64,000 nt of DNA from Maribacter sp. (GTDB taxonomy: Bacteria > Bacteroidota > Bacteroidia > Flavobacteriales > Flavobacteriaceae), in assembly GCA_011050675.1 (NCBI GenBank), contig DRFI01000027.1, positions 1 through 64,000 on the forward strand, in the 5' to 3' direction. Each line of letters opens with the position of its first letter. Position 1 is the first letter of the stretch. The position numbers and the translations under genes were made by a program. Positions 1 through 64,000 of this stretch are shown here, one piece after another. The notes under the pieces were generated by a model. It was not told the DNA's origin. It saw only the letters and a list, made by a program, of their open reading frames with translations, and did not search any database.

Positions 1-3000
1 GTCAATCAGTTGATTTTAATTTAAACTATACAAAAGACGTAGAATCTGCTATTGTAGTGGTGCGCTTTAAAAGTCCCGAAGGTACTAATCTAGGTCAGGC
101 ATCAACAACGGTAACGGAAAATACAGGTAATGTAATATTAAGTGTCGTAGCACCAGAAAGTGCGGGAAGCAACTATAGTTTACAAGCTCAATTACTTTCT
201 ACCACCTATGCAGGTTTGGCAAATGATGAAGTAGCCGATGTAACTGTAGAGTCCAATGAGCCGGTCTTCGAAAATTCCATTACAATTATTGATCCACCAG
301 CTACAGTTACGGCAGAGCAGATGGTTGATATAAATGTAAATTATACCAAGGCAATTGATACTGCTTATGTGTTAGTTCGCTTTAAAAGTCCTACGGGAGA
401 TAATTTAGGTCAAGGAATAGAAACGGTTACTGCAGATTCTAATGCTATAAATGTTAGTGTTTTGGCTCCTGATACTGCTGGTGCTGATTATAGTATACAA
501 GCACAATTACTATCAACTACTTGGGCTGGTTTAACCGAGGATAATGCTACGGGAGTTACCGTAGAAGAATTTACGCCACCTACAGGCGACAATACTTTAG
601 AAATTGTCAATACATCTGCTGATCCTATTAATAATGGAACAATTAGGCGTGTTAACATTAGTTACAATTTACTGCAGGCCAGTAGAATTTTAGTTGAAGT
701 TCGTGATAGCGGAGTAGCTGCGGGAAGTAATAAAATTGGGCAGGTATGGGTAGATGTTCAGGCAGGTACTAACACCGTTGGTGTCGATTTAGTAGTTAAT
801 AGTGGTAATCCAAAAGCAACCAACCGTATACAGGCAGTATTATTTGAAGGTAATTCATGGACGCCAATTAGTATTGCAGAGGCTCCACATTTATTAGTGA
901 GTAAAGGAGATGGTACTATTACGTATAGAGATCAACCTTATAATTACGATAATAGTCAAAACCTTCTTTTTGAAGAGGATTTGGGTAGCGGATATTACAC
1001 CAATTGGTTTGTAAACAATGGTTGGATAGGTGATATACAAGCTAAGTTTGGTCCTGCAGAGCAAGAATCATGGGTAGATTGGGATAACAATGGTTTCGAG
1101 TCTGGACAAACGCACGCAGAATTTGATATTAAAATACAAAAATATTCTTGGCACAATTGGAAGGAACAAGGGTTAAATCGTGGATATCCTACGAAAATAG
1201 CTGATGTAGAAAATCCAATAACTTGTACGTATACAGGTCAATGGGCTCCTAATAGTGAGGGTAGAACATTTTTTAATATGACTGCCTGGTTGTATAATGG
1301 CGGTGGTGATTTAAACAATAACGCATATTCTAAAAGTGATATCATTGTTCATACATGGGACAATTCTGGAAATCTTGCGCAAAGATATGCCGAAGACCCA
1401 AATGATAGTTTAGAACCGTTGGAAACAATTAGCAGTGGTGGCATTGCTTATCATGTATTAAAAAGAAATACTGGTGGTTATGGCGAGGCAGCGACATATA
1501 ATATTGTTCCTGTTAACAATCCAAGAGCCGGAAACTGGAATACTGCTTTTGATACGGCACCTTTTAATGTCTCTTTAGATATGAAAGACATTTTAGAGAA
1601 ATTAATTGCTGTTGATTCTAATAGTACAACACCTACTCTTGATAACCAATGGTTTATTCATGGTTTAGAGTGGACGTTTATCGGGTCTTCTGGAGATACT
1701 ATTGGTGGGGATTATGTAGGTGATAGTAAAGCTAAATTTACATTATTGAACTACACTATTCCAGATTTATTGGCTAGCACCGCATCTGGTGGAGACAATA
1801 GTTTAGAAATAGTAGATACGTCTTCTGAAGCAATTAATAATGGAAGTTTAAAACAGGTTAATATTAAATATAATGTTAGCCAAGCTAGTAGAATATTGGT
1901 AGAGGTTAGAGATAGTGAAGATGCTGCCAGTAGTAATAAAATAGGTCAAATTTGGGTAGATGTAGAAGCGGGAGAAGATACTGTAGCGGTAGATTTAATT
2001 GTAAATGATGGTAATCCAGGAGATACAAATCTTATTCAAGCCTTGTTATTTGAAGGTAATTCTTGGACGCCAATTTTAATTCCAGAAGTTCCAAGTTTAG
2101 TAGTTGCTAAAGGAGACGGAACATTAATATATAGAGGCCAACCTACAGCGGGCAACAAACAAAATGAATTGTTTCAGCAAGACTTAGGTGAGGGTTATTG
2201 GACCAACTATTATATTGCTGACGGATGGCAAGGTCCTTTACAAATGAAATTTGATCCATTAGGTTCGCCGTCATGGATAGAATGGGAAAATCAAAATGAT
2301 GCTAATGGCGGACATAAAGAATTTGATATTAAAATTCAAAAATTCTCATGGCACGAGTGGAAAGATGTTGAAGAAAGAGGCTACCCAACTGCTGTAAAGG
2401 ATATCAACTTTCCGCTAGAAACTACATTAGAAGGTCGTTGGAGTCCTGGAAGTAGTGGAAAAGGACAAATAAATATGACGGCTTGGGTTACCGAAAATGG
2501 TGATATGGGCGGAAATAGGGTAGATATTATTGTTCACGCATTTGATAACTCAGGTAATTTTAGACAGAAGTATGATGATGCAAATGTTGATGGCAGTCAT
2601 AGCTTCAATAACATTGGTGAGTTTACAGCTAATAACGGATTAACATACCAAATATTAAGAACCTTGCCTGGTTACATTGGTGAAATGGCATCTTATAATT
2701 TAATTCCTGATGAGATAGTACAGGATGATCCAAGAGCAGATTATACCAATGAACTAATTTCTGCTACAATTGATATGAAAAATATTATTGATAATATCAT
2801 TCAAAAAGAATCTGAGTTCGTTGGAGATCAAATTCCAATAACTGAAGATTGGCAGATTAATGGTTTGGAGTGGACAGTTGTTGGGCAATCTGCAAGTACA
2901 GATACTGACGGTCAACCTATACCTAGTAGTCAAGGTAGATTTACATTCGAAAGCTATAGTATTCCAGATTTAGTTGGTGGTACTCCGGTTTATAGCAATA

Positions 3001-4553
3001 CGTTAAAAATTGTCAATACATCTGCTGATCCTATTAATAATGGAACAATTAGGCGTGTTAACATTAGTTATAATTTACTGCAGGCCAGTAGAATTTTGGT
3101 TGAGGTACGTGATGGTGAAGATGCTGCGACTAGTAATAAAATAGGTCAAGTGTGGATAGATGTAGAGGCTGGTGCCGATACTGTTAGTGTAGATTTAGTG
3201 GTTGATAACGGTTGGCCAGGGGATACAAATGTTATTCAAGCAGTTTTGTTTGAAGGGGACTCATGGAATCCGATTTCATTGAATAAAATACCTCAAATGT
3301 TTGTTGATAAAGGCGACGGAACAATTACGTATAGAGGTCAGCTTTCAGCAGATAATAACCAAAATATTCTTTTTGAACAAAATCTTGGAAATGGCTATAC
3401 CACAAACTACAATATTGTAGATGGTTGGGTAGGACCGTTACAAATGAAATTTGATCCTGTTGCTTCTTTATCTTGGATTGAGTGGGAGAATCAGAATATT
3501 GAAAGTGAAGGTGCTAAAGAATTTGAAATAAAAATTCAAAAATCTTCATCCAATCAAGATAACGCTGATTCTGGTTACCCTACCAAAATTGAGACGATTA
3601 ATTTACCGTTAACAGCAACCTTAAACGGAAATTGGAATACAGGAAGTAGTGGAAGAGCTAGTGTTAACCTAACGGCAAGACTAACCAAAGAAGGAGACCT
3701 AAGTGGTGAAAAAGCTAACATTAAAGTTTATGTTTTTGATAATTCTGGAAACTTCGGAAACGGAAATGGTCATGGATACGGAAACGGACATGGAAAGGGT
3801 AACAAAAATGGAAAGAGTTATTCAAAAGGAAATGGAAACGGCAATGGCAATGGTCACGGTAATGGAAACGGACATGGTAATGGGCGAGACAATAATAACA
3901 TAGGTCAGTTTACATCTAATGGGTTAACGTACCAAGTACTAAGAACAATATCAGAATCTTCAGATGTTGTCGCTACCTATTCTGTTGTTTCGAATAGTGT
4001 TTTGCAAAGAAATTCAAGTGCTGAGTTTTCAATTGATGCTATTGAATCTACTATCGATATGAAAGATATTATTGATAATGTTATTAAGGTAGAATCAAGA
4101 AATGGAAACCATAATCAAAGTTCTTTAATAGATGAGAATTGGTTTATTAATGAATTAGGTTGGACAGTAGAAGGATTGTCTGAGAGTACTGTTTCTAGAA
4201 ATATAACTATAGCTAGTAGTAAGGGTAGATTCACCTTTACTGATTATGTGTTGCCTAACATAAGTGACAGTGTTACTAGTGACGACAACGATAATGGAGA
4301 GGACATTTCAATACATTTTTATCCTAACCCTTTTAAGAATAACTTGAATTATGAATACAGTTCTTCAGTAGATGAACCAATATTTATCGATTTCTATTCG
4401 AATAATGGAAGATTTGTAAAAAGAGTTAAAAATGAAAAAGGTTCTTTTGGCACCAGTAATACTATCAGAACAAATCAGTTCAAAAAAGGCCTTTACCTTG
4501 TTAGAATTAAGTTTCAAAATAGAGTAGAAACCACAAAGCTGATTAAGAATTAA
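1..4553 (+). CDS. Giant modular secreted protein with T9SS sorting domain (5' end outside window)
   Basis: The reading frame is open to the left edge (frame of base 3), and the repeat sequence runs through the GTG at 57, so this is the 3' part of a longer gene. About 1,515 residues are visible. First come two ~95-residue Ig-like repeats sharing NYTK, RFKSP and QAQLLSTT (about 3-580). Then come three ~400-residue modules starting near 595, 1797 and 2998. Each module has an Ig-like part (ILVEVRD, SNKIGQ, VLFEG.SW) followed by ~290 residues with conserved EFDIKIQK, GYPT and a DMKDI segment. The last ~80 residues (HFYPNPF to GLYLVRIKF) are a type A T9SS sorting domain, so export through the outer membrane is expected. 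I do not recognise the 290-residue part. A carbohydrate-binding or carbohydrate-cleaving role is only suggested by the sugar operon downstream. Confidence 0.85.
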   Translation, partial: QSVDFNLNYTKDVESAIVVVRFKSPEGTNLGQASTTVTENTGNVILSVVAPESAGSNYSLQAQLLSTTYAGLANDEVADVTVESNEPVFENSITIIDPPATVTAEQMVDINVNYTKAIDTAYVLVRFKSPTGDNLGQGIETVTADSNAINVSVLAPDTAGADYSIQAQLLSTTWAGLTEDNATGVTVEEFTPPTGDNTLEIVNTSADPINNGTIRRVNISYNLLQASRILVEVRDSGVAAGSNKIGQVWVDVQAGTNTVGVDLVVNSGNPKATNRIQAVLFEGNSWTPISIAEAPHLLVSKGDGTITYRDQPYNYDNSQNLLFEEDLGSGYYTNWFVNNGWIGDIQAKFGPAEQESWVDWDNNGFESGQTHAEFDIKIQKYSWHNWKEQGLNRGYPTKIADVENPITCTYTGQWAPNSEGRTFFNMTAWLYNGGGDLNNNAYSKSDIIVHTWDNSGNLAQRYAEDPNDSLEPLETISSGGIAYHVLKRNTGGYGEAATYNIVPVNNPRAGNWNTAFDTAPFNVSLDMKDILEKLIAVDSNSTTPTLDNQWFIHGLEWTFIGSSGDTIGGDYVGDSKAKFTLLNYTIPDLLASTASGGDNSLEIVDTSSEAINNGSLKQVNIKYNVSQASRILVEVRDSEDAASSNKIGQIWVDVEAGEDTVAVDLIVNDGNPGDTNLIQALLFEGNSWTPILIPEVPSLVVAKGDGTLIYRGQPTAGNKQNELFQQDLGEGYWTNYYIADGWQGPLQMKFDPLGSPSWIEWENQNDANGGHKEFDIKIQKFSWHEWKDVEERGYPTAVKDINFPLETTLEGRWSPGSSGKGQINMTAWVTENGDMGGNRVDIIVHAFDNSGNFRQKYDDANVDGSHSFNNIGEFTANNGLTYQILRTLPGYIGEMASYNLIPDEIVQDDPRADYTNELISATIDMKNIIDNIIQKESEFVGDQIPITEDWQINGLEWTVVGQSASTDTDGQPIPSSQGRFTFESYSIPDLVGGTPVYSNTLKIVNTSADPINNGTIRRVNISYNLLQASRILVEVRDGEDAATSNKIGQVWIDVEAGADTVSVDLVVDNGWPGDTNVIQAVLFEGDSWNPISLNKIPQMFVDKGDGTITYRGQLSADNNQNILFEQNLGNGYTTNYNIVDGWVGPLQMKFDPVASLSWIEWENQNIESEGAKEFEIKIQKSSSNQDNADSGYPTKIETINLPLTATLNGNWNTGSSGRASVNLTARLTKEGDLSGEKANIKVYVFDNSGNFGNGNGHGYGNGHGKGNKNGKSYSKGNGNGNGNGHGNGNGHGNGRDNNNIGQFTSNGLTYQVLRTISESSDVVATYSVVSNSVLQRNSSAEFSIDAIESTIDMKDIIDNVIKVESRNGNHNQSSLIDENWFINELGWTVEGLSESTVSRNITIASSKGRFTFTDYVLPNISDSVTSDDNDNGEDISIHFYPNPFKNNLNYEYSSSVDEPIFIDFYSNNGRFVKRVKNEKGSFGTSNTIRTNQFKKGLYLVRIKFQNRVETTKLIKN
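601..704 (+). repeat. Near-identical DNA copy of 3007-3110
   Basis: The first ~100 bases of module 1 match 3007-3110 at the start of module 3, with four mismatches that I counted by eye. The rest of the modules differ much more. This points to a recent duplication or gene conversion inside the gene. Confidence 0.85.
3007..3110 (+). repeat. Near-identical DNA copy of 601-704
   Basis: Partner of the repeat at 601-704. Just after this stretch the protein switches to resembling module 2 (GEDAA, VDVEAG-type sequence), so module 3 looks like a mosaic of modules 1 and 2. Confidence 0.85.
3756..3890 (+). repeat. In-frame low-complexity Asn-Gly-His coding repeat
   Basis: About 45 residues made of NG, HG and KG units sit in module 3, where modules 1 and 2 have a short ordinary loop. 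The DNA is built from degenerate 6-base units such as GGAAAC, GGTAAT and GGACAT and stays in frame. It is probably a flexible loop that grew by repeat expansion. A side effect is a spurious Met/Thr/Glu-rich reading frame on the same strand, which I do not count as a gene. Confidence 0.9.
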
Positions 4554-4589
4554 ATAGAATAGTAAGTAAATTTAGTTAATAGTTGAAAA

Positions 4590-4620
4590 GGCTGCCCATT
4601 CATTTAGGCGGCTTTTTTTT
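4590..4620 (+). terminator. Rho-independent terminator after the modular protein gene
   Basis: A 7-bp stem (GGCTGCC with GGCGGCT, two G-T wobbles) around a 10-base loop is followed by eight T. It lies 37 bases after the stop codon. Confidence 0.8.
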
Positions 4621-4774
4621 ATGGTTATTCTGGGGTATTAAAATAAACTGAACTGATGAGTACATGTTGTATTTGTGCAGTTTCAATATCACTATGTTAA
4701 AAGATTGTAATAGAAGTTGAACGAGTATATGCTACATTATATTATAAATGTCTCAATAACACTTAATAATATAT

Positions 4775-4782
4775 TATATTTG
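4775..4782 (+). promoter_or_regulatory. Possible -7 box for the ara operon
   Basis: TATATTTG fits the Bacteroidota -7 consensus TAnnTTTG. It lies only 21 bases before the araB start, and no clear TTG -33 box is at the usual 17-23 spacing, so support is weak. Confidence 0.35.
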
Positions 4783-4803
4783 GTTATATAAAATAGTAGA
4801 GAA

Positions 4804-6477
4804 TTGAAAAATTATGTAATTGGTTTAGATTATGGGTCCGACTCAGTAAGAGCGGTATTGATAGATGCAGAAACCGGACATGAGGTATTGTCAAAAGTGC
4901 ATTGGTATCGTCGTTGGAAAGAAAATAAGTACTGTAATGCGTCTATAAATCAATTTAGACAGCATCCGTTAGATCATATAGAGGGGCTAGAAGTTGTTAT
5001 TAAATCTGTAGTAACCGAAAGTAATGTTGCATCAGAGTTAATAAAAGGTATTTGTATAGATACGACGGGGTCTTCTCCAATTCCGGTTGATCAAGAAGGT
5101 AGGCCATTAGCATTAACTAAAGGTTTTGAAGAAAACCCTAATGCAATGATGATGCTATGGAAAGATCATACAGCCATTAAAGAAGCTAATGAAATTAATG
5201 AGCTAGCTAATAATTGGGGTGGTGAAAACTATACCAAATTTGAAGGAGGAATTTATTCCTCAGAATGGTTTTGGGCAAAAATATTACATGTAATCCGCGA
5301 AGATAATTCAGTCAAAAATTCTGCATATTCTTGGATGGAACATTGCGATGTAATGACTTATTTACTTATAGAGAATAAAGATTTAAAATCATTTAAACGA
5401 AGTAGGTGTGCAGCGGGCCATAAGGCTATGTGGCATAAATCATGGAATGGTTTACCAGCCAAAGAATTTTTGGAACAATTAGACCCATACTTGGCTAATC
5501 TTAGAGATAGATTATTCGATGAGACATATACATCAAATGAGGTTGCAGGAAACTTAAGTGAAGAATGGGCTAAAAAACTAGGTCTTACAACTAAAACAGT
5601 TATAGCGGTAGGTACATTTGATGCTCACGCTGGTGCTCTTGGGGCAAAGATTAAAGAGAATGTTTTGGTAAGGGTTATGGGTACTTCAACCTGCGATGTT
5701 ATGGTTTCTTCAAAGAAATTTATGGGAGATAATCCGGTAAAAGGTATTTGTGGGCAAGTTGATGGTTCTGTTATTCCTGGGTTAGAAGGTTTAGAAGCAG
5801 GGCAGTCTGCTTTTGGTGATGTTCTAGCATGGTTTAAAGATATGTTGTCGTGGCCAATTGATAATTTAGTATTGTCATCGAATATTCTTACCGATGCTCA
5901 AAAAGCTGAGCTTAAAGAAGAAATAGAACATAATTTCATTAAAAAAATAAGCGCTCAAGCAGAGAAAATTCCTCTTGATGAAAGTATACCAACAGCGTTA
6001 GATTGGATTAATGGGAGAAGAACGCCAGATGCAAATCAAGAATTAAAAGCAGCGATGTCTAACTTATCTTTAGGCACAGAAGCACCACATATATTTAAAG
6101 CACTGGTTAACGCTATTTGTTTTGGCTCTAAAAAAATAGTAGAGCGTTTTGAAGAAGAAGGTATATGTATAGATAGTGTTATTGGTATTGGTGGCGTTGC
6201 AAGAAAATCACCATTTATAATGCAAACATTGGCTAATGTATTAAACAAGCCAATTAAAGTAGCGGCCTCAGATCAAGCACCTGCATTAGGTGCTGCTATT
6301 TATGCTGCTGTTGCTGCAGGGATTTATGCCGATGTTATTGAAGCTAGTGAGAAAATGGGCAGTGATTTTGAAGCCACTTATTATCCTAAAGAAGAGAAGG
6401 TAGCAGCCTATAAAGAACAGATGCAATCATATAACGAATTGAGTTCGTTTATAGAAAATAGTATTAAAAACAAATAA
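4804..6477 (+). CDS. araB: Ribulokinase
   Basis: FGGY-family kinase of 557 aa, the usual ribulokinase length. It phosphorylates L-ribulose to L-ribulose-5-phosphate in the cytoplasm. Visible signatures are the N-terminal phosphate loop GLDYGSDS (7-14), the [15 protein letters not shown] stretch, DAHAGALGA (about 272), MGTSTCD (about 291), GLEAGQSAFGD and the C-terminal nucleotide-binding GGVARKSP (about 462). The start is TTG at 4804, because GLDYG must lie within ~10 residues of the N-terminus in this family and no ATG fits. It is the first gene of an operon, and its TAA directly abuts the araD ATG. A paralogous AraB-like kinase lies at 56364-58052. The identity is firm because araD and araA follow. 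Confidence 0.96.
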   Translation: MKNYVIGLDYGSDSVRAVLIDAETGHEVLSKVHWYRRWKENKYCNASINQFRQHPLDHIEGLEVVIKSVVTESNVASELIKGICIDTTGSSPIPVDQEGRPLALTKGFEENPNAMMMLWKDHTAIKEANEINELANNWGGENYTKFEGGIYSSEWFWAKILHVIREDNSVKNSAYSWMEHCDVMTYLLIENKDLKSFKRSRCAAGHKAMWHKSWNGLPAKEFLEQLDPYLANLRDRLFDETYTSNEVAGNLSEEWAKKLGLTTKTVIAVGTFDAHAGALGAKIKENVLVRVMGTSTCDVMVSSKKFMGDNPVKGICGQVDGSVIPGLEGLEAGQSAFGDVLAWFKDMLSWPIDNLVLSSNILTDAQKAELKEEIEHNFIKKISAQAEKIPLDESIPTALDWINGRRTPDANQELKAAMSNLSLGTEAPHIFKALVNAICFGSKKIVERFEEEGICIDSVIGIGGVARKSPFIMQTLANVLNKPIKVAASDQAPALGAAIYAAVAAGIYADVIEASEKMGSDFEATYYPKEEKVAAYKEQMQSYNELSSFIENSIKNK

Positions 6478-7179
6478 ATGAGTGTTAATTATAATGCACT
6501 AAAGTTAGAATGCTATAAGGCAAATATGGAGCTTAATGAACTGGGCTTGGTTATTTATACTTTTGGCAATGTAAGTGCAGTTGATCGTGAAAATGGTGTT
6601 TTTGCTATTAAACCGAGTGGTGTGCCTTACGAGGTTTTAAAACCTGAAAATATGGTAATTGTCGATTTTGATAATAACATAATTGAGGGGGAACTAAGAC
6701 CGTCGTCAGATACAAAAACACATGCCTATTTATATAAAAATTGGGATGATATTGGTGGTATTGCACATACGCATGCTATGTATTCGGTAGCTTGGGCTCA
6801 AGCACAAAATGATATTCCTATTTTTGGTACAACACATGCAGATCATTTAACTGCAGATATTCCGTGTGCTGCACCAATGAACGATAAACTTATTAGTGGT
6901 AATTATGAGCACAATACGGGTATTCAAATTTTAGATTGCTTTAAAGAAAAAGGTCTTTCGCATACAGAAGTAGAAATGATTTTAATTAGTAATCATGGCC
7001 CTTTTACATGGGGTAAAGATGCGGCAAAAGCCGTTTATAATAGTAAAGTGTTAGAAACGATAGCCCAAATGGCAACGTTAACATTACAGATAAATCCAAA
7101 AGCGCCTAAGCTTAAAGATTCATTAATTAAAAAGCATTATGAGCGTAAACATGGTAATAATGCCTATTACGGTCAATAA
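6478..7179 (+). CDS. araD: L-ribulose-5-phosphate 4-epimerase
   Basis: Class II aldolase/AraD family, 233 aa, full length. It converts L-ribulose-5-phosphate to D-xylulose-5-phosphate through a zinc-dependent retro-aldol step and so feeds the pentose phosphate pathway. Seen in the sequence: the GNVS substrate loop (about 30-33), KPSGVPY, the zinc pair HTH at 97-99, the third zinc His in NHGPF (H173), an Asp at 122 matching the catalytic Asp, and C-terminal tyrosines at the place of the catalytic Tyr. The ATG begins on the base after the araB stop, so translation is probably coupled. The order araB-araD-araA supports the assignment. Confidence 0.96.
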
Positions 7180-7196
7180 AGGATAGAAAAATTAAA

Positions 7197-8708
7197 ATGA
7201 TAGATACTTCTCAAAAAGAAATATGGTTTGTTACAGGTAGCCAACATTTATATGGTGATGATACACTGAAACAAGTAGCCAAAAATTCGCAGGAAATTGT
7301 AAAAGGTTTTAATACATCATCCCTTATACCAATTACCATAGTTTATAAGCCAACGGTAAAAACTTCAGACGAAATTACAGCGGTATGTCAAGATGCTAAT
7401 ATTTCAAAAAACTGTATTGGAATAATAACATGGATGCATACTTTTTCACCTGCAAAAATGTGGATAAAGGGGTTAACTATTCTAAACAAACCACTTTGTC
7501 ATTTACATACACAATTCAATGCCGAAATTCCTTGGAAATCTATTGACATGGATTTTATGAATCTAAATCAATCTGCACATGGTGATAGAGAATTTGGCTT
7601 CATGATGACCAGAATGCGTAAAAAGCGAAAGGTTGTAGTAGGGCATTGGCAAGATGAACGAGTACAGAAAAAATTGGACATTTGGTCTAGGGTTGTACTA
7701 GGTTGGGATGAGTTACAAAATTTAAAGGTTGCTAGAATTGGCGACAATATGCGTGGAGTAGCTGTAACTGAAGGTGATAAGGTAGATGCTCAAATGAGAT
7801 TCGGGTTTTCTGTAAATGGCTATGATTCTTCTGATGTTGTTAAGTATATCAACAAAGTAACCGATAGTGAATTAAATAAATTATTGGTTATATATGAAGA
7901 TAGTTATGAATTAACAACATCCCTTAAAAAGGGAGGTGATCAAAGGGAATCTTTGGTCAACGCTGCTAAAATAGAGTTAGGCTTACGTAAATTTTTGGAA
8001 GAAGGTGGTTTTAAAGCATTCACGGATACTTTTGAAAATCTGGGTGAACTAAAGCAATTGCCCGGCCTTGCGGTACAAAGATTAATGGCAGATGGATATG
8101 GCTTTGGTGGTGAAGGTGATTGGAAAACCGCAGCTATGGTTAGGGCTTTAAAAGTTATGAATACAGGTTTAGAAGGTGGTGTTTCGTTTATGGAAGACTA
8201 CACCTATCATTTTACACCACAAGGATCATACGTTTTAGGTTCACATATGCTAGAAATCTGCCCATCTATTGCTGATGAGCATAAACCTTCGTGTCAAGTA
8301 CATCCTTTAGGAATTGGTGGTAAAGAAGATCCTGCTAGGTTGGTATTTAATACAGCAACTGGTAGCGCCATAAATGTTTCATTGGTAGATATGGGTAACA
8401 GGTTTAGATTGGTTGTAAATGAAGTAGAGGCTGTAAAACCCGCTGAAGATTTACCTAATTTACCTGTTGCAAGAGTATTGTGGGATGCCAAACCAAATTT
8501 AGAAATTGCGGCAACTGCTTGGATTTTGGCTGGTGGAGCGCATCACACGGTATATTGTCAAAATCTAGATTCAGAATATATGGAAGACTTTGCAGATATA
8601 GCGGGTATAGAATTACTTGTAATTGATGAGAGAACAACTGTAAGGGATTTTAAAGATAGAATTAATGCCAACGAAGCATACTATCATATGTTTCAGCATA
8701 GATTTTAA
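7197..8708 (+). CDS. araA: L-arabinose isomerase
   Basis: 503 aa, the normal length. It interconverts L-arabinose and L-ribulose and uses a divalent metal, commonly manganese. The family signatures present are [12 protein letters not shown] at the N-terminus, [12 protein letters not shown], the two active-site glutamates in GFGGEGDWK and [10 protein letters not shown], and metal-binding histidines in GSHMLE and AGGAHHTVY. It starts 17 bases after araD, with GGATAG about 10 bases before the ATG acting as ribosome binding site. It is the third gene of the operon, with the putative sugar carrier next. Confidence 0.97.
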
Positions 8709-8740
8709 TTAATATCAAATTCACTAAGAAAAAATAAATT

Positions 8741-10333
8741 ATGGGGATTATTTCATTTATAGGATTTACATTATTAGTGGCTATAATAGCTTATGTATCA
8801 ACACGTAAAACGGATGAAAAATCCTCTGATGGTTATTTCTTAGGTGGAAGAAGTTTAACAGGACCAATCATTGCAGGTTCGTTGTTATTGACGAACCTAT
8901 CTACAGAACAAATTGTGGGCGTAAATGGTGTGTCTTTTAGAGATGGTCTGCCAATTGTAGCGTATGAAGTTCTAGCTGCTGTTGCAATGGTGTTTACCGC
9001 TTTTGTTTTACTACCCAAATATTTAAAAAGTGGAATTGCTACTATACCGCAGTTTTTAGAAAATAGATATAGTAAATCTACCAAAACCATAGTTTCATTA
9101 TTGTTTCTATTAGGGTACGCAATTTCAATGCTACCAACCGTATTGTATTCTGGTGCATTAGCGATTAATACGATGTTTGATATTCCAGAGGCATTGGGTG
9201 TAGGGCCAGAACAAGCACTCTGGATAACGGTATGGTCTATTGGATTAATAGGTAGTGTCTATGCTATTTTTGGAGGTTTGCGCGCGGTAGCGGTGTCAGA
9301 TTCAATTAATGCTGTTGGTTTAATAATTGGTGGTATGCTTATTCCAATTTTTGGGTTAATGTATATTGGCGATGGTAATGTATTTACTGGTTTAAATACA
9401 TTGACCACAGCACTTCCTGAGAAATTTGATATCATTGGAGGCCCTGATTCTGATGTGCCTTTTTGGACCATATTTACAGGTATGATTATTGTTAATTTTT
9501 ATTATTGGGGAACTAACCAAGCAATTATACAGAGAGCTTTAGGAGCTAAAAATTTAAAAGAAGGTCAAAAAGGTCTTTTGCTAGCTGCCTTTCTAAAAAT
9601 ACTAGGACCAATTATTGTGGTATTACCAGGTATTATTGCCTTCTATATTTTTAAAGGTGATTTAGCAAATGCAGATGAAGCTTATCCTATGCTGGTTAAA
9701 AAGATACTGCCTACAGCGTTTGTCGGTTTTTTTGCAGCTGTTCTTTTCGGGGCTATTTTAAGTTCGTTTAATAGTGCCTTAAATAGTTCTGTAACCTTAT
9801 TTGGGTTAGATTTCTACAAGCAATATATTGATAAGAATGCCTCTGATGTTAAGATTGTAAAAGCAGGTAAAATATTCGGAGCTTTTTTAGCTATATTCTC
9901 TATGGCTATAGCACCACTTCTATATGGTGTACAAGGTGGGATTTTTACCTATTTACAAGAGTTGAACGGTACGCATAGTGTGCCAATCTTAGCGATTGTA
10001 ATTGTTGGTATTTTCTCTAAACGTGTTACGGCTAAGGGAGCGAATATGGCAATTTTGTTTAGTGTAATAACGTACTTGGTTGCATTGTATGTTGTTAGAC
10101 CTATCAGTATAGAGAACGGTACTTATTTCCCGCATTTTTTACACCTTATGGGTATAATATTCGCTTTGGCATTGATAATTATGTTTACGGTAAGTTACTT
10201 TAAACCAAGAGAAACTGATTACGTTCAAGTATATACCAAACAAGTGGATATTCAAAATTGGAAGTATCTAAAACCTGTAGGATATAGTATTTGTGGAATT
10301 GTATTATTAATTTACATTTACTTTGCTAATTAA
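8741..10333 (+). CDS. Sodium:solute symporter (SSS family), probable L-arabinose carrier
   Basis: 530-aa integral membrane protein of the SSS (SGLT-like) family with about 13-14 hydrophobic segments. Typical sequences are YFLGGRSL near residue 35, TNLSTEQIVGVNG in the first core helix, YAIFGGLRAVAVSD, and AAVLFGAILSSFNSALNSS. It sits 32 bases after araA in the same direction, so sodium-driven uptake of L-arabinose is the natural inference. The family also carries glucose, galactose, myo-inositol and others, and specificity cannot be read from sequence. It probably ends the operon. No clear terminator is visible in the 175 bases before the next gene. Confidence 0.88.
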   Translation: MGIISFIGFTLLVAIIAYVSTRKTDEKSSDGYFLGGRSLTGPIIAGSLLLTNLSTEQIVGVNGVSFRDGLPIVAYEVLAAVAMVFTAFVLLPKYLKSGIATIPQFLENRYSKSTKTIVSLLFLLGYAISMLPTVLYSGALAINTMFDIPEALGVGPEQALWITVWSIGLIGSVYAIFGGLRAVAVSDSINAVGLIIGGMLIPIFGLMYIGDGNVFTGLNTLTTALPEKFDIIGGPDSDVPFWTIFTGMIIVNFYYWGTNQAIIQRALGAKNLKEGQKGLLLAAFLKILGPIIVVLPGIIAFYIFKGDLANADEAYPMLVKKILPTAFVGFFAAVLFGAILSSFNSALNSSVTLFGLDFYKQYIDKNASDVKIVKAGKIFGAFLAIFSMAIAPLLYGVQGGIFTYLQELNGTHSVPILAIVIVGIFSKRVTAKGANMAILFSVITYLVALYVVRPISIENGTYFPHFLHLMGIIFALALIIMFTVSYFKPRETDYVQVYTKQVDIQNWKYLKPVGYSICGIVLLIYIYFAN

Positions 10334-10508
10334 ATCTATTCCTTTAGTAATCAATATACTTGGGTAATTAAAGTATTTATGGTTGACGTAATGGTGTGCA
10401 TGTGATTACTAGTTTAGAATAGATTTATAAAAAGTTATTTGAAATAATATTAGATATAATTTCAACTGCTTGGCATGTGCTTTTTGAAACAAACTAACAC
10501 TTTATTCC

Positions 10509-11690
10509 ATGTATAGAATTTGCATTACTACGATTGTCACTCTAGTTTTATTTGTTTTTGTTAGTTGTAAGGATACATCTGTAAAACAGTCCAACTCAGA
10601 GGCAGTTTCTATAGATTCACTATTGCAAAATCGCTATGAAAAATTGTTGGAGTATCCTTTAGATTCACTATCCATTCCAAGAAGTTATAATCCTATCTCT
10701 AAAGAAATATTTAAAGTTGAACCTAAAGATTGGACCAGTGGTTTTTACCCTGGCAACCTTTGGCAATTATACAAGTTAACAGGTGAAGAGGTATTTAAAA
10801 ATAAGGCTGTTGAATGGACCAAATTTATAGAGAAAGAAAAATATAATGATGGAACCCATGATATGGGTTTTAAAATATATTCTAGTTTCGGTGAAGGATT
10901 TGAAGTTACTAATGAAGAACATTATAAAGATGTAATAGTAGAAAGTGCCAATACCTTGATCACTAGATTTAATAAAAATGTAGGTAGTCTTCGTTCTTGG
11001 GATTTTAATGCGGATATCTGGGAGTTTCCGGTAATCATCGATAATATGATGAATCTTGAGCTATTGTTTGAAGCTACAAGAATTTCAGGAGATAGTATAT
11101 ATCATAATATTGCCATTAAGCATGCTAATACCACACTTAAGAATCACTTTAGGGAAGATAACAGTAGCTACCATGTGGTGGTTTACGATACTGTTTCTGG
11201 TAGGGTGAATAGTAAAGTTACGCACCAAGGCTTCAATGATAATTCTGCATGGGCTAGGGGGCAAGCTTGGGGTGTTTATGGCTTTACCATGTGTTATCGT
11301 TACACTAAAAATCCTATGTATTTAGAACAAGCAGAAAAATTAGCTGTATTTTATTTGAATCACTCTAAACTGCCTGAAGATGGAATTCCGTATTGGGATT
11401 TTGATGACCCTAACATTCCAAATGTAGTAAAAGATGTTTCGGCTGCAGCTATTGTCGCATCTGCATTGGTAGAATTATCTACGTACACTAACAACGACAC
11501 TTATTTAGACTATTCAAATAAAGTTTTAAATACCTTAAAAACTGAAGAATATATAATATCACCAGATATAGATGCACCATTTATTTTAAAGCATAGTACA
11601 GGTAATTGGCCAAAAAATGATGAAATGGATGGGCCAATAGTATATGGTGATTTTTATTTTTTGGAATTAATGCTAAGGATAAAGGAGTAA
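10509..11690 (+). CDS. GH88-type unsaturated uronyl hydrolase, lipoprotein
   Basis: 393 aa. A lipoprotein signal ends at the Cys of FVSC (C20), so it is likely exported and membrane-anchored. The mature part is an (alpha/alpha)6 barrel of the GH88 type: SGFYPGNLWQLY, THDMGF (D118), IIDNMMNLEL (D178) and the SAWARGQAWGVYGF segment match the family, whose two key Asp residues lie in those THD-GF and DNMMN motifs. GH88 enzymes hydrate the unsaturated uronic acid left at the non-reducing end by polysaccharide lyases. No lyase gene is recognisable in the window. The gene lies just after the ara operon with its own upstream gap, so it may be transcribed separately. GH105 is the main alternative, but the motifs favour GH88. 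Confidence 0.88.
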   Translation: MYRICITTIVTLVLFVFVSCKDTSVKQSNSEAVSIDSLLQNRYEKLLEYPLDSLSIPRSYNPISKEIFKVEPKDWTSGFYPGNLWQLYKLTGEEVFKNKAVEWTKFIEKEKYNDGTHDMGFKIYSSFGEGFEVTNEEHYKDVIVESANTLITRFNKNVGSLRSWDFNADIWEFPVIIDNMMNLELLFEATRISGDSIYHNIAIKHANTTLKNHFREDNSSYHVVVYDTVSGRVNSKVTHQGFNDNSAWARGQAWGVYGFTMCYRYTKNPMYLEQAEKLAVFYLNHSKLPEDGIPYWDFDDPNIPNVVKDVSAAAIVASALVELSTYTNNDTYLDYSNKVLNTLKTEEYIISPDIDAPFILKHSTGNWPKNDEMDGPIVYGDFYFLELMLRIKE

Positions 11691-11741
11691 AATCCAATCA
11701 ATCATTAACACACCTAGGGAAAATTAATTTAAAAGAATATT

Positions 11742-11773
11742 AAAACTAAACTCTAATTATTAGCTAGTTTTTT
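11742..11773 (+). terminator. Weak AT-rich terminator-like hairpin
   Basis: AAAACTA and TAGTTTT can pair around a 16-base loop and run into T residues, 50 bases after the GH88 stop. All-AT pairing makes this weak. Confidence 0.3.
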
Positions 11774-11922
11774 CATTTTAAGAAATTAAATATAACGATC
11801 TTATGCCTTTAATATGTCGTTTTAAAGTGGTCTTAAAGCTCATTGTTAATAGTATAAGAATGCTATTTTAATTGTGCTTTACTAAATACATTTTCTTAAA
11901 TAATTATTATCTTAATTTTTAT

Positions 11923-14900
11923 ATGAAATACTTATTTGCCTTTTCCTTAATTATACTGTTTGCAATATCTTCTTGCAATACCAAAGAGTCAGAAACACTT
12001 TTTAAACAGTTACCATCACAAACAACAGGTATTACATTTAATAATACAATCGTAGAAACAGATAGTTTCAATATAATTACCGAAGAATATCTGTTTAACG
12101 GTGGTGGTGTAGCTGTAGGGGATTTTGATAATAATGGCTTAGCAGATCTATTCTTCACGGGTAATCAAGTAACAAACAAACTCTATTTAAATTCTGGGAA
12201 TTTTAAATTTACCGATGTGTCTGCTAGCGCTAATATAGAGGCAGAAAATAAATGGAATACCGCTGTAGCAGTTGTAGATATTAATGCTGATGGTTGGTTA
12301 GATATCTATGTGTGTTCTGCAATGGAGAATCCAATAGAAAGAAAGGCAAACCTACTTTTTATTAATAAAGGGCTTAACGATAAAGGTGAATTGCAATTTG
12401 AAGAACGTGCTAAAGAATATGGTATAGCAGATACTGGTAATGCCATGGGGGCGACATTTTTTGATTATGATAAAGATGGGTATTTAGACCTGTATGTAGT
12501 AAATAATGAAGAGGCTCATAATCAGCCAAACACCTACAGGAAAAAAATTGAAGATGGAACTGCAATAAGTAACGATAGATTATATCATAACAATGGGGAC
12601 GGTAGTTTTACAGACCAAACTTTAGCAGCAGGTATTCGTTTTGAAGGTTATGGATTAAGTGTTGCAATTTCTGATTTAAATTATGATGGTTGGCCAGATA
12701 TTTATGTAACGAATGATTATTTAACCAATGACTTATTATACATAAACAATCAAGACGGTACATTTACGAATGACATAAAAAACCATATAAAGCATCAAAG
12801 TAAGTTTAGTATGGGGTCAGATATTTCAGACTTCAATAATGATGGGTATTTAGATATCGTAACATTAGATATGCTTGGCGAAACCAATGAGCGCATGAAG
12901 ACTAACAACGCTGGTAATAACTATATGAACTACCTTTTCAATGAGCGGTTTGGGTTTGAATATCAATATAGTAGAAATATGTTGCAACTAGGTAATGGTC
13001 CTACAACTCCTTTTAGCGAAATAGGAATGCTTTCGGGCATTTCAAAAACAGATTGGAGTTGGTCGCCTTTGTTCGCCGATATTGATAATGATGGTAATAG
13101 AGATTTACTTATAACAAATGGTTTTCCACGAGATATTACCGATATGGATTTCGGTGAATTTAGATTAGAAATGTCGCAGTTTCTCGATGAGGTCAAAATG
13201 CTAGACTCCATTCCGATTGTTAAAGTTGCTAATTATGCATATAAGAATAATGCAGATTTAACTTTTGATAATGTAAGTGTAGATTGGGGATTGAAAATCC
13301 CTTCATTTTCTAATGGTGCCGCGTTTGTAGATTTAGATAATGATGGTGATTTGGACTATGTTGTAAATAATATAAATGATGAAGCATTTGTTTTTGAAAA
13401 CACAATTCAAAAAACGAATAGTATTCAACTGAAACTAAAAGGATCTGAAAATAATTCTCAAGGTATAGGAGCAAAAATTAAAGTTTCACTTACCAATGGC
13501 GATTTTCAGTTTTACGAACATCATTTAACGCGCGGTTATATGTCTTCTGTAGATCCTAAAATTCATTTTGGTTTAGGGTTAAAAGGTCAAGTTAAAGCGA
13601 TAACTGTTTTGTGGCCCGATGGAAAATTGCAGGAAATGATAAATCTGACTGAAGATGCCTTAGTTGAGATTGATTATGCTAATGTAAAAACTAGTCAAGA
13701 TATAGCGATAGGATTTCCGTTTATGAAAGAGAGTTCTATAAAGCTATTGAGTGAAATTAGTGACAGCCTTGGTGTTAAATATGTGCATCAAGAATATGAT
13801 ATTATAGACTATAGTATTCAACGAACTTTACCTCACAAATTATCTCAAAATGGACCAAGTATAGTCACAGGAGATATTAATGGTGATGGTTTTCAAGATT
13901 TTATAGTAGGAAGTTCTTCCCGCTATTCCCCTATTATTTTTGAACAACAAGGCAATGGTATATTTACGAACAGACCTCTTTTTGAAGAGATTGCTGAGAA
14001 AATGAGAGAAGAAGAAGATTTGGTGTTGTTTGATATAGAAAATGATGGAGATTTAGATTTATTTTTAGTTGGCGGCAGTTATGAGTTTTCCGGAGATTTA
14101 AGCAGATATAATGATCAATTATATATTAATGATGGTAATGGCAATTTTAGTTTGTCGGTTAATAAATCTCCGATTGTTACCAGTAATGGTTCTGTGGTAA
14201 TAACTGCCGATTTTGATAATGATGGATATCAAGATTTATTTGTTGGAGGAAGAACTCCTGCAGGCAAGTTTCCTATTTCAGATAAAAGCTATCTTTTACA
14301 AAACCAAAAAGGAACTTTAGTTGATGTTACCCAAAGTTTACTACCCGAAATTGAAAACTTAGGTATGATTACCGATGCAGTTTGGTCAGACGTGGATAAG
14401 GATGGGTTAATAGATTTAGTTGTTGTTGGAGAATTTACTGAAATAACCCTATTTAAAAATTCAAAAGACGGATTTTCGAAACAAGAAATTCCAGATTTCA
14501 GTGGTATATATGGCTGGTGGGAGAGTATAGTGGTTGCCGATTTTGATAACGATGGAGATGATGATTTTGTAGTTGGTAATATGGGTAGAAATAACTTCTA
14601 CCAACCCACAAAAGAAAGACCGGTTAATTTAATGGCCAAGGACTTTGATGCCAATGGTAGTATTGATCCTGTTTTATTTACCTACTTGCTCAATAAAGAG
14701 GGAGACTATAAATCATACCCAGTCAACTTTTGGGGTGATTTATCAAAGCAAAGTCCTTTATTCAGGTCAAAATTTAATTTTTATAAAGATTTTGCAAAAG
14801 TCACCAATGAAAGTTTATTTACGGCTAAAGAAATAGAAGGAGCCATACAGTTAACTGGTAACTATGATAGAAGTGTTTATATTGAAAACCTAGGCGATTT

Positions 14901-15228
14901 CAAATTCAAAATTAGTGAACTCCCTATTGAGGCTCAATTTGCGCCAACAAACGATATGTTAACTGGAGACTTTGATTCCGACGGTTTTAAAGACATTTTA
15001 ATGGTTGGCAATGATTATGGAAACGAAATCTTTATTGGTCGTTTAGACGCTTTAAATGGACTGTTTTTAAAAGGAGATGGAAAAGGAAATTTTAAAACTG
15101 TTGCCACCGAAAAGAGTGGTTTTTTAGTCAGTGGCGATGCAAAAAATATCGCTACCATAAAAAATACAAATAATGAAGATATAATATTAGTGACTCAAAA
15201 TAAGGGTAGGCTCTTAATTTTTAAATGA
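11923..15228 (+). CDS. VCBS/FG-GAP repeat lipoprotein with ASPIC/UnbV domain
   Basis: 1101 aa from the ATG at 11923. That start directly gives a lipoprotein signal (MKYLFAFSL to ISSC), whereas the frame extension upstream does not. Fourteen or so calcium-binding-type D-x-D-x-D-G repeats are visible (for example DINADGWLD, DFDNDGYQD, DFDNDGDDD), arranged as two beta-propeller-like blocks. Between them lies an ASPIC/UnbV domain (GIGAKIKVSL, HLTRGYMSS, HFGLG, VLWPDGK; about 500-585). Such lipoproteins are common in Bacteroidota glycan loci and are thought to be cell-surface binding or adhesion proteins. No enzymatic function is established. It follows GH88 by 232 bases and is followed closely by a symporter. 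Confidence 0.9.
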   Translation: MKYLFAFSLIILFAISSCNTKESETLFKQLPSQTTGITFNNTIVETDSFNIITEEYLFNGGGVAVGDFDNNGLADLFFTGNQVTNKLYLNSGNFKFTDVSASANIEAENKWNTAVAVVDINADGWLDIYVCSAMENPIERKANLLFINKGLNDKGELQFEERAKEYGIADTGNAMGATFFDYDKDGYLDLYVVNNEEAHNQPNTYRKKIEDGTAISNDRLYHNNGDGSFTDQTLAAGIRFEGYGLSVAISDLNYDGWPDIYVTNDYLTNDLLYINNQDGTFTNDIKNHIKHQSKFSMGSDISDFNNDGYLDIVTLDMLGETNERMKTNNAGNNYMNYLFNERFGFEYQYSRNMLQLGNGPTTPFSEIGMLSGISKTDWSWSPLFADIDNDGNRDLLITNGFPRDITDMDFGEFRLEMSQFLDEVKMLDSIPIVKVANYAYKNNADLTFDNVSVDWGLKIPSFSNGAAFVDLDNDGDLDYVVNNINDEAFVFENTIQKTNSIQLKLKGSENNSQGIGAKIKVSLTNGDFQFYEHHLTRGYMSSVDPKIHFGLGLKGQVKAITVLWPDGKLQEMINLTEDALVEIDYANVKTSQDIAIGFPFMKESSIKLLSEISDSLGVKYVHQEYDIIDYSIQRTLPHKLSQNGPSIVTGDINGDGFQDFIVGSSSRYSPIIFEQQGNGIFTNRPLFEEIAEKMREEEDLVLFDIENDGDLDLFLVGGSYEFSGDLSRYNDQLYINDGNGNFSLSVNKSPIVTSNGSVVITADFDNDGYQDLFVGGRTPAGKFPISDKSYLLQNQKGTLVDVTQSLLPEIENLGMITDAVWSDVDKDGLIDLVVVGEFTEITLFKNSKDGFSKQEIPDFSGIYGWWESIVVADFDNDGDDDFVVGNMGRNNFYQPTKERPVNLMAKDFDANGSIDPVLFTYLLNKEGDYKSYPVNFWGDLSKQSPLFRSKFNFYKDFAKVTNESLFTAKEIEGAIQLTGNYDRSVYIENLGDFKFKISELPIEAQFAPTNDMLTGDFDSDGFKDILMVGNDYGNEIFIGRLDALNGLFLKGDGKGNFKTVATEKSGFLVSGDAKNIATIKNTNNEDIILVTQNKGRLLIFK

Positions 15229-15307
15229 GAACATTGAAAAGAGATTGTAGTTTTTTCTTAGATAAGATTGATTTAGTAAAGTTCTCTAAGATGGAAACTT
15301 AAGGTTT

Positions 15308-16561
15308 TTGTTGTTTTTAGAAATCTTTGGAGCAGGAATAGGTGTATTACTTAACCCATCTATGGGTCTACTTTCAGAAGATATTAGTTTGAGTCTTGCA
15401 TATTGGCTTGATCTACCAGGTCAAATTTTCATGAGGCTGGTTCAAATGATCATGATTCCTTTGATCTTTACATCGATTATTACCGATATTGTTGGTAATA
15501 CATCAGAGAACTTAAAAACCTTTGGTGTACGGCTCCTGTTATATTTTGTTTTCACTACTACAACTGCCATCATCATAGGGTTGGCGGTAACACTTATTTT
15601 CAAACCTGGTCAGTATATTTATAAACTTGGGGGATTTCCAAATAACGGCGAAAGTCAAATAATACCTAAAGAACAAGCAGATTTTATAGGGAACATTCCA
15701 AACGCGATATCCAATCTAATCCCAGATAATCCGTTAGAGTCTATCTTAACTGGGGAAATGTTGGGCGTAGTGATTTTTACAATTATTGTAGGGGTAGCGA
15801 TTACCCAGCTCCGCCCAGAAACAGCAAAACCTATAATTCGTTTCTCAGAAGCCATTCAGAAAATCTGTATGATTGTAGTATCATGGGCAATGATGCTTGT
15901 ACCGTATGCCGTATTTGGTTTAATGGCAGCTTTGCTATCAAGAACCAGCATTCAAATATTCCTTGGTCTTGGGTATTACATGGGAGTAGTAATCATGGGG
16001 CTAATTGTACTTTTGTTATTCTACTTAGTGCTGACCCTGATTGTGACCAAGAAGAACCCTTTAAAATTCTTAAGTGCAATAAGGGAACCCCAATTACTGG
16101 CATTTTCAACCGCCAGTTCAGCGGCCGTTATGCCATTATCTATGAAAACTGCAGATGAAAAGTTAGGCGTATCATCTAATATTAGTGATTTCGTCATCCC
16201 GATAGGTGCAACGATCAATATGGATGGAACGGCATTATTTCAATGTGTTACAACCTTGTTTATGGCACAGGCCTATGGCATTGAATTGTCTATAATGAGC
16301 TTGCTATTAATCACATTTACAGTTGTGGCTGCTTCTATAGGAACACCTTCCATTCCAGGAGGTGGGGTTATTATTCTTGCATCGGTATTACAAAGTGCAG
16401 GAATACCAATTGATGGACTCATCGTAATTATTGGTATAGATCGTATTTTAGGAATGTTTAGAACAGCAGTCAATGTTACCGGAGATTTAACGGCTTGTTT
16501 AATCTTTGATAAGTTTTATGGAGCTAAATCAAAAACTGATATTCCTTTTAATAATAGTTAA
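15308..16561 (+). CDS. Dicarboxylate/amino acid:cation symporter (DAACS family), N-terminus short
   Basis: 417 aa. Diagnostic DAACS elements are present: the serine-rich loop FSTASSAAVMPLS, the GATINMDGTALFQ motif, the second hairpin SIGTPSIPGGGVI, and the last core helix GIDRILGMFRTAVNVTGD. These define a sodium- or proton-coupled carrier for glutamate, aspartate or C4-dicarboxylates, and which one is not clear. The frame can only start at TTG (15308 or 15311), because an in-frame TAA lies at 15287-15289. The first transmembrane helix then begins almost at residue 1, lacking the ~10-20 residues normally before it. Either the TTG is used with AAGG upstream, or the 5' end has been lost. It lies 79 bases after the VCBS gene. 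Confidence 0.85.
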   Translation: MLFLEIFGAGIGVLLNPSMGLLSEDISLSLAYWLDLPGQIFMRLVQMIMIPLIFTSIITDIVGNTSENLKTFGVRLLLYFVFTTTTAIIIGLAVTLIFKPGQYIYKLGGFPNNGESQIIPKEQADFIGNIPNAISNLIPDNPLESILTGEMLGVVIFTIIVGVAITQLRPETAKPIIRFSEAIQKICMIVVSWAMMLVPYAVFGLMAALLSRTSIQIFLGLGYYMGVVIMGLIVLLLFYLVLTLIVTKKNPLKFLSAIREPQLLAFSTASSAAVMPLSMKTADEKLGVSSNISDFVIPIGATINMDGTALFQCVTTLFMAQAYGIELSIMSLLLITFTVVAASIGTPSIPGGGVIILASVLQSAGIPIDGLIVIIGIDRILGMFRTAVNVTGDLTACLIFDKFYGAKSKTDIPFNNS

Positions 16562-16763
16562 AATCTAATAAAATGCCTTTCTAATTGGTGGTAGAAATCA
16601 TGTTTTTAATTGGGATATTGTTATTTCTAGTATTTTTTTATAGTTATAATAGATCTAATCATATTACAATCAATATGTTGCTCCGTAATATCTTATTGTA
16701 TGACCTATGTCATTTTACTTGCGAGTTAAAGAGTTTAGTTTTATAAAAACAAATTTCATTAGT

Positions 16764-17609
16764 ATGAAAACTATACTCTACGCTACAGATTGCTCAGAAC
16801 ATGATATTGCTATTTTGCAATATGCTTATGAATTGTCTGCTAAATTAAACGCAAGCCTTATTCTTTTGCACGTATTTAGTATTCCTCCTATTCGGCTTTC
16901 TACTATAAGATCGCACAAGTATCTTAGTTCACAAGACAAAGTTGAAAAACTGAACATTTTAAAGGAATATGCCAGAAAAAACATAAAGCAGGATGTGGTT
17001 AAAGCACAAATTAAATTTCAGGTAATTGAAAACGCATCTATAACTGAGGGAATTTTATCGGTAATAAAAGAAGAGCCGCCACATCTGTTACTGGTAGGTA
17101 TGAAAGACAAACATACTGCGCGTGAGCTGTTTTCGGGAAATATCGCCAAGGCATTATTAGAAGAAGTTAATTGTCCGTTATTAATAGTGCCCAACATGGA
17201 GGGTACTCACAAGATAAAATCTATTGTATACGCATCTGACTTTGAGAAAGATGACATTAATGCGATATCAAAACTTGTTGAAATAGCCGAACCCTTTAAT
17301 GTGCAAATTAAGATTTTACATATTGTTATGAACAATGAAAATGATGAAGAAGAACAAATGTCTAGGTTTAAGGAGGTAGTAAAACAAAAGGTAGAATATC
17401 AGAATATTGAATTTCAACTAGTTTCTTACCCCAATGTTTATGATGGTTTACGAAACTATATAAGCTCAAATAATGTAGATATAGTAGCCATATTGGAACG
17501 GGAAGAGCATGGATTCTTAAAAAAGCTTTTTCATAAAGATTTAACCAAAAAAATTGAATCTAACATTAAAATTCCTATGCTAAGTTTTAATCAAGCTAAT
17601 CTCTATTAA
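16764..17609 (+). CDS. Universal stress protein, two UspA domains
   Basis: 281 aa from the ATG at 16764, chosen because UspA domains begin with a short beta strand (KTILYATDCSEHD). A longer frame to 16707 adds only unlike residues. The first domain (1-145) ends in the classical ATP-binding-type segment GMKDKHTARELFSGNIAKALLEE-CPLLIVPN, although the usual G-x2-G-x9-G-S/T is altered to GNIAK. The second domain (152-281) starts with IVYASDFEKDD and is degenerate at its C-terminus, where the phosphate loop is missing. A cytoplasmic stress or nucleotide-sensing role is likely. It heads a region of stress-type genes that is partly decayed. Confidence 0.88.
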   Translation: MKTILYATDCSEHDIAILQYAYELSAKLNASLILLHVFSIPPIRLSTIRSHKYLSSQDKVEKLNILKEYARKNIKQDVVKAQIKFQVIENASITEGILSVIKEEPPHLLLVGMKDKHTARELFSGNIAKALLEEVNCPLLIVPNMEGTHKIKSIVYASDFEKDDINAISKLVEIAEPFNVQIKILHIVMNNENDEEEQMSRFKEVVKQKVEYQNIEFQLVSYPNVYDGLRNYISSNNVDIVAILEREEHGFLKKLFHKDLTKKIESNIKIPMLSFNQANLY

Positions 17610-17983
17610 AGATGATTTATTGGTTTGCCTATAAGAATCATGCATAAGTATTTTGAAACAAATTACTTCATGTTAAAAGTTACGATGATTACTAACTTTT
17701 TGTTTAGTTCGTAGGTTAAGCCTTTTAAATAAATCAGGGAGTTTTTAGAAAATCAAATATAAAATACCATTACTAAGGTTGAGTAATATGAGGTTTTTTA
17801 CCCAATGTTTTTGAATTAGAGTTTTTGGTTTTTAAGTGGCTCATTTTCAATACTTGTAGGTGTTAGTAATGTGTTAAACCTACCCTTATAATGCATCGTT
17901 TAGGCTAACTTTGTATTATAATATTATGTGTACATAAGGGTGCGTTTTGTGCCCATCACAACAAGTATTAAGGAAAGGGAATA
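17610..17983. other. Intergenic region after uspA
   Basis: This 374-base AT-rich stretch has no coding frame I can support. Its only notable item is a TAnnTTTG-type box at 17906-17913 ahead of the small gene at 17984. Confidence 0.6.
17906..17913 (+). promoter_or_regulatory. Possible -7 box for the 40-aa gene
   Basis: TAACTTTG matches the Bacteroidota -7 consensus TAnnTTTG and would give a leader of about 60-70 bases before the ATG at 17984. No TTG is at the expected -33 distance. Confidence 0.35.
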
Positions 17984-18106
17984 ATGAAGTATTTTAAAAA
18001 AATATCTGAAGAAAAGAATAGTACTACTGATAAGCCATTAACACGTCACGTAAGTTGGAAAAACCATCGTCGACATATGGGAGTAAAGTTAATACGGTTT
18101 TCTTAA
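17984..18106 (+). CDS. Small basic protein, 40 aa, unknown function
   Basis: A 41-codon frame begins with ATG and is preceded by the purine-rich AGGAAAGGGA at 17971-17980, the best Shine-Dalgarno-like sequence I saw in the window. It ends in TAA at 18104-18106 and is followed by a rho-independent hairpin at 18123-18150. A candidate promoter lies upstream. The protein has a charged N-terminal part (KKISEEKN) and a strongly basic C-terminal part (RHVSWKNHRRHMGVKLIR), with no signal peptide or membrane segment. The basic end could bind nucleic acid or a phosphate-rich partner. I do not recognise a family. The transcript signals on both sides make it a credible gene. Confidence 0.6.
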   Translation: MKYFKKISEEKNSTTDKPLTRHVSWKNHRRHMGVKLIRFS

Positions 18107-18122
18107 GAACTGTGAATATTTG

Positions 18123-18150
18123 AAAAGGGCGAAAGCCCTTTTTGTTTTTT
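18123..18150 (+). terminator. Rho-independent terminator between the 40-aa gene and the hemolysin III gene
   Basis: AAGGGC-GAAA-GCCCTT forms a stable 6-bp stem with a GNRA tetraloop, followed by TTTTGTTTTTT. It lies inside the apparent 5' extension of the next frame and so argues for that gene starting at 18192. Confidence 0.85.
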
Positions 18151-18191
18151 GTATCATAAACGAATTAAAAGGAAACAATAAAAACTATAGC

Positions 18192-18908
18192 ATGGCGAAA
18201 AGACAGTCTGAAGACCTAAAACATTTAGCTACGGTTACTAGTAATGAGAATAATATAACCCGCCTTTTCATTCCTGCTCAAGAATCTAACATACAAATTC
18301 AACAAGAACTCGTAAACAGCATTGTTCATGGCTTTGGAATTATTTTTGGAATCGTAGGTATTCCAATTCTAATAGCTTTCGCTATAAAGAGTGATAATAC
18401 ACCAGGCGTTATTGGAGCGGCTATATATGGATTTTGTTTTTTGCAACTATTTACTTTTTCTACACTCTACCACGGATTTCAACACCCTGGAGCAAAGCGT
18501 GTATTTGAAATTCTTGATCACATTAGTATTTATTTCCTCATAGCAGGTACATACACTCCATTTCTGCTAATTTATATGAACAATGCTTTTGGTATTACAT
18601 TGTTATCGATATTATGGGGTTTGACCGCATTGGGAATTGTCTTTAAAATATTCTTTACGGGTAAATGGAATATTATTTCCACGCTTGTTTATATAGCAAT
18701 GGGATGTATTATGTTAGTAGGAGGGCGTACATTCTTTGAAACTATTCCATCTACGGTATTAACAATGATCCTTATTGGAGGAGGACTTTACCTTTTGGGC
18801 GTAATCTTTTACCTATGGGAAAAATATCCATTCAACCACGCCGTATGGCATTTCTTTGTACTTGCGGCGGCTGTTTGTCATTACGTAGGTATTTTGTTAG
18901 CAGTATAA
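18192..18908 (+). CDS. Hemolysin III / PAQR-type seven-helix membrane protein
   Basis: 238 aa from the ATG at 18192. The frame could reach a TTG at 18120, but that would place a terminator hairpin inside the gene. Features of the HlyIII (TrhA/YqfA) family are: QELVNSIVHGFG before helix 1, STLYHGFQHPGAKRVFEILDHISIYFLIAGTYTPF in helices 2-3 (metal-binding Ser/His/Asp pattern of PAQR proteins), and HAVWHFFVLAAAVCHYVGIL in the last helix. About seven transmembrane segments are visible. Bacterial members have been linked to membrane lipid or energy homeostasis, and the hemolysin name is historical. The upstream terminator suggests its own promoter or read-through control. Confidence 0.9.
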   Translation: MAKRQSEDLKHLATVTSNENNITRLFIPAQESNIQIQQELVNSIVHGFGIIFGIVGIPILIAFAIKSDNTPGVIGAAIYGFCFLQLFTFSTLYHGFQHPGAKRVFEILDHISIYFLIAGTYTPFLLIYMNNAFGITLLSILWGLTALGIVFKIFFTGKWNIISTLVYIAMGCIMLVGGRTFFETIPSTVLTMILIGGGLYLLGVIFYLWEKYPFNHAVWHFFVLAAAVCHYVGILLAV

Positions 18909-19073
18909 TAGGCATATATTTTTTGATGAGTAGATTTCTATTAAATTAAAATAGAGCACCATAAGCGTTTACTGTGGTCGCATGATTGCAGAAATTTAAT
19001 GTAAAGCCTGCTAGAAATCTTCTTGTAGTTCGGGATTACTTAAATACTTTAGTTTTCATATTTGAAGGATGAC

Positions 19074-19459
19074 TTACATATAATTTGTAAGGGAACGGAA
19101 GAATTCTTTTTTAAGGCCGGCATAGATTTGCCGCTGGGTTTCCATTTTACTTCTGGTCTCTAAATGTTTTTTTACAAGAGCAGTATCAAGTGCATTTTCC
19201 CCTTTACTTCTATGAGCTGCCATTCGTATTTTGTGCTTTTCAATGCCTTCCTGTAAATCTTCAATTACCCCACGGTGCAGGATAAATTAATTTTGGTAAT
19301 ATTCTAATTGTACAAGGACTTGTTTAACCGCCCAGTGGGTTACCAGTTCGCTTAATCTATTTTTAAATAATTTTAGTTCATCGTCCCCAAAAGCAAGTTC
19401 AGTTTCCAATGATCGTGTTCAAAATGCAGACTTTCGTTATAAATGATTTCTTTTTCCAT
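19074..19459 (-). pseudogene. Broken gene for a ~128-aa coiled-coil protein
   Basis: Reading leftwards from the ATG at 19459 gives MEKEIIYNESLHFEHDHW. A one-base deletion near 19400 then shifts the frame, which continues as ELAFGDDELKLFKNRLSEL to LEYYQN. A TAA interrupts, after which the same frame continues FILHRGVIEDL to KKEFFRSLTNYM and the natural stop at 19074. The three pieces join into one coherent helical, charged protein of about 128 residues. So there is one frameshift and one nonsense codon. I recall similar small coiled-coil proteins near flavobacterial stress genes but cannot name the family. The neighbours are a HlyIII gene, an ArsC-like gene and another pseudogene. Confidence 0.75.
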
Positions 19460-19496
19460 TTTATTTTTTTTTAAGATATCAAGACCGACTACTTCT

Positions 19497-19634
19497 CTAG
19501 AACAATGAGCAGGTCTCTGATTTCAATACATTGTTCAGATTATGGGAACTCTGTAGTAAGTAAGGTGTTATTCTGCCCAGGTCCCACAGTAAATTTGTAA
19601 GGTCATCGTAATATTTTAAATGGACTTTAATCAT
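19497..19634 (-). pseudogene. Possible remnant of a small helical protein (45 codons)
   Basis: From the ATG at 19634 a frame of 45 codons (MIKVHLKYYDDL, then WDLGRITPYLLQSS) runs to TAG at 19497. Its composition is protein-like and it lies just upstream of the 128-aa pseudogene on the same strand. It has no clear ribosome binding site, and its abrupt end suggests a truncated gene. It could also be an intact small gene or chance. Confidence 0.35.
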
Positions 19635-19816
19635 TGTTTTATAATTTAAAGTTCAATATATCAAGATTTGGATTTTACCCTAGTTTTAAAGCGAATCTAA
19701 AATTATTACAATGCATAGTGGAATATCATAATTAACATCAGGAGCGGGAAAAAACTTAAAGAGAAGTAGAGCTAACAGCTGAATGAGACTAGAATTTCAG
19801 ATAACTATAAACCTAT

Positions 19817-20182
19817 TTATATCTTAATTATATCGGTAGGCGTTTCTACCAATATTGTTCTGTTGCCACGCAAGGCAATAGGCTGTTTCATAATTTCGGG
19901 ATTATGCCGAATCATTTTAATCCAATCATCAGATGAAAAATCATGATGCTCAAATTGTACTTTATACGATGGATGTTCTTGATTGATAAGGTCTTCAATA
20001 TTTATATGTAAACGGTCGGCAAGTTCTGCTATTTGAGTTCCTGTCAATTTTGTTTTAAGGATATCAATTTGTAGAATAGGAAGCCCTTCTGCTTTAGCAA
20101 AAGCCAAAGTTTGCTTTGCTCGATCCGATTTGGAACTATAAAATAAAGTGATTTGTCTATCTGATGTTGCTATTTCTCCCAT
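19817..20182 (-). CDS. ArsC/Spx-like thioredoxin-fold protein without catalytic Cys
   Basis: 121 aa from the ATG at 20182 (MGEIATSDRQITLFYSS), preferred because the thioredoxin-like strand follows at once. A longer frame to 20215 adds 11 basic residues. It resembles the arsenate reductase/Spx family: an early beta strand, then KQTLAFAKAEGL, a central helix pair (TGTQIAELADRL), NPEIMKQPIALRGN and a final strand TILVETP. The catalytic Cys of ArsC (HNPRCSKS) is absent; the matching loop reads FYSSKSDRAK. The protein contains no Cys at all, so redox arsenate reduction is ruled out. A binding or regulatory role is possible. It is the only apparently intact gene among decayed neighbours. Confidence 0.75.
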   Translation of the reverse strand: MGEIATSDRQITLFYSSKSDRAKQTLAFAKAEGLPILQIDILKTKLTGTQIAELADRLHINIEDLINQEHPSYKVQFEHHDFSSDDWIKMIRHNPEIMKQPIALRGNRTILVETPTDIIKI

Positions 20183-20233
20183 AATTGTTCGTCTAAGTTT
20201 GTGAGTTGTTTTCATTTGTAACCAAATGATGAT

Positions 20234-20536
20234 TTAGGCTACCAAAGATTGTTTGATGCTTTCTGCTCCAGATTTACTTAAGACTGAAAGATATTATAAG
20301 CGTACTAACAAATCGGTATTAGTGCTTATGAAATATTCCATTTGCTTTTCGAGAGATTTTGTTTGGTTCTGTTCATTGGCAAGGTTAATTTCCAATAAAT
20401 TGATATTATTTTGACCATTTTGTAAATTGTTTACGCAAACTTCAACTCTTTCTTGTGCTGCGGTATACTTTTTCTATCTTACACAAGATATAACAAATAA
20501 GGTCATGATTATGGCAATATATTTTAGCGTTTTCAC
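20234..20536 (-). pseudogene. Remnant of an OmpA-type lipoprotein N-terminal half
   Basis: From GTG at 20536 the frame reads VKTLKYIAIIMTLFVISC, a lipoprotein signal. A TAG follows at codon 21, then a heptad-like coiled coil (KKYTAAQERVEV to NTDLLVRL), a TAA at codon 81, then YLSVLSKSGAESIKQSLVA and a stop at 20234. All 101 codons stay in one frame with two internal stops. The RL-x-LSV-SK-GAESIK-SL segment is the linker I know from flavobacterial OmpA-family lipoproteins, whose peptidoglycan-binding domain should follow but is absent. So it is truncated and stop-ridden, and presumably not functional. Confidence 0.7.
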
Positions 20537-21553
20537 ATTATTTAATTTTAGACTGGATAGGTTCTGTTGACGTATTATTACAAAGTAACAACCACTAAAA
20601 GTGCTGGGTTATGATGTAGGTCATTCATTGAAATTAAATTACGTAACATATTTACACCACAGCAATTTGTAAGGACCTGAAATTGTTTTCGGTTAGGTCA
20701 ATGAAAGGGTGGTTTAAATAAACTTAAAATCTACACTAAATATTAAAATCACAAAGAGAGACCAAGTTTATGTCAAATTCTAAAAAATGATGTGTTTTCC
20801 TTAGGAATGAATTTTGTGTAAAAGCGGTTTTGCGGACTCAAAAAGTGTCAGCTGTGAATAGCCTTATATTTTTAACTGGTTTTATGACAGTTCTATAAAT
20901 TGTATTACAGTAAATCATAAATATCTAATTATTAAATGTTTATGATTTGTTAGTGTTTAATATGGAAATCGAACCTCTATCTCGGAAATTTCTTTAAATG
21001 CTTTCTTATTCTAAAAACTAATACTAAATCAATTTAAAAAATAATTTTATGAAACATAATTAATTCTTTACCAAATCAATTATAGCCTACTCTAAATCCT
21101 ATTTTTCTACAAATTTTCTGTAAATGAAAAAACCAGCACCTAACAATGTTGTTGTTATGTACTGGTTTTAGTAGTGACCTCGACTGAATTCAAATCTAAT
21201 ATTAGAAATGCCTGAACACAATGATTTCAACGAAATTTTATTTTTTCTGTTGTTAATTTGCTTCCTGCAATTATTTTAGAAGAAGTTGAAATAACTTATC
21301 TCTACTCTAATATATAGAATTAATGTTTGGATTTGATTAAATTTAAAATGTATTAAAATTTGATATTAATTCAATCTTTGTTGGCTATTATTGTCTCAAA
21401 AACGAGTTCCAAAACAAGATTGCTTGCGAAAAGTATATTTTTAAATTAAAAAGACACAAAGTTTAAAAATAATTTACTCCAAATGCTCTAATGAGTGTAT
21501 TACTTTACATATCAATTAGATTTATACCTGAGGATTTCGTTATATGGTTATGT
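20537..21553. other. One-kilobase gene-free region
   Basis: No frame with protein-like composition is visible on either strand. The region holds one imperfect hairpin (21127-21170) and otherwise AT-rich sequence. It lies between the decayed stress region and the 3' end of the minus-strand catabolic cluster, and may be further eroded coding DNA. Confidence 0.6.
21127..21170. terminator. Imperfect 17-bp hairpin, possible bidirectional terminator
   Basis: AAACCAGCACCTAACAA and TTGTTATGTACTGGTTT pair with two mismatches around a short TGTTG loop. There is an A run before and a T run after, so it could end transcripts in either direction. It lies about 380 bases beyond the minus-strand cluster end, with no intact gene next to it. 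Confidence 0.45.
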
Positions 21554-22561
21554 TCAAAGATTGACTGCTTCCCCAGTTACTGAAGAAGTATACGCTGCAT
21601 TTACAATATCTAACACAATTTGTCCTTCTAAAATACCAGGAATAGGGGGAATTCGAGTTCTTATACAATCCACAAAATGTTCCATTTGTTTAGTGTAAAT
21701 TATTTGGGCACAGTGATCTTCACGTTTTGGAAGGTTAGGTATAATTTCTTCGGAAGACTCTACACCTGTCGTTAGTTTCAACTTTGTAGGAAATAGACTG
21801 GCATAACCTTTTGTTCCAAAAAGCCCTGTACTAGCTTCGGGACCGTCCATGTGAGGATGCCACCAACCACTTTCAATAATACTTTCTGCTCCGTTGTCCC
21901 ATGTAATGACTATAATGCCAGTATCATCGACATCATAGTCGCCGAATTGGGTTGAAATTCTAGCATACACTTTAATAGGCTTTGGGTCGCCTAATAGATA
22001 TCTCGCAGTATCAATGGCATGAACACCCATATCTGCAAGTGCACCACCACCTGCTAATTTTTTATTTGTAAACCATCCTTCCGGTCCCCAGTTTTCGTGA
22101 ATTCCGTAACCTTTAGTTTTGAATATTTTTCCTAATTTACCCTCATCAATAGCGTTTTTGATATAATTAGTGTCAATATCGAAACGCCACATATGACCAA
22201 CCATTACCAATCTATCGTTTGCTTTGGCTGCAGCATTAATTTGATGTCCTTCCTTGGGATTAATTCCCATAGGCTTCTCAAGAAAAACGTCTTTTCCACT
22301 TTCTATAAATGAAATGGCATAAGGGGCATGAAATTGATTGGGCGTGCTAATGATGACACCATCAATTTCATCATTCTCAATTACTTTAGATATATCTGTA
22401 TATGCTTCTTTGATATTATACTTAGCTGCAAAATTTTTGGCACTTTCGATATGTTTAGAAACCACACATATAATCTCTATATCGGGTATAGTTTGCAATC
22501 CACGGGCATGAAAGTCTGCAATATAACCGACTCCAATAAGTGCTATTTTAATAGTTTTCAT
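21554..22561 (-). CDS. Gfo/Idh/MocA-family NAD(P)-dependent sugar oxidoreductase
   Basis: 335 aa. A Rossmann domain starts with IALIGVGYIADFHARG (6-20). The family's catalytic lysine lies in EKP (K96), and the second active-site region reads GGGALADMGVHAIDTARYLLG with D177 and H181. Members oxidise or reduce hydroxyl groups of sugars, inositols and amino-sugar derivatives, and the substrate here is unknown. It has no signal peptide and is cytoplasmic. It is the last gene of a minus-strand cluster, two bases after the upstream phosphatase gene. The same cluster holds a DegT aminotransferase; paired DegT and Gfo/Idh enzymes interconvert amino, keto and hydroxy sugars in several known pathways. 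Confidence 0.92.
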   Translation of the reverse strand: MKTIKIALIGVGYIADFHARGLQTIPDIEIICVVSKHIESAKNFAAKYNIKEAYTDISKVIENDEIDGVIISTPNQFHAPYAISFIESGKDVFLEKPMGINPKEGHQINAAAKANDRLVMVGHMWRFDIDTNYIKNAIDEGKLGKIFKTKGYGIHENWGPEGWFTNKKLAGGGALADMGVHAIDTARYLLGDPKPIKVYARISTQFGDYDVDDTGIIVITWDNGAESIIESGWWHPHMDGPEASTGLFGTKGYASLFPTKLKLTTGVESSEEIIPNLPKREDHCAQIIYTKQMEHFVDCIRTRIPPIPGILEGQIVLDIVNAAYTSSVTGEAVNL

Positions 22562-22563
22562 AG

Positions 22564-24342
22564 TTACTTTTTTATTAAAAACTCATCAACAATTTCGCCT
22601 ACTTTGTTATAAGTTGTGTATTTCAAAGTCTTATCGGTCAATGTCATATATTGGTAAAATTGACCATCCTTGAACCTTTTTTCAGCATAAGGTTCTTCGC
22701 CAATATCATCATGATTTCCGCTTGTTCCTATAGATACTGCATATACAGTTCCATCTTTAAAAGAGTCCACAACCTTTCTGTTATTAATAGGCTTTGAGCG
22801 CATATAATAATGAATATGACCAGACATAACCATATCAACATGGTATGTATCAAAAAGACCACCCCATTCTTGTTGAATGTCTAAATAAGGTTCCTCAAAA
22901 TTATATGGTGGAAAATGGAATATGGCGAACTTCCAAGTGGCATCCGAGTTTTTTAACTGACTCTCTATCCATTGAGTTTGTGCCTCATTAGGTTGAGTAG
23001 AGTCAATCATTAGAAATAAAGCATTTCCATATTTAAATGCATATGTGCTTTCTGGATCTACATTCTCAGGTCCGTTTTCAGGTAAACTAAATAGTTGATA
23101 ATACATCCAAGCTCCCAAACCATCTTGCCTATCATGATTTCCAGGAACTGGCATTAATGGTTTATTGGAGAACACATCTTTTGAATATCCAAAAAATTGA
23201 TCCCATTCGGATCGGTAAAGTCCAGTGGTTACAACATCACCTGCAATTGAATAAAATGAAGTTTCTGGGTGTCGAAAGTTCGCATCTTTAAGTAGCTCTG
23301 CCCATTTAGGGTCTCTATGCGTATCTCCAAACCAGATAAACGAGAAATCCTTCGTATCCTCTGCTTCGGTTTTAAAATTTCTGACGGATGACCATGATGT
23401 GCCTTCTTCGGAACCAACGCGATATTCATAGATACTTCCGGCCTCCAAGTTTTTTAGATTAGATGTAAATCGATTAATATATCTGTCATTATATAACATT
23501 CTATCTTCCATACCTGATACGGATGCCTTTGAGGCAAGGGTGTCAGAAGTGTTTTTTTTCCAATATTGCACAGTTCCTTCTTTGACGGTAGTATTGGACC
23601 TCCATTGAATATCCATTGAATTTGAGGGGTCCTCACTCCAGGTAAGTACAATCTGATCTGGGTTATTTGAAGATGGGAACATTGTTTTTCGAAAGGCGCC
23701 TTCAACATGCGCTTCTCTAGCCCGTCCTCTCACTGTAGTAAATAATATTTGACCTTCAAGTTCTTTGGGTAAATCCGAAATTTTTAGGTCTGACCAATCA
23801 TGGTAGGTAAAAGCTCCTTTTTTAAAATCTTCTAAAGAATATTCTTCAGGATAACGTTCTGTGATTTTTAGATTATCATTACTATTCATTGCACCTACTG
23901 AAATAAAATAGGTAACTCTGTCCATGTCAAACCCAGGTATTCCCAGATTTACCCAGCCAGAGGTAAAATCTTTCGTCCAAACTTCGTATTCATAGACTTC
24001 ATTTTTTACAAATTCATTAGTTTTTACAAAGCCGCTTTCTTTTAGCCAAAAAGGTATGGTGGCTTGATCAACGTGTCTCATCAATGAAACGGTTACAGGT
24101 ACATTTACCTTAAAATATTGGTAGCGGGTGGCTAATACTGATTTTTCTCTCTTGGTCAAAAACTTGAGCATAAAAGTATCGTCAATAGTATTATAATTAT
24201 TTGGCGCTACGTTTTCATACAACCTTGTGATTACAGTATCCATTACCCCTTTTACAGAAGCATTTTTTTGTGATTCTTCTTTCTTGCTTTCGGAACAGGA
24301 AAAAACTAGCAATAGGGCGGAAACAACTAAGTATCTTCTCAT
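22564..24342 (-). CDS. Purple-acid-phosphatase-like metallophosphoesterase, lipoprotein
   Basis: 592 aa. The lipoprotein signal MRRYLVVSALLLVFSC points to the periplasm or cell surface. Residues ~30-210 are an unassigned region, ~215-320 a fibronectin-like domain as at the N-terminus of purple acid phosphatases (DQIVLTWSEDPSNSMDIQW), and ~325-560 the calcineurin-like domain. All five metal/phosphate motifs are visible: FIWFGDTH, SIAGDVV, PVPGNHDRQ, FHFPPY and MSGHIHYY. It should release phosphate from organic esters, with the natural substrate unknown. It is one of four metallophosphoesterases in this window. It lies 73 bases after the GDPD gene and two bases before the oxidoreductase, probably in one transcript. 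Confidence 0.92.
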   Translation of the reverse strand: MRRYLVVSALLLVFSCSESKKEESQKNASVKGVMDTVITRLYENVAPNNYNTIDDTFMLKFLTKREKSVLATRYQYFKVNVPVTVSLMRHVDQATIPFWLKESGFVKTNEFVKNEVYEYEVWTKDFTSGWVNLGIPGFDMDRVTYFISVGAMNSNDNLKITERYPEEYSLEDFKKGAFTYHDWSDLKISDLPKELEGQILFTTVRGRAREAHVEGAFRKTMFPSSNNPDQIVLTWSEDPSNSMDIQWRSNTTVKEGTVQYWKKNTSDTLASKASVSGMEDRMLYNDRYINRFTSNLKNLEAGSIYEYRVGSEEGTSWSSVRNFKTEAEDTKDFSFIWFGDTHRDPKWAELLKDANFRHPETSFYSIAGDVVTTGLYRSEWDQFFGYSKDVFSNKPLMPVPGNHDRQDGLGAWMYYQLFSLPENGPENVDPESTYAFKYGNALFLMIDSTQPNEAQTQWIESQLKNSDATWKFAIFHFPPYNFEEPYLDIQQEWGGLFDTYHVDMVMSGHIHYYMRSKPINNRKVVDSFKDGTVYAVSIGTSGNHDDIGEEPYAEKRFKDGQFYQYMTLTDKTLKYTTYNKVGEIVDEFLIKK

Positions 24343-24415
24343 TTGACTATAATATGTTTATTGCTCGAATTTTGGATATTTTTCAAATCCATATTTAAGT
24401 GGTTTGGCTAGGTAC

Positions 24416-25234
24416 CTATTTCGTTTTAGAGAAAGCATTGAGCATATCCACCAAATGGTCAGTTAGGATAAAATCGACTCCTGCTTCTAATAATTCTTTT
24501 ATTTCAGTTGTTTCTTCAGAGTGAAAATAATTGACTTTAATCCCGTTCTCATTTAATTTTTTTAAATCTGTCAAAATATTTATATCATCTCTACTACTTT
24601 TTATTTGAAGGAATGCAAAGCCATTTTCTATGGTGCCATCAATATAATCGGCTCGTGTTTTTAAACGTTCCATATTACATATCATAAGGTTGGTGTTGAC
24701 ACTCTTTACTCCTTTTGCAGCATCATTTTCACAGGCAATAACTGATTGATGTGTTCTATTTGCTGCAATCACGGCTTTTGCTGTTGCCGCCCCTAAACGT
24801 TCATCTCCTTTTAAATGAATATTCAACCATATATTCCGAGGCATTATATCCAGAACTTCCATCAAGGTAGGAACCCTTTCCCCTTTGAACTTTCGTGATT
24901 TCCATTTCCCTGCATCAAATTTTTTAATTTTATTTAGCGTAAGATTACTAACATAGCCACGGCCATTAGTAGTTCTGTTCACCTTATCATCGTGCATAAT
25001 CACTAACTGATTGTCTTTGGTCAGTTGAACATCAAACTCTATCATCTGCGCACCTAATCGAATAGCCTCTTCAAATGCCGCTAAGGTATTTTCAGGGTGG
25101 GTTTCATTGGCACCTCTATGAGCACAAATACCCTGTTCAGGTAAACTGTCTTGCTTATTACTTTCAAGGGGATCCTGTGAAAAAATAGCAGTAGAATACA
25201 TAAGAAGAAAAACAAGGCTTATAGATAATTTCAT
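24416..25234 (-). CDS. Glycerophosphodiester phosphodiesterase, secreted
   Basis: 272 aa with a cleavable signal peptide (MKLSISLVFLLMYSTAIFSQ), so periplasmic. The GDPD motif set is present: CAHRGANETHPENT (catalytic H39, R40, metal ligand E48), IEFDVQ (E66, D68) and VIMHDDKVNRTT (catalytic H81), with a C-terminal DFILTDHLV. Such enzymes hydrolyse glycerophosphodiesters to glycerol-3-phosphate plus an alcohol. It sits between the aminotransferase and purple-acid-phosphatase genes on the same strand, so diester cleavage followed by monoester cleavage may act together. The C-terminal half is less conserved, and specificity for another phosphodiester is possible. Confidence 0.92.
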   Translation of the reverse strand: MKLSISLVFLLMYSTAIFSQDPLESNKQDSLPEQGICAHRGANETHPENTLAAFEEAIRLGAQMIEFDVQLTKDNQLVIMHDDKVNRTTNGRGYVSNLTLNKIKKFDAGKWKSRKFKGERVPTLMEVLDIMPRNIWLNIHLKGDERLGAATAKAVIAANRTHQSVIACENDAAKGVKSVNTNLMICNMERLKTRADYIDGTIENGFAFLQIKSSRDDINILTDLKKLNENGIKVNYFHSEETTEIKELLEAGVDFILTDHLVDMLNAFSKTK

Positions 25235-25294
25235 ATGTTAAAATATATTTCCTTTAAAAGTCAGCTATTTCTATGTGAAGACTAGGTTAACTGC

Positions 25295-26581
25295 TCAATC
25301 GATCAATTCCTCAGCATGGGTGTAAATCTTCTTTATAGCTTGTGCCACTAAATCCATATCCGCCTTTGACCCCATTAATACTTTGTGATGGACGCAAACT
25401 GACTCTTCTTTGAAGATACGTTCACAGACAGGTAAAGAAAATCTTTTGGGGTCAATAGCTTTCCAATACGTATCGTTTAATTTATGTCTAGCAGGTTTTG
25501 TGTGCGGAACGTATAAAGAACAATTGTTCAATGGCTCGTAACTGGCATCTACTATGAGTCCTAATTCAGCCTCTAAGGCACTTCTAAATTTTTCAATAGG
25601 CAAGCCTTTAAAGTCATTTTTATAATACCTAAATGCAAAATTAAAGTAAGCTTTTTTTGTTTCTCTTTTATCGCGTGTAATAGGAGCGACCCCTTTAATT
25701 TTAGAGAGTAATGCATTTAAATATTCACCGTTTGCATCTCTATTGGCATTTTGCGCTGGTAGACGTTTAAGACCTTCAACCAAGATAGCTGCTTGGAATT
25801 CAGTTATTCTAAGATTTCCAGACTGAATAAAATTGCCGTCATCATCTCCATAATCCCCTGCACCCTTATCTACGCCTTCAAAGGTATCAGCTTCAGGTCT
25901 TCTTCCACAGTTTCTAAGTGCGTCTAGTTTATCTGCTAAATCAGAATTATTTGTAGTTACAGAACCACCTTCACCTGCGGTCAAATGTTTGGATAATTGA
26001 TAACTAAAACTACCAATATCACCAATACTACCGGCTTTTTTGCCATTCCATTCCCCACCATGCTTATGAGCACAATCTTCAATAACATAAAGATTGTGTT
26101 TTTTGGCAATAGCCATAACAGCATCCATGTCGGCAAAAGCGCCGTATAGATGTACTGGTATAATAGCCTTTGTTCTTGGAGTTATTGCTTTTTCAATTTC
26201 TTTAGGATCAATACACCAGTTATCTTCACTGACATCTACCAAAATTGGAGTAGCATTTACGTCAATTACGGTAGCGGCAGTTGCTTGCCAGGTTAGACCC
26301 GGCACAATAACCTCATCGCCCATACCTATGCCCAAAGCTTCAAGGGCAATTTGCAAGGTAATAGTTCCATTTACAGTACAAATAGCATGTTTTACTCCAG
26401 TGAATTCAGCGAAAAGTCGATTGAATTCTATCTCTTTTGGTCCATTATAGGACCAAACCCCACTATTAAGAACTTCAATTAGTGCAACCTCTTCTTCTTT
26501 ACCCCAAACAGGCCATTTAGGCCAAGGTTGTGCTGTTATATCGCGACAGGGACTTCCACCTTTAATTGCTAGTTTCTCCAT
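25295..26581 (-). CDS. DegT/DnrJ/EryC1/StrS-family PLP aminotransferase
   Basis: 428 aa, fold-type I PLP enzyme. Seen: IKGGSPCR and PVWG at the N-terminus, VNGTITLQIAL, EDCAHKHGGEWNGKKAGSIGDIGSFSYQLSKHLTAGEGG with the Schiff-base lysine at K198 and the cofactor-binding Asp at D169. The family moves amino groups to or from keto sugars and keto cyclitols. The GGxP start and AHKHG motif resemble the scyllo-inosose/3-keto-glucose branch rather than the nucleotide-sugar branch, though I cannot prove this without a tree. Its first 20 bases overlap the end of the GH2 gene, so the two are translationally coupled. This supports a joint role with the glycosidase, possibly in deaminating a released amino sugar. 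Confidence 0.93.
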   Translation of the reverse strand: MEKLAIKGGSPCRDITAQPWPKWPVWGKEEEVALIEVLNSGVWSYNGPKEIEFNRLFAEFTGVKHAICTVNGTITLQIALEALGIGMGDEVIVPGLTWQATAATVIDVNATPILVDVSEDNWCIDPKEIEKAITPRTKAIIPVHLYGAFADMDAVMAIAKKHNLYVIEDCAHKHGGEWNGKKAGSIGDIGSFSYQLSKHLTAGEGGSVTTNNSDLADKLDALRNCGRRPEADTFEGVDKGAGDYGDDDGNFIQSGNLRITEFQAAILVEGLKRLPAQNANRDANGEYLNALLSKIKGVAPITRDKRETKKAYFNFAFRYYKNDFKGLPIEKFRSALEAELGLIVDASYEPLNNCSLYVPHTKPARHKLNDTYWKAIDPKRFSLPVCERIFKEESVCVHHKVLMGSKADMDLVAQAIKKIYTHAEELID

Positions 26582-29165
26582 AAGTAATTTTATTTGAATT
26601 CCAGGCTTCGATTTTGAGTTCGACCTCGGTGTTATATTTGAATGTTGCGTTTAATGTTCTTCGTTCCCCAGGGAGTAGACTAATAAAATTATCTTCCCAA
26701 AAAATAGGTAAAATAGGTTCTCCGTTATTTTTATCCTCCAATTTAAGGTTGATTAGAAAAGCAATTACTTCTCCTGTATTTTCAAGAGTTACTGTCACTT
26801 GCTGTTCTTCTTCAATTTTTGTAAAATTAGAATCTACAGCGATATTAACTTTATTAAGGGTGTTAAGTAATGAAAAGTCAGCATATATCTTACTAGGTGT
26901 ATGATAGGCAAATTCGCCTAAATCGGCTTCATAGTCTAATGTTTCTTCTTTAGTGGATAGCCAATAAAAGTTGGTGTCGATTTCCCTATTAGTGTCATCA
27001 ATTAAACGCAGATCAATAAAATAAGTAGTGGACAAGTTATTCAAGTCTTCAATTTCATATAAAGGATGAAAGGTATCCTCTGAAATAGTAAAGTCTAAAG
27101 TTTTGTCTAAATATAATTTTGAATCAATATCATAAATACGGATTCGGGCACGTAAGTTTTCTACAATATGTGAATAATCGTTAATGGCATAAACTTTATG
27201 ATCACCGTAATTGTATACAAGGTGCAATGGAGAACAGGCTTTTTGGGTAGCATAAAAAGCCCCCGTCGGCATAAGATAATAGTCATAAAGCTGCCAATAC
27301 ATTTTTGGCCAAGCTGCATTCAACATCCATTGAATGATACCAGTTGATCGATTTTTGTGAACTTGGAAGGCCTCGAACATAGGGCGCATCAATTCATAGT
27401 TCATCGCTTGTGCCTTTTTATCGAAATCCTCGATATTAGCTGGAGCTCCATATCGTTCATTAATGGCTTTAACAAACCGACTTAGATCTGCAAACTCATA
27501 GCGACCACAGTGATAATTCCATACATCACTTATGGGCCAAAGTTTCTCCTCAGGAATAAATTTCTTTAAACTTTCTAATTGGGGTACTTGGGCACCTGGA
27601 CCTGTTTCGGTATTGAAACCATAAGCACCTCCAAAATTGGTATCAGTAAACCAATAAACTGGTGCGGTATACGCATAAGGACCCAACATTTTTACACCCG
27701 AAGAGCCACTAATTTCGCTGATAACATCTTCACTTCCAATGACATGTTGGTCGCTTCCTACTCCTCCAGTTGAATTCAAATAGGGGCGGGTAGGGTCATA
27801 TTTAGCGAAGGTATCAATGTATTTTTGTTCTAATTCGGTAATAGGAACTTTGTCACTGGCGACTGTCCATACGAATATGCTAGGGTGGTTACGTAACCAT
27901 ATTAACTGATCTTCCCAAGCTTGGGCAACATGATCAATGTCTTCGGGTTTGTAAACCCCTCCAAAACGTTCATTTACAGGTACACCCATATGAATTTCAT
28001 GCTCCCAATGGCAACTCCAGCCTACCATTAGTAAAATACCATGTTCGTCACAAAGGTCATATAGTTTATGGTCTTTTCCCCAAAAGCCTTCCAAACGAAT
28101 CGTATTTAAATTCATTTGTTTGACATATTTTACCTGTGCTTCAATATTTTCGTCAGTGTCCATTAATAAAAGATCGTCCGTCCAACCAGCACCTTTAATC
28201 AAGACTTTTTTACCGTTGATTTTATACCCACGGTGAATATCATTTAACCAATAGTCTTCAACTTCGCGAATACCAAATCTTATTTCAGTGGTATCGGAAA
28301 TATTGTTATTTGTGATAAATTGAAGTTCTAATTCATAAAGATTCGGATTTCCTAAATGAACAGGCCACCAAAGTCGAGGATTATCTAAATTTAATTGGGG
28401 ATATGCTGAAGGGTCATATTGGATGGTCATCGAGCAATTTGGACCTATAGTTACCTGATGTTCAAATTGTATATTTTCTATTTTACCGACTAGAATACCA
28501 GAAATTGCTGCGCTAGTATTGTTTAGTAATTCTGCGGAAACTGTAATTGATGCCTTATTTAAATTCTTAAGGTCAAGCTTTGACTGAACAAAAGGATTTT
28601 TAATCTCAACACCCATATATAAATGAAGTGTAACATTTCTAAATATACCCATGTTACCATCTGGTGGAGCTGGGTTCCAATCTACGAAGCCAGTACTGAA
28701 GTCTCCCGGTTTAGGAGGGATAATTTCTATAGCTAATATATTTTCGCCCTCAATAATTGCGGTACTAGCATTGAAAGAAGTAATACGATATGCTCCATTT
28801 ATAGATTTAAAGTCGGCAATTAAAATTCCATTTAACCAAACATTAGCCTTGTAATTTATGCCATCAAAATTTAAATTAGCATTTAAGTCTGCTTGGTCCT
28901 TAGAAATTTGAAATGAAGTTGTATACCACCACGGGACTTCAAACTGTTCCGTAGGAATGTTTTTTAGATTTTCACCAAAATAGGGGTCTTTATATATTTG
29001 ATTAGCAACTAAAGTGCCTAAAACTGTAGAGGGAACTTTGGTAGGTAACCAGTTGGTTGAAAGTTTGGTATTCGTAGAGATTTCTTTTCCGTCTTGGGAA
29101 ATATGTTCGGAGGATTGGATTTTCCAATCCTCGGTCAACTTAATCTGAAAGGTTTTGTTCGACAT
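26562..29165 (-). CDS. GH2 glycosidase of the exo-beta-glucosaminidase/beta-mannosidase type
   Basis: 867 aa. The order is GH2: jelly-roll (about 40-185), Ig-like domain (190-300), TIM barrel (320-640), and C-terminal Ig-like domains. The acid/base motif after HPSIFVW reads VASD (S437-D438) instead of the usual Asn-Glu. The nucleophile motif is FNTETGPG (E520). Ser-Asp is the hallmark of the exo-beta-D-glucosaminidase (CsxA-like) subgroup of GH2, so removal of beta-linked glucosamine or a related amino sugar is the best guess. Beta-mannosidase is the alternative. There is no signal peptide, so it probably acts in the cytoplasm on imported oligosaccharide. It overlaps the aminotransferase gene and follows the SSS carrier and two small membrane proteins. 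Confidence 0.9.
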   Translation of the reverse strand: MSNKTFQIKLTEDWKIQSSEHISQDGKEISTNTKLSTNWLPTKVPSTVLGTLVANQIYKDPYFGENLKNIPTEQFEVPWWYTTSFQISKDQADLNANLNFDGINYKANVWLNGILIADFKSINGAYRITSFNASTAIIEGENILAIEIIPPKPGDFSTGFVDWNPAPPDGNMGIFRNVTLHLYMGVEIKNPFVQSKLDLKNLNKASITVSAELLNNTSAAISGILVGKIENIQFEHQVTIGPNCSMTIQYDPSAYPQLNLDNPRLWWPVHLGNPNLYELELQFITNNNISDTTEIRFGIREVEDYWLNDIHRGYKINGKKVLIKGAGWTDDLLLMDTDENIEAQVKYVKQMNLNTIRLEGFWGKDHKLYDLCDEHGILLMVGWSCHWEHEIHMGVPVNERFGGVYKPEDIDHVAQAWEDQLIWLRNHPSIFVWTVASDKVPITELEQKYIDTFAKYDPTRPYLNSTGGVGSDQHVIGSEDVISEISGSSGVKMLGPYAYTAPVYWFTDTNFGGAYGFNTETGPGAQVPQLESLKKFIPEEKLWPISDVWNYHCGRYEFADLSRFVKAINERYGAPANIEDFDKKAQAMNYELMRPMFEAFQVHKNRSTGIIQWMLNAAWPKMYWQLYDYYLMPTGAFYATQKACSPLHLVYNYGDHKVYAINDYSHIVENLRARIRIYDIDSKLYLDKTLDFTISEDTFHPLYEIEDLNNLSTTYFIDLRLIDDTNREIDTNFYWLSTKEETLDYEADLGEFAYHTPSKIYADFSLLNTLNKVNIAVDSNFTKIEEEQQVTVTLENTGEVIAFLINLKLEDKNNGEPILPIFWEDNFISLLPGERRTLNATFKYNTEVELKIEAWNSNKITYGETSN

Positions 29166-29184
29166 GTGGATTACATTATAATAA

Positions 29185-29409
29185 CTACTTGGCTTTCAAT
29201 TTTTTTATGGTATTTCTTGCTTTCCATATCATACCTCCTCCAATAGAGATAAGAAGTAAACCTGCAATCATATCCGTCATATGTTCGATAAAAGTTTCAG
29301 TGTAAATCATTGCAAAAAGCACAATACACCCAAAAACCAAAATAAAAAACCCAAGAGCATTATTAATTTGAGCGGCTTTTATGCCTGCATTTATTTCATT
29401 TGTCTCCAT
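29185..29409 (-). CDS. Small two-helix membrane protein, 74 aa
   Basis: METNEINAGIKAAQ, then two hydrophobic segments (about 18-38 and 47-62) and a basic tail ARNTIKKLKAK. I do not recognise a family. It lies between the GH2 gene (20 bases) and another small membrane protein gene (20 bases) on the same strand, downstream of an SSS symporter. It may be an accessory subunit of the carrier, but nothing in the sequence shows this directly. The tight spacing and the start with an ATG in an otherwise compact operon make it a credible gene. Confidence 0.7.
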   Translation of the reverse strand: METNEINAGIKAAQINNALGFFILVFGCIVLFAMIYTETFIEHMTDMIAGLLLISIGGGMIWKARNTIKKLKAK

Positions 29410-29429
29410 ATTTTTTTTGATTATAGGGG

Positions 29430-29645
29430 TTAAAAGTTATTATAGATCGAAGCCAAAATAGATAGTACGGCTATTGACCATAGTTTTAAATTATTCCACC
29501 AGTGACGATCTTCCTTTGCTATACCCTCATAAACATATTCATTGGGTAATAACAGAACTAAAAGACCTATTACTGCATATAAACAAAGAAATATCATTTT
29601 TGCAGTTTCTTGCGAAACATCGGAAAGCCAATCAAAATTGAACAT
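29430..29645 (-). CDS. Small membrane protein, 71 aa
   Basis: Starting from the ATG at 29645, one base beyond the stop codon of the SSS gene, the protein is MFNFDWLSDVSQETAK followed by two hydrophobic segments (about 17-33 and 52-68) separated by a charged loop with a KEDRHWWNN stretch. An upstream extension of the frame would overlap the carrier gene and adds unlike residues, so I reject it. No family is recognised. The one-base gap implies translational coupling with the symporter, which suggests a partner protein made in step with it. Confidence 0.7.
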   Translation of the reverse strand: MFNFDWLSDVSQETAKMIFLCLYAVIGLLVLLLPNEYVYEGIAKEDRHWWNNLKLWSIAVLSILASIYNNF

Positions 29646-29646
29646 A

Positions 29647-31155
29647 TTACAGATTTTTATTTTTCGATAAAATTTTGGAACTAAACACAAGACCTTGCAA
29701 CTGCTCTGCCGTATGTTTCTTAGTCAGTGAACTAACAGATATGTTTATAATAACACCTAGTAAGAACGACCACCAAGAAATATAAAGAAATGGATCTTCT
29801 ATGGTAAAGAATTGCTCTTTGAAAACATTTAGATAAACGGCAAATCCTATTCCTATAACCAATGCCGAAAGCCCTCCCCATTCCGTTGACCTTTTCCAGA
29901 ATATACCTAATAGGAGAATGGAGAATATAGGTCCTTGGAAATAAGACATAAAGGTTTGAATAGCTACGTAAATACCAGGAAAATCACTACTAATTGGAGA
30001 GGTAGCTACTCCTATTACCAACAAAACCAAGGTAGTAATTTGTCCAACTTTTAAATAATGCTTGTCATCGGCTCCCTTTTTAATAAACGGTTCGTAGATA
30101 TCTTTTGTAAATAAGGTTGCAGTGGAATTTAATAACGAATCTACACTAGACATTAATCCCGCAAAAAATGCTGCAAACATTAAGCCTACTAAACCAGGAG
30201 GTAAAATAGATTTGATCATTAAAGGAAGTGCTTGATCTCCGTCTGCCAATCCAGGATGAACTACGACAGCCATAAGACCCGGAAACAAAACCAATATGGG
30301 AATAAACATTTTAAGGGCAGAACCAAAAATCATACTTGCTTTTGCGTGCCATTCGTTTTTCGCGGTAAGACAGCGCTGTACGATTGACTGGTTTCCTATC
30401 ATATAAGCGTTGGCCATAACAAAGGTTAGACCGAATAGAATTCCTGTCCAGGGAAAGGGAGATTTCGTATTCTGTGGTTGTATGATGTCAAAATGATTTC
30501 TATACTCAGGTCCCATTGTTGCGATTTTTTCAACCATATTATCCCAACCACCAACTTCGTAAAGACTTAGAAAAACCAATGCAAAACCACCGATAAACAT
30601 AATTACGAATTGTACTACATCGGTCATGATTACTGCGGTAATACCACCAAAATAAGTATAAAGACCAACTACACCAGCAGTCGAAACAATAGAAATCCAT
30701 ATAGGCCAACCCATTAGAACATTTAATAGTACGGCACTGGCCCAAAAAAGGACACCTAAATCCAAAGCGAAAAATAAAATCCAAGTTACGGATGCAATGG
30801 TTCTTACCTTTTGGTTATACCTTCTCCCCAAATATTCTGGTATAGTATACATACCTCCACGCCAGAAATACGGAATAAAAATAAATGCGGCTAATAACAT
30901 TGCAGGTACAGATCCAACCCAATCAAAATTTCCAACCGAAATTCCGTAACGGTAGGCTTGTCCTGAGACTCCTACAAAATCTAAGGCTCCTATATCAGAA
31001 ACAACGATGGACATACCTATAGCCCAAAATGGTAAACTTTTCCCGCCTAAAAAATAATCTTCAGAACTATTAACGAACTTTTTGAAATAGAGCCCCAATA
31101 AAAGCATTCCAATGATATAGGCTATTACAATAAAATAATCAATTCCTGCGAGCAT
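29647..31155 (-). CDS. Sodium:solute symporter (SSS family)
   Basis: 502-aa membrane protein with about 13 transmembrane helices. Motifs: EDYFLGGKSLPFWAIGMSIVVSDIGALDFVGVSG (31-64), GRRYNQKVR, YTYFGGITAVIMTDVVQF, and AAFFAGLMSSVDSLLNSTATLF. These define the SGLT-like branch that carries sugars, cyclitols or sialic acid with sodium. It is the first gene of the minus-strand cluster and is followed by two small membrane proteins, a cytoplasmic GH2, an aminotransferase and an oxidoreductase. It could therefore import a small oligosaccharide or amino sugar for those enzymes. The upstream 911-base region separates it from the divergent susC gene. It is only distantly similar to the 8741-10333 carrier. 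Confidence 0.9.
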   Translation of the reverse strand: MLAGIDYFIVIAYIIGMLLLGLYFKKFVNSSEDYFLGGKSLPFWAIGMSIVVSDIGALDFVGVSGQAYRYGISVGNFDWVGSVPAMLLAAFIFIPYFWRGGMYTIPEYLGRRYNQKVRTIASVTWILFFALDLGVLFWASAVLLNVLMGWPIWISIVSTAGVVGLYTYFGGITAVIMTDVVQFVIMFIGGFALVFLSLYEVGGWDNMVEKIATMGPEYRNHFDIIQPQNTKSPFPWTGILFGLTFVMANAYMIGNQSIVQRCLTAKNEWHAKASMIFGSALKMFIPILVLFPGLMAVVVHPGLADGDQALPLMIKSILPPGLVGLMFAAFFAGLMSSVDSLLNSTATLFTKDIYEPFIKKGADDKHYLKVGQITTLVLLVIGVATSPISSDFPGIYVAIQTFMSYFQGPIFSILLLGIFWKRSTEWGGLSALVIGIGFAVYLNVFKEQFFTIEDPFLYISWWSFLLGVIINISVSSLTKKHTAEQLQGLVFSSKILSKNKNL

Positions 31156-31445
31156 AATTTATTTTTATTAATACTCACAAATTAACTTGAATTAGAGGTG
31201 AATAATTTGTTATATCTTATTTTGTTTACATATAATATTAACCCTAGTGTAGCTTTTTTGAAGATTATAGGACTAATTGAGTTAAAATATATATAGTTGT
31301 AATACTTAAATGATATAAAAATTAGAGTTGTCTTTATTTCTTCGTTAGTCGTTTTTTGGGATTAATAATGAATAACTGAAATAAAATAAAAAATAATTAC
31401 TGAGTAAAATGTGAATAATCTAAGTAGAAATTAAACTTAAATCTA

Positions 31446-31464
31446 AGATGAATTTTAAGTCATA
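31446..31464 (+). repeat. 19-base sequence shared with 59691-59709
   Basis: AGATGAATTTTAAGTCATA occurs exactly here and just upstream of the metallophosphoesterase gene at 59745. Both copies are intergenic and on the same strand, so a shared regulatory site is possible. Confidence 0.6.
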
Positions 31465-32012
31465 TATATTGTTGTGAGAAGTAATCTTGCAAACAAGAGA
31501 TTTAAAATTTATTACTTAAGGTTAGCTTATAAATTGTTTTACTATAAACTTCGACCACATAATTGTAACCTATGTAATTGTCTATGTTATGCTTTTACAT
31601 TGATTTTCTCATTACTTAATTGATAGACTTTTCGTTAAGCTTTTTTTAATATTAAACTAATCTTCTTGCTTTTTAAACCCTTAGAATTCTACTTTAAGTT
31701 ATTACTAATAATAAAATGTTGTTTTATTAATTACAACTTTCTTTGAAGAGGAAAGTTAATGTTCGATAACTGTAAAAATTGAAATTTTTGTCTATTTGAA
31801 AAATAACCGTAAGTATAAATATTTGGGTAGTGAATATGGGGCTTCCAAAGAAATAAATCGATAAAAAATAGCATTATCATCGTAATTAATTATGATATTA
31901 AACTAATGTAATATTAACCTTTCATTAAATATTTAGTTAATATTTAGTGTAAAAGGACAAAATATCACATGAATATAATACGATACTATATGTTTTAACA
32001 TAATTTTTAGGA

Positions 32013-32020
32013 TAGATTTG
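32013..32020 (+). promoter_or_regulatory. Probable -7 box of the susC promoter
   Basis: TAGATTTG matches TAnnTTTG exactly and lies 46 bases before the susC ATG. The -33 position has ATG rather than TTG at a spacing of about 20, so the match is partial. Confidence 0.5.
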
Positions 32021-32066
32021 TTTCAACAAAATAACTAAACTAAATATTTATTTTAATCGAACAACT

Positions 32067-35000
32067 ATGAAAAAAAGAAACTTACAGTGGTTGATGTTTC
32101 TTCTGTTAAGTATGTTTTTTGGTGTCGCACATGCACAGCAAAAAGTTACGGGAGTCGTCAGCAGTATTGATGAAGAATTATTACCTGGGGTTTCAGTAGT
32201 ATTAAAAGGGACTGTTACCGGAGTATCTACTGATTTTGATGGAGTTTATAATATTGAAGTACCTAATAATGATGCAGTTTTAGTGTTTTCTTATTTAGGG
32301 ATGACCACACAGGAAGTTGTTGTAGGTAATCGTACTATTATAAATATGGCTTTGGATTTTTCTTCTGAGGCGTTAGATGAAGTCGTAGTTACAGCACTTG
32401 GTATTTCGAGGGAAAAGAAATCTCTAGGTTATTCTGTATCAGAAGTAGATGGTGATGATATTACAACGGTTACTCAAGAAAATGCGTTGAATGCATTAAA
32501 TGGTAGAGTATCTGGTGTTCAGATTAATTCAACTGGTGGAGCAGGATCTACAGTTAGTGTTATACTTCGTGGAGCATCTTCATTAACGACAGATAATCAA
32601 CCATTATATGTTATTGATGGTGTGCCACTTTCAAGTAGTTTAACCAATATAGGTAGTGTGGGTAGTGGTACTGCTGTAGATTACGGTGGAGGTATTAGCG
32701 ATGTTAACCCAGATGATATTGCTAGTATATCTGTTTTGAAAGGACCTAGTGCGGCCGCATTATATGGATCTAGAGGTGGTAATGGTGTTATATTAATAAC
32801 AACAAAATCTGGTAAAAAGAGTAAAGGCTTGGGCATTTCTTTCAGTTCAAGTAATGTTTATGAAACTCCCTATAAGTTTTTAGAAAAGAGTAATCTTTTT
32901 GCAAATGGTAGTCGTCCAGATCCAACAACATCTGCAATTGATGAAAATTCATCAGGATGGGTAGGACCAGAATTAGATTCAGGATTAAATGTAATACAGT
33001 GGCCTTACACGGCAGATGAAATAGCAAGTGGCGTTGCGAATGCAACTCCATTAACTTCTAGAGGTAAAAATAATGCTAAAAACTTTTTCGAATCTGCAAT
33101 TACTTCAACCAATACAATTGCTGTTGAAAATAATTCTGATCGAATGAATTATCGTATGTCTTATACGAATATGAGACATGAAGGTTTTATTCCAAATTCA
33201 GACTTACAACGAAATACTTTTTCCATTAATAGTGGATTTGATGTAAATGATAAATTAAAAATAACTACAAGTTTAAAATATGTTCTTTCAGGTGCGGATA
33301 ACCGACCATCAACAACTGATAGGAATGCAAATCCTTTACAGGCAATTTATGATATCAACCCTCATATTGATGTTCGTGATTTGAAAGATTATTGGTTAAT
33401 AGAAGGACAGAGTCAGAATACACCTTATAATTTTGGAGATGATCCATCTGAGTTTGAATTTAATAACCCATACTTCGTTGCAAATGAAATCAATAATGGT
33501 TTTGAGAGAAAAAGGTTATATGGTAATATTCAAGGAGATTACAAAATTTCAGATAAATTATCACTAATGCTACGCTATGCTTATAATGATAGTCATGAAG
33601 TAAGAGAAACTAAAATATCAAGTGGTTTTAATAGAGAAATAAATGGAGCCTATGGTATTGTAAATATTGATGGTGTTGAGAGTAATGCTGACTTCTTACT
33701 TTCGTATAAAGATAAATTAAGTGAGAACTTTAATTTTGGCTTTTCTGCTGGTGGTAATACAAGAAATGTTAGTAATGGTATTGTATCCACTCAAACTAAA
33801 AATGGTGGTGCAGGTTTGATTATTCCTAATTTATTTCTGTTGTCTAATATAGCATCTGACAATATTGAATATTCTGAAATACAAACTAAAGAACGTGTAA
33901 ATAGTTTGTATGCACTAGGTAATATTAGTTATAAAGACATGATGTATGTAGACGCAACACTTAGAAATGATTGGTCAAGTACATTGCCTGATAATGATAA
34001 TAGTTTCCTATATCCGTCAGTTTCTACAAGTATTCTAATGAATAATATATTTGATCTGGGTAGTAATGTATCCTTGTTAAAATTGCGCGTAGGTTGGGCA
34101 CAAGCAGGTAATGATACAAGTGCTCACAATTTATTTACTATTTTGAGTAATTCAGGAGATTGGGGAACCGCGTCGCAATTGACACTACCTGAAGATTTAA
34201 AGAACGATAAGATTAAAGCAGAACTTAATACGTCAACAGAATATGGGGTTGATTTATCGCTTTTCAAGAATCGTTTGACAATGGATTTTACATACTATGA
34301 GTCTGATAATGAAAATCAAATTTTTCAGAAATCCCTTCCTATTTCATCTGGTGCATCAAGTAAATTATTTAATGCAGGTAATATAAACAGTACTGGTTTC
34401 GAAGCTAGTTTAGGTGGTACTCTTATTGAAAAGGCAGATTTTAATTGGAATATGAATTTGACCTACTCAACCAACAAAACAATTATTACTGAATTAGCTG
34501 AAGGTACTGATTTTGTGAAATTTTGGGGAGAAGCAAAAGGTGGTGCATATACCTGGGTAGGCGAAGAAGTTGGTCAAATAATTGATCGTGATTTTGTTCG
34601 TGTTGATGATCCAAACTCTCCTTATCACGGTTGGCCGTTATTAGATGACGAAGGATGGGAAGATAGTGATCGTACGTTATCCGATGAAGATGGGAATAGA
34701 GCTGCTCCAGTTATTGGTAACTACAATCCAGATTTTAAACTAGGTTTACAAACATCAATTCAATACAAAAACTGGAATCTATCCATGAATTTTGATTGGA
34801 GAAAGGGTGGTCAGTTTGTTTCTCAGACACATCGTTATTATGAGTCTGATCTTCAGACTACAAGATGGCTTGATAAAGTTATTGACTTAAGTGATGTGGG
34901 TGATATACCAACGTATATCAAAAACAATGCGGATCGATTCTTATCACCAAATGGCGAGTTCTATCCACTTGTTGGAGGTCCAACAGCTGAATACGGTGGT

Positions 35001-35426
35001 TTTCCTGTTGATGATTTAAATGACGGGGTTTTTCTACCAGGGGTAATTGGTTCTTATGATGACGATGGTAACTTTGTCGCTGATCAAGAAAACATTGGTG
35101 GACCAGGAACACAGTATCATACTTATGGGGATAATTATCCTTGGGATTTTACTAGAGCTTCTACATTTGATGCTGATTATTTAAAATTAAGACAGATTTC
35201 AATTGGCTATACATTTGATAGTGAATTTTCTCATAAAATTGGAATGCGCAATTTATCGCTTTCATTGTTTAGTCGAAATATCATCTTATGGACAAAAGCG
35301 GGAATTAATATTGATCCAGAATCTGCATTTCAAAATTCAGGAGGCGTATTGTCACAAGGTGTGGAAAGATTTAATGTTCAGCCATGGGCAATTCCAGTAG
35401 GTATTAAATTAAACGCAAGTTTTTAA
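32067..35426 (+). CDS. SusC/RagA-family TonB-dependent outer-membrane transporter
   Basis: 1119 aa. Signal peptide 1-24 (FFGVAHAQQ), a carboxypeptidase-regulatory-like beta-sandwich (27-97), the TonB box DEVVVTAL (104-111), a plug domain with GISREKKSLGYSV, GRVSGVQI, ILRGASSL and YVIDGVP (115-240), and then a large beta-barrel ending in an aromatic strand. It has no N-terminal STN domain, so anti-sigma signalling through this transporter is not expected. Together with the SusD lipoprotein 21 bases downstream it imports oligosaccharides across the outer membrane using TonB energy. It is the first gene of a plus-strand operon that continues with a glycosidase-like protein, kinase, isomerase and MFS carrier. 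Confidence 0.96.
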   Translation: MKKRNLQWLMFLLLSMFFGVAHAQQKVTGVVSSIDEELLPGVSVVLKGTVTGVSTDFDGVYNIEVPNNDAVLVFSYLGMTTQEVVVGNRTIINMALDFSSEALDEVVVTALGISREKKSLGYSVSEVDGDDITTVTQENALNALNGRVSGVQINSTGGAGSTVSVILRGASSLTTDNQPLYVIDGVPLSSSLTNIGSVGSGTAVDYGGGISDVNPDDIASISVLKGPSAAALYGSRGGNGVILITTKSGKKSKGLGISFSSSNVYETPYKFLEKSNLFANGSRPDPTTSAIDENSSGWVGPELDSGLNVIQWPYTADEIASGVANATPLTSRGKNNAKNFFESAITSTNTIAVENNSDRMNYRMSYTNMRHEGFIPNSDLQRNTFSINSGFDVNDKLKITTSLKYVLSGADNRPSTTDRNANPLQAIYDINPHIDVRDLKDYWLIEGQSQNTPYNFGDDPSEFEFNNPYFVANEINNGFERKRLYGNIQGDYKISDKLSLMLRYAYNDSHEVRETKISSGFNREINGAYGIVNIDGVESNADFLLSYKDKLSENFNFGFSAGGNTRNVSNGIVSTQTKNGGAGLIIPNLFLLSNIASDNIEYSEIQTKERVNSLYALGNISYKDMMYVDATLRNDWSSTLPDNDNSFLYPSVSTSILMNNIFDLGSNVSLLKLRVGWAQAGNDTSAHNLFTILSNSGDWGTASQLTLPEDLKNDKIKAELNTSTEYGVDLSLFKNRLTMDFTYYESDNENQIFQKSLPISSGASSKLFNAGNINSTGFEASLGGTLIEKADFNWNMNLTYSTNKTIITELAEGTDFVKFWGEAKGGAYTWVGEEVGQIIDRDFVRVDDPNSPYHGWPLLDDEGWEDSDRTLSDEDGNRAAPVIGNYNPDFKLGLQTSIQYKNWNLSMNFDWRKGGQFVSQTHRYYESDLQTTRWLDKVIDLSDVGDIPTYIKNNADRFLSPNGEFYPLVGGPTAEYGGFPVDDLNDGVFLPGVIGSYDDDGNFVADQENIGGPGTQYHTYGDNYPWDFTRASTFDADYLKLRQISIGYTFDSEFSHKIGMRNLSLSLFSRNIILWTKAGINIDPESAFQNSGGVLSQGVERFNVQPWAIPVGIKLNASF

Positions 35427-35447
35427 ATAAAATTAAATAATAAGAAA

Positions 35448-37136
35448 ATGAAATTAATGAAAAACATAGCTATTATATTTCTATTGATTCCATTATTGCT
35501 TGTAACTTCTTGCGATAACGATCTTGCTGAAATAAATGAGAACCCTAATGGGATAGAGCCTAGTGAGGCTGACCCAAATTTGTTGATGAGCGCAGTAATG
35601 ACTGGTTTGGCGACAAGTACCACTAAAAGAGGATACAGTAATGATACTGGTAATGCTGCTCAATTCACTCAGCGTGATTCTTGGTCAAGTAATCGTTATG
35701 ATTGGGAGACAGGTACGATTTGGACAGAGAATTATAAATTATTGAGAACTAATAAAGTTGCTTATGATAGGGCGGTAGAACTTAATCTAACTTTTCATGA
35801 AGGAGTAACTTTAATATTGAAATCAATGTTATTTGGAAACTTAACCGATTATTATGGAGACATTCCTTATTCAGAAGCTTTACAAGGTATTGAATTAGAA
35901 GGGGAACGACCAGCCTACGATTCGCAAGAATCTATTTACAAGGGAGTTATTTCAGATTTAGAAACGGCTTCAAGCCTTTTAAGTGCTACAAATTATGAAG
36001 GAGTTTTAGATAACCAAGATGTGTTTTATGGAGGTGACGCTTCAAAGTGGCAAAAATTGGCTAACTCATTAGCTTTACGTTATTATATGCGCTTGTCTGA
36101 AAAACTACCCGCTTTTGCTCAAGCTGGGGTAACTAGTACACTTGCTAAACCTTTGTTTAGCGATATCGATGATGAACTTGTTCTAAGTTACATTGGTGGT
36201 ATTGATGAACAATCTTGGCCTAGTAGTGGTCAATTTGGTTCGGCTTCTGAGTTTTATAGGGTAAAACCATGTACTACGTTAACAGATAAGTTGAAGGAGT
36301 TAGAGGATCCAAGAATTTCTGTTTGGTTCGCACCGGTTGAAGTACCTACAAAAGTAGTGCCTGCAGCTGAAGTTCCTGGTGGTGGTGATTTGGCGGAAAC
36401 TGATGGTGTTCGCTACATTAATTCAGAAACATTAGATTCCAATGATTATGCCATATACTCTGCCGCAACTTACGCAGCAGATTTAGAAGCAGGTAAGAAG
36501 CTAATTGATACAAGTAGTGTCTATGTAGGTTTACCGGTAGCCGTAAGTGGTATAGACCCCTATGAATATAATCTGAATTCAGAAGGTTCAAGAGGAGGTA
36601 CAAATGCATACGTATCAAGAATGAATGAAGTATTTAATCAGAAAGATGACGGAGGAAACCTTTTAAAAGCTAGATTGTTTTCTTATGCTGAATTATCATT
36701 CTTAAAGGCGGAAGCAGCAGTAAGAGGCTGGGGTTCAGATGCAGAAGGTAATTATTTGCAAGGTATTAAAGCTTCTTTAGAAGTATGGGATCTTGAGGAA
36801 AACTATACTGATTATATTGAGGGTGAGGGAGTTGCTTTTGATGGTTCTTTAGACATAATAATTCAACAAAAATGGATTGCTAATATGTTTAATGGAGATG
36901 AGGCCTATATGGATTGGAGAAGAACAGGTTTGCCTGACTTAAAAGCAGGACCATTTGCTCGTGAAGATGTTATGCCATTAAGATTCATTTACCCTAGTGA
37001 TGAAATAGATTTAAATAGTGCTAATAATGCCGTTGGTGCTGCCTCTTTAGAAGGAACATCTTATAGTACTACTGATTCTAATGACAGCCCTTATGCTAGA
37101 CCATGGATAGTACAAGGTGTTGCAAAACCTTGGTAA
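35448..37136 (+). CDS. SusD/RagB-family glycan-binding lipoprotein (SusD-like group 2)
   Basis: 562 aa with a lipoprotein signal ending at C22 (LLVTSC). The N-terminal NENPNGIEPSEADPNLLMSAVM and the GNLTDYYGDIPYSEA and WQKLANSLALRYYMRLS segments place it in the SusD-like_2 group. It is surface-exposed, capping the SusC channel and helping to select ligand. The C-terminal EAYMDWRRTGLPDL and SPYARPWIVQ are usual for the group. The ATG at 35448 is used here; a second ATG at 35457 would give an equally good signal peptide. A strong terminator lies 55 bases after the stop, so most transcription probably ends here and the distal genes are made at a lower level or from another promoter. Confidence 0.95.
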   Translation: MKLMKNIAIIFLLIPLLLVTSCDNDLAEINENPNGIEPSEADPNLLMSAVMTGLATSTTKRGYSNDTGNAAQFTQRDSWSSNRYDWETGTIWTENYKLLRTNKVAYDRAVELNLTFHEGVTLILKSMLFGNLTDYYGDIPYSEALQGIELEGERPAYDSQESIYKGVISDLETASSLLSATNYEGVLDNQDVFYGGDASKWQKLANSLALRYYMRLSEKLPAFAQAGVTSTLAKPLFSDIDDELVLSYIGGIDEQSWPSSGQFGSASEFYRVKPCTTLTDKLKELEDPRISVWFAPVEVPTKVVPAAEVPGGGDLAETDGVRYINSETLDSNDYAIYSAATYAADLEAGKKLIDTSSVYVGLPVAVSGIDPYEYNLNSEGSRGGTNAYVSRMNEVFNQKDDGGNLLKARLFSYAELSFLKAEAAVRGWGSDAEGNYLQGIKASLEVWDLEENYTDYIEGEGVAFDGSLDIIIQQKWIANMFNGDEAYMDWRRTGLPDLKAGPFAREDVMPLRFIYPSDEIDLNSANNAVGAASLEGTSYSTTDSNDSPYARPWIVQGVAKPW

Positions 37137-37191
37137 TAAAATTTTTATTCAAGTGAGTTTTTTACCAACATATTGTTTGTGTTAGTTTTTT

Positions 37192-37220
37192 AAATTGCCT
37201 GGGTCTTCCCAGGCAATTTT
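37192..37220 (+). terminator. Strong terminator after susD
   Basis: AAATTGCCTGGG and CCCAGGCAATTT form a perfect 12-bp stem with a TCTT loop and run into T residues. It would limit read-through from susCD into the downstream catabolic genes. Confidence 0.9.
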
Positions 37221-37455
37221 ATATAGAAAAGCTTTAGGGAATAAAAAATATTAACATCAACTTATTAGATGACCGCTGATACTCATATTTGGGACTAAAA
37301 ATTATTTAAATCTCAAATAAAATATAGCGTTAGGAAAGAATAGTTTGTAGAAAATTTGAAAGTTATGTGTAGTGGTTCTAGCTTTAATTACCATCTAAAA
37401 TTTAGATGAATGACGGTTATTAAATAGAAAAGACACTCATTAATTCGAAAATAAA
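37221..37455. other. Gap between susD terminator and the glycosidase-like gene
   Basis: About 235 AT-rich bases without a gene. A promoter for the 37456-44223 genes is expected here, but I cannot pick out a clear TAnnTTTG with a partner TTG. Confidence 0.4.
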
Positions 37456-39786
37456 ATGTCAAAAATTATATTATTTTTAATGCTCTTGGGTTTGAATCTC
37501 TCTTGTTCTGAGCAAGTGAATGATAGTTTAGACCTATCCGATGCAACTATTTTAGTATCGACCGGTATTAAAAATCCTATTCGTGAAACCGCGGAAAATG
37601 TGTTGGTCGAGGAAATAGAAAAACGTACTACAATTAAATTGTCCAAGGCAACCGATTGGAGTTCAAATACTACAATTGCCCTAGTCTTGCAGGGAGATGA
37701 CGATTTTATTGGCAAAAAGGTTCCTCATACGAAAGGCACACATGAATCAGGCATGGCGAAAGAAGGCTATCGTATTCTTCATGAGAAAGATGGAAGTAAA
37801 GATATTTTATGGATTATCGGAGCAGATGCTCGAGGGGTGCTCTACGGTATAGGTAAACTGCTACGGATTGCTGAAATGGAATCCAAACAAATACAAATTG
37901 CCAATGATTTAGATATTGTTTCGGCTCCGGAGTATGAACTTCGTGGACATCAATTTGGATATCGAAATACGGCGAATTCTTGGGATGCTTGGACGGTTGA
38001 ACAATTCGACCAACATTTTCGAGAACAGGTGCTTTTTGGCGCCAATAGTTTTGAAAATATACCTTTTCAAGACCCTTCATCCAGTCCTCATTTTAAAGTG
38101 AATCCACAGGAAATGGAAGTTCGTTTAAGTGAAATATGCGAAAAATATGATGCAGATTATTGGGTTTGGACTCCTGCTCCGCATGATTTAAACATCGCAA
38201 ATGCTCATAAAAAAGGTTTAGAGGAACAAGAAGCATTCTATGCCCGATGCCCTAGATTAGATGGTGTATTTGTTCCTGGTGGTGATCCAGGTGAAAATCA
38301 TCCTGATAAATTAATACCTTACCTCAAAGATTTATCCGTAGTATTAAAAAAATACCATCCCGATGCTGGAATTTGGGTATCTCTTCAAGGTTTCAATGAA
38401 GAGAAAATTTCTTATTTTTTTGAGTATTTGAAATCTGATAATCCCGATTGGTTAAAAGGACTTGTTTATGGGCCAAGTAGTCCGCCTATTGATGTTGAGC
38501 GTGAACTATTACCTGAAAAATATTTGCACCGTTTTTATCCAGATATTACCCATACGGTAAGGTGTCACTATCCAGTGGAGCGATGGGACCAAGCATTTGC
38601 ATTGACCTTAGGGCGAGAACCTTGTAATCCTCAACCACTACAATACACTAAGTTGTTTCAAAAAGATATTGGGTATACCGATGGATTTATTACCTATTCT
38701 GACGGCTCGCATGATGATGTAAATAAAGTAGTTTGGAGTCAATTGGGTTGGAATTCTAAGCAAGATGTACATGATATTATTTTTGAGTATTGCCATTTTT
38801 TCTTCGGACCAGAAGTTGCCGAAGAATCTGCTAAAGGAATTTTTGCTCTTGAACAAAATTGGGTTGGACCAGTTTTAGGTAATAACTTTATTGCTGAAAC
38901 CTTGACGCTTTGGCAAAAGCTAGAAACCCAACACCCCGAGTTAACCGAAAATTGGAGGTGGCAGCAATTGGTAATGCGTGCTTATTACGATGCTTATATA
39001 CAAGAAAGACTTACTTATGAAAAAAGTCTTGAATCGAAAGCCTATGAAATTCTTGCCAACGCCGATACTATAGGGGCAGAAAAAGCTGTAAGTGATGCGC
39101 TTGTTTATCTAGGAAAAGCGGATACCGAGTTGGTGGCTCAAAATTTAAAACAGAAAGTTTTTGACTATGCAGAGGAGCTGTTTCAATCTATAGGAGCGCA
39201 GACAAGTGTATTAAAGTATAATGCCCGTAGTGCAGAACGTGGGGCGATTCTAGACTTTATAGATTATCCTTTAAATAATAGATGGTGGCTAGAAGATGAG
39301 TTTGAAAAGGTTAAGAAACTTGCTACCGAAAAGGAAAAATTGACAAGACTTGAATTTATTAGAACATACGAGTTCCCTGGAGAGGGTAGTTTTTATGATA
39401 ATATTTCTAGTGCCGATGCTAAACATGTAACCTCGGAAACAGATGATGCTATTGACTATTTATGGGAAAATGACGGAGTAAGTAGAAAACGGTTGTCTAC
39501 CCAATTATTTCAGTTTTCTCCAACTTTAGAATACGACGAACTTGAAGCCGATACAAATTATCTTATACGTGTTTCTGGATATGGTGAGGCGCTTTTGCGT
39601 GCTAATGGTCAAAGATTAGAGCCTACTAAATATGAAAAAGGTTTTGAACAATTTAAAGAATTTCCACTTCCGAAAAACCTTATTCAAGATGGAAGATTAA
39701 AAATCACTTTTGATAAACCCGATGAGGAACATTTAAATTGGAGAAAGCAGTCTAGGGTTACCGATGTATGGCTGTTAAAACAGTAG
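37456..39786 (+). CDS. Glycoside-hydrolase-like lipoprotein (GH67/GH20-type domain layout), specificity unknown
   Basis: 776 aa with lipoprotein signal MSKIILFLMLLGLNLSC, so exported. Residues ~25-150 form an alpha/beta domain of the kind preceding the barrel in GH67 alpha-glucuronidases and GH20 hexosaminidases (TILVSTGIKNPIRETAENVLVEEI, GADARGVLYGIGKLLR). Residues ~155-520 look like a TIM barrel with RGHQFGYRNTANSWDAW, FGANSFENIPFQDPSSS, YWVWTPAPHD, DGVFVPGGDPGENHP and GFITYSDGSHDDVNK. A helical part and a C-terminal beta domain follow. Candidate acidic residues lie in GGDPGE and SDGSHDD. I cannot assign it to one CAZy family. It follows the susCD terminator and precedes the ROK kinase by 70 bases. 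Confidence 0.75.
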   Translation: MSKIILFLMLLGLNLSCSEQVNDSLDLSDATILVSTGIKNPIRETAENVLVEEIEKRTTIKLSKATDWSSNTTIALVLQGDDDFIGKKVPHTKGTHESGMAKEGYRILHEKDGSKDILWIIGADARGVLYGIGKLLRIAEMESKQIQIANDLDIVSAPEYELRGHQFGYRNTANSWDAWTVEQFDQHFREQVLFGANSFENIPFQDPSSSPHFKVNPQEMEVRLSEICEKYDADYWVWTPAPHDLNIANAHKKGLEEQEAFYARCPRLDGVFVPGGDPGENHPDKLIPYLKDLSVVLKKYHPDAGIWVSLQGFNEEKISYFFEYLKSDNPDWLKGLVYGPSSPPIDVERELLPEKYLHRFYPDITHTVRCHYPVERWDQAFALTLGREPCNPQPLQYTKLFQKDIGYTDGFITYSDGSHDDVNKVVWSQLGWNSKQDVHDIIFEYCHFFFGPEVAEESAKGIFALEQNWVGPVLGNNFIAETLTLWQKLETQHPELTENWRWQQLVMRAYYDAYIQERLTYEKSLESKAYEILANADTIGAEKAVSDALVYLGKADTELVAQNLKQKVFDYAEELFQSIGAQTSVLKYNARSAERGAILDFIDYPLNNRWWLEDEFEKVKKLATEKEKLTRLEFIRTYEFPGEGSFYDNISSADAKHVTSETDDAIDYLWENDGVSRKRLSTQLFQFSPTLEYDELEADTNYLIRVSGYGEALLRANGQRLEPTKYEKGFEQFKEFPLPKNLIQDGRLKITFDKPDEEHLNWRKQSRVTDVWLLKQ

Positions 39787-39856
39787 CAGGTAATCTTTAA
39801 TATTTTTTTTACTAAATATTTTTTCTTTGTAATTTAAGAATAACACTACGAAATAA

Positions 39857-40840
39857 ATGATAGATCAAACACATTCAAAAGAACCTAAGGCTTTTTATAT
39901 AGGACTTGATATTGGTGGTACCAAATGTGCCATTGTTTTGGGTGATGATAACTTTAAAATTTATAAGAAAGTGTTTTTTAAAACAAAAGTGGAGCGTGGA
40001 CCTGCGGTTATTTTAGATGAATTTAAGCAACATATTTATAGAATTTTCGAAAAATATGATCGTAAAAAATTGGTAAAAATCGGAATAAGTTGTGGCGGCC
40101 CACTTAATTCAAAAATGGGATTAATTAAGTCACCACCAAATTTACCAGGTTGGGATAATATTCCTATCGTTGATATTTTTAAGGAAGAATTTGGGATAGG
40201 TGTAGCTCTTCAAAATGATGCCAATGCATGTGCGCTTGCTGAATGGATGATGGGGTCAGGAGTAGGAACCGAGAATATGATATTTCTAACCTTTGGAACG
40301 GGAATGGGTGCCGGTCTCATACTAAATGGAAAAATATATTCGGGTGCCAGTGACCTTGGGGGTGAAGTGGGGCATCTTCGTTTGTCCGATGATGGACCTA
40401 TAGGTTTTGGCAAGGCAGGGTCTTTTGAAGGTTTCTGTAGTGGTGGGGGTATAGCTCAATTAGCTAAAAATACTATTAAAGATAAATTAGAAAACAATAA
40501 TATCGTCGGGTTTTGCACTTCTCTTGAAGATATTGATGCCATTACAGCAAAATCAGTTTTTACTGCGGCGCTACAAGGCGATCAGATTGCATTAGATATT
40601 GTGAAAATTTCTGCAGAGTACCTCGGCAAAGCTTTGGCCATACTTATCGATACCCTAAATCCTGAATGTATAGTTATTGGTAGTATATATGCTAGAAATG
40701 AAGCCTTGCTAAAACCGTTGGTTTATGATGTACTCGAAAAAGAAACTATTCCTGCAGCGCTTGAAGTGTGTCGCATTTTACCTGCCAAATTAGGCGATAA
40801 AATTGGAGATTATGCTGCGCTAGGTGTGGCTATGCAATAA
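39857..40840 (+). CDS. ROK-family sugar kinase lacking the zinc-binding Cys motif
   Basis: 327 aa. The ATP phosphate loop GLDIGGTKCAIVLG (16-29), SCGGPLNSKMGLIKSPPNLPGW, the catalytic Asp in QNDANACALAEW (about 120) and FGTGMGAGLILNGKIYSGASDLGGEVGHLRL are clear ROK signatures. In most ROK kinases GH is followed by a zinc site of the type CxCGxxGCxE; here the matching stretch is IGFGKAGSFEGFCSG, with only one Cys. The His of the zinc site remains. The protein is cytoplasmic and presumably phosphorylates a hexose or amino sugar brought in by this locus. It is followed at 46 bases by a SIS-domain isomerase, which points to a kinase-isomerase route. Confidence 0.9.
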   Translation: MIDQTHSKEPKAFYIGLDIGGTKCAIVLGDDNFKIYKKVFFKTKVERGPAVILDEFKQHIYRIFEKYDRKKLVKIGISCGGPLNSKMGLIKSPPNLPGWDNIPIVDIFKEEFGIGVALQNDANACALAEWMMGSGVGTENMIFLTFGTGMGAGLILNGKIYSGASDLGGEVGHLRLSDDGPIGFGKAGSFEGFCSGGGIAQLAKNTIKDKLENNNIVGFCTSLEDIDAITAKSVFTAALQGDQIALDIVKISAEYLGKALAILIDTLNPECIVIGSIYARNEALLKPLVYDVLEKETIPAALEVCRILPAKLGDKIGDYAALGVAMQ

Positions 40841-40886
40841 ATAGTAGAACCAAGAAAGAATAGAAATTAACATAAACATCCTTAAG

Positions 40887-41537
40887 GTGAAAGATAAAAA
40901 TGTGAAATTAGAAGGTATCGCTGAAAAATTAATACAACGATATCCTGCGCTTGATACCTGTAAAGAATCGGTAATGAATGCAGGTGCAATTTTGGTCGAA
41001 TGTTATCAAAACGAAGGTAAATTGTTAGTCTGTGGAAACGGAGGAAGTGCTTCCGATTCAGATCATATTGTAGGGGAATTGATGAAAAGTTTTTCCAAGA
41101 AACGTCCGGTTACCATTGAATTTGAAAAAAAAATTAAAGAAAGTTCAAAAGAAAGGGGAGCGATATTAGCTTCGAAATTAGAAAGAGGTTTGGCGGCTAT
41201 CTCATTGAACGCCCATAGTGGTTTAATTTCTGCGATTTCAAATGATATTGGAGGCGATTTTATTTTTGCACAACAAGTGTTGGGCTATGGAATAAAGAAT
41301 GACGTTTTAATTGCCATTAGTACTTCCGGGAATTCTGTTAATGTTTTAGATGCCTGTATTACCGCAAAAGCTTTGGGCATGAAGGTCGTTGGTTTGCTTG
41401 GGGAAACGGGAGGTAAAATCAAATCGTTATGCGATGTAGCGGTATGTGTCCCTGCAATAAGTACTGCAGCAGTACAAGAATTTCATTTGCCAGTATACCA
41501 TGCTCTTTGTATTATGGTCGAAGAGACTTTTTTCTAG
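40887..41537 (+). CDS. SIS-domain sugar-phosphate isomerase, GmhA-like
   Basis: 216 aa from a GTG at 40887 with AAGG immediately upstream. The single SIS domain shows VCGNGGSASDSDHIVGEL (about 48-65) and AISTSGNSVNVLDA (about 142-155), the two phospho-sugar-binding loops, and GGDFIFAQQV and EFHLPVYHALCIMVEE as in the GmhA/DiaA group. Between KSFSKKRP and LAAISLNAH there is an extra segment of about 20 residues rich in Lys and Glu relative to GmhA. GmhA makes heptose phosphate for lipopolysaccharide, but its place here, between a ROK kinase and a transporter, suggests isomerisation of a catabolic sugar phosphate. The product is unknown. Confidence 0.85.
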   Translation: MKDKNVKLEGIAEKLIQRYPALDTCKESVMNAGAILVECYQNEGKLLVCGNGGSASDSDHIVGELMKSFSKKRPVTIEFEKKIKESSKERGAILASKLERGLAAISLNAHSGLISAISNDIGGDFIFAQQVLGYGIKNDVLIAISTSGNSVNVLDACITAKALGMKVVGLLGETGGKIKSLCDVAVCVPAISTAAVQEFHLPVYHALCIMVEETFF

Positions 41538-41562
41538 TATCCATTAAAAAACAATTTAATAA

Positions 41563-42942
41563 ATGCGCACTTTGAAAGTTCCTAGTTCTGTATTAATCAT
41601 GGTATTTTCTTTCATGATAAGTTGTAAAGAACAAGTAGCATATAAAAACAACATAATGACTGAAAAACAAATAACCTTTAATGCAAAAACTCATGCATTG
41701 GATAACAACGATAATTTCTCTCCAGATGGACGTTTTTTGTGTTACGACACCCGACACATGGTGTTCAATACCAATCTTGCCAATTCCAAGTCTGTTGAAA
41801 AAGTAGCCATAGCAAGTGGAGATGAAACAGTTTTGTGGCAACCAAAATCTGTTTCAGGAGAAAATGCCGCACCTGGTGTTGCTGCTGTTTCCTATCATCC
41901 AACAGAAAACAAGGTAATTTTTATTCATGGTCCACAATTGGAAGAAGTTGATGTTAGGGGGTTTTATGATATAAGAAATAGAAATGGAGCTATTGTCAGT
42001 GCCGACGGAAAAGGTGAATTTTCGATTGCGGATTTAAGAGATGTAACCAACGATAGATTAACAGTTTCTGGAGCACAACGTGGTGGTACTCACCGACATG
42101 AATATTCCAGAAATGGGGAACGCATTGGTTTTACCTACGACGACTTTTTACAACCAGACTATGATCGTACCATCGGGTATATGGAAACCAACAATAGCGC
42201 TCCCGAAGGTTTTAGCCATTATTTTGCGGTATTATTAAAACCTCATAAAAAGGGTGAATCTAAACCTGGGGAAATTGAAAAAGCCTATGGTGATTCATGG
42301 GTAGACTCATTGGGTTCAAAACGAGCCTTTATAGGTAAGGTACGAGCTGAAAATGGAGTCGATTATGAGACTTCTCTTTTTGTGGCTCACATACCTAGTT
42401 CTGTTGATATTACTTCGGCTTATTCGGGTGACGCAAATACTTATCCAGAACCTCCAAAAGGGATAGTAATAAAAAGATTGACACATAGTAAAAGCGACGA
42501 GGGTATTGTACGAGGGTCATACTTGGGTAAACAAATAGCTTATTTATCAAAAGATAAAAAAGGCATTTTACAAGTTTTTGTAATTCCTGTTGATGGTTCT
42601 GATATAACCGATGATTTAAAGAAAAGACCTGTACAAATAACAAATTATACCGACGATGCCAGTAATGTGCGTTGGCATCCTTCTGACCAATGGATACTCT
42701 CCATTAGTGATGGAAAGGTTTATGCTAGTTTTGTAGGGAGTACAGACGATTTCGGAAAATCAATTTTATTAACTCCCAGTGATTTAAACCGTGAAGCATT
42801 AGTCGTCTCTCCAGATGGAAAAATGTTGGCTTATAATGTAAATATGCCCCACGCAAGTGAATCAAGAATGATTGACAACAAACAAAATAATGAATATTAC
42901 CAGATATTCATTTTAGATCTTCTAAACACCCTTGCTTTATAA
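41563..42942 (+). CDS. DUF3748 (YidR-like) TolB-type beta-propeller lipoprotein
   Basis: 459 aa with lipoprotein signal (VLIMVFSFMISC). The mature part matches the Escherichia coli YidR family as I remember it: EKQITFNAKTHALDNNDNFSPDGRFLCYDTR near the N-terminus, VAAVSYHPTENKVIFIHGP, RNGAIVSADGKGEF, GGTHRHEYSRNGERIGFTYDD, PPKGIVIKRLTHS and a final SPDGKMLAYN. Repeated strand patterns such as SPDG and WHPSDQW indicate a TolB-like propeller. Relatives of this fold include oligogalacturonate lyases, so an enzymatic or binding role towards a sugar is plausible but unproven. It sits between the SIS isomerase (25 bases) and the MFS carrier (48 bases) in one direction. Confidence 0.85.
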   Translation: MRTLKVPSSVLIMVFSFMISCKEQVAYKNNIMTEKQITFNAKTHALDNNDNFSPDGRFLCYDTRHMVFNTNLANSKSVEKVAIASGDETVLWQPKSVSGENAAPGVAAVSYHPTENKVIFIHGPQLEEVDVRGFYDIRNRNGAIVSADGKGEFSIADLRDVTNDRLTVSGAQRGGTHRHEYSRNGERIGFTYDDFLQPDYDRTIGYMETNNSAPEGFSHYFAVLLKPHKKGESKPGEIEKAYGDSWVDSLGSKRAFIGKVRAENGVDYETSLFVAHIPSSVDITSAYSGDANTYPEPPKGIVIKRLTHSKSDEGIVRGSYLGKQIAYLSKDKKGILQVFVIPVDGSDITDDLKKRPVQITNYTDDASNVRWHPSDQWILSISDGKVYASFVGSTDDFGKSILLTPSDLNREALVVSPDGKMLAYNVNMPHASESRMIDNKQNNEYYQIFILDLLNTLAL

Positions 42943-42990
42943 AAAAAACCCAATGGGTAAAAAACGGAATAACAACTTAAATCTAAAATA

Positions 42991-44223
42991 TTGAATAATA
43001 CTACTCATACCAACAAGTACAGGGGTGCTTTTGCCCTTATGACAACACTTTTCTTTATTTGGGGAATTATTGTCTCTCTTAATGATATTTTAATTCCCCA
43101 TTTCAAAGGCTTGTTCAATATGAGCTACACAGAAACGATGTTAATACAGTTCTGTTTCTTTGGGGCATACTTCTTAATGGCGATTCCGGCAAGTTTACTA
43201 ATAGAGCGTATCGGTTATAAAAAAGGTATTTCTGCTGGATTGATTACAATTGGTTTGGGAGCTCTATTATTTTTACCTGCTTCATGGTCTGTTTCGTACC
43301 CGTTATTTTTATTCGGTTTGTTTACAATGGCTACAGGTAGTGTAATTCTTCAAGTAGTAGCTAACCCATATGTTATTATTTTAGGGAATCCTGAAACTGC
43401 TTCTAGTCGATTGAATCTAGCACAAGGCATTAATTCTTTAGCAACTACTCTTGCACCTTTAGCAGGTGGTTTTTTAATACTGGGGAACTATAATTCTCCA
43501 AAGGAGGCAGCGGCAGCTGTAGAAGGTCCGTACGTATGCTTGGCTATTTTTGCCTTTTTGATAGCCATTGTTTTCTTTTTTCTAAAATTGCCAAAAGTAT
43601 TGGAAACTGATGGTATGAAGGTGAAAGGAAATGTTTTAAAATTTCGACAGTTGCGATTAGGTGCTATTGCCTTAATGCTCTATGTAGGTGCTGAAGTGGC
43701 TATTGGTAGTTTTATTGTAAACTTCTTGGGAGAAGCAAATATTGCTGGTTTTGCTGAGAAAAAAGCTGCTACTTATATTCCACTGTATTGGGGAGGTTTG
43801 ATGATAGGTCGTTTTCTTGGTGCTGCCATTCTGCAAAAAGCGAGCGCTCAAAAAGTGTTATGCTTCTCAGCTTTAGCTTCTGTAGTATTACTGGCTGTAA
43901 CCATATTAACAGATGGTTATGTAGCTATGTGGGCGATGTTGGCTGTTGGGCTTTTTAACTCGATAATGTGGTCTAATATATTTACATTGGCAGTAAATGG
44001 ACTTGGGAAATACACAAATAAAGCTGCAGGTATTTTGGTGATGGCACCCGTTGGTGGAGCTATTTTGCCATTATTACAGGGAGTGTTGGCCGATATGCCT
44101 GCTGTAGGTCTTCATCTTTCTTATGTAATACCATTATCGTGCTACGCATTTATCATTTATTATGCGCTTTACGGATACAAACCCGGGGCTAATGAATTAG
44201 CTCAAGTAGAAGCAAACAATTAA
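42991..44223 (+). CDS. FucP-type MFS sugar transporter
   Basis: 410 aa, about 12 transmembrane helices. The sequence FFIWGIIVSLNDILIPHFKGLFNMSYTETMLIQFCFFGAYF and VANPYVIILGNPETASSRLNLAQGINSLATTLAP are typical of the FHS (fucose-hexose-symport) group that includes FucP and GluP. It should import a monosaccharide with protons across the inner membrane; fucose, glucose, galactose, mannose or an N-acetyl hexosamine are possible. The start is TTG at 42991, with no better ATG in front of the charged N-terminus. It is the last gene of the plus-strand operon, followed by a long hairpin terminator shared with the convergent gene. Confidence 0.92.
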   Translation: MNNTTHTNKYRGAFALMTTLFFIWGIIVSLNDILIPHFKGLFNMSYTETMLIQFCFFGAYFLMAIPASLLIERIGYKKGISAGLITIGLGALLFLPASWSVSYPLFLFGLFTMATGSVILQVVANPYVIILGNPETASSRLNLAQGINSLATTLAPLAGGFLILGNYNSPKEAAAAVEGPYVCLAIFAFLIAIVFFFLKLPKVLETDGMKVKGNVLKFRQLRLGAIALMLYVGAEVAIGSFIVNFLGEANIAGFAEKKAATYIPLYWGGLMIGRFLGAAILQKASAQKVLCFSALASVVLLAVTILTDGYVAMWAMLAVGLFNSIMWSNIFTLAVNGLGKYTNKAAGILVMAPVGGAILPLLQGVLADMPAVGLHLSYVIPLSCYAFIIYYALYGYKPGANELAQVEANN

Positions 44224-44242
44224 TATGTTTTATACAATATGA

Positions 44243-44302
44243 AGCGCCTGTTTAAAATTTAATTTTCCAATAAAACGGAAGATTAGATTTTAAACAGGCG
44301 CT
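44243..44302. terminator. Long bidirectional terminator hairpin
   Basis: A perfect 16-bp stem (AGCGCCTGTTTAAAAT with its complement at 44287-44302) encloses a second 8-bp stem (AATTTTCC/GGAAGATT with one G-T pair). It lies between the convergent MFS and propeller genes and is followed by a T run on the plus strand. Confidence 0.9.
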
Positions 44303-44327
44303 ATTTTTTAATGCCTTTCGATTTATT

Positions 44328-46457
44328 CTATTGAGGAATTAAATCATGATACTTCGCGAAGTAATAGGGCAAAAGATAAAAAGTGCCTTCGTGCTCTGAA
44401 TAGCCATTTCCTTCTGAATCGTGAAGGTCAAAAGCATCTCTGTCTAATCGAACATGTCCGCGTTCATCAATAGGCAGTGCATAAGAATCCACCCCCCACC
44501 CCATATCAGTTTTCTGAGCGGGTGTAGTATCGAAAAGTATATCAAGACGATGGGTATTGTCCATTTCGTATCCAATAAGATCTAAGGGGATACGTTGTAA
44601 GGTTTCCTTTATGTATTTGGTATCAAGACTACTTTTACCATAGCGATCAATAACTGATTGTGCAAATAAGGGATTTTCTTTAAAAAGTTCACTTGTATTA
44701 AAATAACCTTCGTTTACTTTTTTCGTAAAAGAATTCGCTAATGCTCCATAAAGTCCATCCCAAAAAGCATTTTTTTGTTTGCTAATATTTAACCAAGCAT
44801 ATTCTAGAGAAAGACGATACATCATTAAAAGTTCTGGGTCTTTTTCATAATTAATCAATCCATAAAAGCTCATTAATCCAAGATTGTTATCCCATGGCAC
44901 TACATTTTCAGGTGGAAAAAATTCTTTAGGATGCATGGCATTGATGTGGTAATTTTCTTCATCACGTAGCATTTTTGCTACTTCGTCATATTTAGGGTTT
45001 TCGGTGACATGACTGGCAACATTAAGAAAAGAAAGCATCATCATAGAATTCAACCCACGTTGGTCCCATCCCCAAATAGAGTTAAAATAATCAGGATCAA
45101 AACTGCCCCAACGTGTAGGCATACCATCGTAATCTACCAATTTAAAACTATTACGAATAAGGTGGTCGGTAACATCGGCTACTACTTGTTTTACAGCGGT
45201 TTTCTCTTCTTCGGTTTCAGCAACTAAATCGTAGTAAATTCCATAATAAAAGTAATGCCCTGCCAATTCATCAGAGCTGGTATCACATTTCCATCGGTAT
45301 TTTCCATCTTCGCTTAACGGAAATCTGGGATAGATATCTTTCCAAAACGGATCATTTTTTTGATTTCTTTTATTGTATTCCTGGCTGTACTGCTCGTTTA
45401 CCGGTTCATGCCAATCAACAGGAATGATAACACGAGCAGGGAAACCAGGTACAGATGTAATATCAACCAACCACTTTACGGCCTCAAAACTTCTATCTGC
45501 TATTTCTTTTGCTTCTTTATCTCCTGTAATAGAATAGCGAAAAGCTTGGGCTGCGCCATACATCGCAGTATATTGACCATCATTATCTGAAATGGCAAGT
45601 TCGTAACTGTCAATATTATATTGCTCATTTAAATGATTTTGACAAATGAAACCCATTCTATTATGTCTTTCCTCCGTCTGTTGGGTAAAATAGGATGCCT
45701 TTTCTTCATAGGTCATTTCCTTAGAAATTATTTGGCCAATACCATTATCAGTAGCAACCCAAGCGGTACCATCTTTATCTACAGCAATATCGTTTACTTT
45801 ATTATCAGGTAACCAACGTCTTGAAGTACGATAGTAGAAATAATCATTTTCAGCCCTTATGGCACCATTTTCTGTACCGAACCACACTTCACCATTTGGT
45901 CCGGCAGTAGCACAAGTAAACTGGTTATAAGGCACACCTTCTTTGCCTGTAAACAACTGCCATGTTCCATTGGTATTTTTACCAATACCTTCTTTAGATC
46001 CAAACCATAGATTGCCATTTGAATCTATTACAAGGGCAGACACATTTTTTAATGCCCAGCTATAGTTTTCATCGGCAGGTAATATCTGTTCCCATTTTTT
46101 GTTTTTGACTTTAATGAATAAACCATTTTCACAACCAATATATGTTCGACCTGCATAACTTACTTGGGAAAGTACCTTACCCGAATTCATCGGCAAATTT
46201 TTAAAGTGAGATACCGATTGTTCATTGTAGGTACTACTCGATTTTGCCCATTCATTTCCGTTCCATTGATAAGTATCTTCCGAAGCTATTGCTAAGGGTG
46301 CATTGTTATAAATCTTCATTTTATCAATAGCACCTTTTGGGAGACCTTGTTCGCTATTGTGTATGACCGCAACATCTTGTCTGAATTTGTTTTCTTCCCC
46401 AATTGGTTTAAATGAAGATTGAAGTAACACTATAATTAGTAGTAAAATGGCCCTCAT
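44328..46457 (-). CDS. Exported beta-propeller plus (alpha/alpha)-toroid protein, paralog A
   Basis: 709 aa with a signal peptide (MRAILLLIIVLLQSSF). Residues ~25-275 show repeats typical of two-component-regulator-type propellers (DSNGNLWFGSKEGIG, PNGEVWFGTENGAI, DKDGTAWVATDNGIG). Residues ~285-709 are a helical domain like the (alpha/alpha) barrels of glycosidases and lyases. Motifs shared with paralog B are SDNDGQYTAMY, VPGFPAR, DTSSDELAGH, RWGSFDPDYFNS, and a GTFYLLPYYFAKYH C-terminus. No DNA-binding or kinase domain is present, so it is not a sensor kinase. An uncharacterised polysaccharide-active enzyme is my best guess. It is 54 bases downstream of paralog B. Confidence 0.8.
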   Translation of the reverse strand: MRAILLLIIVLLQSSFKPIGEENKFRQDVAVIHNSEQGLPKGAIDKMKIYNNAPLAIASEDTYQWNGNEWAKSSSTYNEQSVSHFKNLPMNSGKVLSQVSYAGRTYIGCENGLFIKVKNKKWEQILPADENYSWALKNVSALVIDSNGNLWFGSKEGIGKNTNGTWQLFTGKEGVPYNQFTCATAGPNGEVWFGTENGAIRAENDYFYYRTSRRWLPDNKVNDIAVDKDGTAWVATDNGIGQIISKEMTYEEKASYFTQQTEERHNRMGFICQNHLNEQYNIDSYELAISDNDGQYTAMYGAAQAFRYSITGDKEAKEIADRSFEAVKWLVDITSVPGFPARVIIPVDWHEPVNEQYSQEYNKRNQKNDPFWKDIYPRFPLSEDGKYRWKCDTSSDELAGHYFYYGIYYDLVAETEEEKTAVKQVVADVTDHLIRNSFKLVDYDGMPTRWGSFDPDYFNSIWGWDQRGLNSMMMLSFLNVASHVTENPKYDEVAKMLRDEENYHINAMHPKEFFPPENVVPWDNNLGLMSFYGLINYEKDPELLMMYRLSLEYAWLNISKQKNAFWDGLYGALANSFTKKVNEGYFNTSELFKENPLFAQSVIDRYGKSSLDTKYIKETLQRIPLDLIGYEMDNTHRLDILFDTTPAQKTDMGWGVDSYALPIDERGHVRLDRDAFDLHDSEGNGYSEHEGTFYLLPYYFAKYHDLIPQ

Positions 46458-46511
46458 AATATATTAGATTGAATGATTTGCTTTCTTTTGAATACCCTTG
46501 AAATCTTACTT

Positions 46512-48749
46512 CTATTCTTGTGGATCACTTATTACCCCCAAATATCTACCCATCCAATAGGGGAGAAGCCAAATGTCGCCAGCAGAATATTCTTCGCCCC
46601 CATCATTTCCAGTTTTATCTAAACGAAACATATTACCGTTGTGGCGTTGAACAGGGCGTTCATCAGGAGGTAGAACTTCTTTTATGGTTTGCTCTCTAAA
46701 ATTAGGTTCAATTGTTTCAATGTCTTTTCTATGACTGTTTTCAATATTCCAAGAAACAAGATCCAAAGGATGTTCACGTAAATACCATGCGGCTTCATCT
46801 AAATCAAAATCTGGAGTACCTGTTAGTGCGGTCATTATATTCCATGCACCTTCTTTTTCTGGACGTTCAATCTCCCAATGGTCAATAATAGCCTCTTTGT
46901 ACTTTGCTTTTAGCGTATCATTAAAGGCATATTTGTATAAGCCCCAGTATCCGACAAAATACATTTCATCATCAGAATGGTTCCATGATTCTGATAGCAT
47001 TTTACTCCAATCATCTGCATCATCGGGAGCACGAGCTACATCTTGCATTGGCCACATTAGATTATCTAAATACCCGTGATTATCCATTAAATCGAAAGCT
47101 TTTTCTTTGTATTTTTCTTTTCCTGTAAAATGATATGCTGTTTGTAGCATAGCAATTATATTGGAGGCATTTATTTTACGATCACCAACCATCTTAGGTC
47201 TAGCATTTACATATTCGGGATTCCATCTACCCCAAGTTGTAGGTTTTCCATCATAATCAACCATATATAAATCATTACGAACTACGTGGCTCATTAATGT
47301 ATCTATAAGAGTAATTGCGCGGTCTTTAAGTTCATTGTCCATTAGTTCGGCCATAACACCATAGGCGAAAATATGTCCAATCGCCTCATCACTACTAGTC
47401 GTAGATTTCCAATCCCACTCAGGGTCACTTGAATGTTGCCAACGGTCTGGGTCATGTAATTTTTCTATATAACCACTACGTTCAAATGAACGCGAAGGAA
47501 AGCCAGGTACTGGATTGATACTAAATAAACGTTCCATGGCATCCATAGATTCTATGCAATTTTGCAAGGCATCATCAGATTTGGTGACGGCATATCTAAA
47601 AACTTCACCAGCCAAATACATTGTTGTCCATAAGCCATCATTATCAGAATCTGAAAGTCGACCGGAATCAATATTCCCATTGTCTAAATCAACTAAATTA
47701 GCATTGAAGCCTAAACGGATATGTCTATTTCGAACTTGCGATTCATAGTATTTTGCCTTGTCAAAGAGGGTCATTTCTTTAAATACAATTTGACCCAATC
47801 CGGTTTCGGTAAGTATTAATATTGATCCATCAATACCTTTTGAAATATGTTTGACATGATTACTTGGCAACCAGCGTTTTCCATTGTAATAATCATATTT
47901 ACCGTCTTTACGTAATTTAAAAGCCCCTTTAGTAGATCCAAACCAAAGTTGACCATCGATAGAAGTCATGGTAGTAATTTCATCAAAAGGAAGTTTTTTT
48001 TGTACTTCTCCAATTTGTTTACCAGATGATGGGTTTATAGTTAAGTAACCAGACTTTGTTCCAACAACTAAATTGTCATTGAAGAAGGTAAAAGCAGTCA
48101 AGTTTTTATCCTGATATAATGTTCTTAATTCGCTCGTAGTGGTATTAAAACTAGCAATCGATTTTTTGCCTAAAACCCAGAAATTTTTACTGCTTTCGTT
48201 ATATAAAATATCTTGAACTTCATCGTTTGCAAATATGCCTGTCCATGGAGCTTTTTCCTTTGATAAAAATTGAAGAGTGAGACCATCGCTAATAAGAAAT
48301 TCAAAATTATTGCCGGCAGCCAAGATAAATGCATTTGGTAATTCATGCCTAAGGTATAAGCTGCCTGCCCAGGAATTACTGAAAACCGCCTTGTCGTCTA
48401 GATAAACAAATTGATTTTTATAAGCGGTTATATTCTTTATGTGCTTATCAGTTAATGGACGATAAGTCTTGTCTTTTACCAATGAGCCAGGATAGAGAAA
48501 TTGACCATCATGAGTTCGTAAAATTCCTTCTGAAGAAGCTATTTGAATTACTTTATTTCTATCCATAAACACTCTTGATAAAGAAGTTTCTTTTTCAAGA
48601 GTGTTGAATTTTATAGCAAAATCTTGTTTATAGGGTATATCTTTATAAACAGGTTCTGAACTAACTGATTCTTTTTTTTCTAATGAACTACCGCAGGATA
48701 AAAGTAAAAATGAAACTACCCAAATACAGTATTGATTTACTTTTCTCAT
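46512..48749 (-). CDS. Beta-propeller plus (alpha/alpha)-toroid lipoprotein, paralog B
   Basis: 745 aa with lipoprotein signal (WVVSFLLLSCGSS). The layout equals paralog A: a propeller of about 300 residues (GQLWFGSTKGAFKLRKDGKYDYYNGKRWLPSNHVKHI) and then a helical toroid (about 325-745). Conserved positions with A are SDNDGLWTTMY, VPGFPSR, TTSSDEAIGH, TWGRWNPEYVN, DLVSWNIENSHRKD and the IWLLPYWMGRY end. Acidic residues in TTSSDE and in SDNDG are candidate catalytic or metal-binding sites. Lipid anchoring of B versus simple export of A suggests that they work at different places or on different steps. It follows GH92 by 200 bases on the same strand. Confidence 0.8.
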   Translation of the reverse strand: MRKVNQYCIWVVSFLLLSCGSSLEKKESVSSEPVYKDIPYKQDFAIKFNTLEKETSLSRVFMDRNKVIQIASSEGILRTHDGQFLYPGSLVKDKTYRPLTDKHIKNITAYKNQFVYLDDKAVFSNSWAGSLYLRHELPNAFILAAGNNFEFLISDGLTLQFLSKEKAPWTGIFANDEVQDILYNESSKNFWVLGKKSIASFNTTTSELRTLYQDKNLTAFTFFNDNLVVGTKSGYLTINPSSGKQIGEVQKKLPFDEITTMTSIDGQLWFGSTKGAFKLRKDGKYDYYNGKRWLPSNHVKHISKGIDGSILILTETGLGQIVFKEMTLFDKAKYYESQVRNRHIRLGFNANLVDLDNGNIDSGRLSDSDNDGLWTTMYLAGEVFRYAVTKSDDALQNCIESMDAMERLFSINPVPGFPSRSFERSGYIEKLHDPDRWQHSSDPEWDWKSTTSSDEAIGHIFAYGVMAELMDNELKDRAITLIDTLMSHVVRNDLYMVDYDGKPTTWGRWNPEYVNARPKMVGDRKINASNIIAMLQTAYHFTGKEKYKEKAFDLMDNHGYLDNLMWPMQDVARAPDDADDWSKMLSESWNHSDDEMYFVGYWGLYKYAFNDTLKAKYKEAIIDHWEIERPEKEGAWNIMTALTGTPDFDLDEAAWYLREHPLDLVSWNIENSHRKDIETIEPNFREQTIKEVLPPDERPVQRHNGNMFRLDKTGNDGGEEYSAGDIWLLPYWMGRYLGVISDPQE

Positions 48750-48948
48750 AGAATCGTCAAAATTTAGAAAGTTTGGTGGTGAGTTTAATTAGATTAGTTC
48801 TAGAATTTAGCCTAATAACCCATTAACAAATAAACTTTTTTTTGACGTTTTTTACTTCCTATATATTACATGATTTACATGATATTTTATCTTAAAATAT
48901 CACTGATGATAAATATTTGTTTTAAAGTGTTAGAATAGTTGAAGTTTT

Positions 48949-51321
48949 CTATTTTTTTGTTAATGAAGGAGGAATTGTAGAAATGCCCCATTTTTTATTT
49001 GGTTTTGGTCCCATTTTAAATTTTAAAATACCTCCATTGGTAATTTCCTCATGGGCTATCCAAGTCCTATTAAATGTTTTTCCGTTTAATGTTGCCGATT
49101 GTATGTATTTGTTTTCTTTTGAATTGTTATTGGCACGAATGATAAATGTTTTATTCTTTTCAAGATTTAGTGTTATTTCTCCGAAAAGCGGACTTCCAAT
49201 GGTATAGATACTACTACCCGGTGCCATAGGGTAAATTCCCATAGAGCTCAAAATATACCATGAAGAGAGCGAGCCCATGTCGTCATTACCAGGAAGACCT
49301 CCTGGACCAATCCTATACATTTCTTCTGCAACCTGTCTGGTCCTAAATTGTGTTTTCCATGGTTGACCCGCATAGTTATATAAATAGGCTACATGATGAG
49401 AAGGTTGGTTGCCTTGAACATATTGACCTATAGTACCGACAACACCAACATATTTAGGAGGCGTTATAACAGGACTCATCTCAAAAAAGGTATCTAGTTT
49501 GTCAATAAATTGATTTTTGTTGTCAAAGAGATTAATAAGCCCTTGTGGATCATGTTGTACGGACCAAATATATTGCCATGCATTAGATTCGGTATAATGA
49601 CGATTAGGACGACGGCCTACTAGTAATGGATCAAAGTACTTGTAGTAACTGTGATCTCCTTCCGTAACAATTTCTTGCTTGTTGTCACCCAGTTCTGGCA
49701 AAAACTGCCCATCATATTTTTTTGGTCTCATGAACTTTGTTTTGGAGTCCCAAACGTTTTTGTAATTATATGCTCGTTTCGTAAACAGTTCATAATCTTT
49801 TGTCTTACCAAGTTCTTTAGCTAATTGAGCTATACACCAATCATCATAAGCTAGTTCAAGGGTGTTAGGTACAGCTTCAGTAACCTTGTCTATAGGTGCA
49901 TAACCTTTTTCTAAGTAGTAAGTTAACCCCGATCTACCCGCTTCCTGTGGAACAGGTGCTTTGGGAAGTTCCAAAGCTTTCTTTCGCATGGCTTTATACA
50001 AAAGTTCAATGTCAAAATCACGGTAACCTTTCATATACGCATCTACAATAACAGGTATCAAGTGATCACCTACCATAGATTCGCCGTATACATTTAAAAA
50101 ATGCTGTGCAGGTAACCAACCGTAATTTTCAACTTTGGCAGCAATAGATTTAATGTAATCGTTAACATGTTCTGGGGAAATCAACGTCATAAGCGGATGT
50201 TGTGTTCTATAGGTATCCCAGCAAGAAAAAGAGCCATAGAAATCGAAGCCTTTGGCTTCATGTACTTTACCATCAGAACCAAAATATTTACCATCAACGT
50301 CTTGCGAAATGTATTGAGATAAAAGAGACCGATATAGTGCTGTAGTAAATATTTTCTTTTGATCTTCGGTAGCTTCGTTAATTGTTATTTTGGAAAGTTC
50401 TTTATTCCAAATTTTCTTTGCATTTTCCTTTACGTCATCAAAATTCCAATCTGGTATTTCTTGGTGTAGATTTCTTCGAGCACCCTCAATACTGGTATAA
50501 GAAATACCTACTTTAACCAGCACTTGTTCGTTTTCTTCAGTATGGTATTGTACAAAAGCGCCAATTTTATCGCCAACTTCTGCATTTTTATATGGGAAAA
50601 CACTGCCGTCAGATTCTGGGGTTTTATAACTGGCATCGAAAGTGCCGTAGTATAAAAAGGGTTTACTGAATTCTGCTACAAAATAAACTTTTCCTAGTCC
50701 TGCAGCTTTCGCACCTTCGATACGATTGTTGTCAATTATTTTTAGTTCAGAAAGTTCACCTTTGGTCATATCACCAATTTGATGTCCAACATCTAAAATA
50801 ATACGAGAATTCATAGATTTTGGAAATGTGTAGCGATGAAATCCGGCTCGTTGTGTTGTAGTTAACTCTGCAGTAACATCATAATCTTTTAGCTTAACTG
50901 AATAGTAACCTGGGGTGGCAGTTTCATCTTCATGATCGAACCTAGAGCGGTAGCCTGCATCTGGGTTTTCTAATGATCCAGGTACTATCTGTAATTTATT
51001 ACTAGTAGTGGGCATTAACAATATTTCGCCACCATTGACCATGCCAACCCCGCTCCAATGTGTATGGCTAAAACCCATAATTGAGCTTTCAGAATAAACA
51101 TAACCAGAACAGTAGCTCCAACCTTCCGTATTTATATCGGGACTCAAGTGTACTAAGGCATTAGGTAGTGAAGCTCCTGGAAAGGTATGACCGAAAAAAT
51201 CTGTACCAATAAAAGGGTCTACATAATCAACTGGATCTTTAGTTTGGGAATGCCCAATTTGAAAAAGAACAACAACTAAAATCAGGGTTAATTTATTAAT
51301 TAGTTTGTCGGAGTATTTCAT
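48949..51321 (-). CDS. GH92 alpha-mannosidase, exported
   Basis: 790 aa from the ATG at 51321; a further ATG at 51327 adds only two residues. A signal peptide (LTLILVVVLFQIGHSQ) precedes the mature enzyme. GH92 landmarks: VDPFIGTDFFGHTFPGASLPNALVHLSPD, SGYVYSESSIMGFSHTHWSGVG, FHRYTFP, SFSCWDTYRTQHPL, QPSHHVAYLYNYAGQPW and GLPGNDDMGSLSSWYILSSMGIYPMAPG (about 680-705). The family are calcium-dependent exo-alpha-mannosidases, mostly cleaving alpha-1,2 and also other alpha-linkages or mannose-1-phosphate-6-mannose; the exact linkage cannot be read here. It is the first gene of a minus-strand group with the two propeller-toroid proteins and has a good promoter upstream. Confidence 0.95.
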   Translation of the reverse strand: MKYSDKLINKLTLILVVVLFQIGHSQTKDPVDYVDPFIGTDFFGHTFPGASLPNALVHLSPDINTEGWSYCSGYVYSESSIMGFSHTHWSGVGMVNGGEILLMPTTSNKLQIVPGSLENPDAGYRSRFDHEDETATPGYYSVKLKDYDVTAELTTTQRAGFHRYTFPKSMNSRIILDVGHQIGDMTKGELSELKIIDNNRIEGAKAAGLGKVYFVAEFSKPFLYYGTFDASYKTPESDGSVFPYKNAEVGDKIGAFVQYHTEENEQVLVKVGISYTSIEGARRNLHQEIPDWNFDDVKENAKKIWNKELSKITINEATEDQKKIFTTALYRSLLSQYISQDVDGKYFGSDGKVHEAKGFDFYGSFSCWDTYRTQHPLMTLISPEHVNDYIKSIAAKVENYGWLPAQHFLNVYGESMVGDHLIPVIVDAYMKGYRDFDIELLYKAMRKKALELPKAPVPQEAGRSGLTYYLEKGYAPIDKVTEAVPNTLELAYDDWCIAQLAKELGKTKDYELFTKRAYNYKNVWDSKTKFMRPKKYDGQFLPELGDNKQEIVTEGDHSYYKYFDPLLVGRRPNRHYTESNAWQYIWSVQHDPQGLINLFDNKNQFIDKLDTFFEMSPVITPPKYVGVVGTIGQYVQGNQPSHHVAYLYNYAGQPWKTQFRTRQVAEEMYRIGPGGLPGNDDMGSLSSWYILSSMGIYPMAPGSSIYTIGSPLFGEITLNLEKNKTFIIRANNNSKENKYIQSATLNGKTFNRTWIAHEEITNGGILKFKMGPKPNKKWGISTIPPSLTKK

Positions 51322-51431
51322 ATGCATATCAAGTTATTTTGAATTATTACACTTAAGCTAGTTTCTTATGATCATCAAAGGTTATCTGTAAATTAAGCTT
51401 TTATCTTATTATAGAATATTACCTAGATTTA

Positions 51432-51460
51432 CAAATATAGAGTACTATTTTAAATTCAAA
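51432..51460 (-). promoter_or_regulatory. Predicted Bacteroidota promoter of the GH92 gene
   Basis: On the minus strand TTTG (51460-51457), 17 bases, then TATATTTG (51439-51432) fits the TTG-N17-23-TAnnTTTG consensus. The -7 box lies about 110 bases before the GH92 start. This is the best promoter match I found in the window. Confidence 0.65.
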
Positions 51461-51741
51461 GGTTAATATACAATGCAAATAGAGTAAGATAGCGGAAATG
51501 TTATAATAGGTTTTGAAGCTATATTTGGGTTCAGAAATTAAATGGATATGAAGTTTAATTTGGTTTCGATTTCAGCTTTTATAAAGTAGGATGAAAACCA
51601 TATGTGAATTTATAAAAATTAATGTCGTAGCGTATGGTTTTAAGGATAAAAACATCACTATGAATTGGAGCACAAGTGTCGAAAAACAGCAAATAAAATA
51701 AACGATATAAAATAAGTATTTAATCAATTAAATTAATCCAA
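51461..51741. other. Divergent intergenic region between GH92 and the phosphoesterase gene
   Basis: About 280 bases beyond the GH92 promoter hold no gene. A promoter for the plus-strand phosphoesterase at 51742 is expected, but no clear TAnnTTTG is visible. Confidence 0.4.
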
Positions 51742-52818
51742 ATGAAAATTAAATTAATCTTTGCATTGATAGTTCTTGTAGCCTTGAATTCGTGTAGAAC
51801 TTCTAAAGATATACAAGACCATACTGCCAATGTTGTTGAAAATACATCGATTAGTAGCATAACCAATAAGGCGCCTTATGATCCTAGGCCTGGTATGGAA
51901 CAACTCAAAAATAAATATGAGATAATAAAAAGTGATGGTACAATAAAATTAAAAAAACCAATGCATTTCTTGGTGTTCGGAGATTCAAAAGGGAGCATGC
52001 ATATGCATGATGTCTTGAAAAGAGCTGATATGCTTAATCCGCAGTTTTCTATTACTACAGCTGATTTTGTAAATAAGGGAGCCGGTGGAATTGGGGAGGA
52101 GCTATATAAAAAGTTGGATGAAGAATCGGGTTGGTTTTTTAGAAAGTATCCTACTTGGCCAACTTTAGGTAATCATGAGGTTTCTGGACCTAAAGACCAA
52201 CCTTCTGAAGATAATTATGTTTCGGGAGTTCATAATTTTGGCGACTTTTTTGGTCTTGAAGATCCGTTGTACAGTTTTACTTATGGTAATGCTAAGTTTA
52301 TTGCAATGGACTGGATCAAGGCGACGGAAAGCAAGGAGCGAATGGATTGGTTGGAAAATGAACTTAAAGAAGCTAAGGATAAATTAATATTTATATTCAA
52401 ACATAGACCTTACTATACAGTTGGAAATAAAAGCTATTCTGATGTAGAAGGTAAAAGTACTCCTGTTACTGAGTTGTTTCAAAAGTATAATGTTACTGCT
52501 GTGTTTTCTGGTCATGACCACTTATACTATAGAACTATTCGTGATGGTGTAAACTATATAGTTTCAGCAGGAGCTGGAGCAAATATTTATCAATTGAAAA
52601 GAGCAGGTGATGCTATTCCGGGTGATGCTTATTATGGGCGAACTGTAGAAAATGATAAAGAGTTTTTATTTCATTCTGCAGAAGGAGAAGAGGTAAGGTT
52701 TAATGAAGCAATGTACTTTGTTGTTTCGGTAAAGATTAACGGTGACAAGGTTACTTTCGAGATGATCGATACCGAAGGAAAAAGCTGGGATACATTTACT
52801 TTTGATGCTTCTAGATAA
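51742..52818 (+). CDS. Calcineurin-like metallophosphoesterase, lipoprotein
   Basis: 358 aa, lipoprotein signal (IVLVALNSC). Metal-site motifs in order: FLVFGDSKG (about 75), TTADFVNKG (the usual GD reads AD), TLGNHE (about 143), KHRPYY (about 222) and FSGHDHLYY (about 254). All metal-binding residues are kept. It probably hydrolyses phosphate esters outside the cytoplasm, with the substrate unknown. It is monocistronic, running towards a 31-bp perfect hairpin shared with the convergent cytochrome/VCBS gene. With 22564, 58282 and 59745 it makes four exported phosphoesterases in one locus. Confidence 0.9.
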   Translation: MKIKLIFALIVLVALNSCRTSKDIQDHTANVVENTSISSITNKAPYDPRPGMEQLKNKYEIIKSDGTIKLKKPMHFLVFGDSKGSMHMHDVLKRADMLNPQFSITTADFVNKGAGGIGEELYKKLDEESGWFFRKYPTWPTLGNHEVSGPKDQPSEDNYVSGVHNFGDFFGLEDPLYSFTYGNAKFIAMDWIKATESKERMDWLENELKEAKDKLIFIFKHRPYYTVGNKSYSDVEGKSTPVTELFQKYNVTAVFSGHDHLYYRTIRDGVNYIVSAGAGANIYQLKRAGDAIPGDAYYGRTVENDKEFLFHSAEGEEVRFNEAMYFVVSVKINGDKVTFEMIDTEGKSWDTFTFDASR

Positions 52819-52823
52819 AGGAA

Positions 52824-52889
52824 TTTAATAACATAAAAAAACCTTGATAGTGTTCATTAACACTATCAAGGTTTTTTTATGTTATTAAA
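52824..52889. terminator. Perfect 31-bp bidirectional terminator hairpin
   Basis: Two perfectly complementary 31-base arms (52824-52854 and 52859-52889) enclose a CATT loop. The arms contain A runs on one side and T runs on the other, so it can terminate both convergent genes. Confidence 0.93.
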
Positions 52890-52962
52890 ATTGGGGGTAT
52901 GAAGATTTTTTTGAGAGTTAATAATTGTATTCTGACCTCTCTTAAATTCATTGTTTTTTATT

Positions 52963-54540
52963 TTACTTTGTGGTGTTTTCAAGAATAATAATAGACGGAC
53001 TTTCTTTTAACCATTTTTTGCTTAATCCGGTGGTATCATCCTTCGCTAAAAAATTGACATTGGAACCTAATGCGATGTCAATATCACCATCATCATCCAT
53101 GTCTTCGGCATCCATAACAATCCATCTGCCTTTTGTTGATTCGGGAAAAGAAAAGGCCTCGAAGGTTAAATCTCCTTTATTTTCTAAGTACACAAAACTC
53201 TCTTCAGGATAACTCCGGTAATCAGGGAAATAAGAAATTGCAGCTATGTCCAAATCTCCATCCAAGTCAAAATCGCGAGGCATCGCTTTATAGGCGCCAT
53301 TTTGCTGATAGAAATATGCTTGCTGGAAATTAAGCTCGCCATCATTTAAAAAAATGTACACTCCATGATAATCTTTTAATACAGGGGTCTTGTCCGCATT
53401 ATCACCAGAAACATAAATAATGTCATCAAATCCATCATTATTGAAATCGACTAACTCCATATATTGAGACCCATAGAGTGGTAAAAAGGATAATAATCTC
53501 TTTTCATTAAAAATACCGTTACCTTGATTCTCATAATAAAATATACCTTCATCACCCTGTGACATTAATACGAAAATATCATTTAAACCATCATTGTTAT
53601 AGTCCTTTATAATGGCGCTAATGGCTCCAGGTTTTGTATTTAGAATGTTTGAGGTATAGTTGTTACTTCCATCATTTTTGTACCAAACGAGTTTACCGGT
53701 CAAATCACCAAATTCACATGCGACAACATCTTCCAATCCGTCGTTATCTAAATCGCCATAGCCCATAGCTACTGGGCGCTGTAGGTTAGATATAAGCAGT
53801 TTTGGATTTATGTTTTTGTTCTTTTTTTTATCGTAAACGATTTTATGAACCTTGCCATGCGATAGGTTATTCGGAAATAAATTCCTTCCTATAGTTGTTA
53901 AAAATAACGTATCTGATTTTTCATGATAATTGATAGGAGATTCTCTTAACATCAAATTGTAATCAAGTTTTAAATCAGAAGTTAAATAGGTTAGAACGTT
54001 TTTTCTGTCTTTACCATCGCCAAAAACAATACCTCGTTTGTTAGGTAGAATCTTTACAAGCGTAGTAAGTGGTGGACGATTGTTATATGATGCCTCTTTG
54101 TATTTAAAATGTTTTAAGCCGATTTTGATTTTTTTCTCATGAATTGGAGGTGTAATAGTGTCAAGGGCATTTTCTACATAATACGCTACTAACTTCATCC
54201 AATCAGCCTTGGCTAAAAGTGGTTCTTCGGGAAAAATATTTGCTTTTTGAATTATTACCCTGTTTTGTGGTGGTCCGAAAATGCTATCCGGTTGACCACT
54301 ACCGTTGTAAATTCCCAACCTATTGCCCATTGATGGTAATACATCAGTTTTCCAAATAGCTTTGGATAAATAAGAGGGGGGGACAAATGCATGACAACGT
54401 GCACAATGTATTTGCGCCAATTCCCTCCCCGAAAGATTTGAAATTGGTATATCTTTTGGGGAAGGTTTTTTTAACTCATTCTTTCCTACACATGAAAAAA
54501 GTAAACATGCCAATATAGATAATAAAACAAGTTTCTTCAT
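52963..54540 (-). CDS. Lipoprotein with cytochrome c heme motif and VCBS repeats
   Basis: 525 aa from the ATG at 54540, which yields the lipoprotein signal MKKLVLLSILACLLFSC; a longer frame to 54564 spoils it. A single c-type heme site CARCH follows the signal (about residue 46) with a possible distal Met in LPSMGNRLG. The rest is a VCBS/FG-GAP propeller with calcium-type repeats: DLDNDGLEDVV, DYNNDGLNDIF, DFNNDGFDDII, DFDLDGDLDIA and DMDDDGDIDIA. Similar heme-VCBS proteins exist in planctomycetes and Bacteroidota, and none has a settled function that I know. It may be a surface electron-transfer or binding protein. It is the last gene of the fucose-isomerase block, 46 bases downstream. Confidence 0.85.
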   Translation of the reverse strand: MKKLVLLSILACLLFSCVGKNELKKPSPKDIPISNLSGRELAQIHCARCHAFVPPSYLSKAIWKTDVLPSMGNRLGIYNGSGQPDSIFGPPQNRVIIQKANIFPEEPLLAKADWMKLVAYYVENALDTITPPIHEKKIKIGLKHFKYKEASYNNRPPLTTLVKILPNKRGIVFGDGKDRKNVLTYLTSDLKLDYNLMLRESPINYHEKSDTLFLTTIGRNLFPNNLSHGKVHKIVYDKKKNKNINPKLLISNLQRPVAMGYGDLDNDGLEDVVACEFGDLTGKLVWYKNDGSNNYTSNILNTKPGAISAIIKDYNNDGLNDIFVLMSQGDEGIFYYENQGNGIFNEKRLLSFLPLYGSQYMELVDFNNDGFDDIIYVSGDNADKTPVLKDYHGVYIFLNDGELNFQQAYFYQQNGAYKAMPRDFDLDGDLDIAAISYFPDYRSYPEESFVYLENKGDLTFEAFSFPESTKGRWIVMDAEDMDDDGDIDIALGSNVNFLAKDDTTGLSKKWLKESPSIIILENTTK

Positions 54541-54586
54541 AAATCCGGAATTTGAGCCAACCAACTACAAACCTAGGTATTATCCT

Positions 54587-56374
54587 TTATTTTATTCCAT
54601 AAAGAGGACCATAAGCTTTACATGCTCTATAATCTTGCCCTTCCTTATCGGTTCCAAATGATGACCATAATGCAGGTCTAAAAACTCTACTCTCATCAAC
54701 ATTATGCATATTAACTGGTATTCTAAGCATAGAAGCTAAGGAAATTAAATCGGCTCCAATATGTCCATAACTTATAGCCCCGTGATTTGAACCCCAATTT
54801 GCCATTACCGTATATACATCTTTAAATGCACCTTTGCCAGTGGTAATAGGAGCGAACCATGTTGTTGGCCAAGTAGGGTTAGTTCTATCATCTAACATTT
54901 TATGCATATCGTCATCTAAAACTACTGTCCACCCTTCTGCTATTTGTAACACAGGACCTATTCCTTTAACTAGATTGACGCGGCACATGGTTACAGGCAT
55001 TTCTCCGTCAGTTTTAAACTGTGAAGAATATCCACCACCTCTAAAATATTCTTTAACAGCTTGTGGCCATTTGGTTGAATTTAAACACTTTTTAGCTTCT
55101 TTTTCTGAAATTTCCCAATAAGGTTTCATTGCTGGATCACCATCGTCATTTCTTTGTTGGGCAGTTGCGTCTAAGGTTGTAGATCCCGAATTGATTAAAT
55201 GAATAATACCATTCTTCGCCTTTCCTTTTAGCTCTTTTCCAGTTACTCGCTTTACAGATTCGGGGCTCCAATAGGTTCTAACGTCAGAGAATATTTGAGC
55301 AGTATTGGTCAATAGATGTCCGAAAAGCATGGATACGCCATTTAAACTATCGTTTTCTGTAGCAACCATAAACGCCTGTCGTATACCATTCCAATCGAAA
55401 GAGGAATTTAAGATAGCTTCAGGAAAATCCCCATTCGGCATATGATCGGTCCATTGTCGTTGCCCTTGAAAACCTGCGGCAATGGCATTTCTTCCAAAAG
55501 CTTCCTCGCCAAACCCCATTTCTTTTAATTTTGGATTTCCAATCATAAGGTCACGAATAATCAAGGTCATTTTAACGACAATTTCCCACTCCCATTCTTT
55601 CCTTTTTTTATCTCCTTTTAATGCCTCAATATTATAATCTTTTCCCTCTTTACAATTTTCATACGTCCATTGTAAAGCTTTTTCGTACTCTTCATGATCA
55701 TAAATTTGCTCCTCGATTCTTCTAGTTACCTCTATTTGATCTATAAATTCAGTACGCATACCTAAATAATCATGAAAGAAATTTTGATCTACCATAGACC
55801 CTACAATCCCCATAGATGAATAACCGAGAGATAAATAGGACTTGCCTTTCATTTGTGCAACGGCCAGACCAGCCTTTACAAAACGTAGAATTTTTTCTTT
55901 TACATCTTCATGAATATTAGTATCACCGGTATCTTGCACTTCACGACCGTAAATGCTGAATGCAGGCAATCCTTTTTGTGCGTAGCCGGCTAAGGCAGCC
56001 GCCAAATAAACAGCACCAGGACGTTCGGTACCATTAAAACCCCAAATTGCCTTTGTTGTATTTGGATCAGCGTCCATGACCTCTGTTCCATAGCACCAAG
56101 CCGGTGTAACTGTTAAGGAAACAGAAACCCCTTCACGTTCAAATTTGTCGGCACAAAGGGCTGCTTCTGCAACTCCACCGATATTCGTGTCGGCAATTAC
56201 ACATTCTACTCTTTCGCCGCTCGGAAATCTTAAGTTTTCTTCAATTAGCTTGGCTGCATTCTTGGCCATTTCCATGCATTGTAATTCAAGAGATTCTCTA
56301 ACACCTCTTTCTCGTCCGTCAATTACGGGTCTGATTCCTACTTTTGGAAGTCTACCTATTAATCTATTGCTCAT
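54587..56374 (-). CDS. fucI: L-fucose isomerase
   Basis: 595 aa, full length and closely like the E. coli enzyme over its whole length. Landmarks: [62 protein letters not shown], the active-site Glu and Asp in [10 protein letters not shown] (E340) and [10 protein letters not shown] (D364), [26 protein letters not shown] and [13 protein letters not shown]. It converts L-fucose to L-fuculose and, in known enzymes, also D-arabinose to D-ribulose, using manganese. It overlaps the upstream kinase gene by 11 bases. No fuculose-phosphate aldolase (fucA) lies in the window. A MFS carrier of the FucP type is at 42991. Confidence 0.96.
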
Positions 56375-58052
56375 TTTTGGCTGCTTTATTTTTTATTTGA
56401 ATCAAATTTTTCATTATCCCAAACATCTCTATATTGGTGCCTTCAATACCAAAAGCATCATGTAACTTTTTATAGAGATTATATATTTCATTATATGTTT
56501 GAACATTTTTCGTAATCGGAGTGTATACCTTTTTCAATACCTTACAGCTCTTATCTTGAAGGGCATTAAACGAAATAGGGGCATCTTCTGCTATATATGC
56601 TGCATGAGCACCAATTATTGCTGCACCTAAAGCAACAGTTTCGTTAGAGGCTGCAATTTTCATGGGTTTGTTAATGACATCAGCATAGATTTGCATAAAA
56701 AGACTGTTCTTATGGGTAATGCCACCACAATTAACAACTTCGTTGATGACTACACCTTGCCTTTCCATATCTTCAATTATTGTTCTTGCTCCAAAAGCGG
56801 TACTTTCAATTAGAGCTCGGTAGATTTCAAAATTTTTAGTTTGTAGACTTTGGCCAATTACAAGACCCGATAGCATTGGGTCAGATAGTATCGACCGATT
56901 ACCATTGTTCCAGTCTAATGCAATCAATCCACTTGAACCAGCTTTTAATTTTTCGGCTTCTAGGGTAAGTTCACTATGCGATTTTTTGTTATTCAAGATG
57001 ACTTTGACAAACCAGTCGAGAATATCACCGACGGCACTTTGTCCAGCTTCTATTCCATAATAACTAGGTAAAACCGATTCTTCTGCAACACTAGCTACAC
57101 CCTTTATATTCGATTTGGTTGAATTTAAATCTGCCAAAACCAAATCGCAAGTTGAGGTTCCTATAATTTTCACCAGACTACCATTTTTTATGCCTGATCC
57201 GATAGCACCAGCGTGGGCGTCTAAAATGCCCATGCCGACTGGTATGCCTTCAGTCATATCAAATTCTTCAGCCCATTTTTTAGATAAAGTTCCGCTTGTG
57301 TTTGCTATAGAAAGAGTCTGTGCAGGTAAAGTTTGTAAAATTCTTAATAAAGAAAAATCAACTTCTTCTATAAACTGTTTATCGGGGAAGCCGCCCCATT
57401 CTTCATTGTAAAGCCCTTTATGACCTGCAGCGCAAATGTTGCGTTTTACAGTCAAAGCATCATCACAGCCAGTTAACATTGCTGGTATAAAATCACTTAA
57501 CTCTATCCAAGTATATGCCGCATCGAAAACTTTTTCATCTATATTTTTGCAATGAAGTATTTTGGCCCAAAACCATTCTGAAGAATAAGTTCCGCCAATT
57601 TTTTCGAGATATCGAGGTCGATTTTTTGCAATAGTTTCTGTTATAAATTCTGCCTCTGTATGAGAACTATGGTCTTTCCACATCCAAGCGTAAGCGTTCA
57701 GATTATCCTTGAATTCATCCAAGTCGGACAATGGGCACATCTCTCGCGTAATCGGCAGAGGAGTAGACCCAGTGGCATCTACGCCAATTCCAGAAACAGA
57801 GGACATCTCTAAACCTAAAACTTTGTTTTGCAACATTGTTTTTTTTAAAGCCTTTTTCATAGAACGGATATAGTCCGATGGTTTTTGTCTAGCCACGAGA
57901 TTATTCTCAGGAGATAGGAATATTCCATGTTCTCCTTCTTCGTATGCTTGATCTGTAGTATTTAGGACTTTTCCAGATTTTAATTCCATGGACAAAATCC
58001 TTACAGCTGTTGAGCCAAAATCTATTCCTAAAACGATTTTGTTATGTGTCAT
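56364..58052 (-). CDS. FGGY carbohydrate kinase of the ribulokinase (AraB-like) type
   Basis: 562 aa. The N-terminal phosphate loop [14 protein letters not shown] (8-21), [66 protein letters not shown] and [12 protein letters not shown] match the AraB branch and line up with the araB protein at 4804-6477, motif by motif. AraB-type kinases phosphorylate ribulose at O5, whereas typical fuculokinases act at O1. Because it is coupled to fucI (11-base overlap), the substrate may be L-fuculose or D-ribulose. It is the first gene of the minus-strand block, with a possible TATTTTTG -7 box on the minus strand at 58119-58112. Confidence 0.92.
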
Positions 58053-58281
58053 CTATATTAAATATTACCAGATTTAAAGAAGTATATGTATTGGAATATT
58101 AACTATTTATACAAAAATAATTCGAAAAAAATAGAACGAAGGGTAACATAATATTAGTTTGATGTAAAATACTTTCATTGCCTTTTAATAGAAAAAGATA
58201 TATTTGACAACATGCTTTTTCTGGATTTAAAATTCAGTAATCGATAATTTATTTTTTGTAATTTAAAATTTATAGCTTCTC
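58053..58281. other. Divergent promoter region between the kinase and a phosphoesterase
   Basis: 229 AT-rich bases with no gene. A minus-strand TATTTTTG (58119-58112) fits the -7 consensus for the kinase, with a TCG where TTG is expected at -33. No convincing box is seen for the plus-strand gene. Confidence 0.4.
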
Positions 58282-59415
58282 ATGAAAAAAAACCTATTAA
58301 TTATAATTCTGGCTTTTTCTTCAGCATTTCAAGTAGTCGCCCAGACCGATGAAAAAATTGCTTTTGGTCCATACATTCAACAGATGAATATGAAAGATGC
58401 GGTTATTAGCTGGTCTACTTTAGAAGGTGAAGTAATAATTACCGATGAAAATGGAAATAATGATACTATACGTAATTACAAGCAGCATAAGGTTCAACTC
58501 GCGGGGCTAGAGCCGAACAAAAAATACACTTATGACGTATTGAATGATGGTACAGATGAAGGTAAAGGCACATTAATAACTTATCCTGAAAAAGCTATTC
58601 CTTTTAATTTTGTTGCTATTGGCGATACACGCAGTAGAAATAATGTACATAAAAAAATTATATCTCAAGTACAAAAACTGAACCCTAAGTTTATTGTGAA
58701 TTCAGGGGATTTGGTAGAAAATGGACTGTCTATGGGGGACTGGGAATCTTTTTTTGAGGTTAATGAGGACTTTATGCGAAACACACCTTATTATCCAGTA
58801 TTGGGAAACCATGAAAAGGATTCACCTTATTATTATGATTTTTTTGACTTGCCTAATAATGAGCGCTATTATTATTTTACGGTAGGTGATGCATTGTTTG
58901 TGGTATTGGATAGTGAAGGTTTACGAACCACAATACCTGCTTTTACGACCGATAATATGAAAGATGCCTATTGGGAGGAATCTGGGATCGATTACATGAA
59001 GACACAAAAAAAATGGCTTGAAGAGGTGTTGAAATTAAATAGACAAGCAGGTTATGTATTTATTTTTCAGCATTTGCCGCTTTATAGTGTGAAGAAAAGC
59101 CGCGTAGAAGAATCTAAAATGGTGCGTGAATTTTGGGGAGATATTTTTAAAAGACATGGTGTTCAAACATTTATAAATGGACATGACCATCATTATCATC
59201 ACGCTTTGGATAATGGGATTCATTTCATTACTTCTGCAGGTGCAGGTGCGCCTTTATATGATATTGATGCAGTACAACCTGAAACAGTATCCTATAAAAA
59301 AATAGAACATTTCATGAATATAGAAGTGAATGAGAAAAAGGCTATTCTGCATGTAATAGATATTGATGGCAACGAATTTGATACCATAGAAGTTAAAAGA
59401 AGAAAAACAAAATAA
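58282..59415 (+). CDS. Exported purple-acid-phosphatase-like metallophosphoesterase
   Basis: 377 aa with a cleavable signal peptide (MKKNLLIIILAFSSAFQVVAQ). A short fibronectin-like N-domain (FGPYIQQMNMKDAVISWST) precedes the catalytic domain: FVAIGDTRS, VNSGDLVENGLSMGDWESFF, YPVLGNHEKDS, FQHLPLYS and INGHDHHYHH. All five motif positions are intact. It likely removes phosphate from a small organic ester in the periplasm, or outside if further exported. It follows the divergent kinase promoter region and is followed by a related gene at 59745. Confidence 0.92.
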   Translation: MKKNLLIIILAFSSAFQVVAQTDEKIAFGPYIQQMNMKDAVISWSTLEGEVIITDENGNNDTIRNYKQHKVQLAGLEPNKKYTYDVLNDGTDEGKGTLITYPEKAIPFNFVAIGDTRSRNNVHKKIISQVQKLNPKFIVNSGDLVENGLSMGDWESFFEVNEDFMRNTPYYPVLGNHEKDSPYYYDFFDLPNNERYYYFTVGDALFVVLDSEGLRTTIPAFTTDNMKDAYWEESGIDYMKTQKKWLEEVLKLNRQAGYVFIFQHLPLYSVKKSRVEESKMVREFWGDIFKRHGVQTFINGHDHHYHHALDNGIHFITSAGAGAPLYDIDAVQPETVSYKKIEHFMNIEVNEKKAILHVIDIDGNEFDTIEVKRRKTK

Positions 59416-59744
59416 GGGGGAGTAGAAAAAATATCAAGATTTTTATTCACATCTACATGGTCGTGAAAAACATTTATTTTAAAATAGGCATTGATTATTT
59501 CAACGGGATAATACTTTAGAATTAACGGAATTTGAAATCTTTTGATTTCATCCATTTTCTAATTATCGTTTAAATATTTCGATTTTTTTTTAAAATTGGT
59601 TGTTCCATCAAAGTTGCTATTCTAGAGCTAATGCTAGATAACCTATTTTACATTAAGAATAAATAGGTATTAATCACCTATTAGAGTTTGAGATGAATTT
59701 TAAGTCATAGCCATAGCATTCATATTAATTATAACAATCTACAA
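59416..59744. other. Intergenic region between two phosphoesterase genes
   Basis: 329 bases with no supportable gene. The 19-base sequence shared with the susC control region lies at 59691-59709, and a TAGAGTTTG box (one base longer than the -7 consensus) lies at 59682-59690 just before it. Confidence 0.5.
59691..59709 (+). repeat. 19-base sequence shared with 31446-31464
   Basis: Exact copy of the sequence in the susC/SSS divergent region, here 35 bases before the phosphoesterase ATG at 59745. It may be a common regulatory element. Confidence 0.6.
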
Positions 59745-61337
59745 ATGCGAATTACCATTCTAAACGTTTCTTTGCTAATAGGAGCTATATTTCAATTAAG
59801 CGCTCAGAGCGAAGAAGTTACTATTTCTATACAACCGTATTTACAGGACGCGACCCCCAACTCAATAAAAGTATCCTGGGAAACTAACTCTGGGGAGGAA
59901 AGCCTCGTGGAATTTGGTGTAACTCCAAAATTGGGTCGAAAAGTTAAAGGGATAGCCTTTGATGTCAATTTTACTAGTGCTCGTATACATGAAGTTAAGA
60001 TTGAAGGTTTAGATCGGTTTACGGCGTATTATTATCGCGTTAAAACCGGTAAAGCTGTATCAGAAATTTATCAATTTAAGACGCCTCCTTTTGCTAGTGA
60101 TCATGAATCATTCAATATGGTGGCCATGAGCGATATGCAGATTGATCATAACAATCCTGAAAAATGGGCAGAGGTAGTTAATGATGGGGTCTTGCAGTAT
60201 TTGAAAAAGGAAATGAAAGGTAAACTACCCGATAATTTAGCGTTGGTATTGATTCCTGGTGATCTTGTAGAGAATGGAACCAAATATGGCCAATGGAAAA
60301 AAGATTTTTTTAATCCTGCAGAGAAGTTGTTCAGTCAAGTGCCTGTTTATCCTGTGCTTGGTAATCATGAGAAAAATTCCACATACTACTTTAAATATTT
60401 TAGCCTTCCTGAGAACGGTTCGCCTGCCTATGCTGAGCATTGGTGGTATAAGGATTATGGTAATACTAGAGTAATTGGCTTGAATTCTAACGATGGCTAT
60501 AGAGATATAAAAGAACAGTATGATTGGTTAGAGAAAGTTTTGGACGACACGGGCAATAATCAAGATATTGATTTTGTGTTTGCACAATTGCACCATCCTT
60601 ATAAGTCTGAGCTATGGATACCAGGTGAAGAGGAGAGTACAGGTAAAGTAGTACAGCTTTTGGAAAAATTTAGTAGCGATACCGGTAAGCCTAGTGTTCA
60701 TTTCTTTGGTCATACCCATGGGTATTCTAGAGGGCAATCAAAAGACCATAAACACCTTTGGGTAAATGTGGCATCTGCTGGTGGGGCTTTGGATAATTGG
60801 GGGGAATTTGAAGGAAGAGACTATGATGAATTTACAGTGACTCAAGACCAACATGGTTTCGTAGTTGTAGAAGTAGATGCTGATCCCAATGATCCAAAAT
60901 TTACGATTAAGCGAATTAGTAGGGGGAATGCAAATGTGGCACGAAATAATGAAATGACCGATAGTATTACTGTATGGAGAAAAGAGAGAAAACCTCAAAT
61001 GCCAGAAACTATTTACCCCGTTGATGAGGTTGTGGATACCATGGGAATTATACTAAAGGCAGGTAAATTTGATAGTGGTGGTAGCGAGGCCTTTCATGCG
61101 GCATCTAATTGGCAGATATCTACTTCCAAAGATTTTTCATCTACGGTATTTGAAAGTTGGAAACAGTTTGAAAATTGGTATTATTTAGAGAATAGACAAA
61201 AATCAGATGATTTAACTGATGAGAAAACTGAGCGTTTGAAAACGAATACTACTTATTTCTGGAGGGTTAGATATCGCGATCAAAATTTGAATTGGAGCGT
61301 TTGGTCTAAAACCGCTACGTTTAAAACTAAAGGGTAG
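59745..61337 (+). CDS. Exported metallophosphoesterase with N- and C-terminal fibronectin-like domains
   Basis: 530 aa with signal peptide (MRITILNVSLLIGAIFQLSAQ). An N-terminal fibronectin-like domain (about 25-115) is followed by the calcineurin-like domain: MVAMSDMQID (the usual GD is SD), LIPGDLVENGTKYGQWKKDFF, YPVLGNHEKNS, AQLHHPY and FFGHTHGYSRG. A C-terminal fibronectin-like domain (about 420-530, NWQISTSKDFSSTVFE, TTYFWRVRYRD) follows, which the 58282 protein lacks. It probably binds a glycan or surface and removes phosphate nearby. The HAD gene starts 46 bases downstream on the same strand, so they may be co-transcribed. Confidence 0.9.
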   Translation: MRITILNVSLLIGAIFQLSAQSEEVTISIQPYLQDATPNSIKVSWETNSGEESLVEFGVTPKLGRKVKGIAFDVNFTSARIHEVKIEGLDRFTAYYYRVKTGKAVSEIYQFKTPPFASDHESFNMVAMSDMQIDHNNPEKWAEVVNDGVLQYLKKEMKGKLPDNLALVLIPGDLVENGTKYGQWKKDFFNPAEKLFSQVPVYPVLGNHEKNSTYYFKYFSLPENGSPAYAEHWWYKDYGNTRVIGLNSNDGYRDIKEQYDWLEKVLDDTGNNQDIDFVFAQLHHPYKSELWIPGEEESTGKVVQLLEKFSSDTGKPSVHFFGHTHGYSRGQSKDHKHLWVNVASAGGALDNWGEFEGRDYDEFTVTQDQHGFVVVEVDADPNDPKFTIKRISRGNANVARNNEMTDSITVWRKERKPQMPETIYPVDEVVDTMGIILKAGKFDSGGSEAFHAASNWQISTSKDFSSTVFESWKQFENWYYLENRQKSDDLTDEKTERLKTNTTYFWRVRYRDQNLNWSVWSKTATFKTKG

Positions 61338-61383
61338 GGAAGCTAACATTAAAAATATATACTTATTAATCTTATTCTCAATA

Positions 61384-62034
61384 ATGATAACCACAGTGAT
61401 TTTTGATATGAATGGGGTTATAACTGATGATGAAGACCTTCATGAATTAGCTACGCAAAAAGCTTTTGAAAAAGTTGGATTAACTATTACACCTAATATA
61501 TATCGTCAATATTGTCTTGGTCGAACTGATGCATCAGCATTTGTTGATTTAATCAATGATTTTAATTTAAAAAACCAAAAGGTAAGTTCTATTATAACTG
61601 ATAAGTCAATCTTGTACCAAAAGCTTATTGCTAGTAATTTAAAAATTTATCCTGGGGTAATTGAGTTGATTGAAAATCTCTATTTGAAATACACCCTTGC
61701 GTTGACAACCAGTTCTACCTTTAAAGAAGTAAAGACTGTGGTTAACCAACTAGATATAGAAGACCTTTTTAAGGTGATAGTCAGTTCAAATGATGTAAAA
61801 AGAGGTAAGCCGGACCCTGAACCATACTTGTTAACAGCCGAAAAACTTGGAGTGTCTAGTGATAATTGTGTAGTAATAGAAGACTCGGAAAATGGAGTAC
61901 GATCTGCTATAGCTGCAGGAATGAAATGCGTAGAAATAACGAATACTGAAGATTCTAAAAACCTTCTCGCTGCAGATCAAATTATTGAAAAATATTCAGA
62001 AATTACAGAAGATTTAATTAAGAACCTAGCTTAA
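61384..62034 (+). CDS. HAD-superfamily hydrolase, beta-phosphoglucomutase-like, with Asn in motif I
   Basis: 216 aa, single HAD domain with a helical cap typical of the PGMB branch. Motif I reads FDMNGVITDDE: the nucleophile Asp is kept (D8), but the second Asp that acts as acid/base is Asn (N10). Motif II is ALTTSST, motif III is the Lys of RGKPDPEPY and motif IV VIEDSENGV. Enzymes of this group are sugar-phosphate phosphatases or mutases. The Asn would be expected to weaken proton transfer, although I recall FDMNGV variants being widespread. It probably acts on a sugar phosphate of this locus in the cytoplasm. Confidence 0.9.
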   Translation: MITTVIFDMNGVITDDEDLHELATQKAFEKVGLTITPNIYRQYCLGRTDASAFVDLINDFNLKNQKVSSIITDKSILYQKLIASNLKIYPGVIELIENLYLKYTLALTTSSTFKEVKTVVNQLDIEDLFKVIVSSNDVKRGKPDPEPYLLTAEKLGVSSDNCVVIEDSENGVRSAIAAGMKCVEITNTEDSKNLLAADQIIEKYSEITEDLIKNLA

Positions 62035-62171
62035 ATTTAATCCTTTAAAAGATGGCTTATCGTAACTGAATTTGATACAATAATGCCACATAAAATTGCG
62101 CTTCTTTTTCAAAAAATGAAATGACAATCTTCGCATAAATAGAGAACTACGAGAAGGCTAATATTTCGTGT

Positions 62172-62610
62172 TTGGAAACGATTGAATTAATAAAATTTCT
62201 ACACTATTACATCATACTTTCAACACCAGGAGTGCTCAGCAACGACCGTTATGAGAAAGATGGTGCTGCACCCATATCGGTAAGTGACTACCTTGTGGTC
62301 TTTGCAGGTGGCGGTTATGATTTTGATCTATCGAATCGTTTGCAACTACGTCCTTCTGTTCTTAGTCGTTTTGTAAGTGGAGCACCCTTGTCGATAGACC
62401 TAACAGGGTCTTTGCTATACGATGATAAATTTGAATTGGGTACGAACTTATAGATTAGATGCAAGTGTAGCACTGTTTACCACCATTGGGGTGTTGGATA
62501 ATGCTATCAATTTTGGCTATGCCTATGAGTTTAATACTTCATCAATAGGTGACTATAACAATGGTACGCATGAACTTATTTTGAAGTTTCGATTGTATTG
62601 TTACTTATGA
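62172..62610 (+). pseudogene. Frameshifted 3' remnant of a PorP/SprF-family gene
   Basis: Two overlapping frames give pieces of one protein. The first holds VFAGGGYDFDLSNRLQLRPS, SGAPLSIDL and YDDKFELG; the second, offset by one frame near 62445, holds YRLDASVALFTTIGVLD, INFGYAYEF and NNGTHELILKF. Joined, they equal the last ~130 residues of PorP/SprF-type beta-barrel proteins associated with type IX secretion. The 5' two thirds are missing, with no start signal. So the gene is truncated and frameshifted. It may be the relic of a surface-protein cassette. Confidence 0.75.
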
Positions 62611-62616
62611 AGTAAT

Positions 62617-62658
62617 AAAAACCTGCTTTGAGAATTTAGGCTCTTAATGCAGATTTTT
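62617..62658. terminator. Imperfect terminator-like hairpin
   Basis: AAAACCTGC with GCAGATTTT (one mismatch), further partial pairing inside, and a T run. It lies between the PorP remnant and the convergent transglutaminase gene. Confidence 0.35.
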
Positions 62659-62740
62659 GATTAAGAATAGATTTAAAATCTATTCTAATTTAATTATTAA
62701 ATGTCGGGTTGCTAATTTGCTATAAAGTAACTTTATTGAT

Positions 62741-63616
62741 TTATGGAAGTGCTTTAATCTCTAAACTTGTGGTTAAAATAGAAAGTGCATCACCTCTTAC
62801 AGATCCTGAAACAGGCATTGTATTTTGAAAACTAGCACTAGCGCATAACGGAAAATAGGTATTTGTAGTTCGGATCCCATTACTCGGGTCAAAACCAATC
62901 CAACCGGCACCGGGTAGAAACACCTCGGTCCAACCATGCAGTTCATATTGGGGCTCTTTTACATCTACATAAAAATAACCACTTACAAACCGAGCCGCAA
63001 TACCCATTTGGCGTAATATTTGAATCTGCATCCATGCCAAATCTCTACAAGAACCTTTCTTAAGTAGAAACGTTTCATCTGGTTGGTAGGGCTCACCTAC
63101 TTCACGTATTTCTAAAACAAAATCTTCATGAATGCGATTTGTAAACTCGCTTAAAAAAGTAAGCGTATTTTCGTTCGCCTTAGCTAAAATTTGCGCTCCA
63201 TACTCCTTTAAGTCTTTACCTATTGAAACTAAGTTCAAACTTGGTTTTAATACCACATTTAAATCTTCTGAATAAGAAAATGGTAATTGACTATAAGTGG
63301 GCGGGGACATCAAAAAATTAAACGGATTGTAGTGTTTTATTGCTAAGACCGATACGGTTCTAATTGTGAGTTTACTATGCATGCCATCATACCAGCTAAA
63401 ATGAATGGTATTGTTCTCTGGGTCAGTCTGTTCTGAAATTCCTGTTGGTTCAGGAGATACTTTTAAGCTAAAACTCTTCAGTTCGGCATAAGGCGTAGTT
63501 TTGGGCTTAAACCTAAAGTAATGTGGTTCTAAGAAAACTTCAGATTGATATGCGTATTCGGTTTCGTGTATGATTTCAACTTCCATTAGACCTTTTGTTA
63601 ATTTAGGTGTGGGCAT
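62741..63616 (-). CDS. Transglutaminase-like cysteine protease-fold protein with bacterial N-domain
   Basis: 291 aa. An N-terminal beta domain of the bacterial transglutaminase type (VEIIHETEYAYQSEVFLEPHYFRFKP) is followed by the papain-like core with the catalytic triad visible: KKGSCRDLAWMQIQILR (C190), YELHGWTEVFLPG (H227) and GWIGFDPSNG (D243). No signal peptide is seen. Proteins of this type usually sit in an operon with an alpha-E protein and a circularly permuted ATP-grasp protein, which suggests a peptide-modifying or peptide-cleaving role; the alpha-E gene is indeed 31 bases upstream. An alternative ATG at 63586 with AAAGG in front is also plausible. Confidence 0.9.
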   Translation of the reverse strand: MPTPKLTKGLMEVEIIHETEYAYQSEVFLEPHYFRFKPKTTPYAELKSFSLKVSPEPTGISEQTDPENNTIHFSWYDGMHSKLTIRTVSVLAIKHYNPFNFLMSPPTYSQLPFSYSEDLNVVLKPSLNLVSIGKDLKEYGAQILAKANENTLTFLSEFTNRIHEDFVLEIREVGEPYQPDETFLLKKGSCRDLAWMQIQILRQMGIAARFVSGYFYVDVKEPQYELHGWTEVFLPGAGWIGFDPSNGIRTTNTYFPLCASASFQNTMPVSGSVRGDALSILTTSLEIKALP

Positions 63617-63647
63617 TTTTTTAACTTATTGCATGGTCTTTACTAGG

Positions 63648-64000
63648 TTATTGTTTAGTTGTATTAAGATTTATAGATTCATATTTGTTTGCGAAAAAAG
63701 AATCGTAAATAGCAGATGAAACGCCATTGAGCTCCTTTTGAAATGAATCTGCATATTCGTGCAGTCCTCCGTCAAATATGTCATTAATATCAGCAAATTC
63801 GAGTGTTGATTTTAGCTTCCCTAGCTGCTTTTCGGCACTATTGCTAAATCCGCCTTCATTGCCAGTTATGGTATTTAAAGACTTTTCTGCTTGAATCAAA
63901 CAAAAGTTCATCGAGCGCGGAAAAATCTCATCTAAAATTAAAAATTCTGAAATTTTCACAGCAGTAAGTTTTCCATATTTTTTACGGTACATATCATAAG
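63648..64000 (-). CDS. Alpha-E domain protein (5' part outside window)
   Basis: The frame is open to the right edge, so this is the C-terminal part only (about 117 residues). EFLILDEIFPRSMNFCLIQAEKSLNTI, preceded by YRKKYG, is the conserved C-terminal part of alpha-E (DUF403) proteins. It is helical and cytoplasmic. These genes typically stand between a circularly permuted ATP-grasp gene and a transglutaminase gene, and the latter follows here. The ATP-grasp gene should lie just outside the window. Confidence 0.88.
   Translation of the reverse strand, partial: YDMYRKKYGKLTAVKISEFLILDEIFPRSMNFCLIQAEKSLNTITGNEGGFSNSAEKQLGKLKSTLEFADINDIFDGGLHEYADSFQKELNGVSSAIYDSFFANKYESINLNTTKQ

Follow-up and report, generated by a model that had tools for sequence, protein, structure and literature searches.

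A DegT aminotransferase linked to a putative GH2 exo-beta-glucosaminidase and a sodium symporter: a candidate amino-sugar catabolic module in a Maribacter glycan utilisation locus

What is an aminotransferase doing among the genes of a glycan degrader? Pairs of DegT aminotransferases and Gfo/Idh oxidoreductases are best known from synthesis. Such a pair lies in the 64,000-nucleotide stretch of Maribacter sp. DNA analyzed here (the window; the host genome measures 4.7 Mb), in a minus-strand run of eight genes (31155 down to 21554) that also encodes a glycoside hydrolase of family GH2 and a sodium:solute symporter (SSF). Judged from its sequences, the cluster probably serves to take up a glycoside containing an amino sugar, to hydrolyze it within the cell and to strip off the nitrogen by transamination. 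The fuller reading, namely a catabolic module of import, cutting, transamination and reduction for a beta-linked amino sugar of the glucosamine type within a glycan utilisation locus, is favored here because it fits enzyme family, location and linkage; we hold its chances to be evenly balanced.

An earlier note on this DNA had listed the symporter, two small membrane proteins, a GH2 with a Ser-Asp motif and no signal peptide, an overlapping DegT protein and a Gfo/Idh protein, and all of them were found at the minus-strand places it gave (Table 1). It had overlooked a GDPD-family phosphodiesterase and a purple-acid-type phosphatase between DegT and Gfo/Idh. The reading frames of GH2 and DegT overlap by 20 nt. 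A SusC/SusD pair begins 0.9 kb from the cluster, and downstream of it more glycan-type genes follow on both strands as far as a GH92 ending at 51327. The presence of SusC/SusD (32067-37136) together with glycoside hydrolases (GH92, GH2) places the cluster in a predicted polysaccharide utilisation locus. Every enzyme named here belongs to a known family, as its sequence establishes.

Table 1. Features of the minus-strand cluster and its surroundings in the window.
Feature	Position	Strand	Evidence or remark
SSF (sodium:solute symporter) carrier, SGLT-like	29647..31155	-	PF00474 3.3e-81
71-aa small membrane protein, ATG start	29430..29645	-	predicted accessory part of carrier
74-aa small membrane protein	29185..29409	-	ORF
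GH2 exo-beta-D-glucosaminidase-type hydrolase without signal peptide	26562..29165	-	Ig_GlcNase domain PF18368
DegT aminotransferase, 2-deoxy-scyllo-inosose aminotransferase side	25295..26581	-	PF01041 1e-94
GDPD-family phosphodiesterase, Sec-like N-terminus	24416..25234	-	PF03009 1.5e-42
Metallophosphatase, purple-acid-phosphatase N-domain, lipoprotein-like N-terminus	22564..24342	-	PF16656 5.1e-18, PF00149 8.9e-16
Gfo/Idh/MocA oxidoreductase	21554..22561	-	PF01408 1.5e-28
SusC-type outer-membrane receptor, divergent neighbor	32067..35426	+	TIGR04056 7.2e-184
SusD-type lipoprotein	35448..37136	+	PF12771 1.6e-78
GH92	48949-51327		Pfam scan of window proteins

A contig search with the DegT sequence alone gave 70 loci, of which one (L100, 49% over 241 residues) was excluded. 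According to the record titles, the remaining 69 comprised 55 loci from Bacteroidota, 12 from Planctomycetota, one from Calditrichota and one from another bacterium; many come from congeners and are thus not independent. A GH2 (at least 38% identity) was present near 62 of the 69 DegT genes. Among the seven loci without it, six are cut by a contig end at most 2.2 kb upstream (L054, L059, L070, L071, L079, L090), and one of these (L090) retains a 98-residue GH2 piece at the contig edge; the one real exception, L088, has 10 kb on each side of DegT and no GH2. A Gfo/Idh gene (at least 48% identity within 5 kb of DegT) was detected near 52 of the 69, and together with GH2 in 47. It was not found within this distance in 17 loci, two of which (L076, L092) end at most 1.3 kb downstream of DegT, while the match in L067 is partial (81 residues). 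When 15 of these 17 genomes were searched for an orthologue elsewhere at 1e-60 (L076 and L084 were left out), one was obtained (L085). Only 3 of the 12 Planctomycetota loci carry Gfo/Idh. Because GH2 is thus kept more widely than Gfo/Idh, the conserved core is GH2 and DegT with a carrier, and Gfo/Idh is a common third member. The GH2-DegT-Gfo/Idh trio announced by the earlier note does co-occur in many genomes, but it is not a strict trio.

This linkage, established from the sequences across phyla, is kept while the gene order differs between lineages, with three kinds of arrangement. In Planctomycetota, GH2 (10 of 12 loci, plus the L090 piece) and SSF (11 of 12), wherever they were matched, are on the opposite strand from DegT. 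The closest relatives of the Maribacter cluster belong to other Flavobacteriaceae (Arenibacter, Zobellia, Kriegella). No close GH2 relative was detected in 35 genomes of the same genus, some of them incomplete, the best match there reaching 1.5e-16. The distribution of the cluster is patchy.

Which of the two core enzymes depends on the other? Among 395 sampled Bacteroidota genomes, in each of which the best few candidates were scored, GH2 was found at 1e-120 in 10 and DegT at 1e-100 only in the window's own genome; a GH2 survey of Planctomycetota gave 1 of 294, the anchor genome only. We inspected the stretches around the other nine of these 10 GH2 genes and around two earlier relatives (L027, L028). 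DegT was not seen in 10 of these 11 stretches, two of which (L139, L142) are cut by a contig end close to GH2, and SSF was the best match of no ORF in any of the 11. Six of the 10 DegT-less relatives sit near MFS or ROK genes. L143 carries such a GH2 overlapped by another DegT gene, which is diverged (42%). Since comparable GH2 genes often occur without DegT, whereas DegT mostly occurs with GH2, DegT depends on GH2, but GH2 does not depend on DegT; this is what one would expect of an aminotransferase acting on something that GH2 releases. On a 69-row GH2 tree, which excluded the linked rows L059, L060 and L082 (each either a paralogue or short), linkage to DegT can be explained by two changes of label, compared with 9.5 on average when the labels were shuffled; L027, a row without DegT, falls among the DegT-linked rows.

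Also, GH2 and Gfo/Idh vary together. Across 27 Flavobacteriaceae rows with all four genes (the window and 26 loci), their pairwise distances correlated with r = 0.959, against 0.72-0.80 for the other gene pairs. This raw value was reached in 0 of 2000 permutations, which leave shared ancestry in. With DegT and SSF controlled for, the correlation was 0.88; the slow change of these two proteins limits this control. DegT sits between GH2 and Gfo/Idh, and in many of these loci GDPD or the phosphatase does too; joint exchange by recombination could be an alternative source of the co-variation. Identities across the cluster genes are mosaic.

The GH2 carries, at the sequence level, the exo-beta-glucosaminidase signature of GH2_16. 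PMC12243196 gives the marks of this subfamily as an SD motif replacing the NE acid/base motif and a glutamate replacing the active-site histidine. Both are present in the Maribacter protein, with Ser437-Asp438 in the acid/base position and Glu359, aligned to the RLEG of CsxA, in place of the histidine; Glu520 occupies the nucleophile position in the same alignment. In CsxA, the GH2_16 enzyme of Amycolatopsis orientalis, the C2 amine is bound by Glu394 according to PMC6566704. The glutamate of the amine-binding place is conserved in 60 of 60 aligned rows (the window and 59 loci, pieces below 60% of the length being left out) and Ser-Asp in 58; in the two rows without it, L059 and L060, the aligned protein is a second GH2 paralogue. 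The best PDB match is CsxA itself (2vzs, 495.7 bits across residues 14-858), and the next family, beta-mannosidase, scored 107.9 bits. The assignment to the glucosaminidase type made in the earlier note thus agrees with the signature, which argues against an enzyme that would act only on beta-mannosides.

Unlike CsxA, the Maribacter GH2 has no signal peptide and is linked to DegT and a sodium symporter. The translation shows an in-frame stop some ten codons before the ATG, with no ATG, GTG or TTG between them. Inspected by eye, the N-termini also lack a signal peptide in the GH2 rows of Flavobacteriaceae, Calditrichota and nearly all Planctomycetota, where L086 starts with an unclear N-terminal extension; those of Prolixibacteraceae and related Bacteroidia mostly have a Sec or lipoprotein-like start. 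These observations support a cytoplasmic location of the predicted enzyme in the Maribacter lineage.

For DegT, the best full-length PDB matches were 2-deoxy-scyllo-inosose aminotransferases (325, 301 and 299 bits; 5w70 at 325), against 190 bits for perosamine synthetase, 182 for AHBA synthase, 172 for ArnB and 113 for NtdA. Identity to 5w70 was 44.6% (176 identities over 395 positions, excluding the final 17 aligned residues), and all 70 rows have the PLP lysine (Lys198). A 28-row tree was built from 17 GH2-linked rows chosen out of 70, two 2-deoxy-scyllo-inosose aminotransferases and nine DegT proteins without established function from fetched genomes; NtdA and StsC were not included. The GH2-linked proteins were sister to the two 2-deoxy-scyllo-inosose aminotransferases (97/94), yet formed a clade of their own, and long branches were flagged in the tree. 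The L143 protein was the next branch outside (99/95), and three further DegT proteins of the same genome lay outside as well. PMC6429434 names 14 tunnel residues of BtrR; the Maribacter protein shares 8 of them, has a different residue at 5 and lacks an aligned counterpart for 1. The comparison supports a protein closer to the free-cyclitol enzymes than to the nucleotide-sugar enzymes of solved structure, and on these match scores a nucleotide-sugar aminotransferase, which would have told against the proposal of the earlier note, is not favored. The Maribacter enzyme shares with BtrR and its relatives (5w70, 5w71, 2c7t) the best matches, the sister-group position and these tunnel residues, but its neighbors are genes for a glycosidase and for import instead of antibiotic genes; neither a 2-deoxy-scyllo-inosose synthase nor aminoglycoside genes appeared among the Pfam matches of the scanned window proteins.

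The third enzyme shows the marks of the Gfo/Idh/MocA class, a Rossmann domain (PF01408) and the catalytic set Lys96, Asp177 and His181, kept in 55, 53 and 54 of 55 rows, respectively. Its best PDB match was a myo-inositol 2-dehydrogenase (3cea, 101 bits), but it stayed far below the IolG cut-off of the NCBIfam inositol dehydrogenase model (172 bits vs 355). It also matched the UDP-GlcNAc 3-dehydrogenase model weakly (132 bits, cut-off 450). The pairs of the GnnA/GnnB type combine such a 3-dehydrogenase with an aminotransferase; the Maribacter DegT differs in scoring higher with free-cyclitol than with nucleotide-sugar enzymes. The kanosamine pathway of Bacillus subtilis (NtdA/NtdC/NtdB) likewise has a DegT plus a Gfo/Idh enzyme, and some relatives of the cluster have a HAD gene next after Gfo/Idh, as a point in common. 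Nevertheless, the earlier note's choice of NtdA/NtdC as a model did not hold up, given the distance of NtdA from the Maribacter DegT (some 200 bits below the best match) and a Gfo/Idh nearest to myo-inositol dehydrogenase; direction and substrate probably differ too. Inositol as an end product was set aside because the genome has no IolE over the cut-off, the search giving seven weak matches.

The SSF carrier has its best PDB match in a sodium/glucose-type cotransporter (2xq2, 252 bits) and was matched in 39 of the 69 DegT loci. An MFS protein of the type found in the window was matched in 20, so that SSF or MFS occurs in 59 loci and never both; a SusC match is present in 26 of the 39 loci with SSF. 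The 71-aa ORF was matched in exactly these 39 loci, and its product is a probable accessory part of the carrier; the 74-aa ORF was matched in 35 of them. Recurrence on this scale, like that of GH2 beside DegT, goes beyond chance. Neither small membrane protein had a Pfam match over the cut-off.

The phosphodiesterase and the phosphatase are accessory genes, matched at 1e-20 in 21 and 9 of the 69 loci, respectively. Inspected by eye, the N-terminus of GDPD looks like a Sec signal and that of the phosphatase like a lipoprotein signal. GDPD homologues (28-42%) recur in six Bacteroidales-type loci (L061, L067, L071, L075, L079, L101), which hints at a phosphodiester in the putative substrate. These two proteins fit no settled role in the amino-sugar reading.

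Based on gene context, which points to a catabolic direction, we propose the following sequence of events. SusC/SusD would carry glycan pieces across the outer membrane, and GDPD and the phosphatase, outside the cytoplasm, may strip off phosphate groups. A short glycoside ending in a beta-linked amino sugar of the glucosamine type would then enter through the SSF carrier, assisted by the two small proteins, and the cytoplasmic GH2 would free the amino sugar from it. DegT would act on this product and transfer its amino group to a keto acid, giving a keto sugar; Gfo/Idh would reduce the latter to a common hexose, to be phosphorylated and passed to glycolysis. That this is a route common to three phyla, in which transamination by a cyclitol-type aminotransferase and reduction of the keto sugar replace the kinase-plus-deaminase route, is a more tentative proposal, towards which we incline slightly to doubt.

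Plain glucosamine fits this scheme poorly. A NagB over the cut-off is present in the genome, and together with the MFS/ROK-linked GH2 relatives that lack DegT it indicates that glucosamine alone would need no transaminase; NagB as predicted thus argues against plain glucosamine as the substrate. The Bacteroidota loci for glucosamine or chitobiose (MFS, ROK, NagB) share the kind of GH2, and MFS and ROK genes beside the relatives, but those stretches lack a DegT or Gfo/Idh step. A sugar beyond the NagB route, with its amino group elsewhere or with a second amino group, is therefore a serious rival. In this alternative, DegT and Gfo/Idh would use a rarer amino sugar or aminocyclitol forming the other half of the glycoside (for example a 3-amino sugar, 2,3-diaminoglucose or an inosamine), and glucosamine would go through a kinase and NagB. 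The sister position of DegT, the tunnel residues shared with BtrR (PMC6429434), the inositol dehydrogenase match of Gfo/Idh and NagB itself all agree with it. Nevertheless, a glycan of this kind was not identified, the lack of an IolE over the cut-off makes inositol itself improbable as the end product, and the co-variation of GH2 with Gfo/Idh looks as though the substrate were what GH2 releases; we consider this alternative unlikely, if worth keeping in mind.

The pair could also run in the synthetic direction, with Gfo/Idh oxidizing a sugar or cyclitol supplied by the glycan locus and DegT aminating it for a surface or signal molecule. The nearest DegT relatives of solved structure are indeed synthetic enzymes, and synthesis is the familiar setting of such pairs. 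However, the Pfam matches of the cluster include no glycosyltransferase, nucleotide-sugar or antibiotic gene, and across lineages from three phyla the pair is accompanied by a glycosidase and importers, which makes this direction improbable. Among the relatives, L061 does have a glycosyltransferase-type protein in its vicinity. Finally, that DegT and Gfo/Idh are mere neighbors, carried along by a mobile glycan locus while serving an unrelated task, would agree with the patchy distribution, including the same-genus genomes, with the mosaic identities and with the occasional absence of Gfo/Idh, but is very improbable in view of the GH2-DegT linkage in most loci under three kinds of gene arrangement.

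No report of this gene combination, or of a catabolic use of this aminotransferase lineage, appeared among the titles and abstract openings listed for the open-access literature, most subscription papers being outside the scope of the search. If the catabolic reading is true, a transaminase lineage known from antibiotic synthesis would recycle amino sugars in marine, lake and sediment bacteria, and biosynthetic annotations of DegT genes in glycan-degrading bacteria would call for re-examination. The cluster would also point to a glycan with amino sugars that may lie beyond ordinary glucosamine metabolism, and would provide a short list of testable enzymes.

What glycan might be the target? The GPI-anchor glycan, brought up by the inositol-like enzymes and GDPD, was set aside, as its glucosamine is alpha-linked. 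Lipid A or another phosphorylated glycan was considered in view of GDPD and the phosphatase. Among other proteins of the window, the predicted structure of the 46512 protein (pLDDT 68.9) matched, among those listed, beta-propellers and a few long multi-domain chains, and these modeled matches give no help on the substrate; that of the 37456 protein reached a pLDDT of 57. Neighbors of the DegT-overlapped GH2 in L143 include a homologue of the 37456 protein and a DUF4838 protein. GH38, DUF4838 and YdjC genes each occur in one scanned relative, the YdjC-domain gene, of a deacetylase family, following DegT in L077, and GH3-type proteins occur in a group of 13 loci (one member scanned). Taken with the GH92 of the window, these genes hint at a target glycan rich in N-acetylglucosamine and mannose, possibly an N-glycan.

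By sequence comparison, the minus-strand cluster at 21554-31155 shows a mosaic history across its genes. Arenibacter holds the nearest relatives of its sodium:solute symporter (97%) and DegT aminotransferase (94%), whereas its GH2 enzyme and Gfo/Idh oxidoreductase come closest, at 83-89%, to those of Zobellia amurskyensis and Kriegella aquimaris, with about 64-73% against Arenibacter. The other features considered here are listed below.

Features within and around the cluster and in related loci (L-numbers, other genomes)
Feature	Position	Strand	Remark
71-aa membrane protein	29430-29645	-	directly after the symporter
776-aa protein	37456-39786	+	sub-cut-off GH20b, GH67N and DUF4838 matches
Relative of the propeller protein	44328-46457	-	sequence comparison
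Propeller protein (beta-propeller N-half, helical C-half)	46512-48749	-	predicted structure
Two additional metallophosphatase proteins and HAD protein	58282-62034	+	
HAD protein	61384	+	within 58282-62034
Unnamed hydrophobic proteins carrying a WGLRG or WAVRG motif	L065:12606-14000, L063:13304-14719, L082:3366-4637		

The 71-aa protein gave nothing over the cut-off in a Pfam search. Its matches fall in exactly the same 39 loci as those of the symporter, in Bacteroidota and Planctomycetota. The protein is possibly a novel accessory subunit for a sodium symporter.

The propeller protein and its relative share 30% identity over 594 residues, and the helical C-half of the former has no Pfam name; the two possibly represent an undescribed glycan-cleaving family. 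Homologues of the propeller protein adjoin DegT in 10 loci, and one lies beside GH2 in L027, where no DegT was seen. The 776-aa protein, whose three domain matches are weak and each below the cut-off, may be an unclassified glycoside hydrolase. Homologues of it (51-54%) are found close to GH2 and DegT in L101 and L143.

In Bacteroidales-type loci, the hydrophobic proteins repeatedly adjoin GH2/DegT; a Pfam scan of those of L065 and L063 returned no match. The metallophosphatase at 59745 carries a clear purple-acid-phosphatase N-domain, and relatives of the HAD protein (60-68%) occur shortly downstream of Gfo/Idh in L047, L048, L049 and L053.
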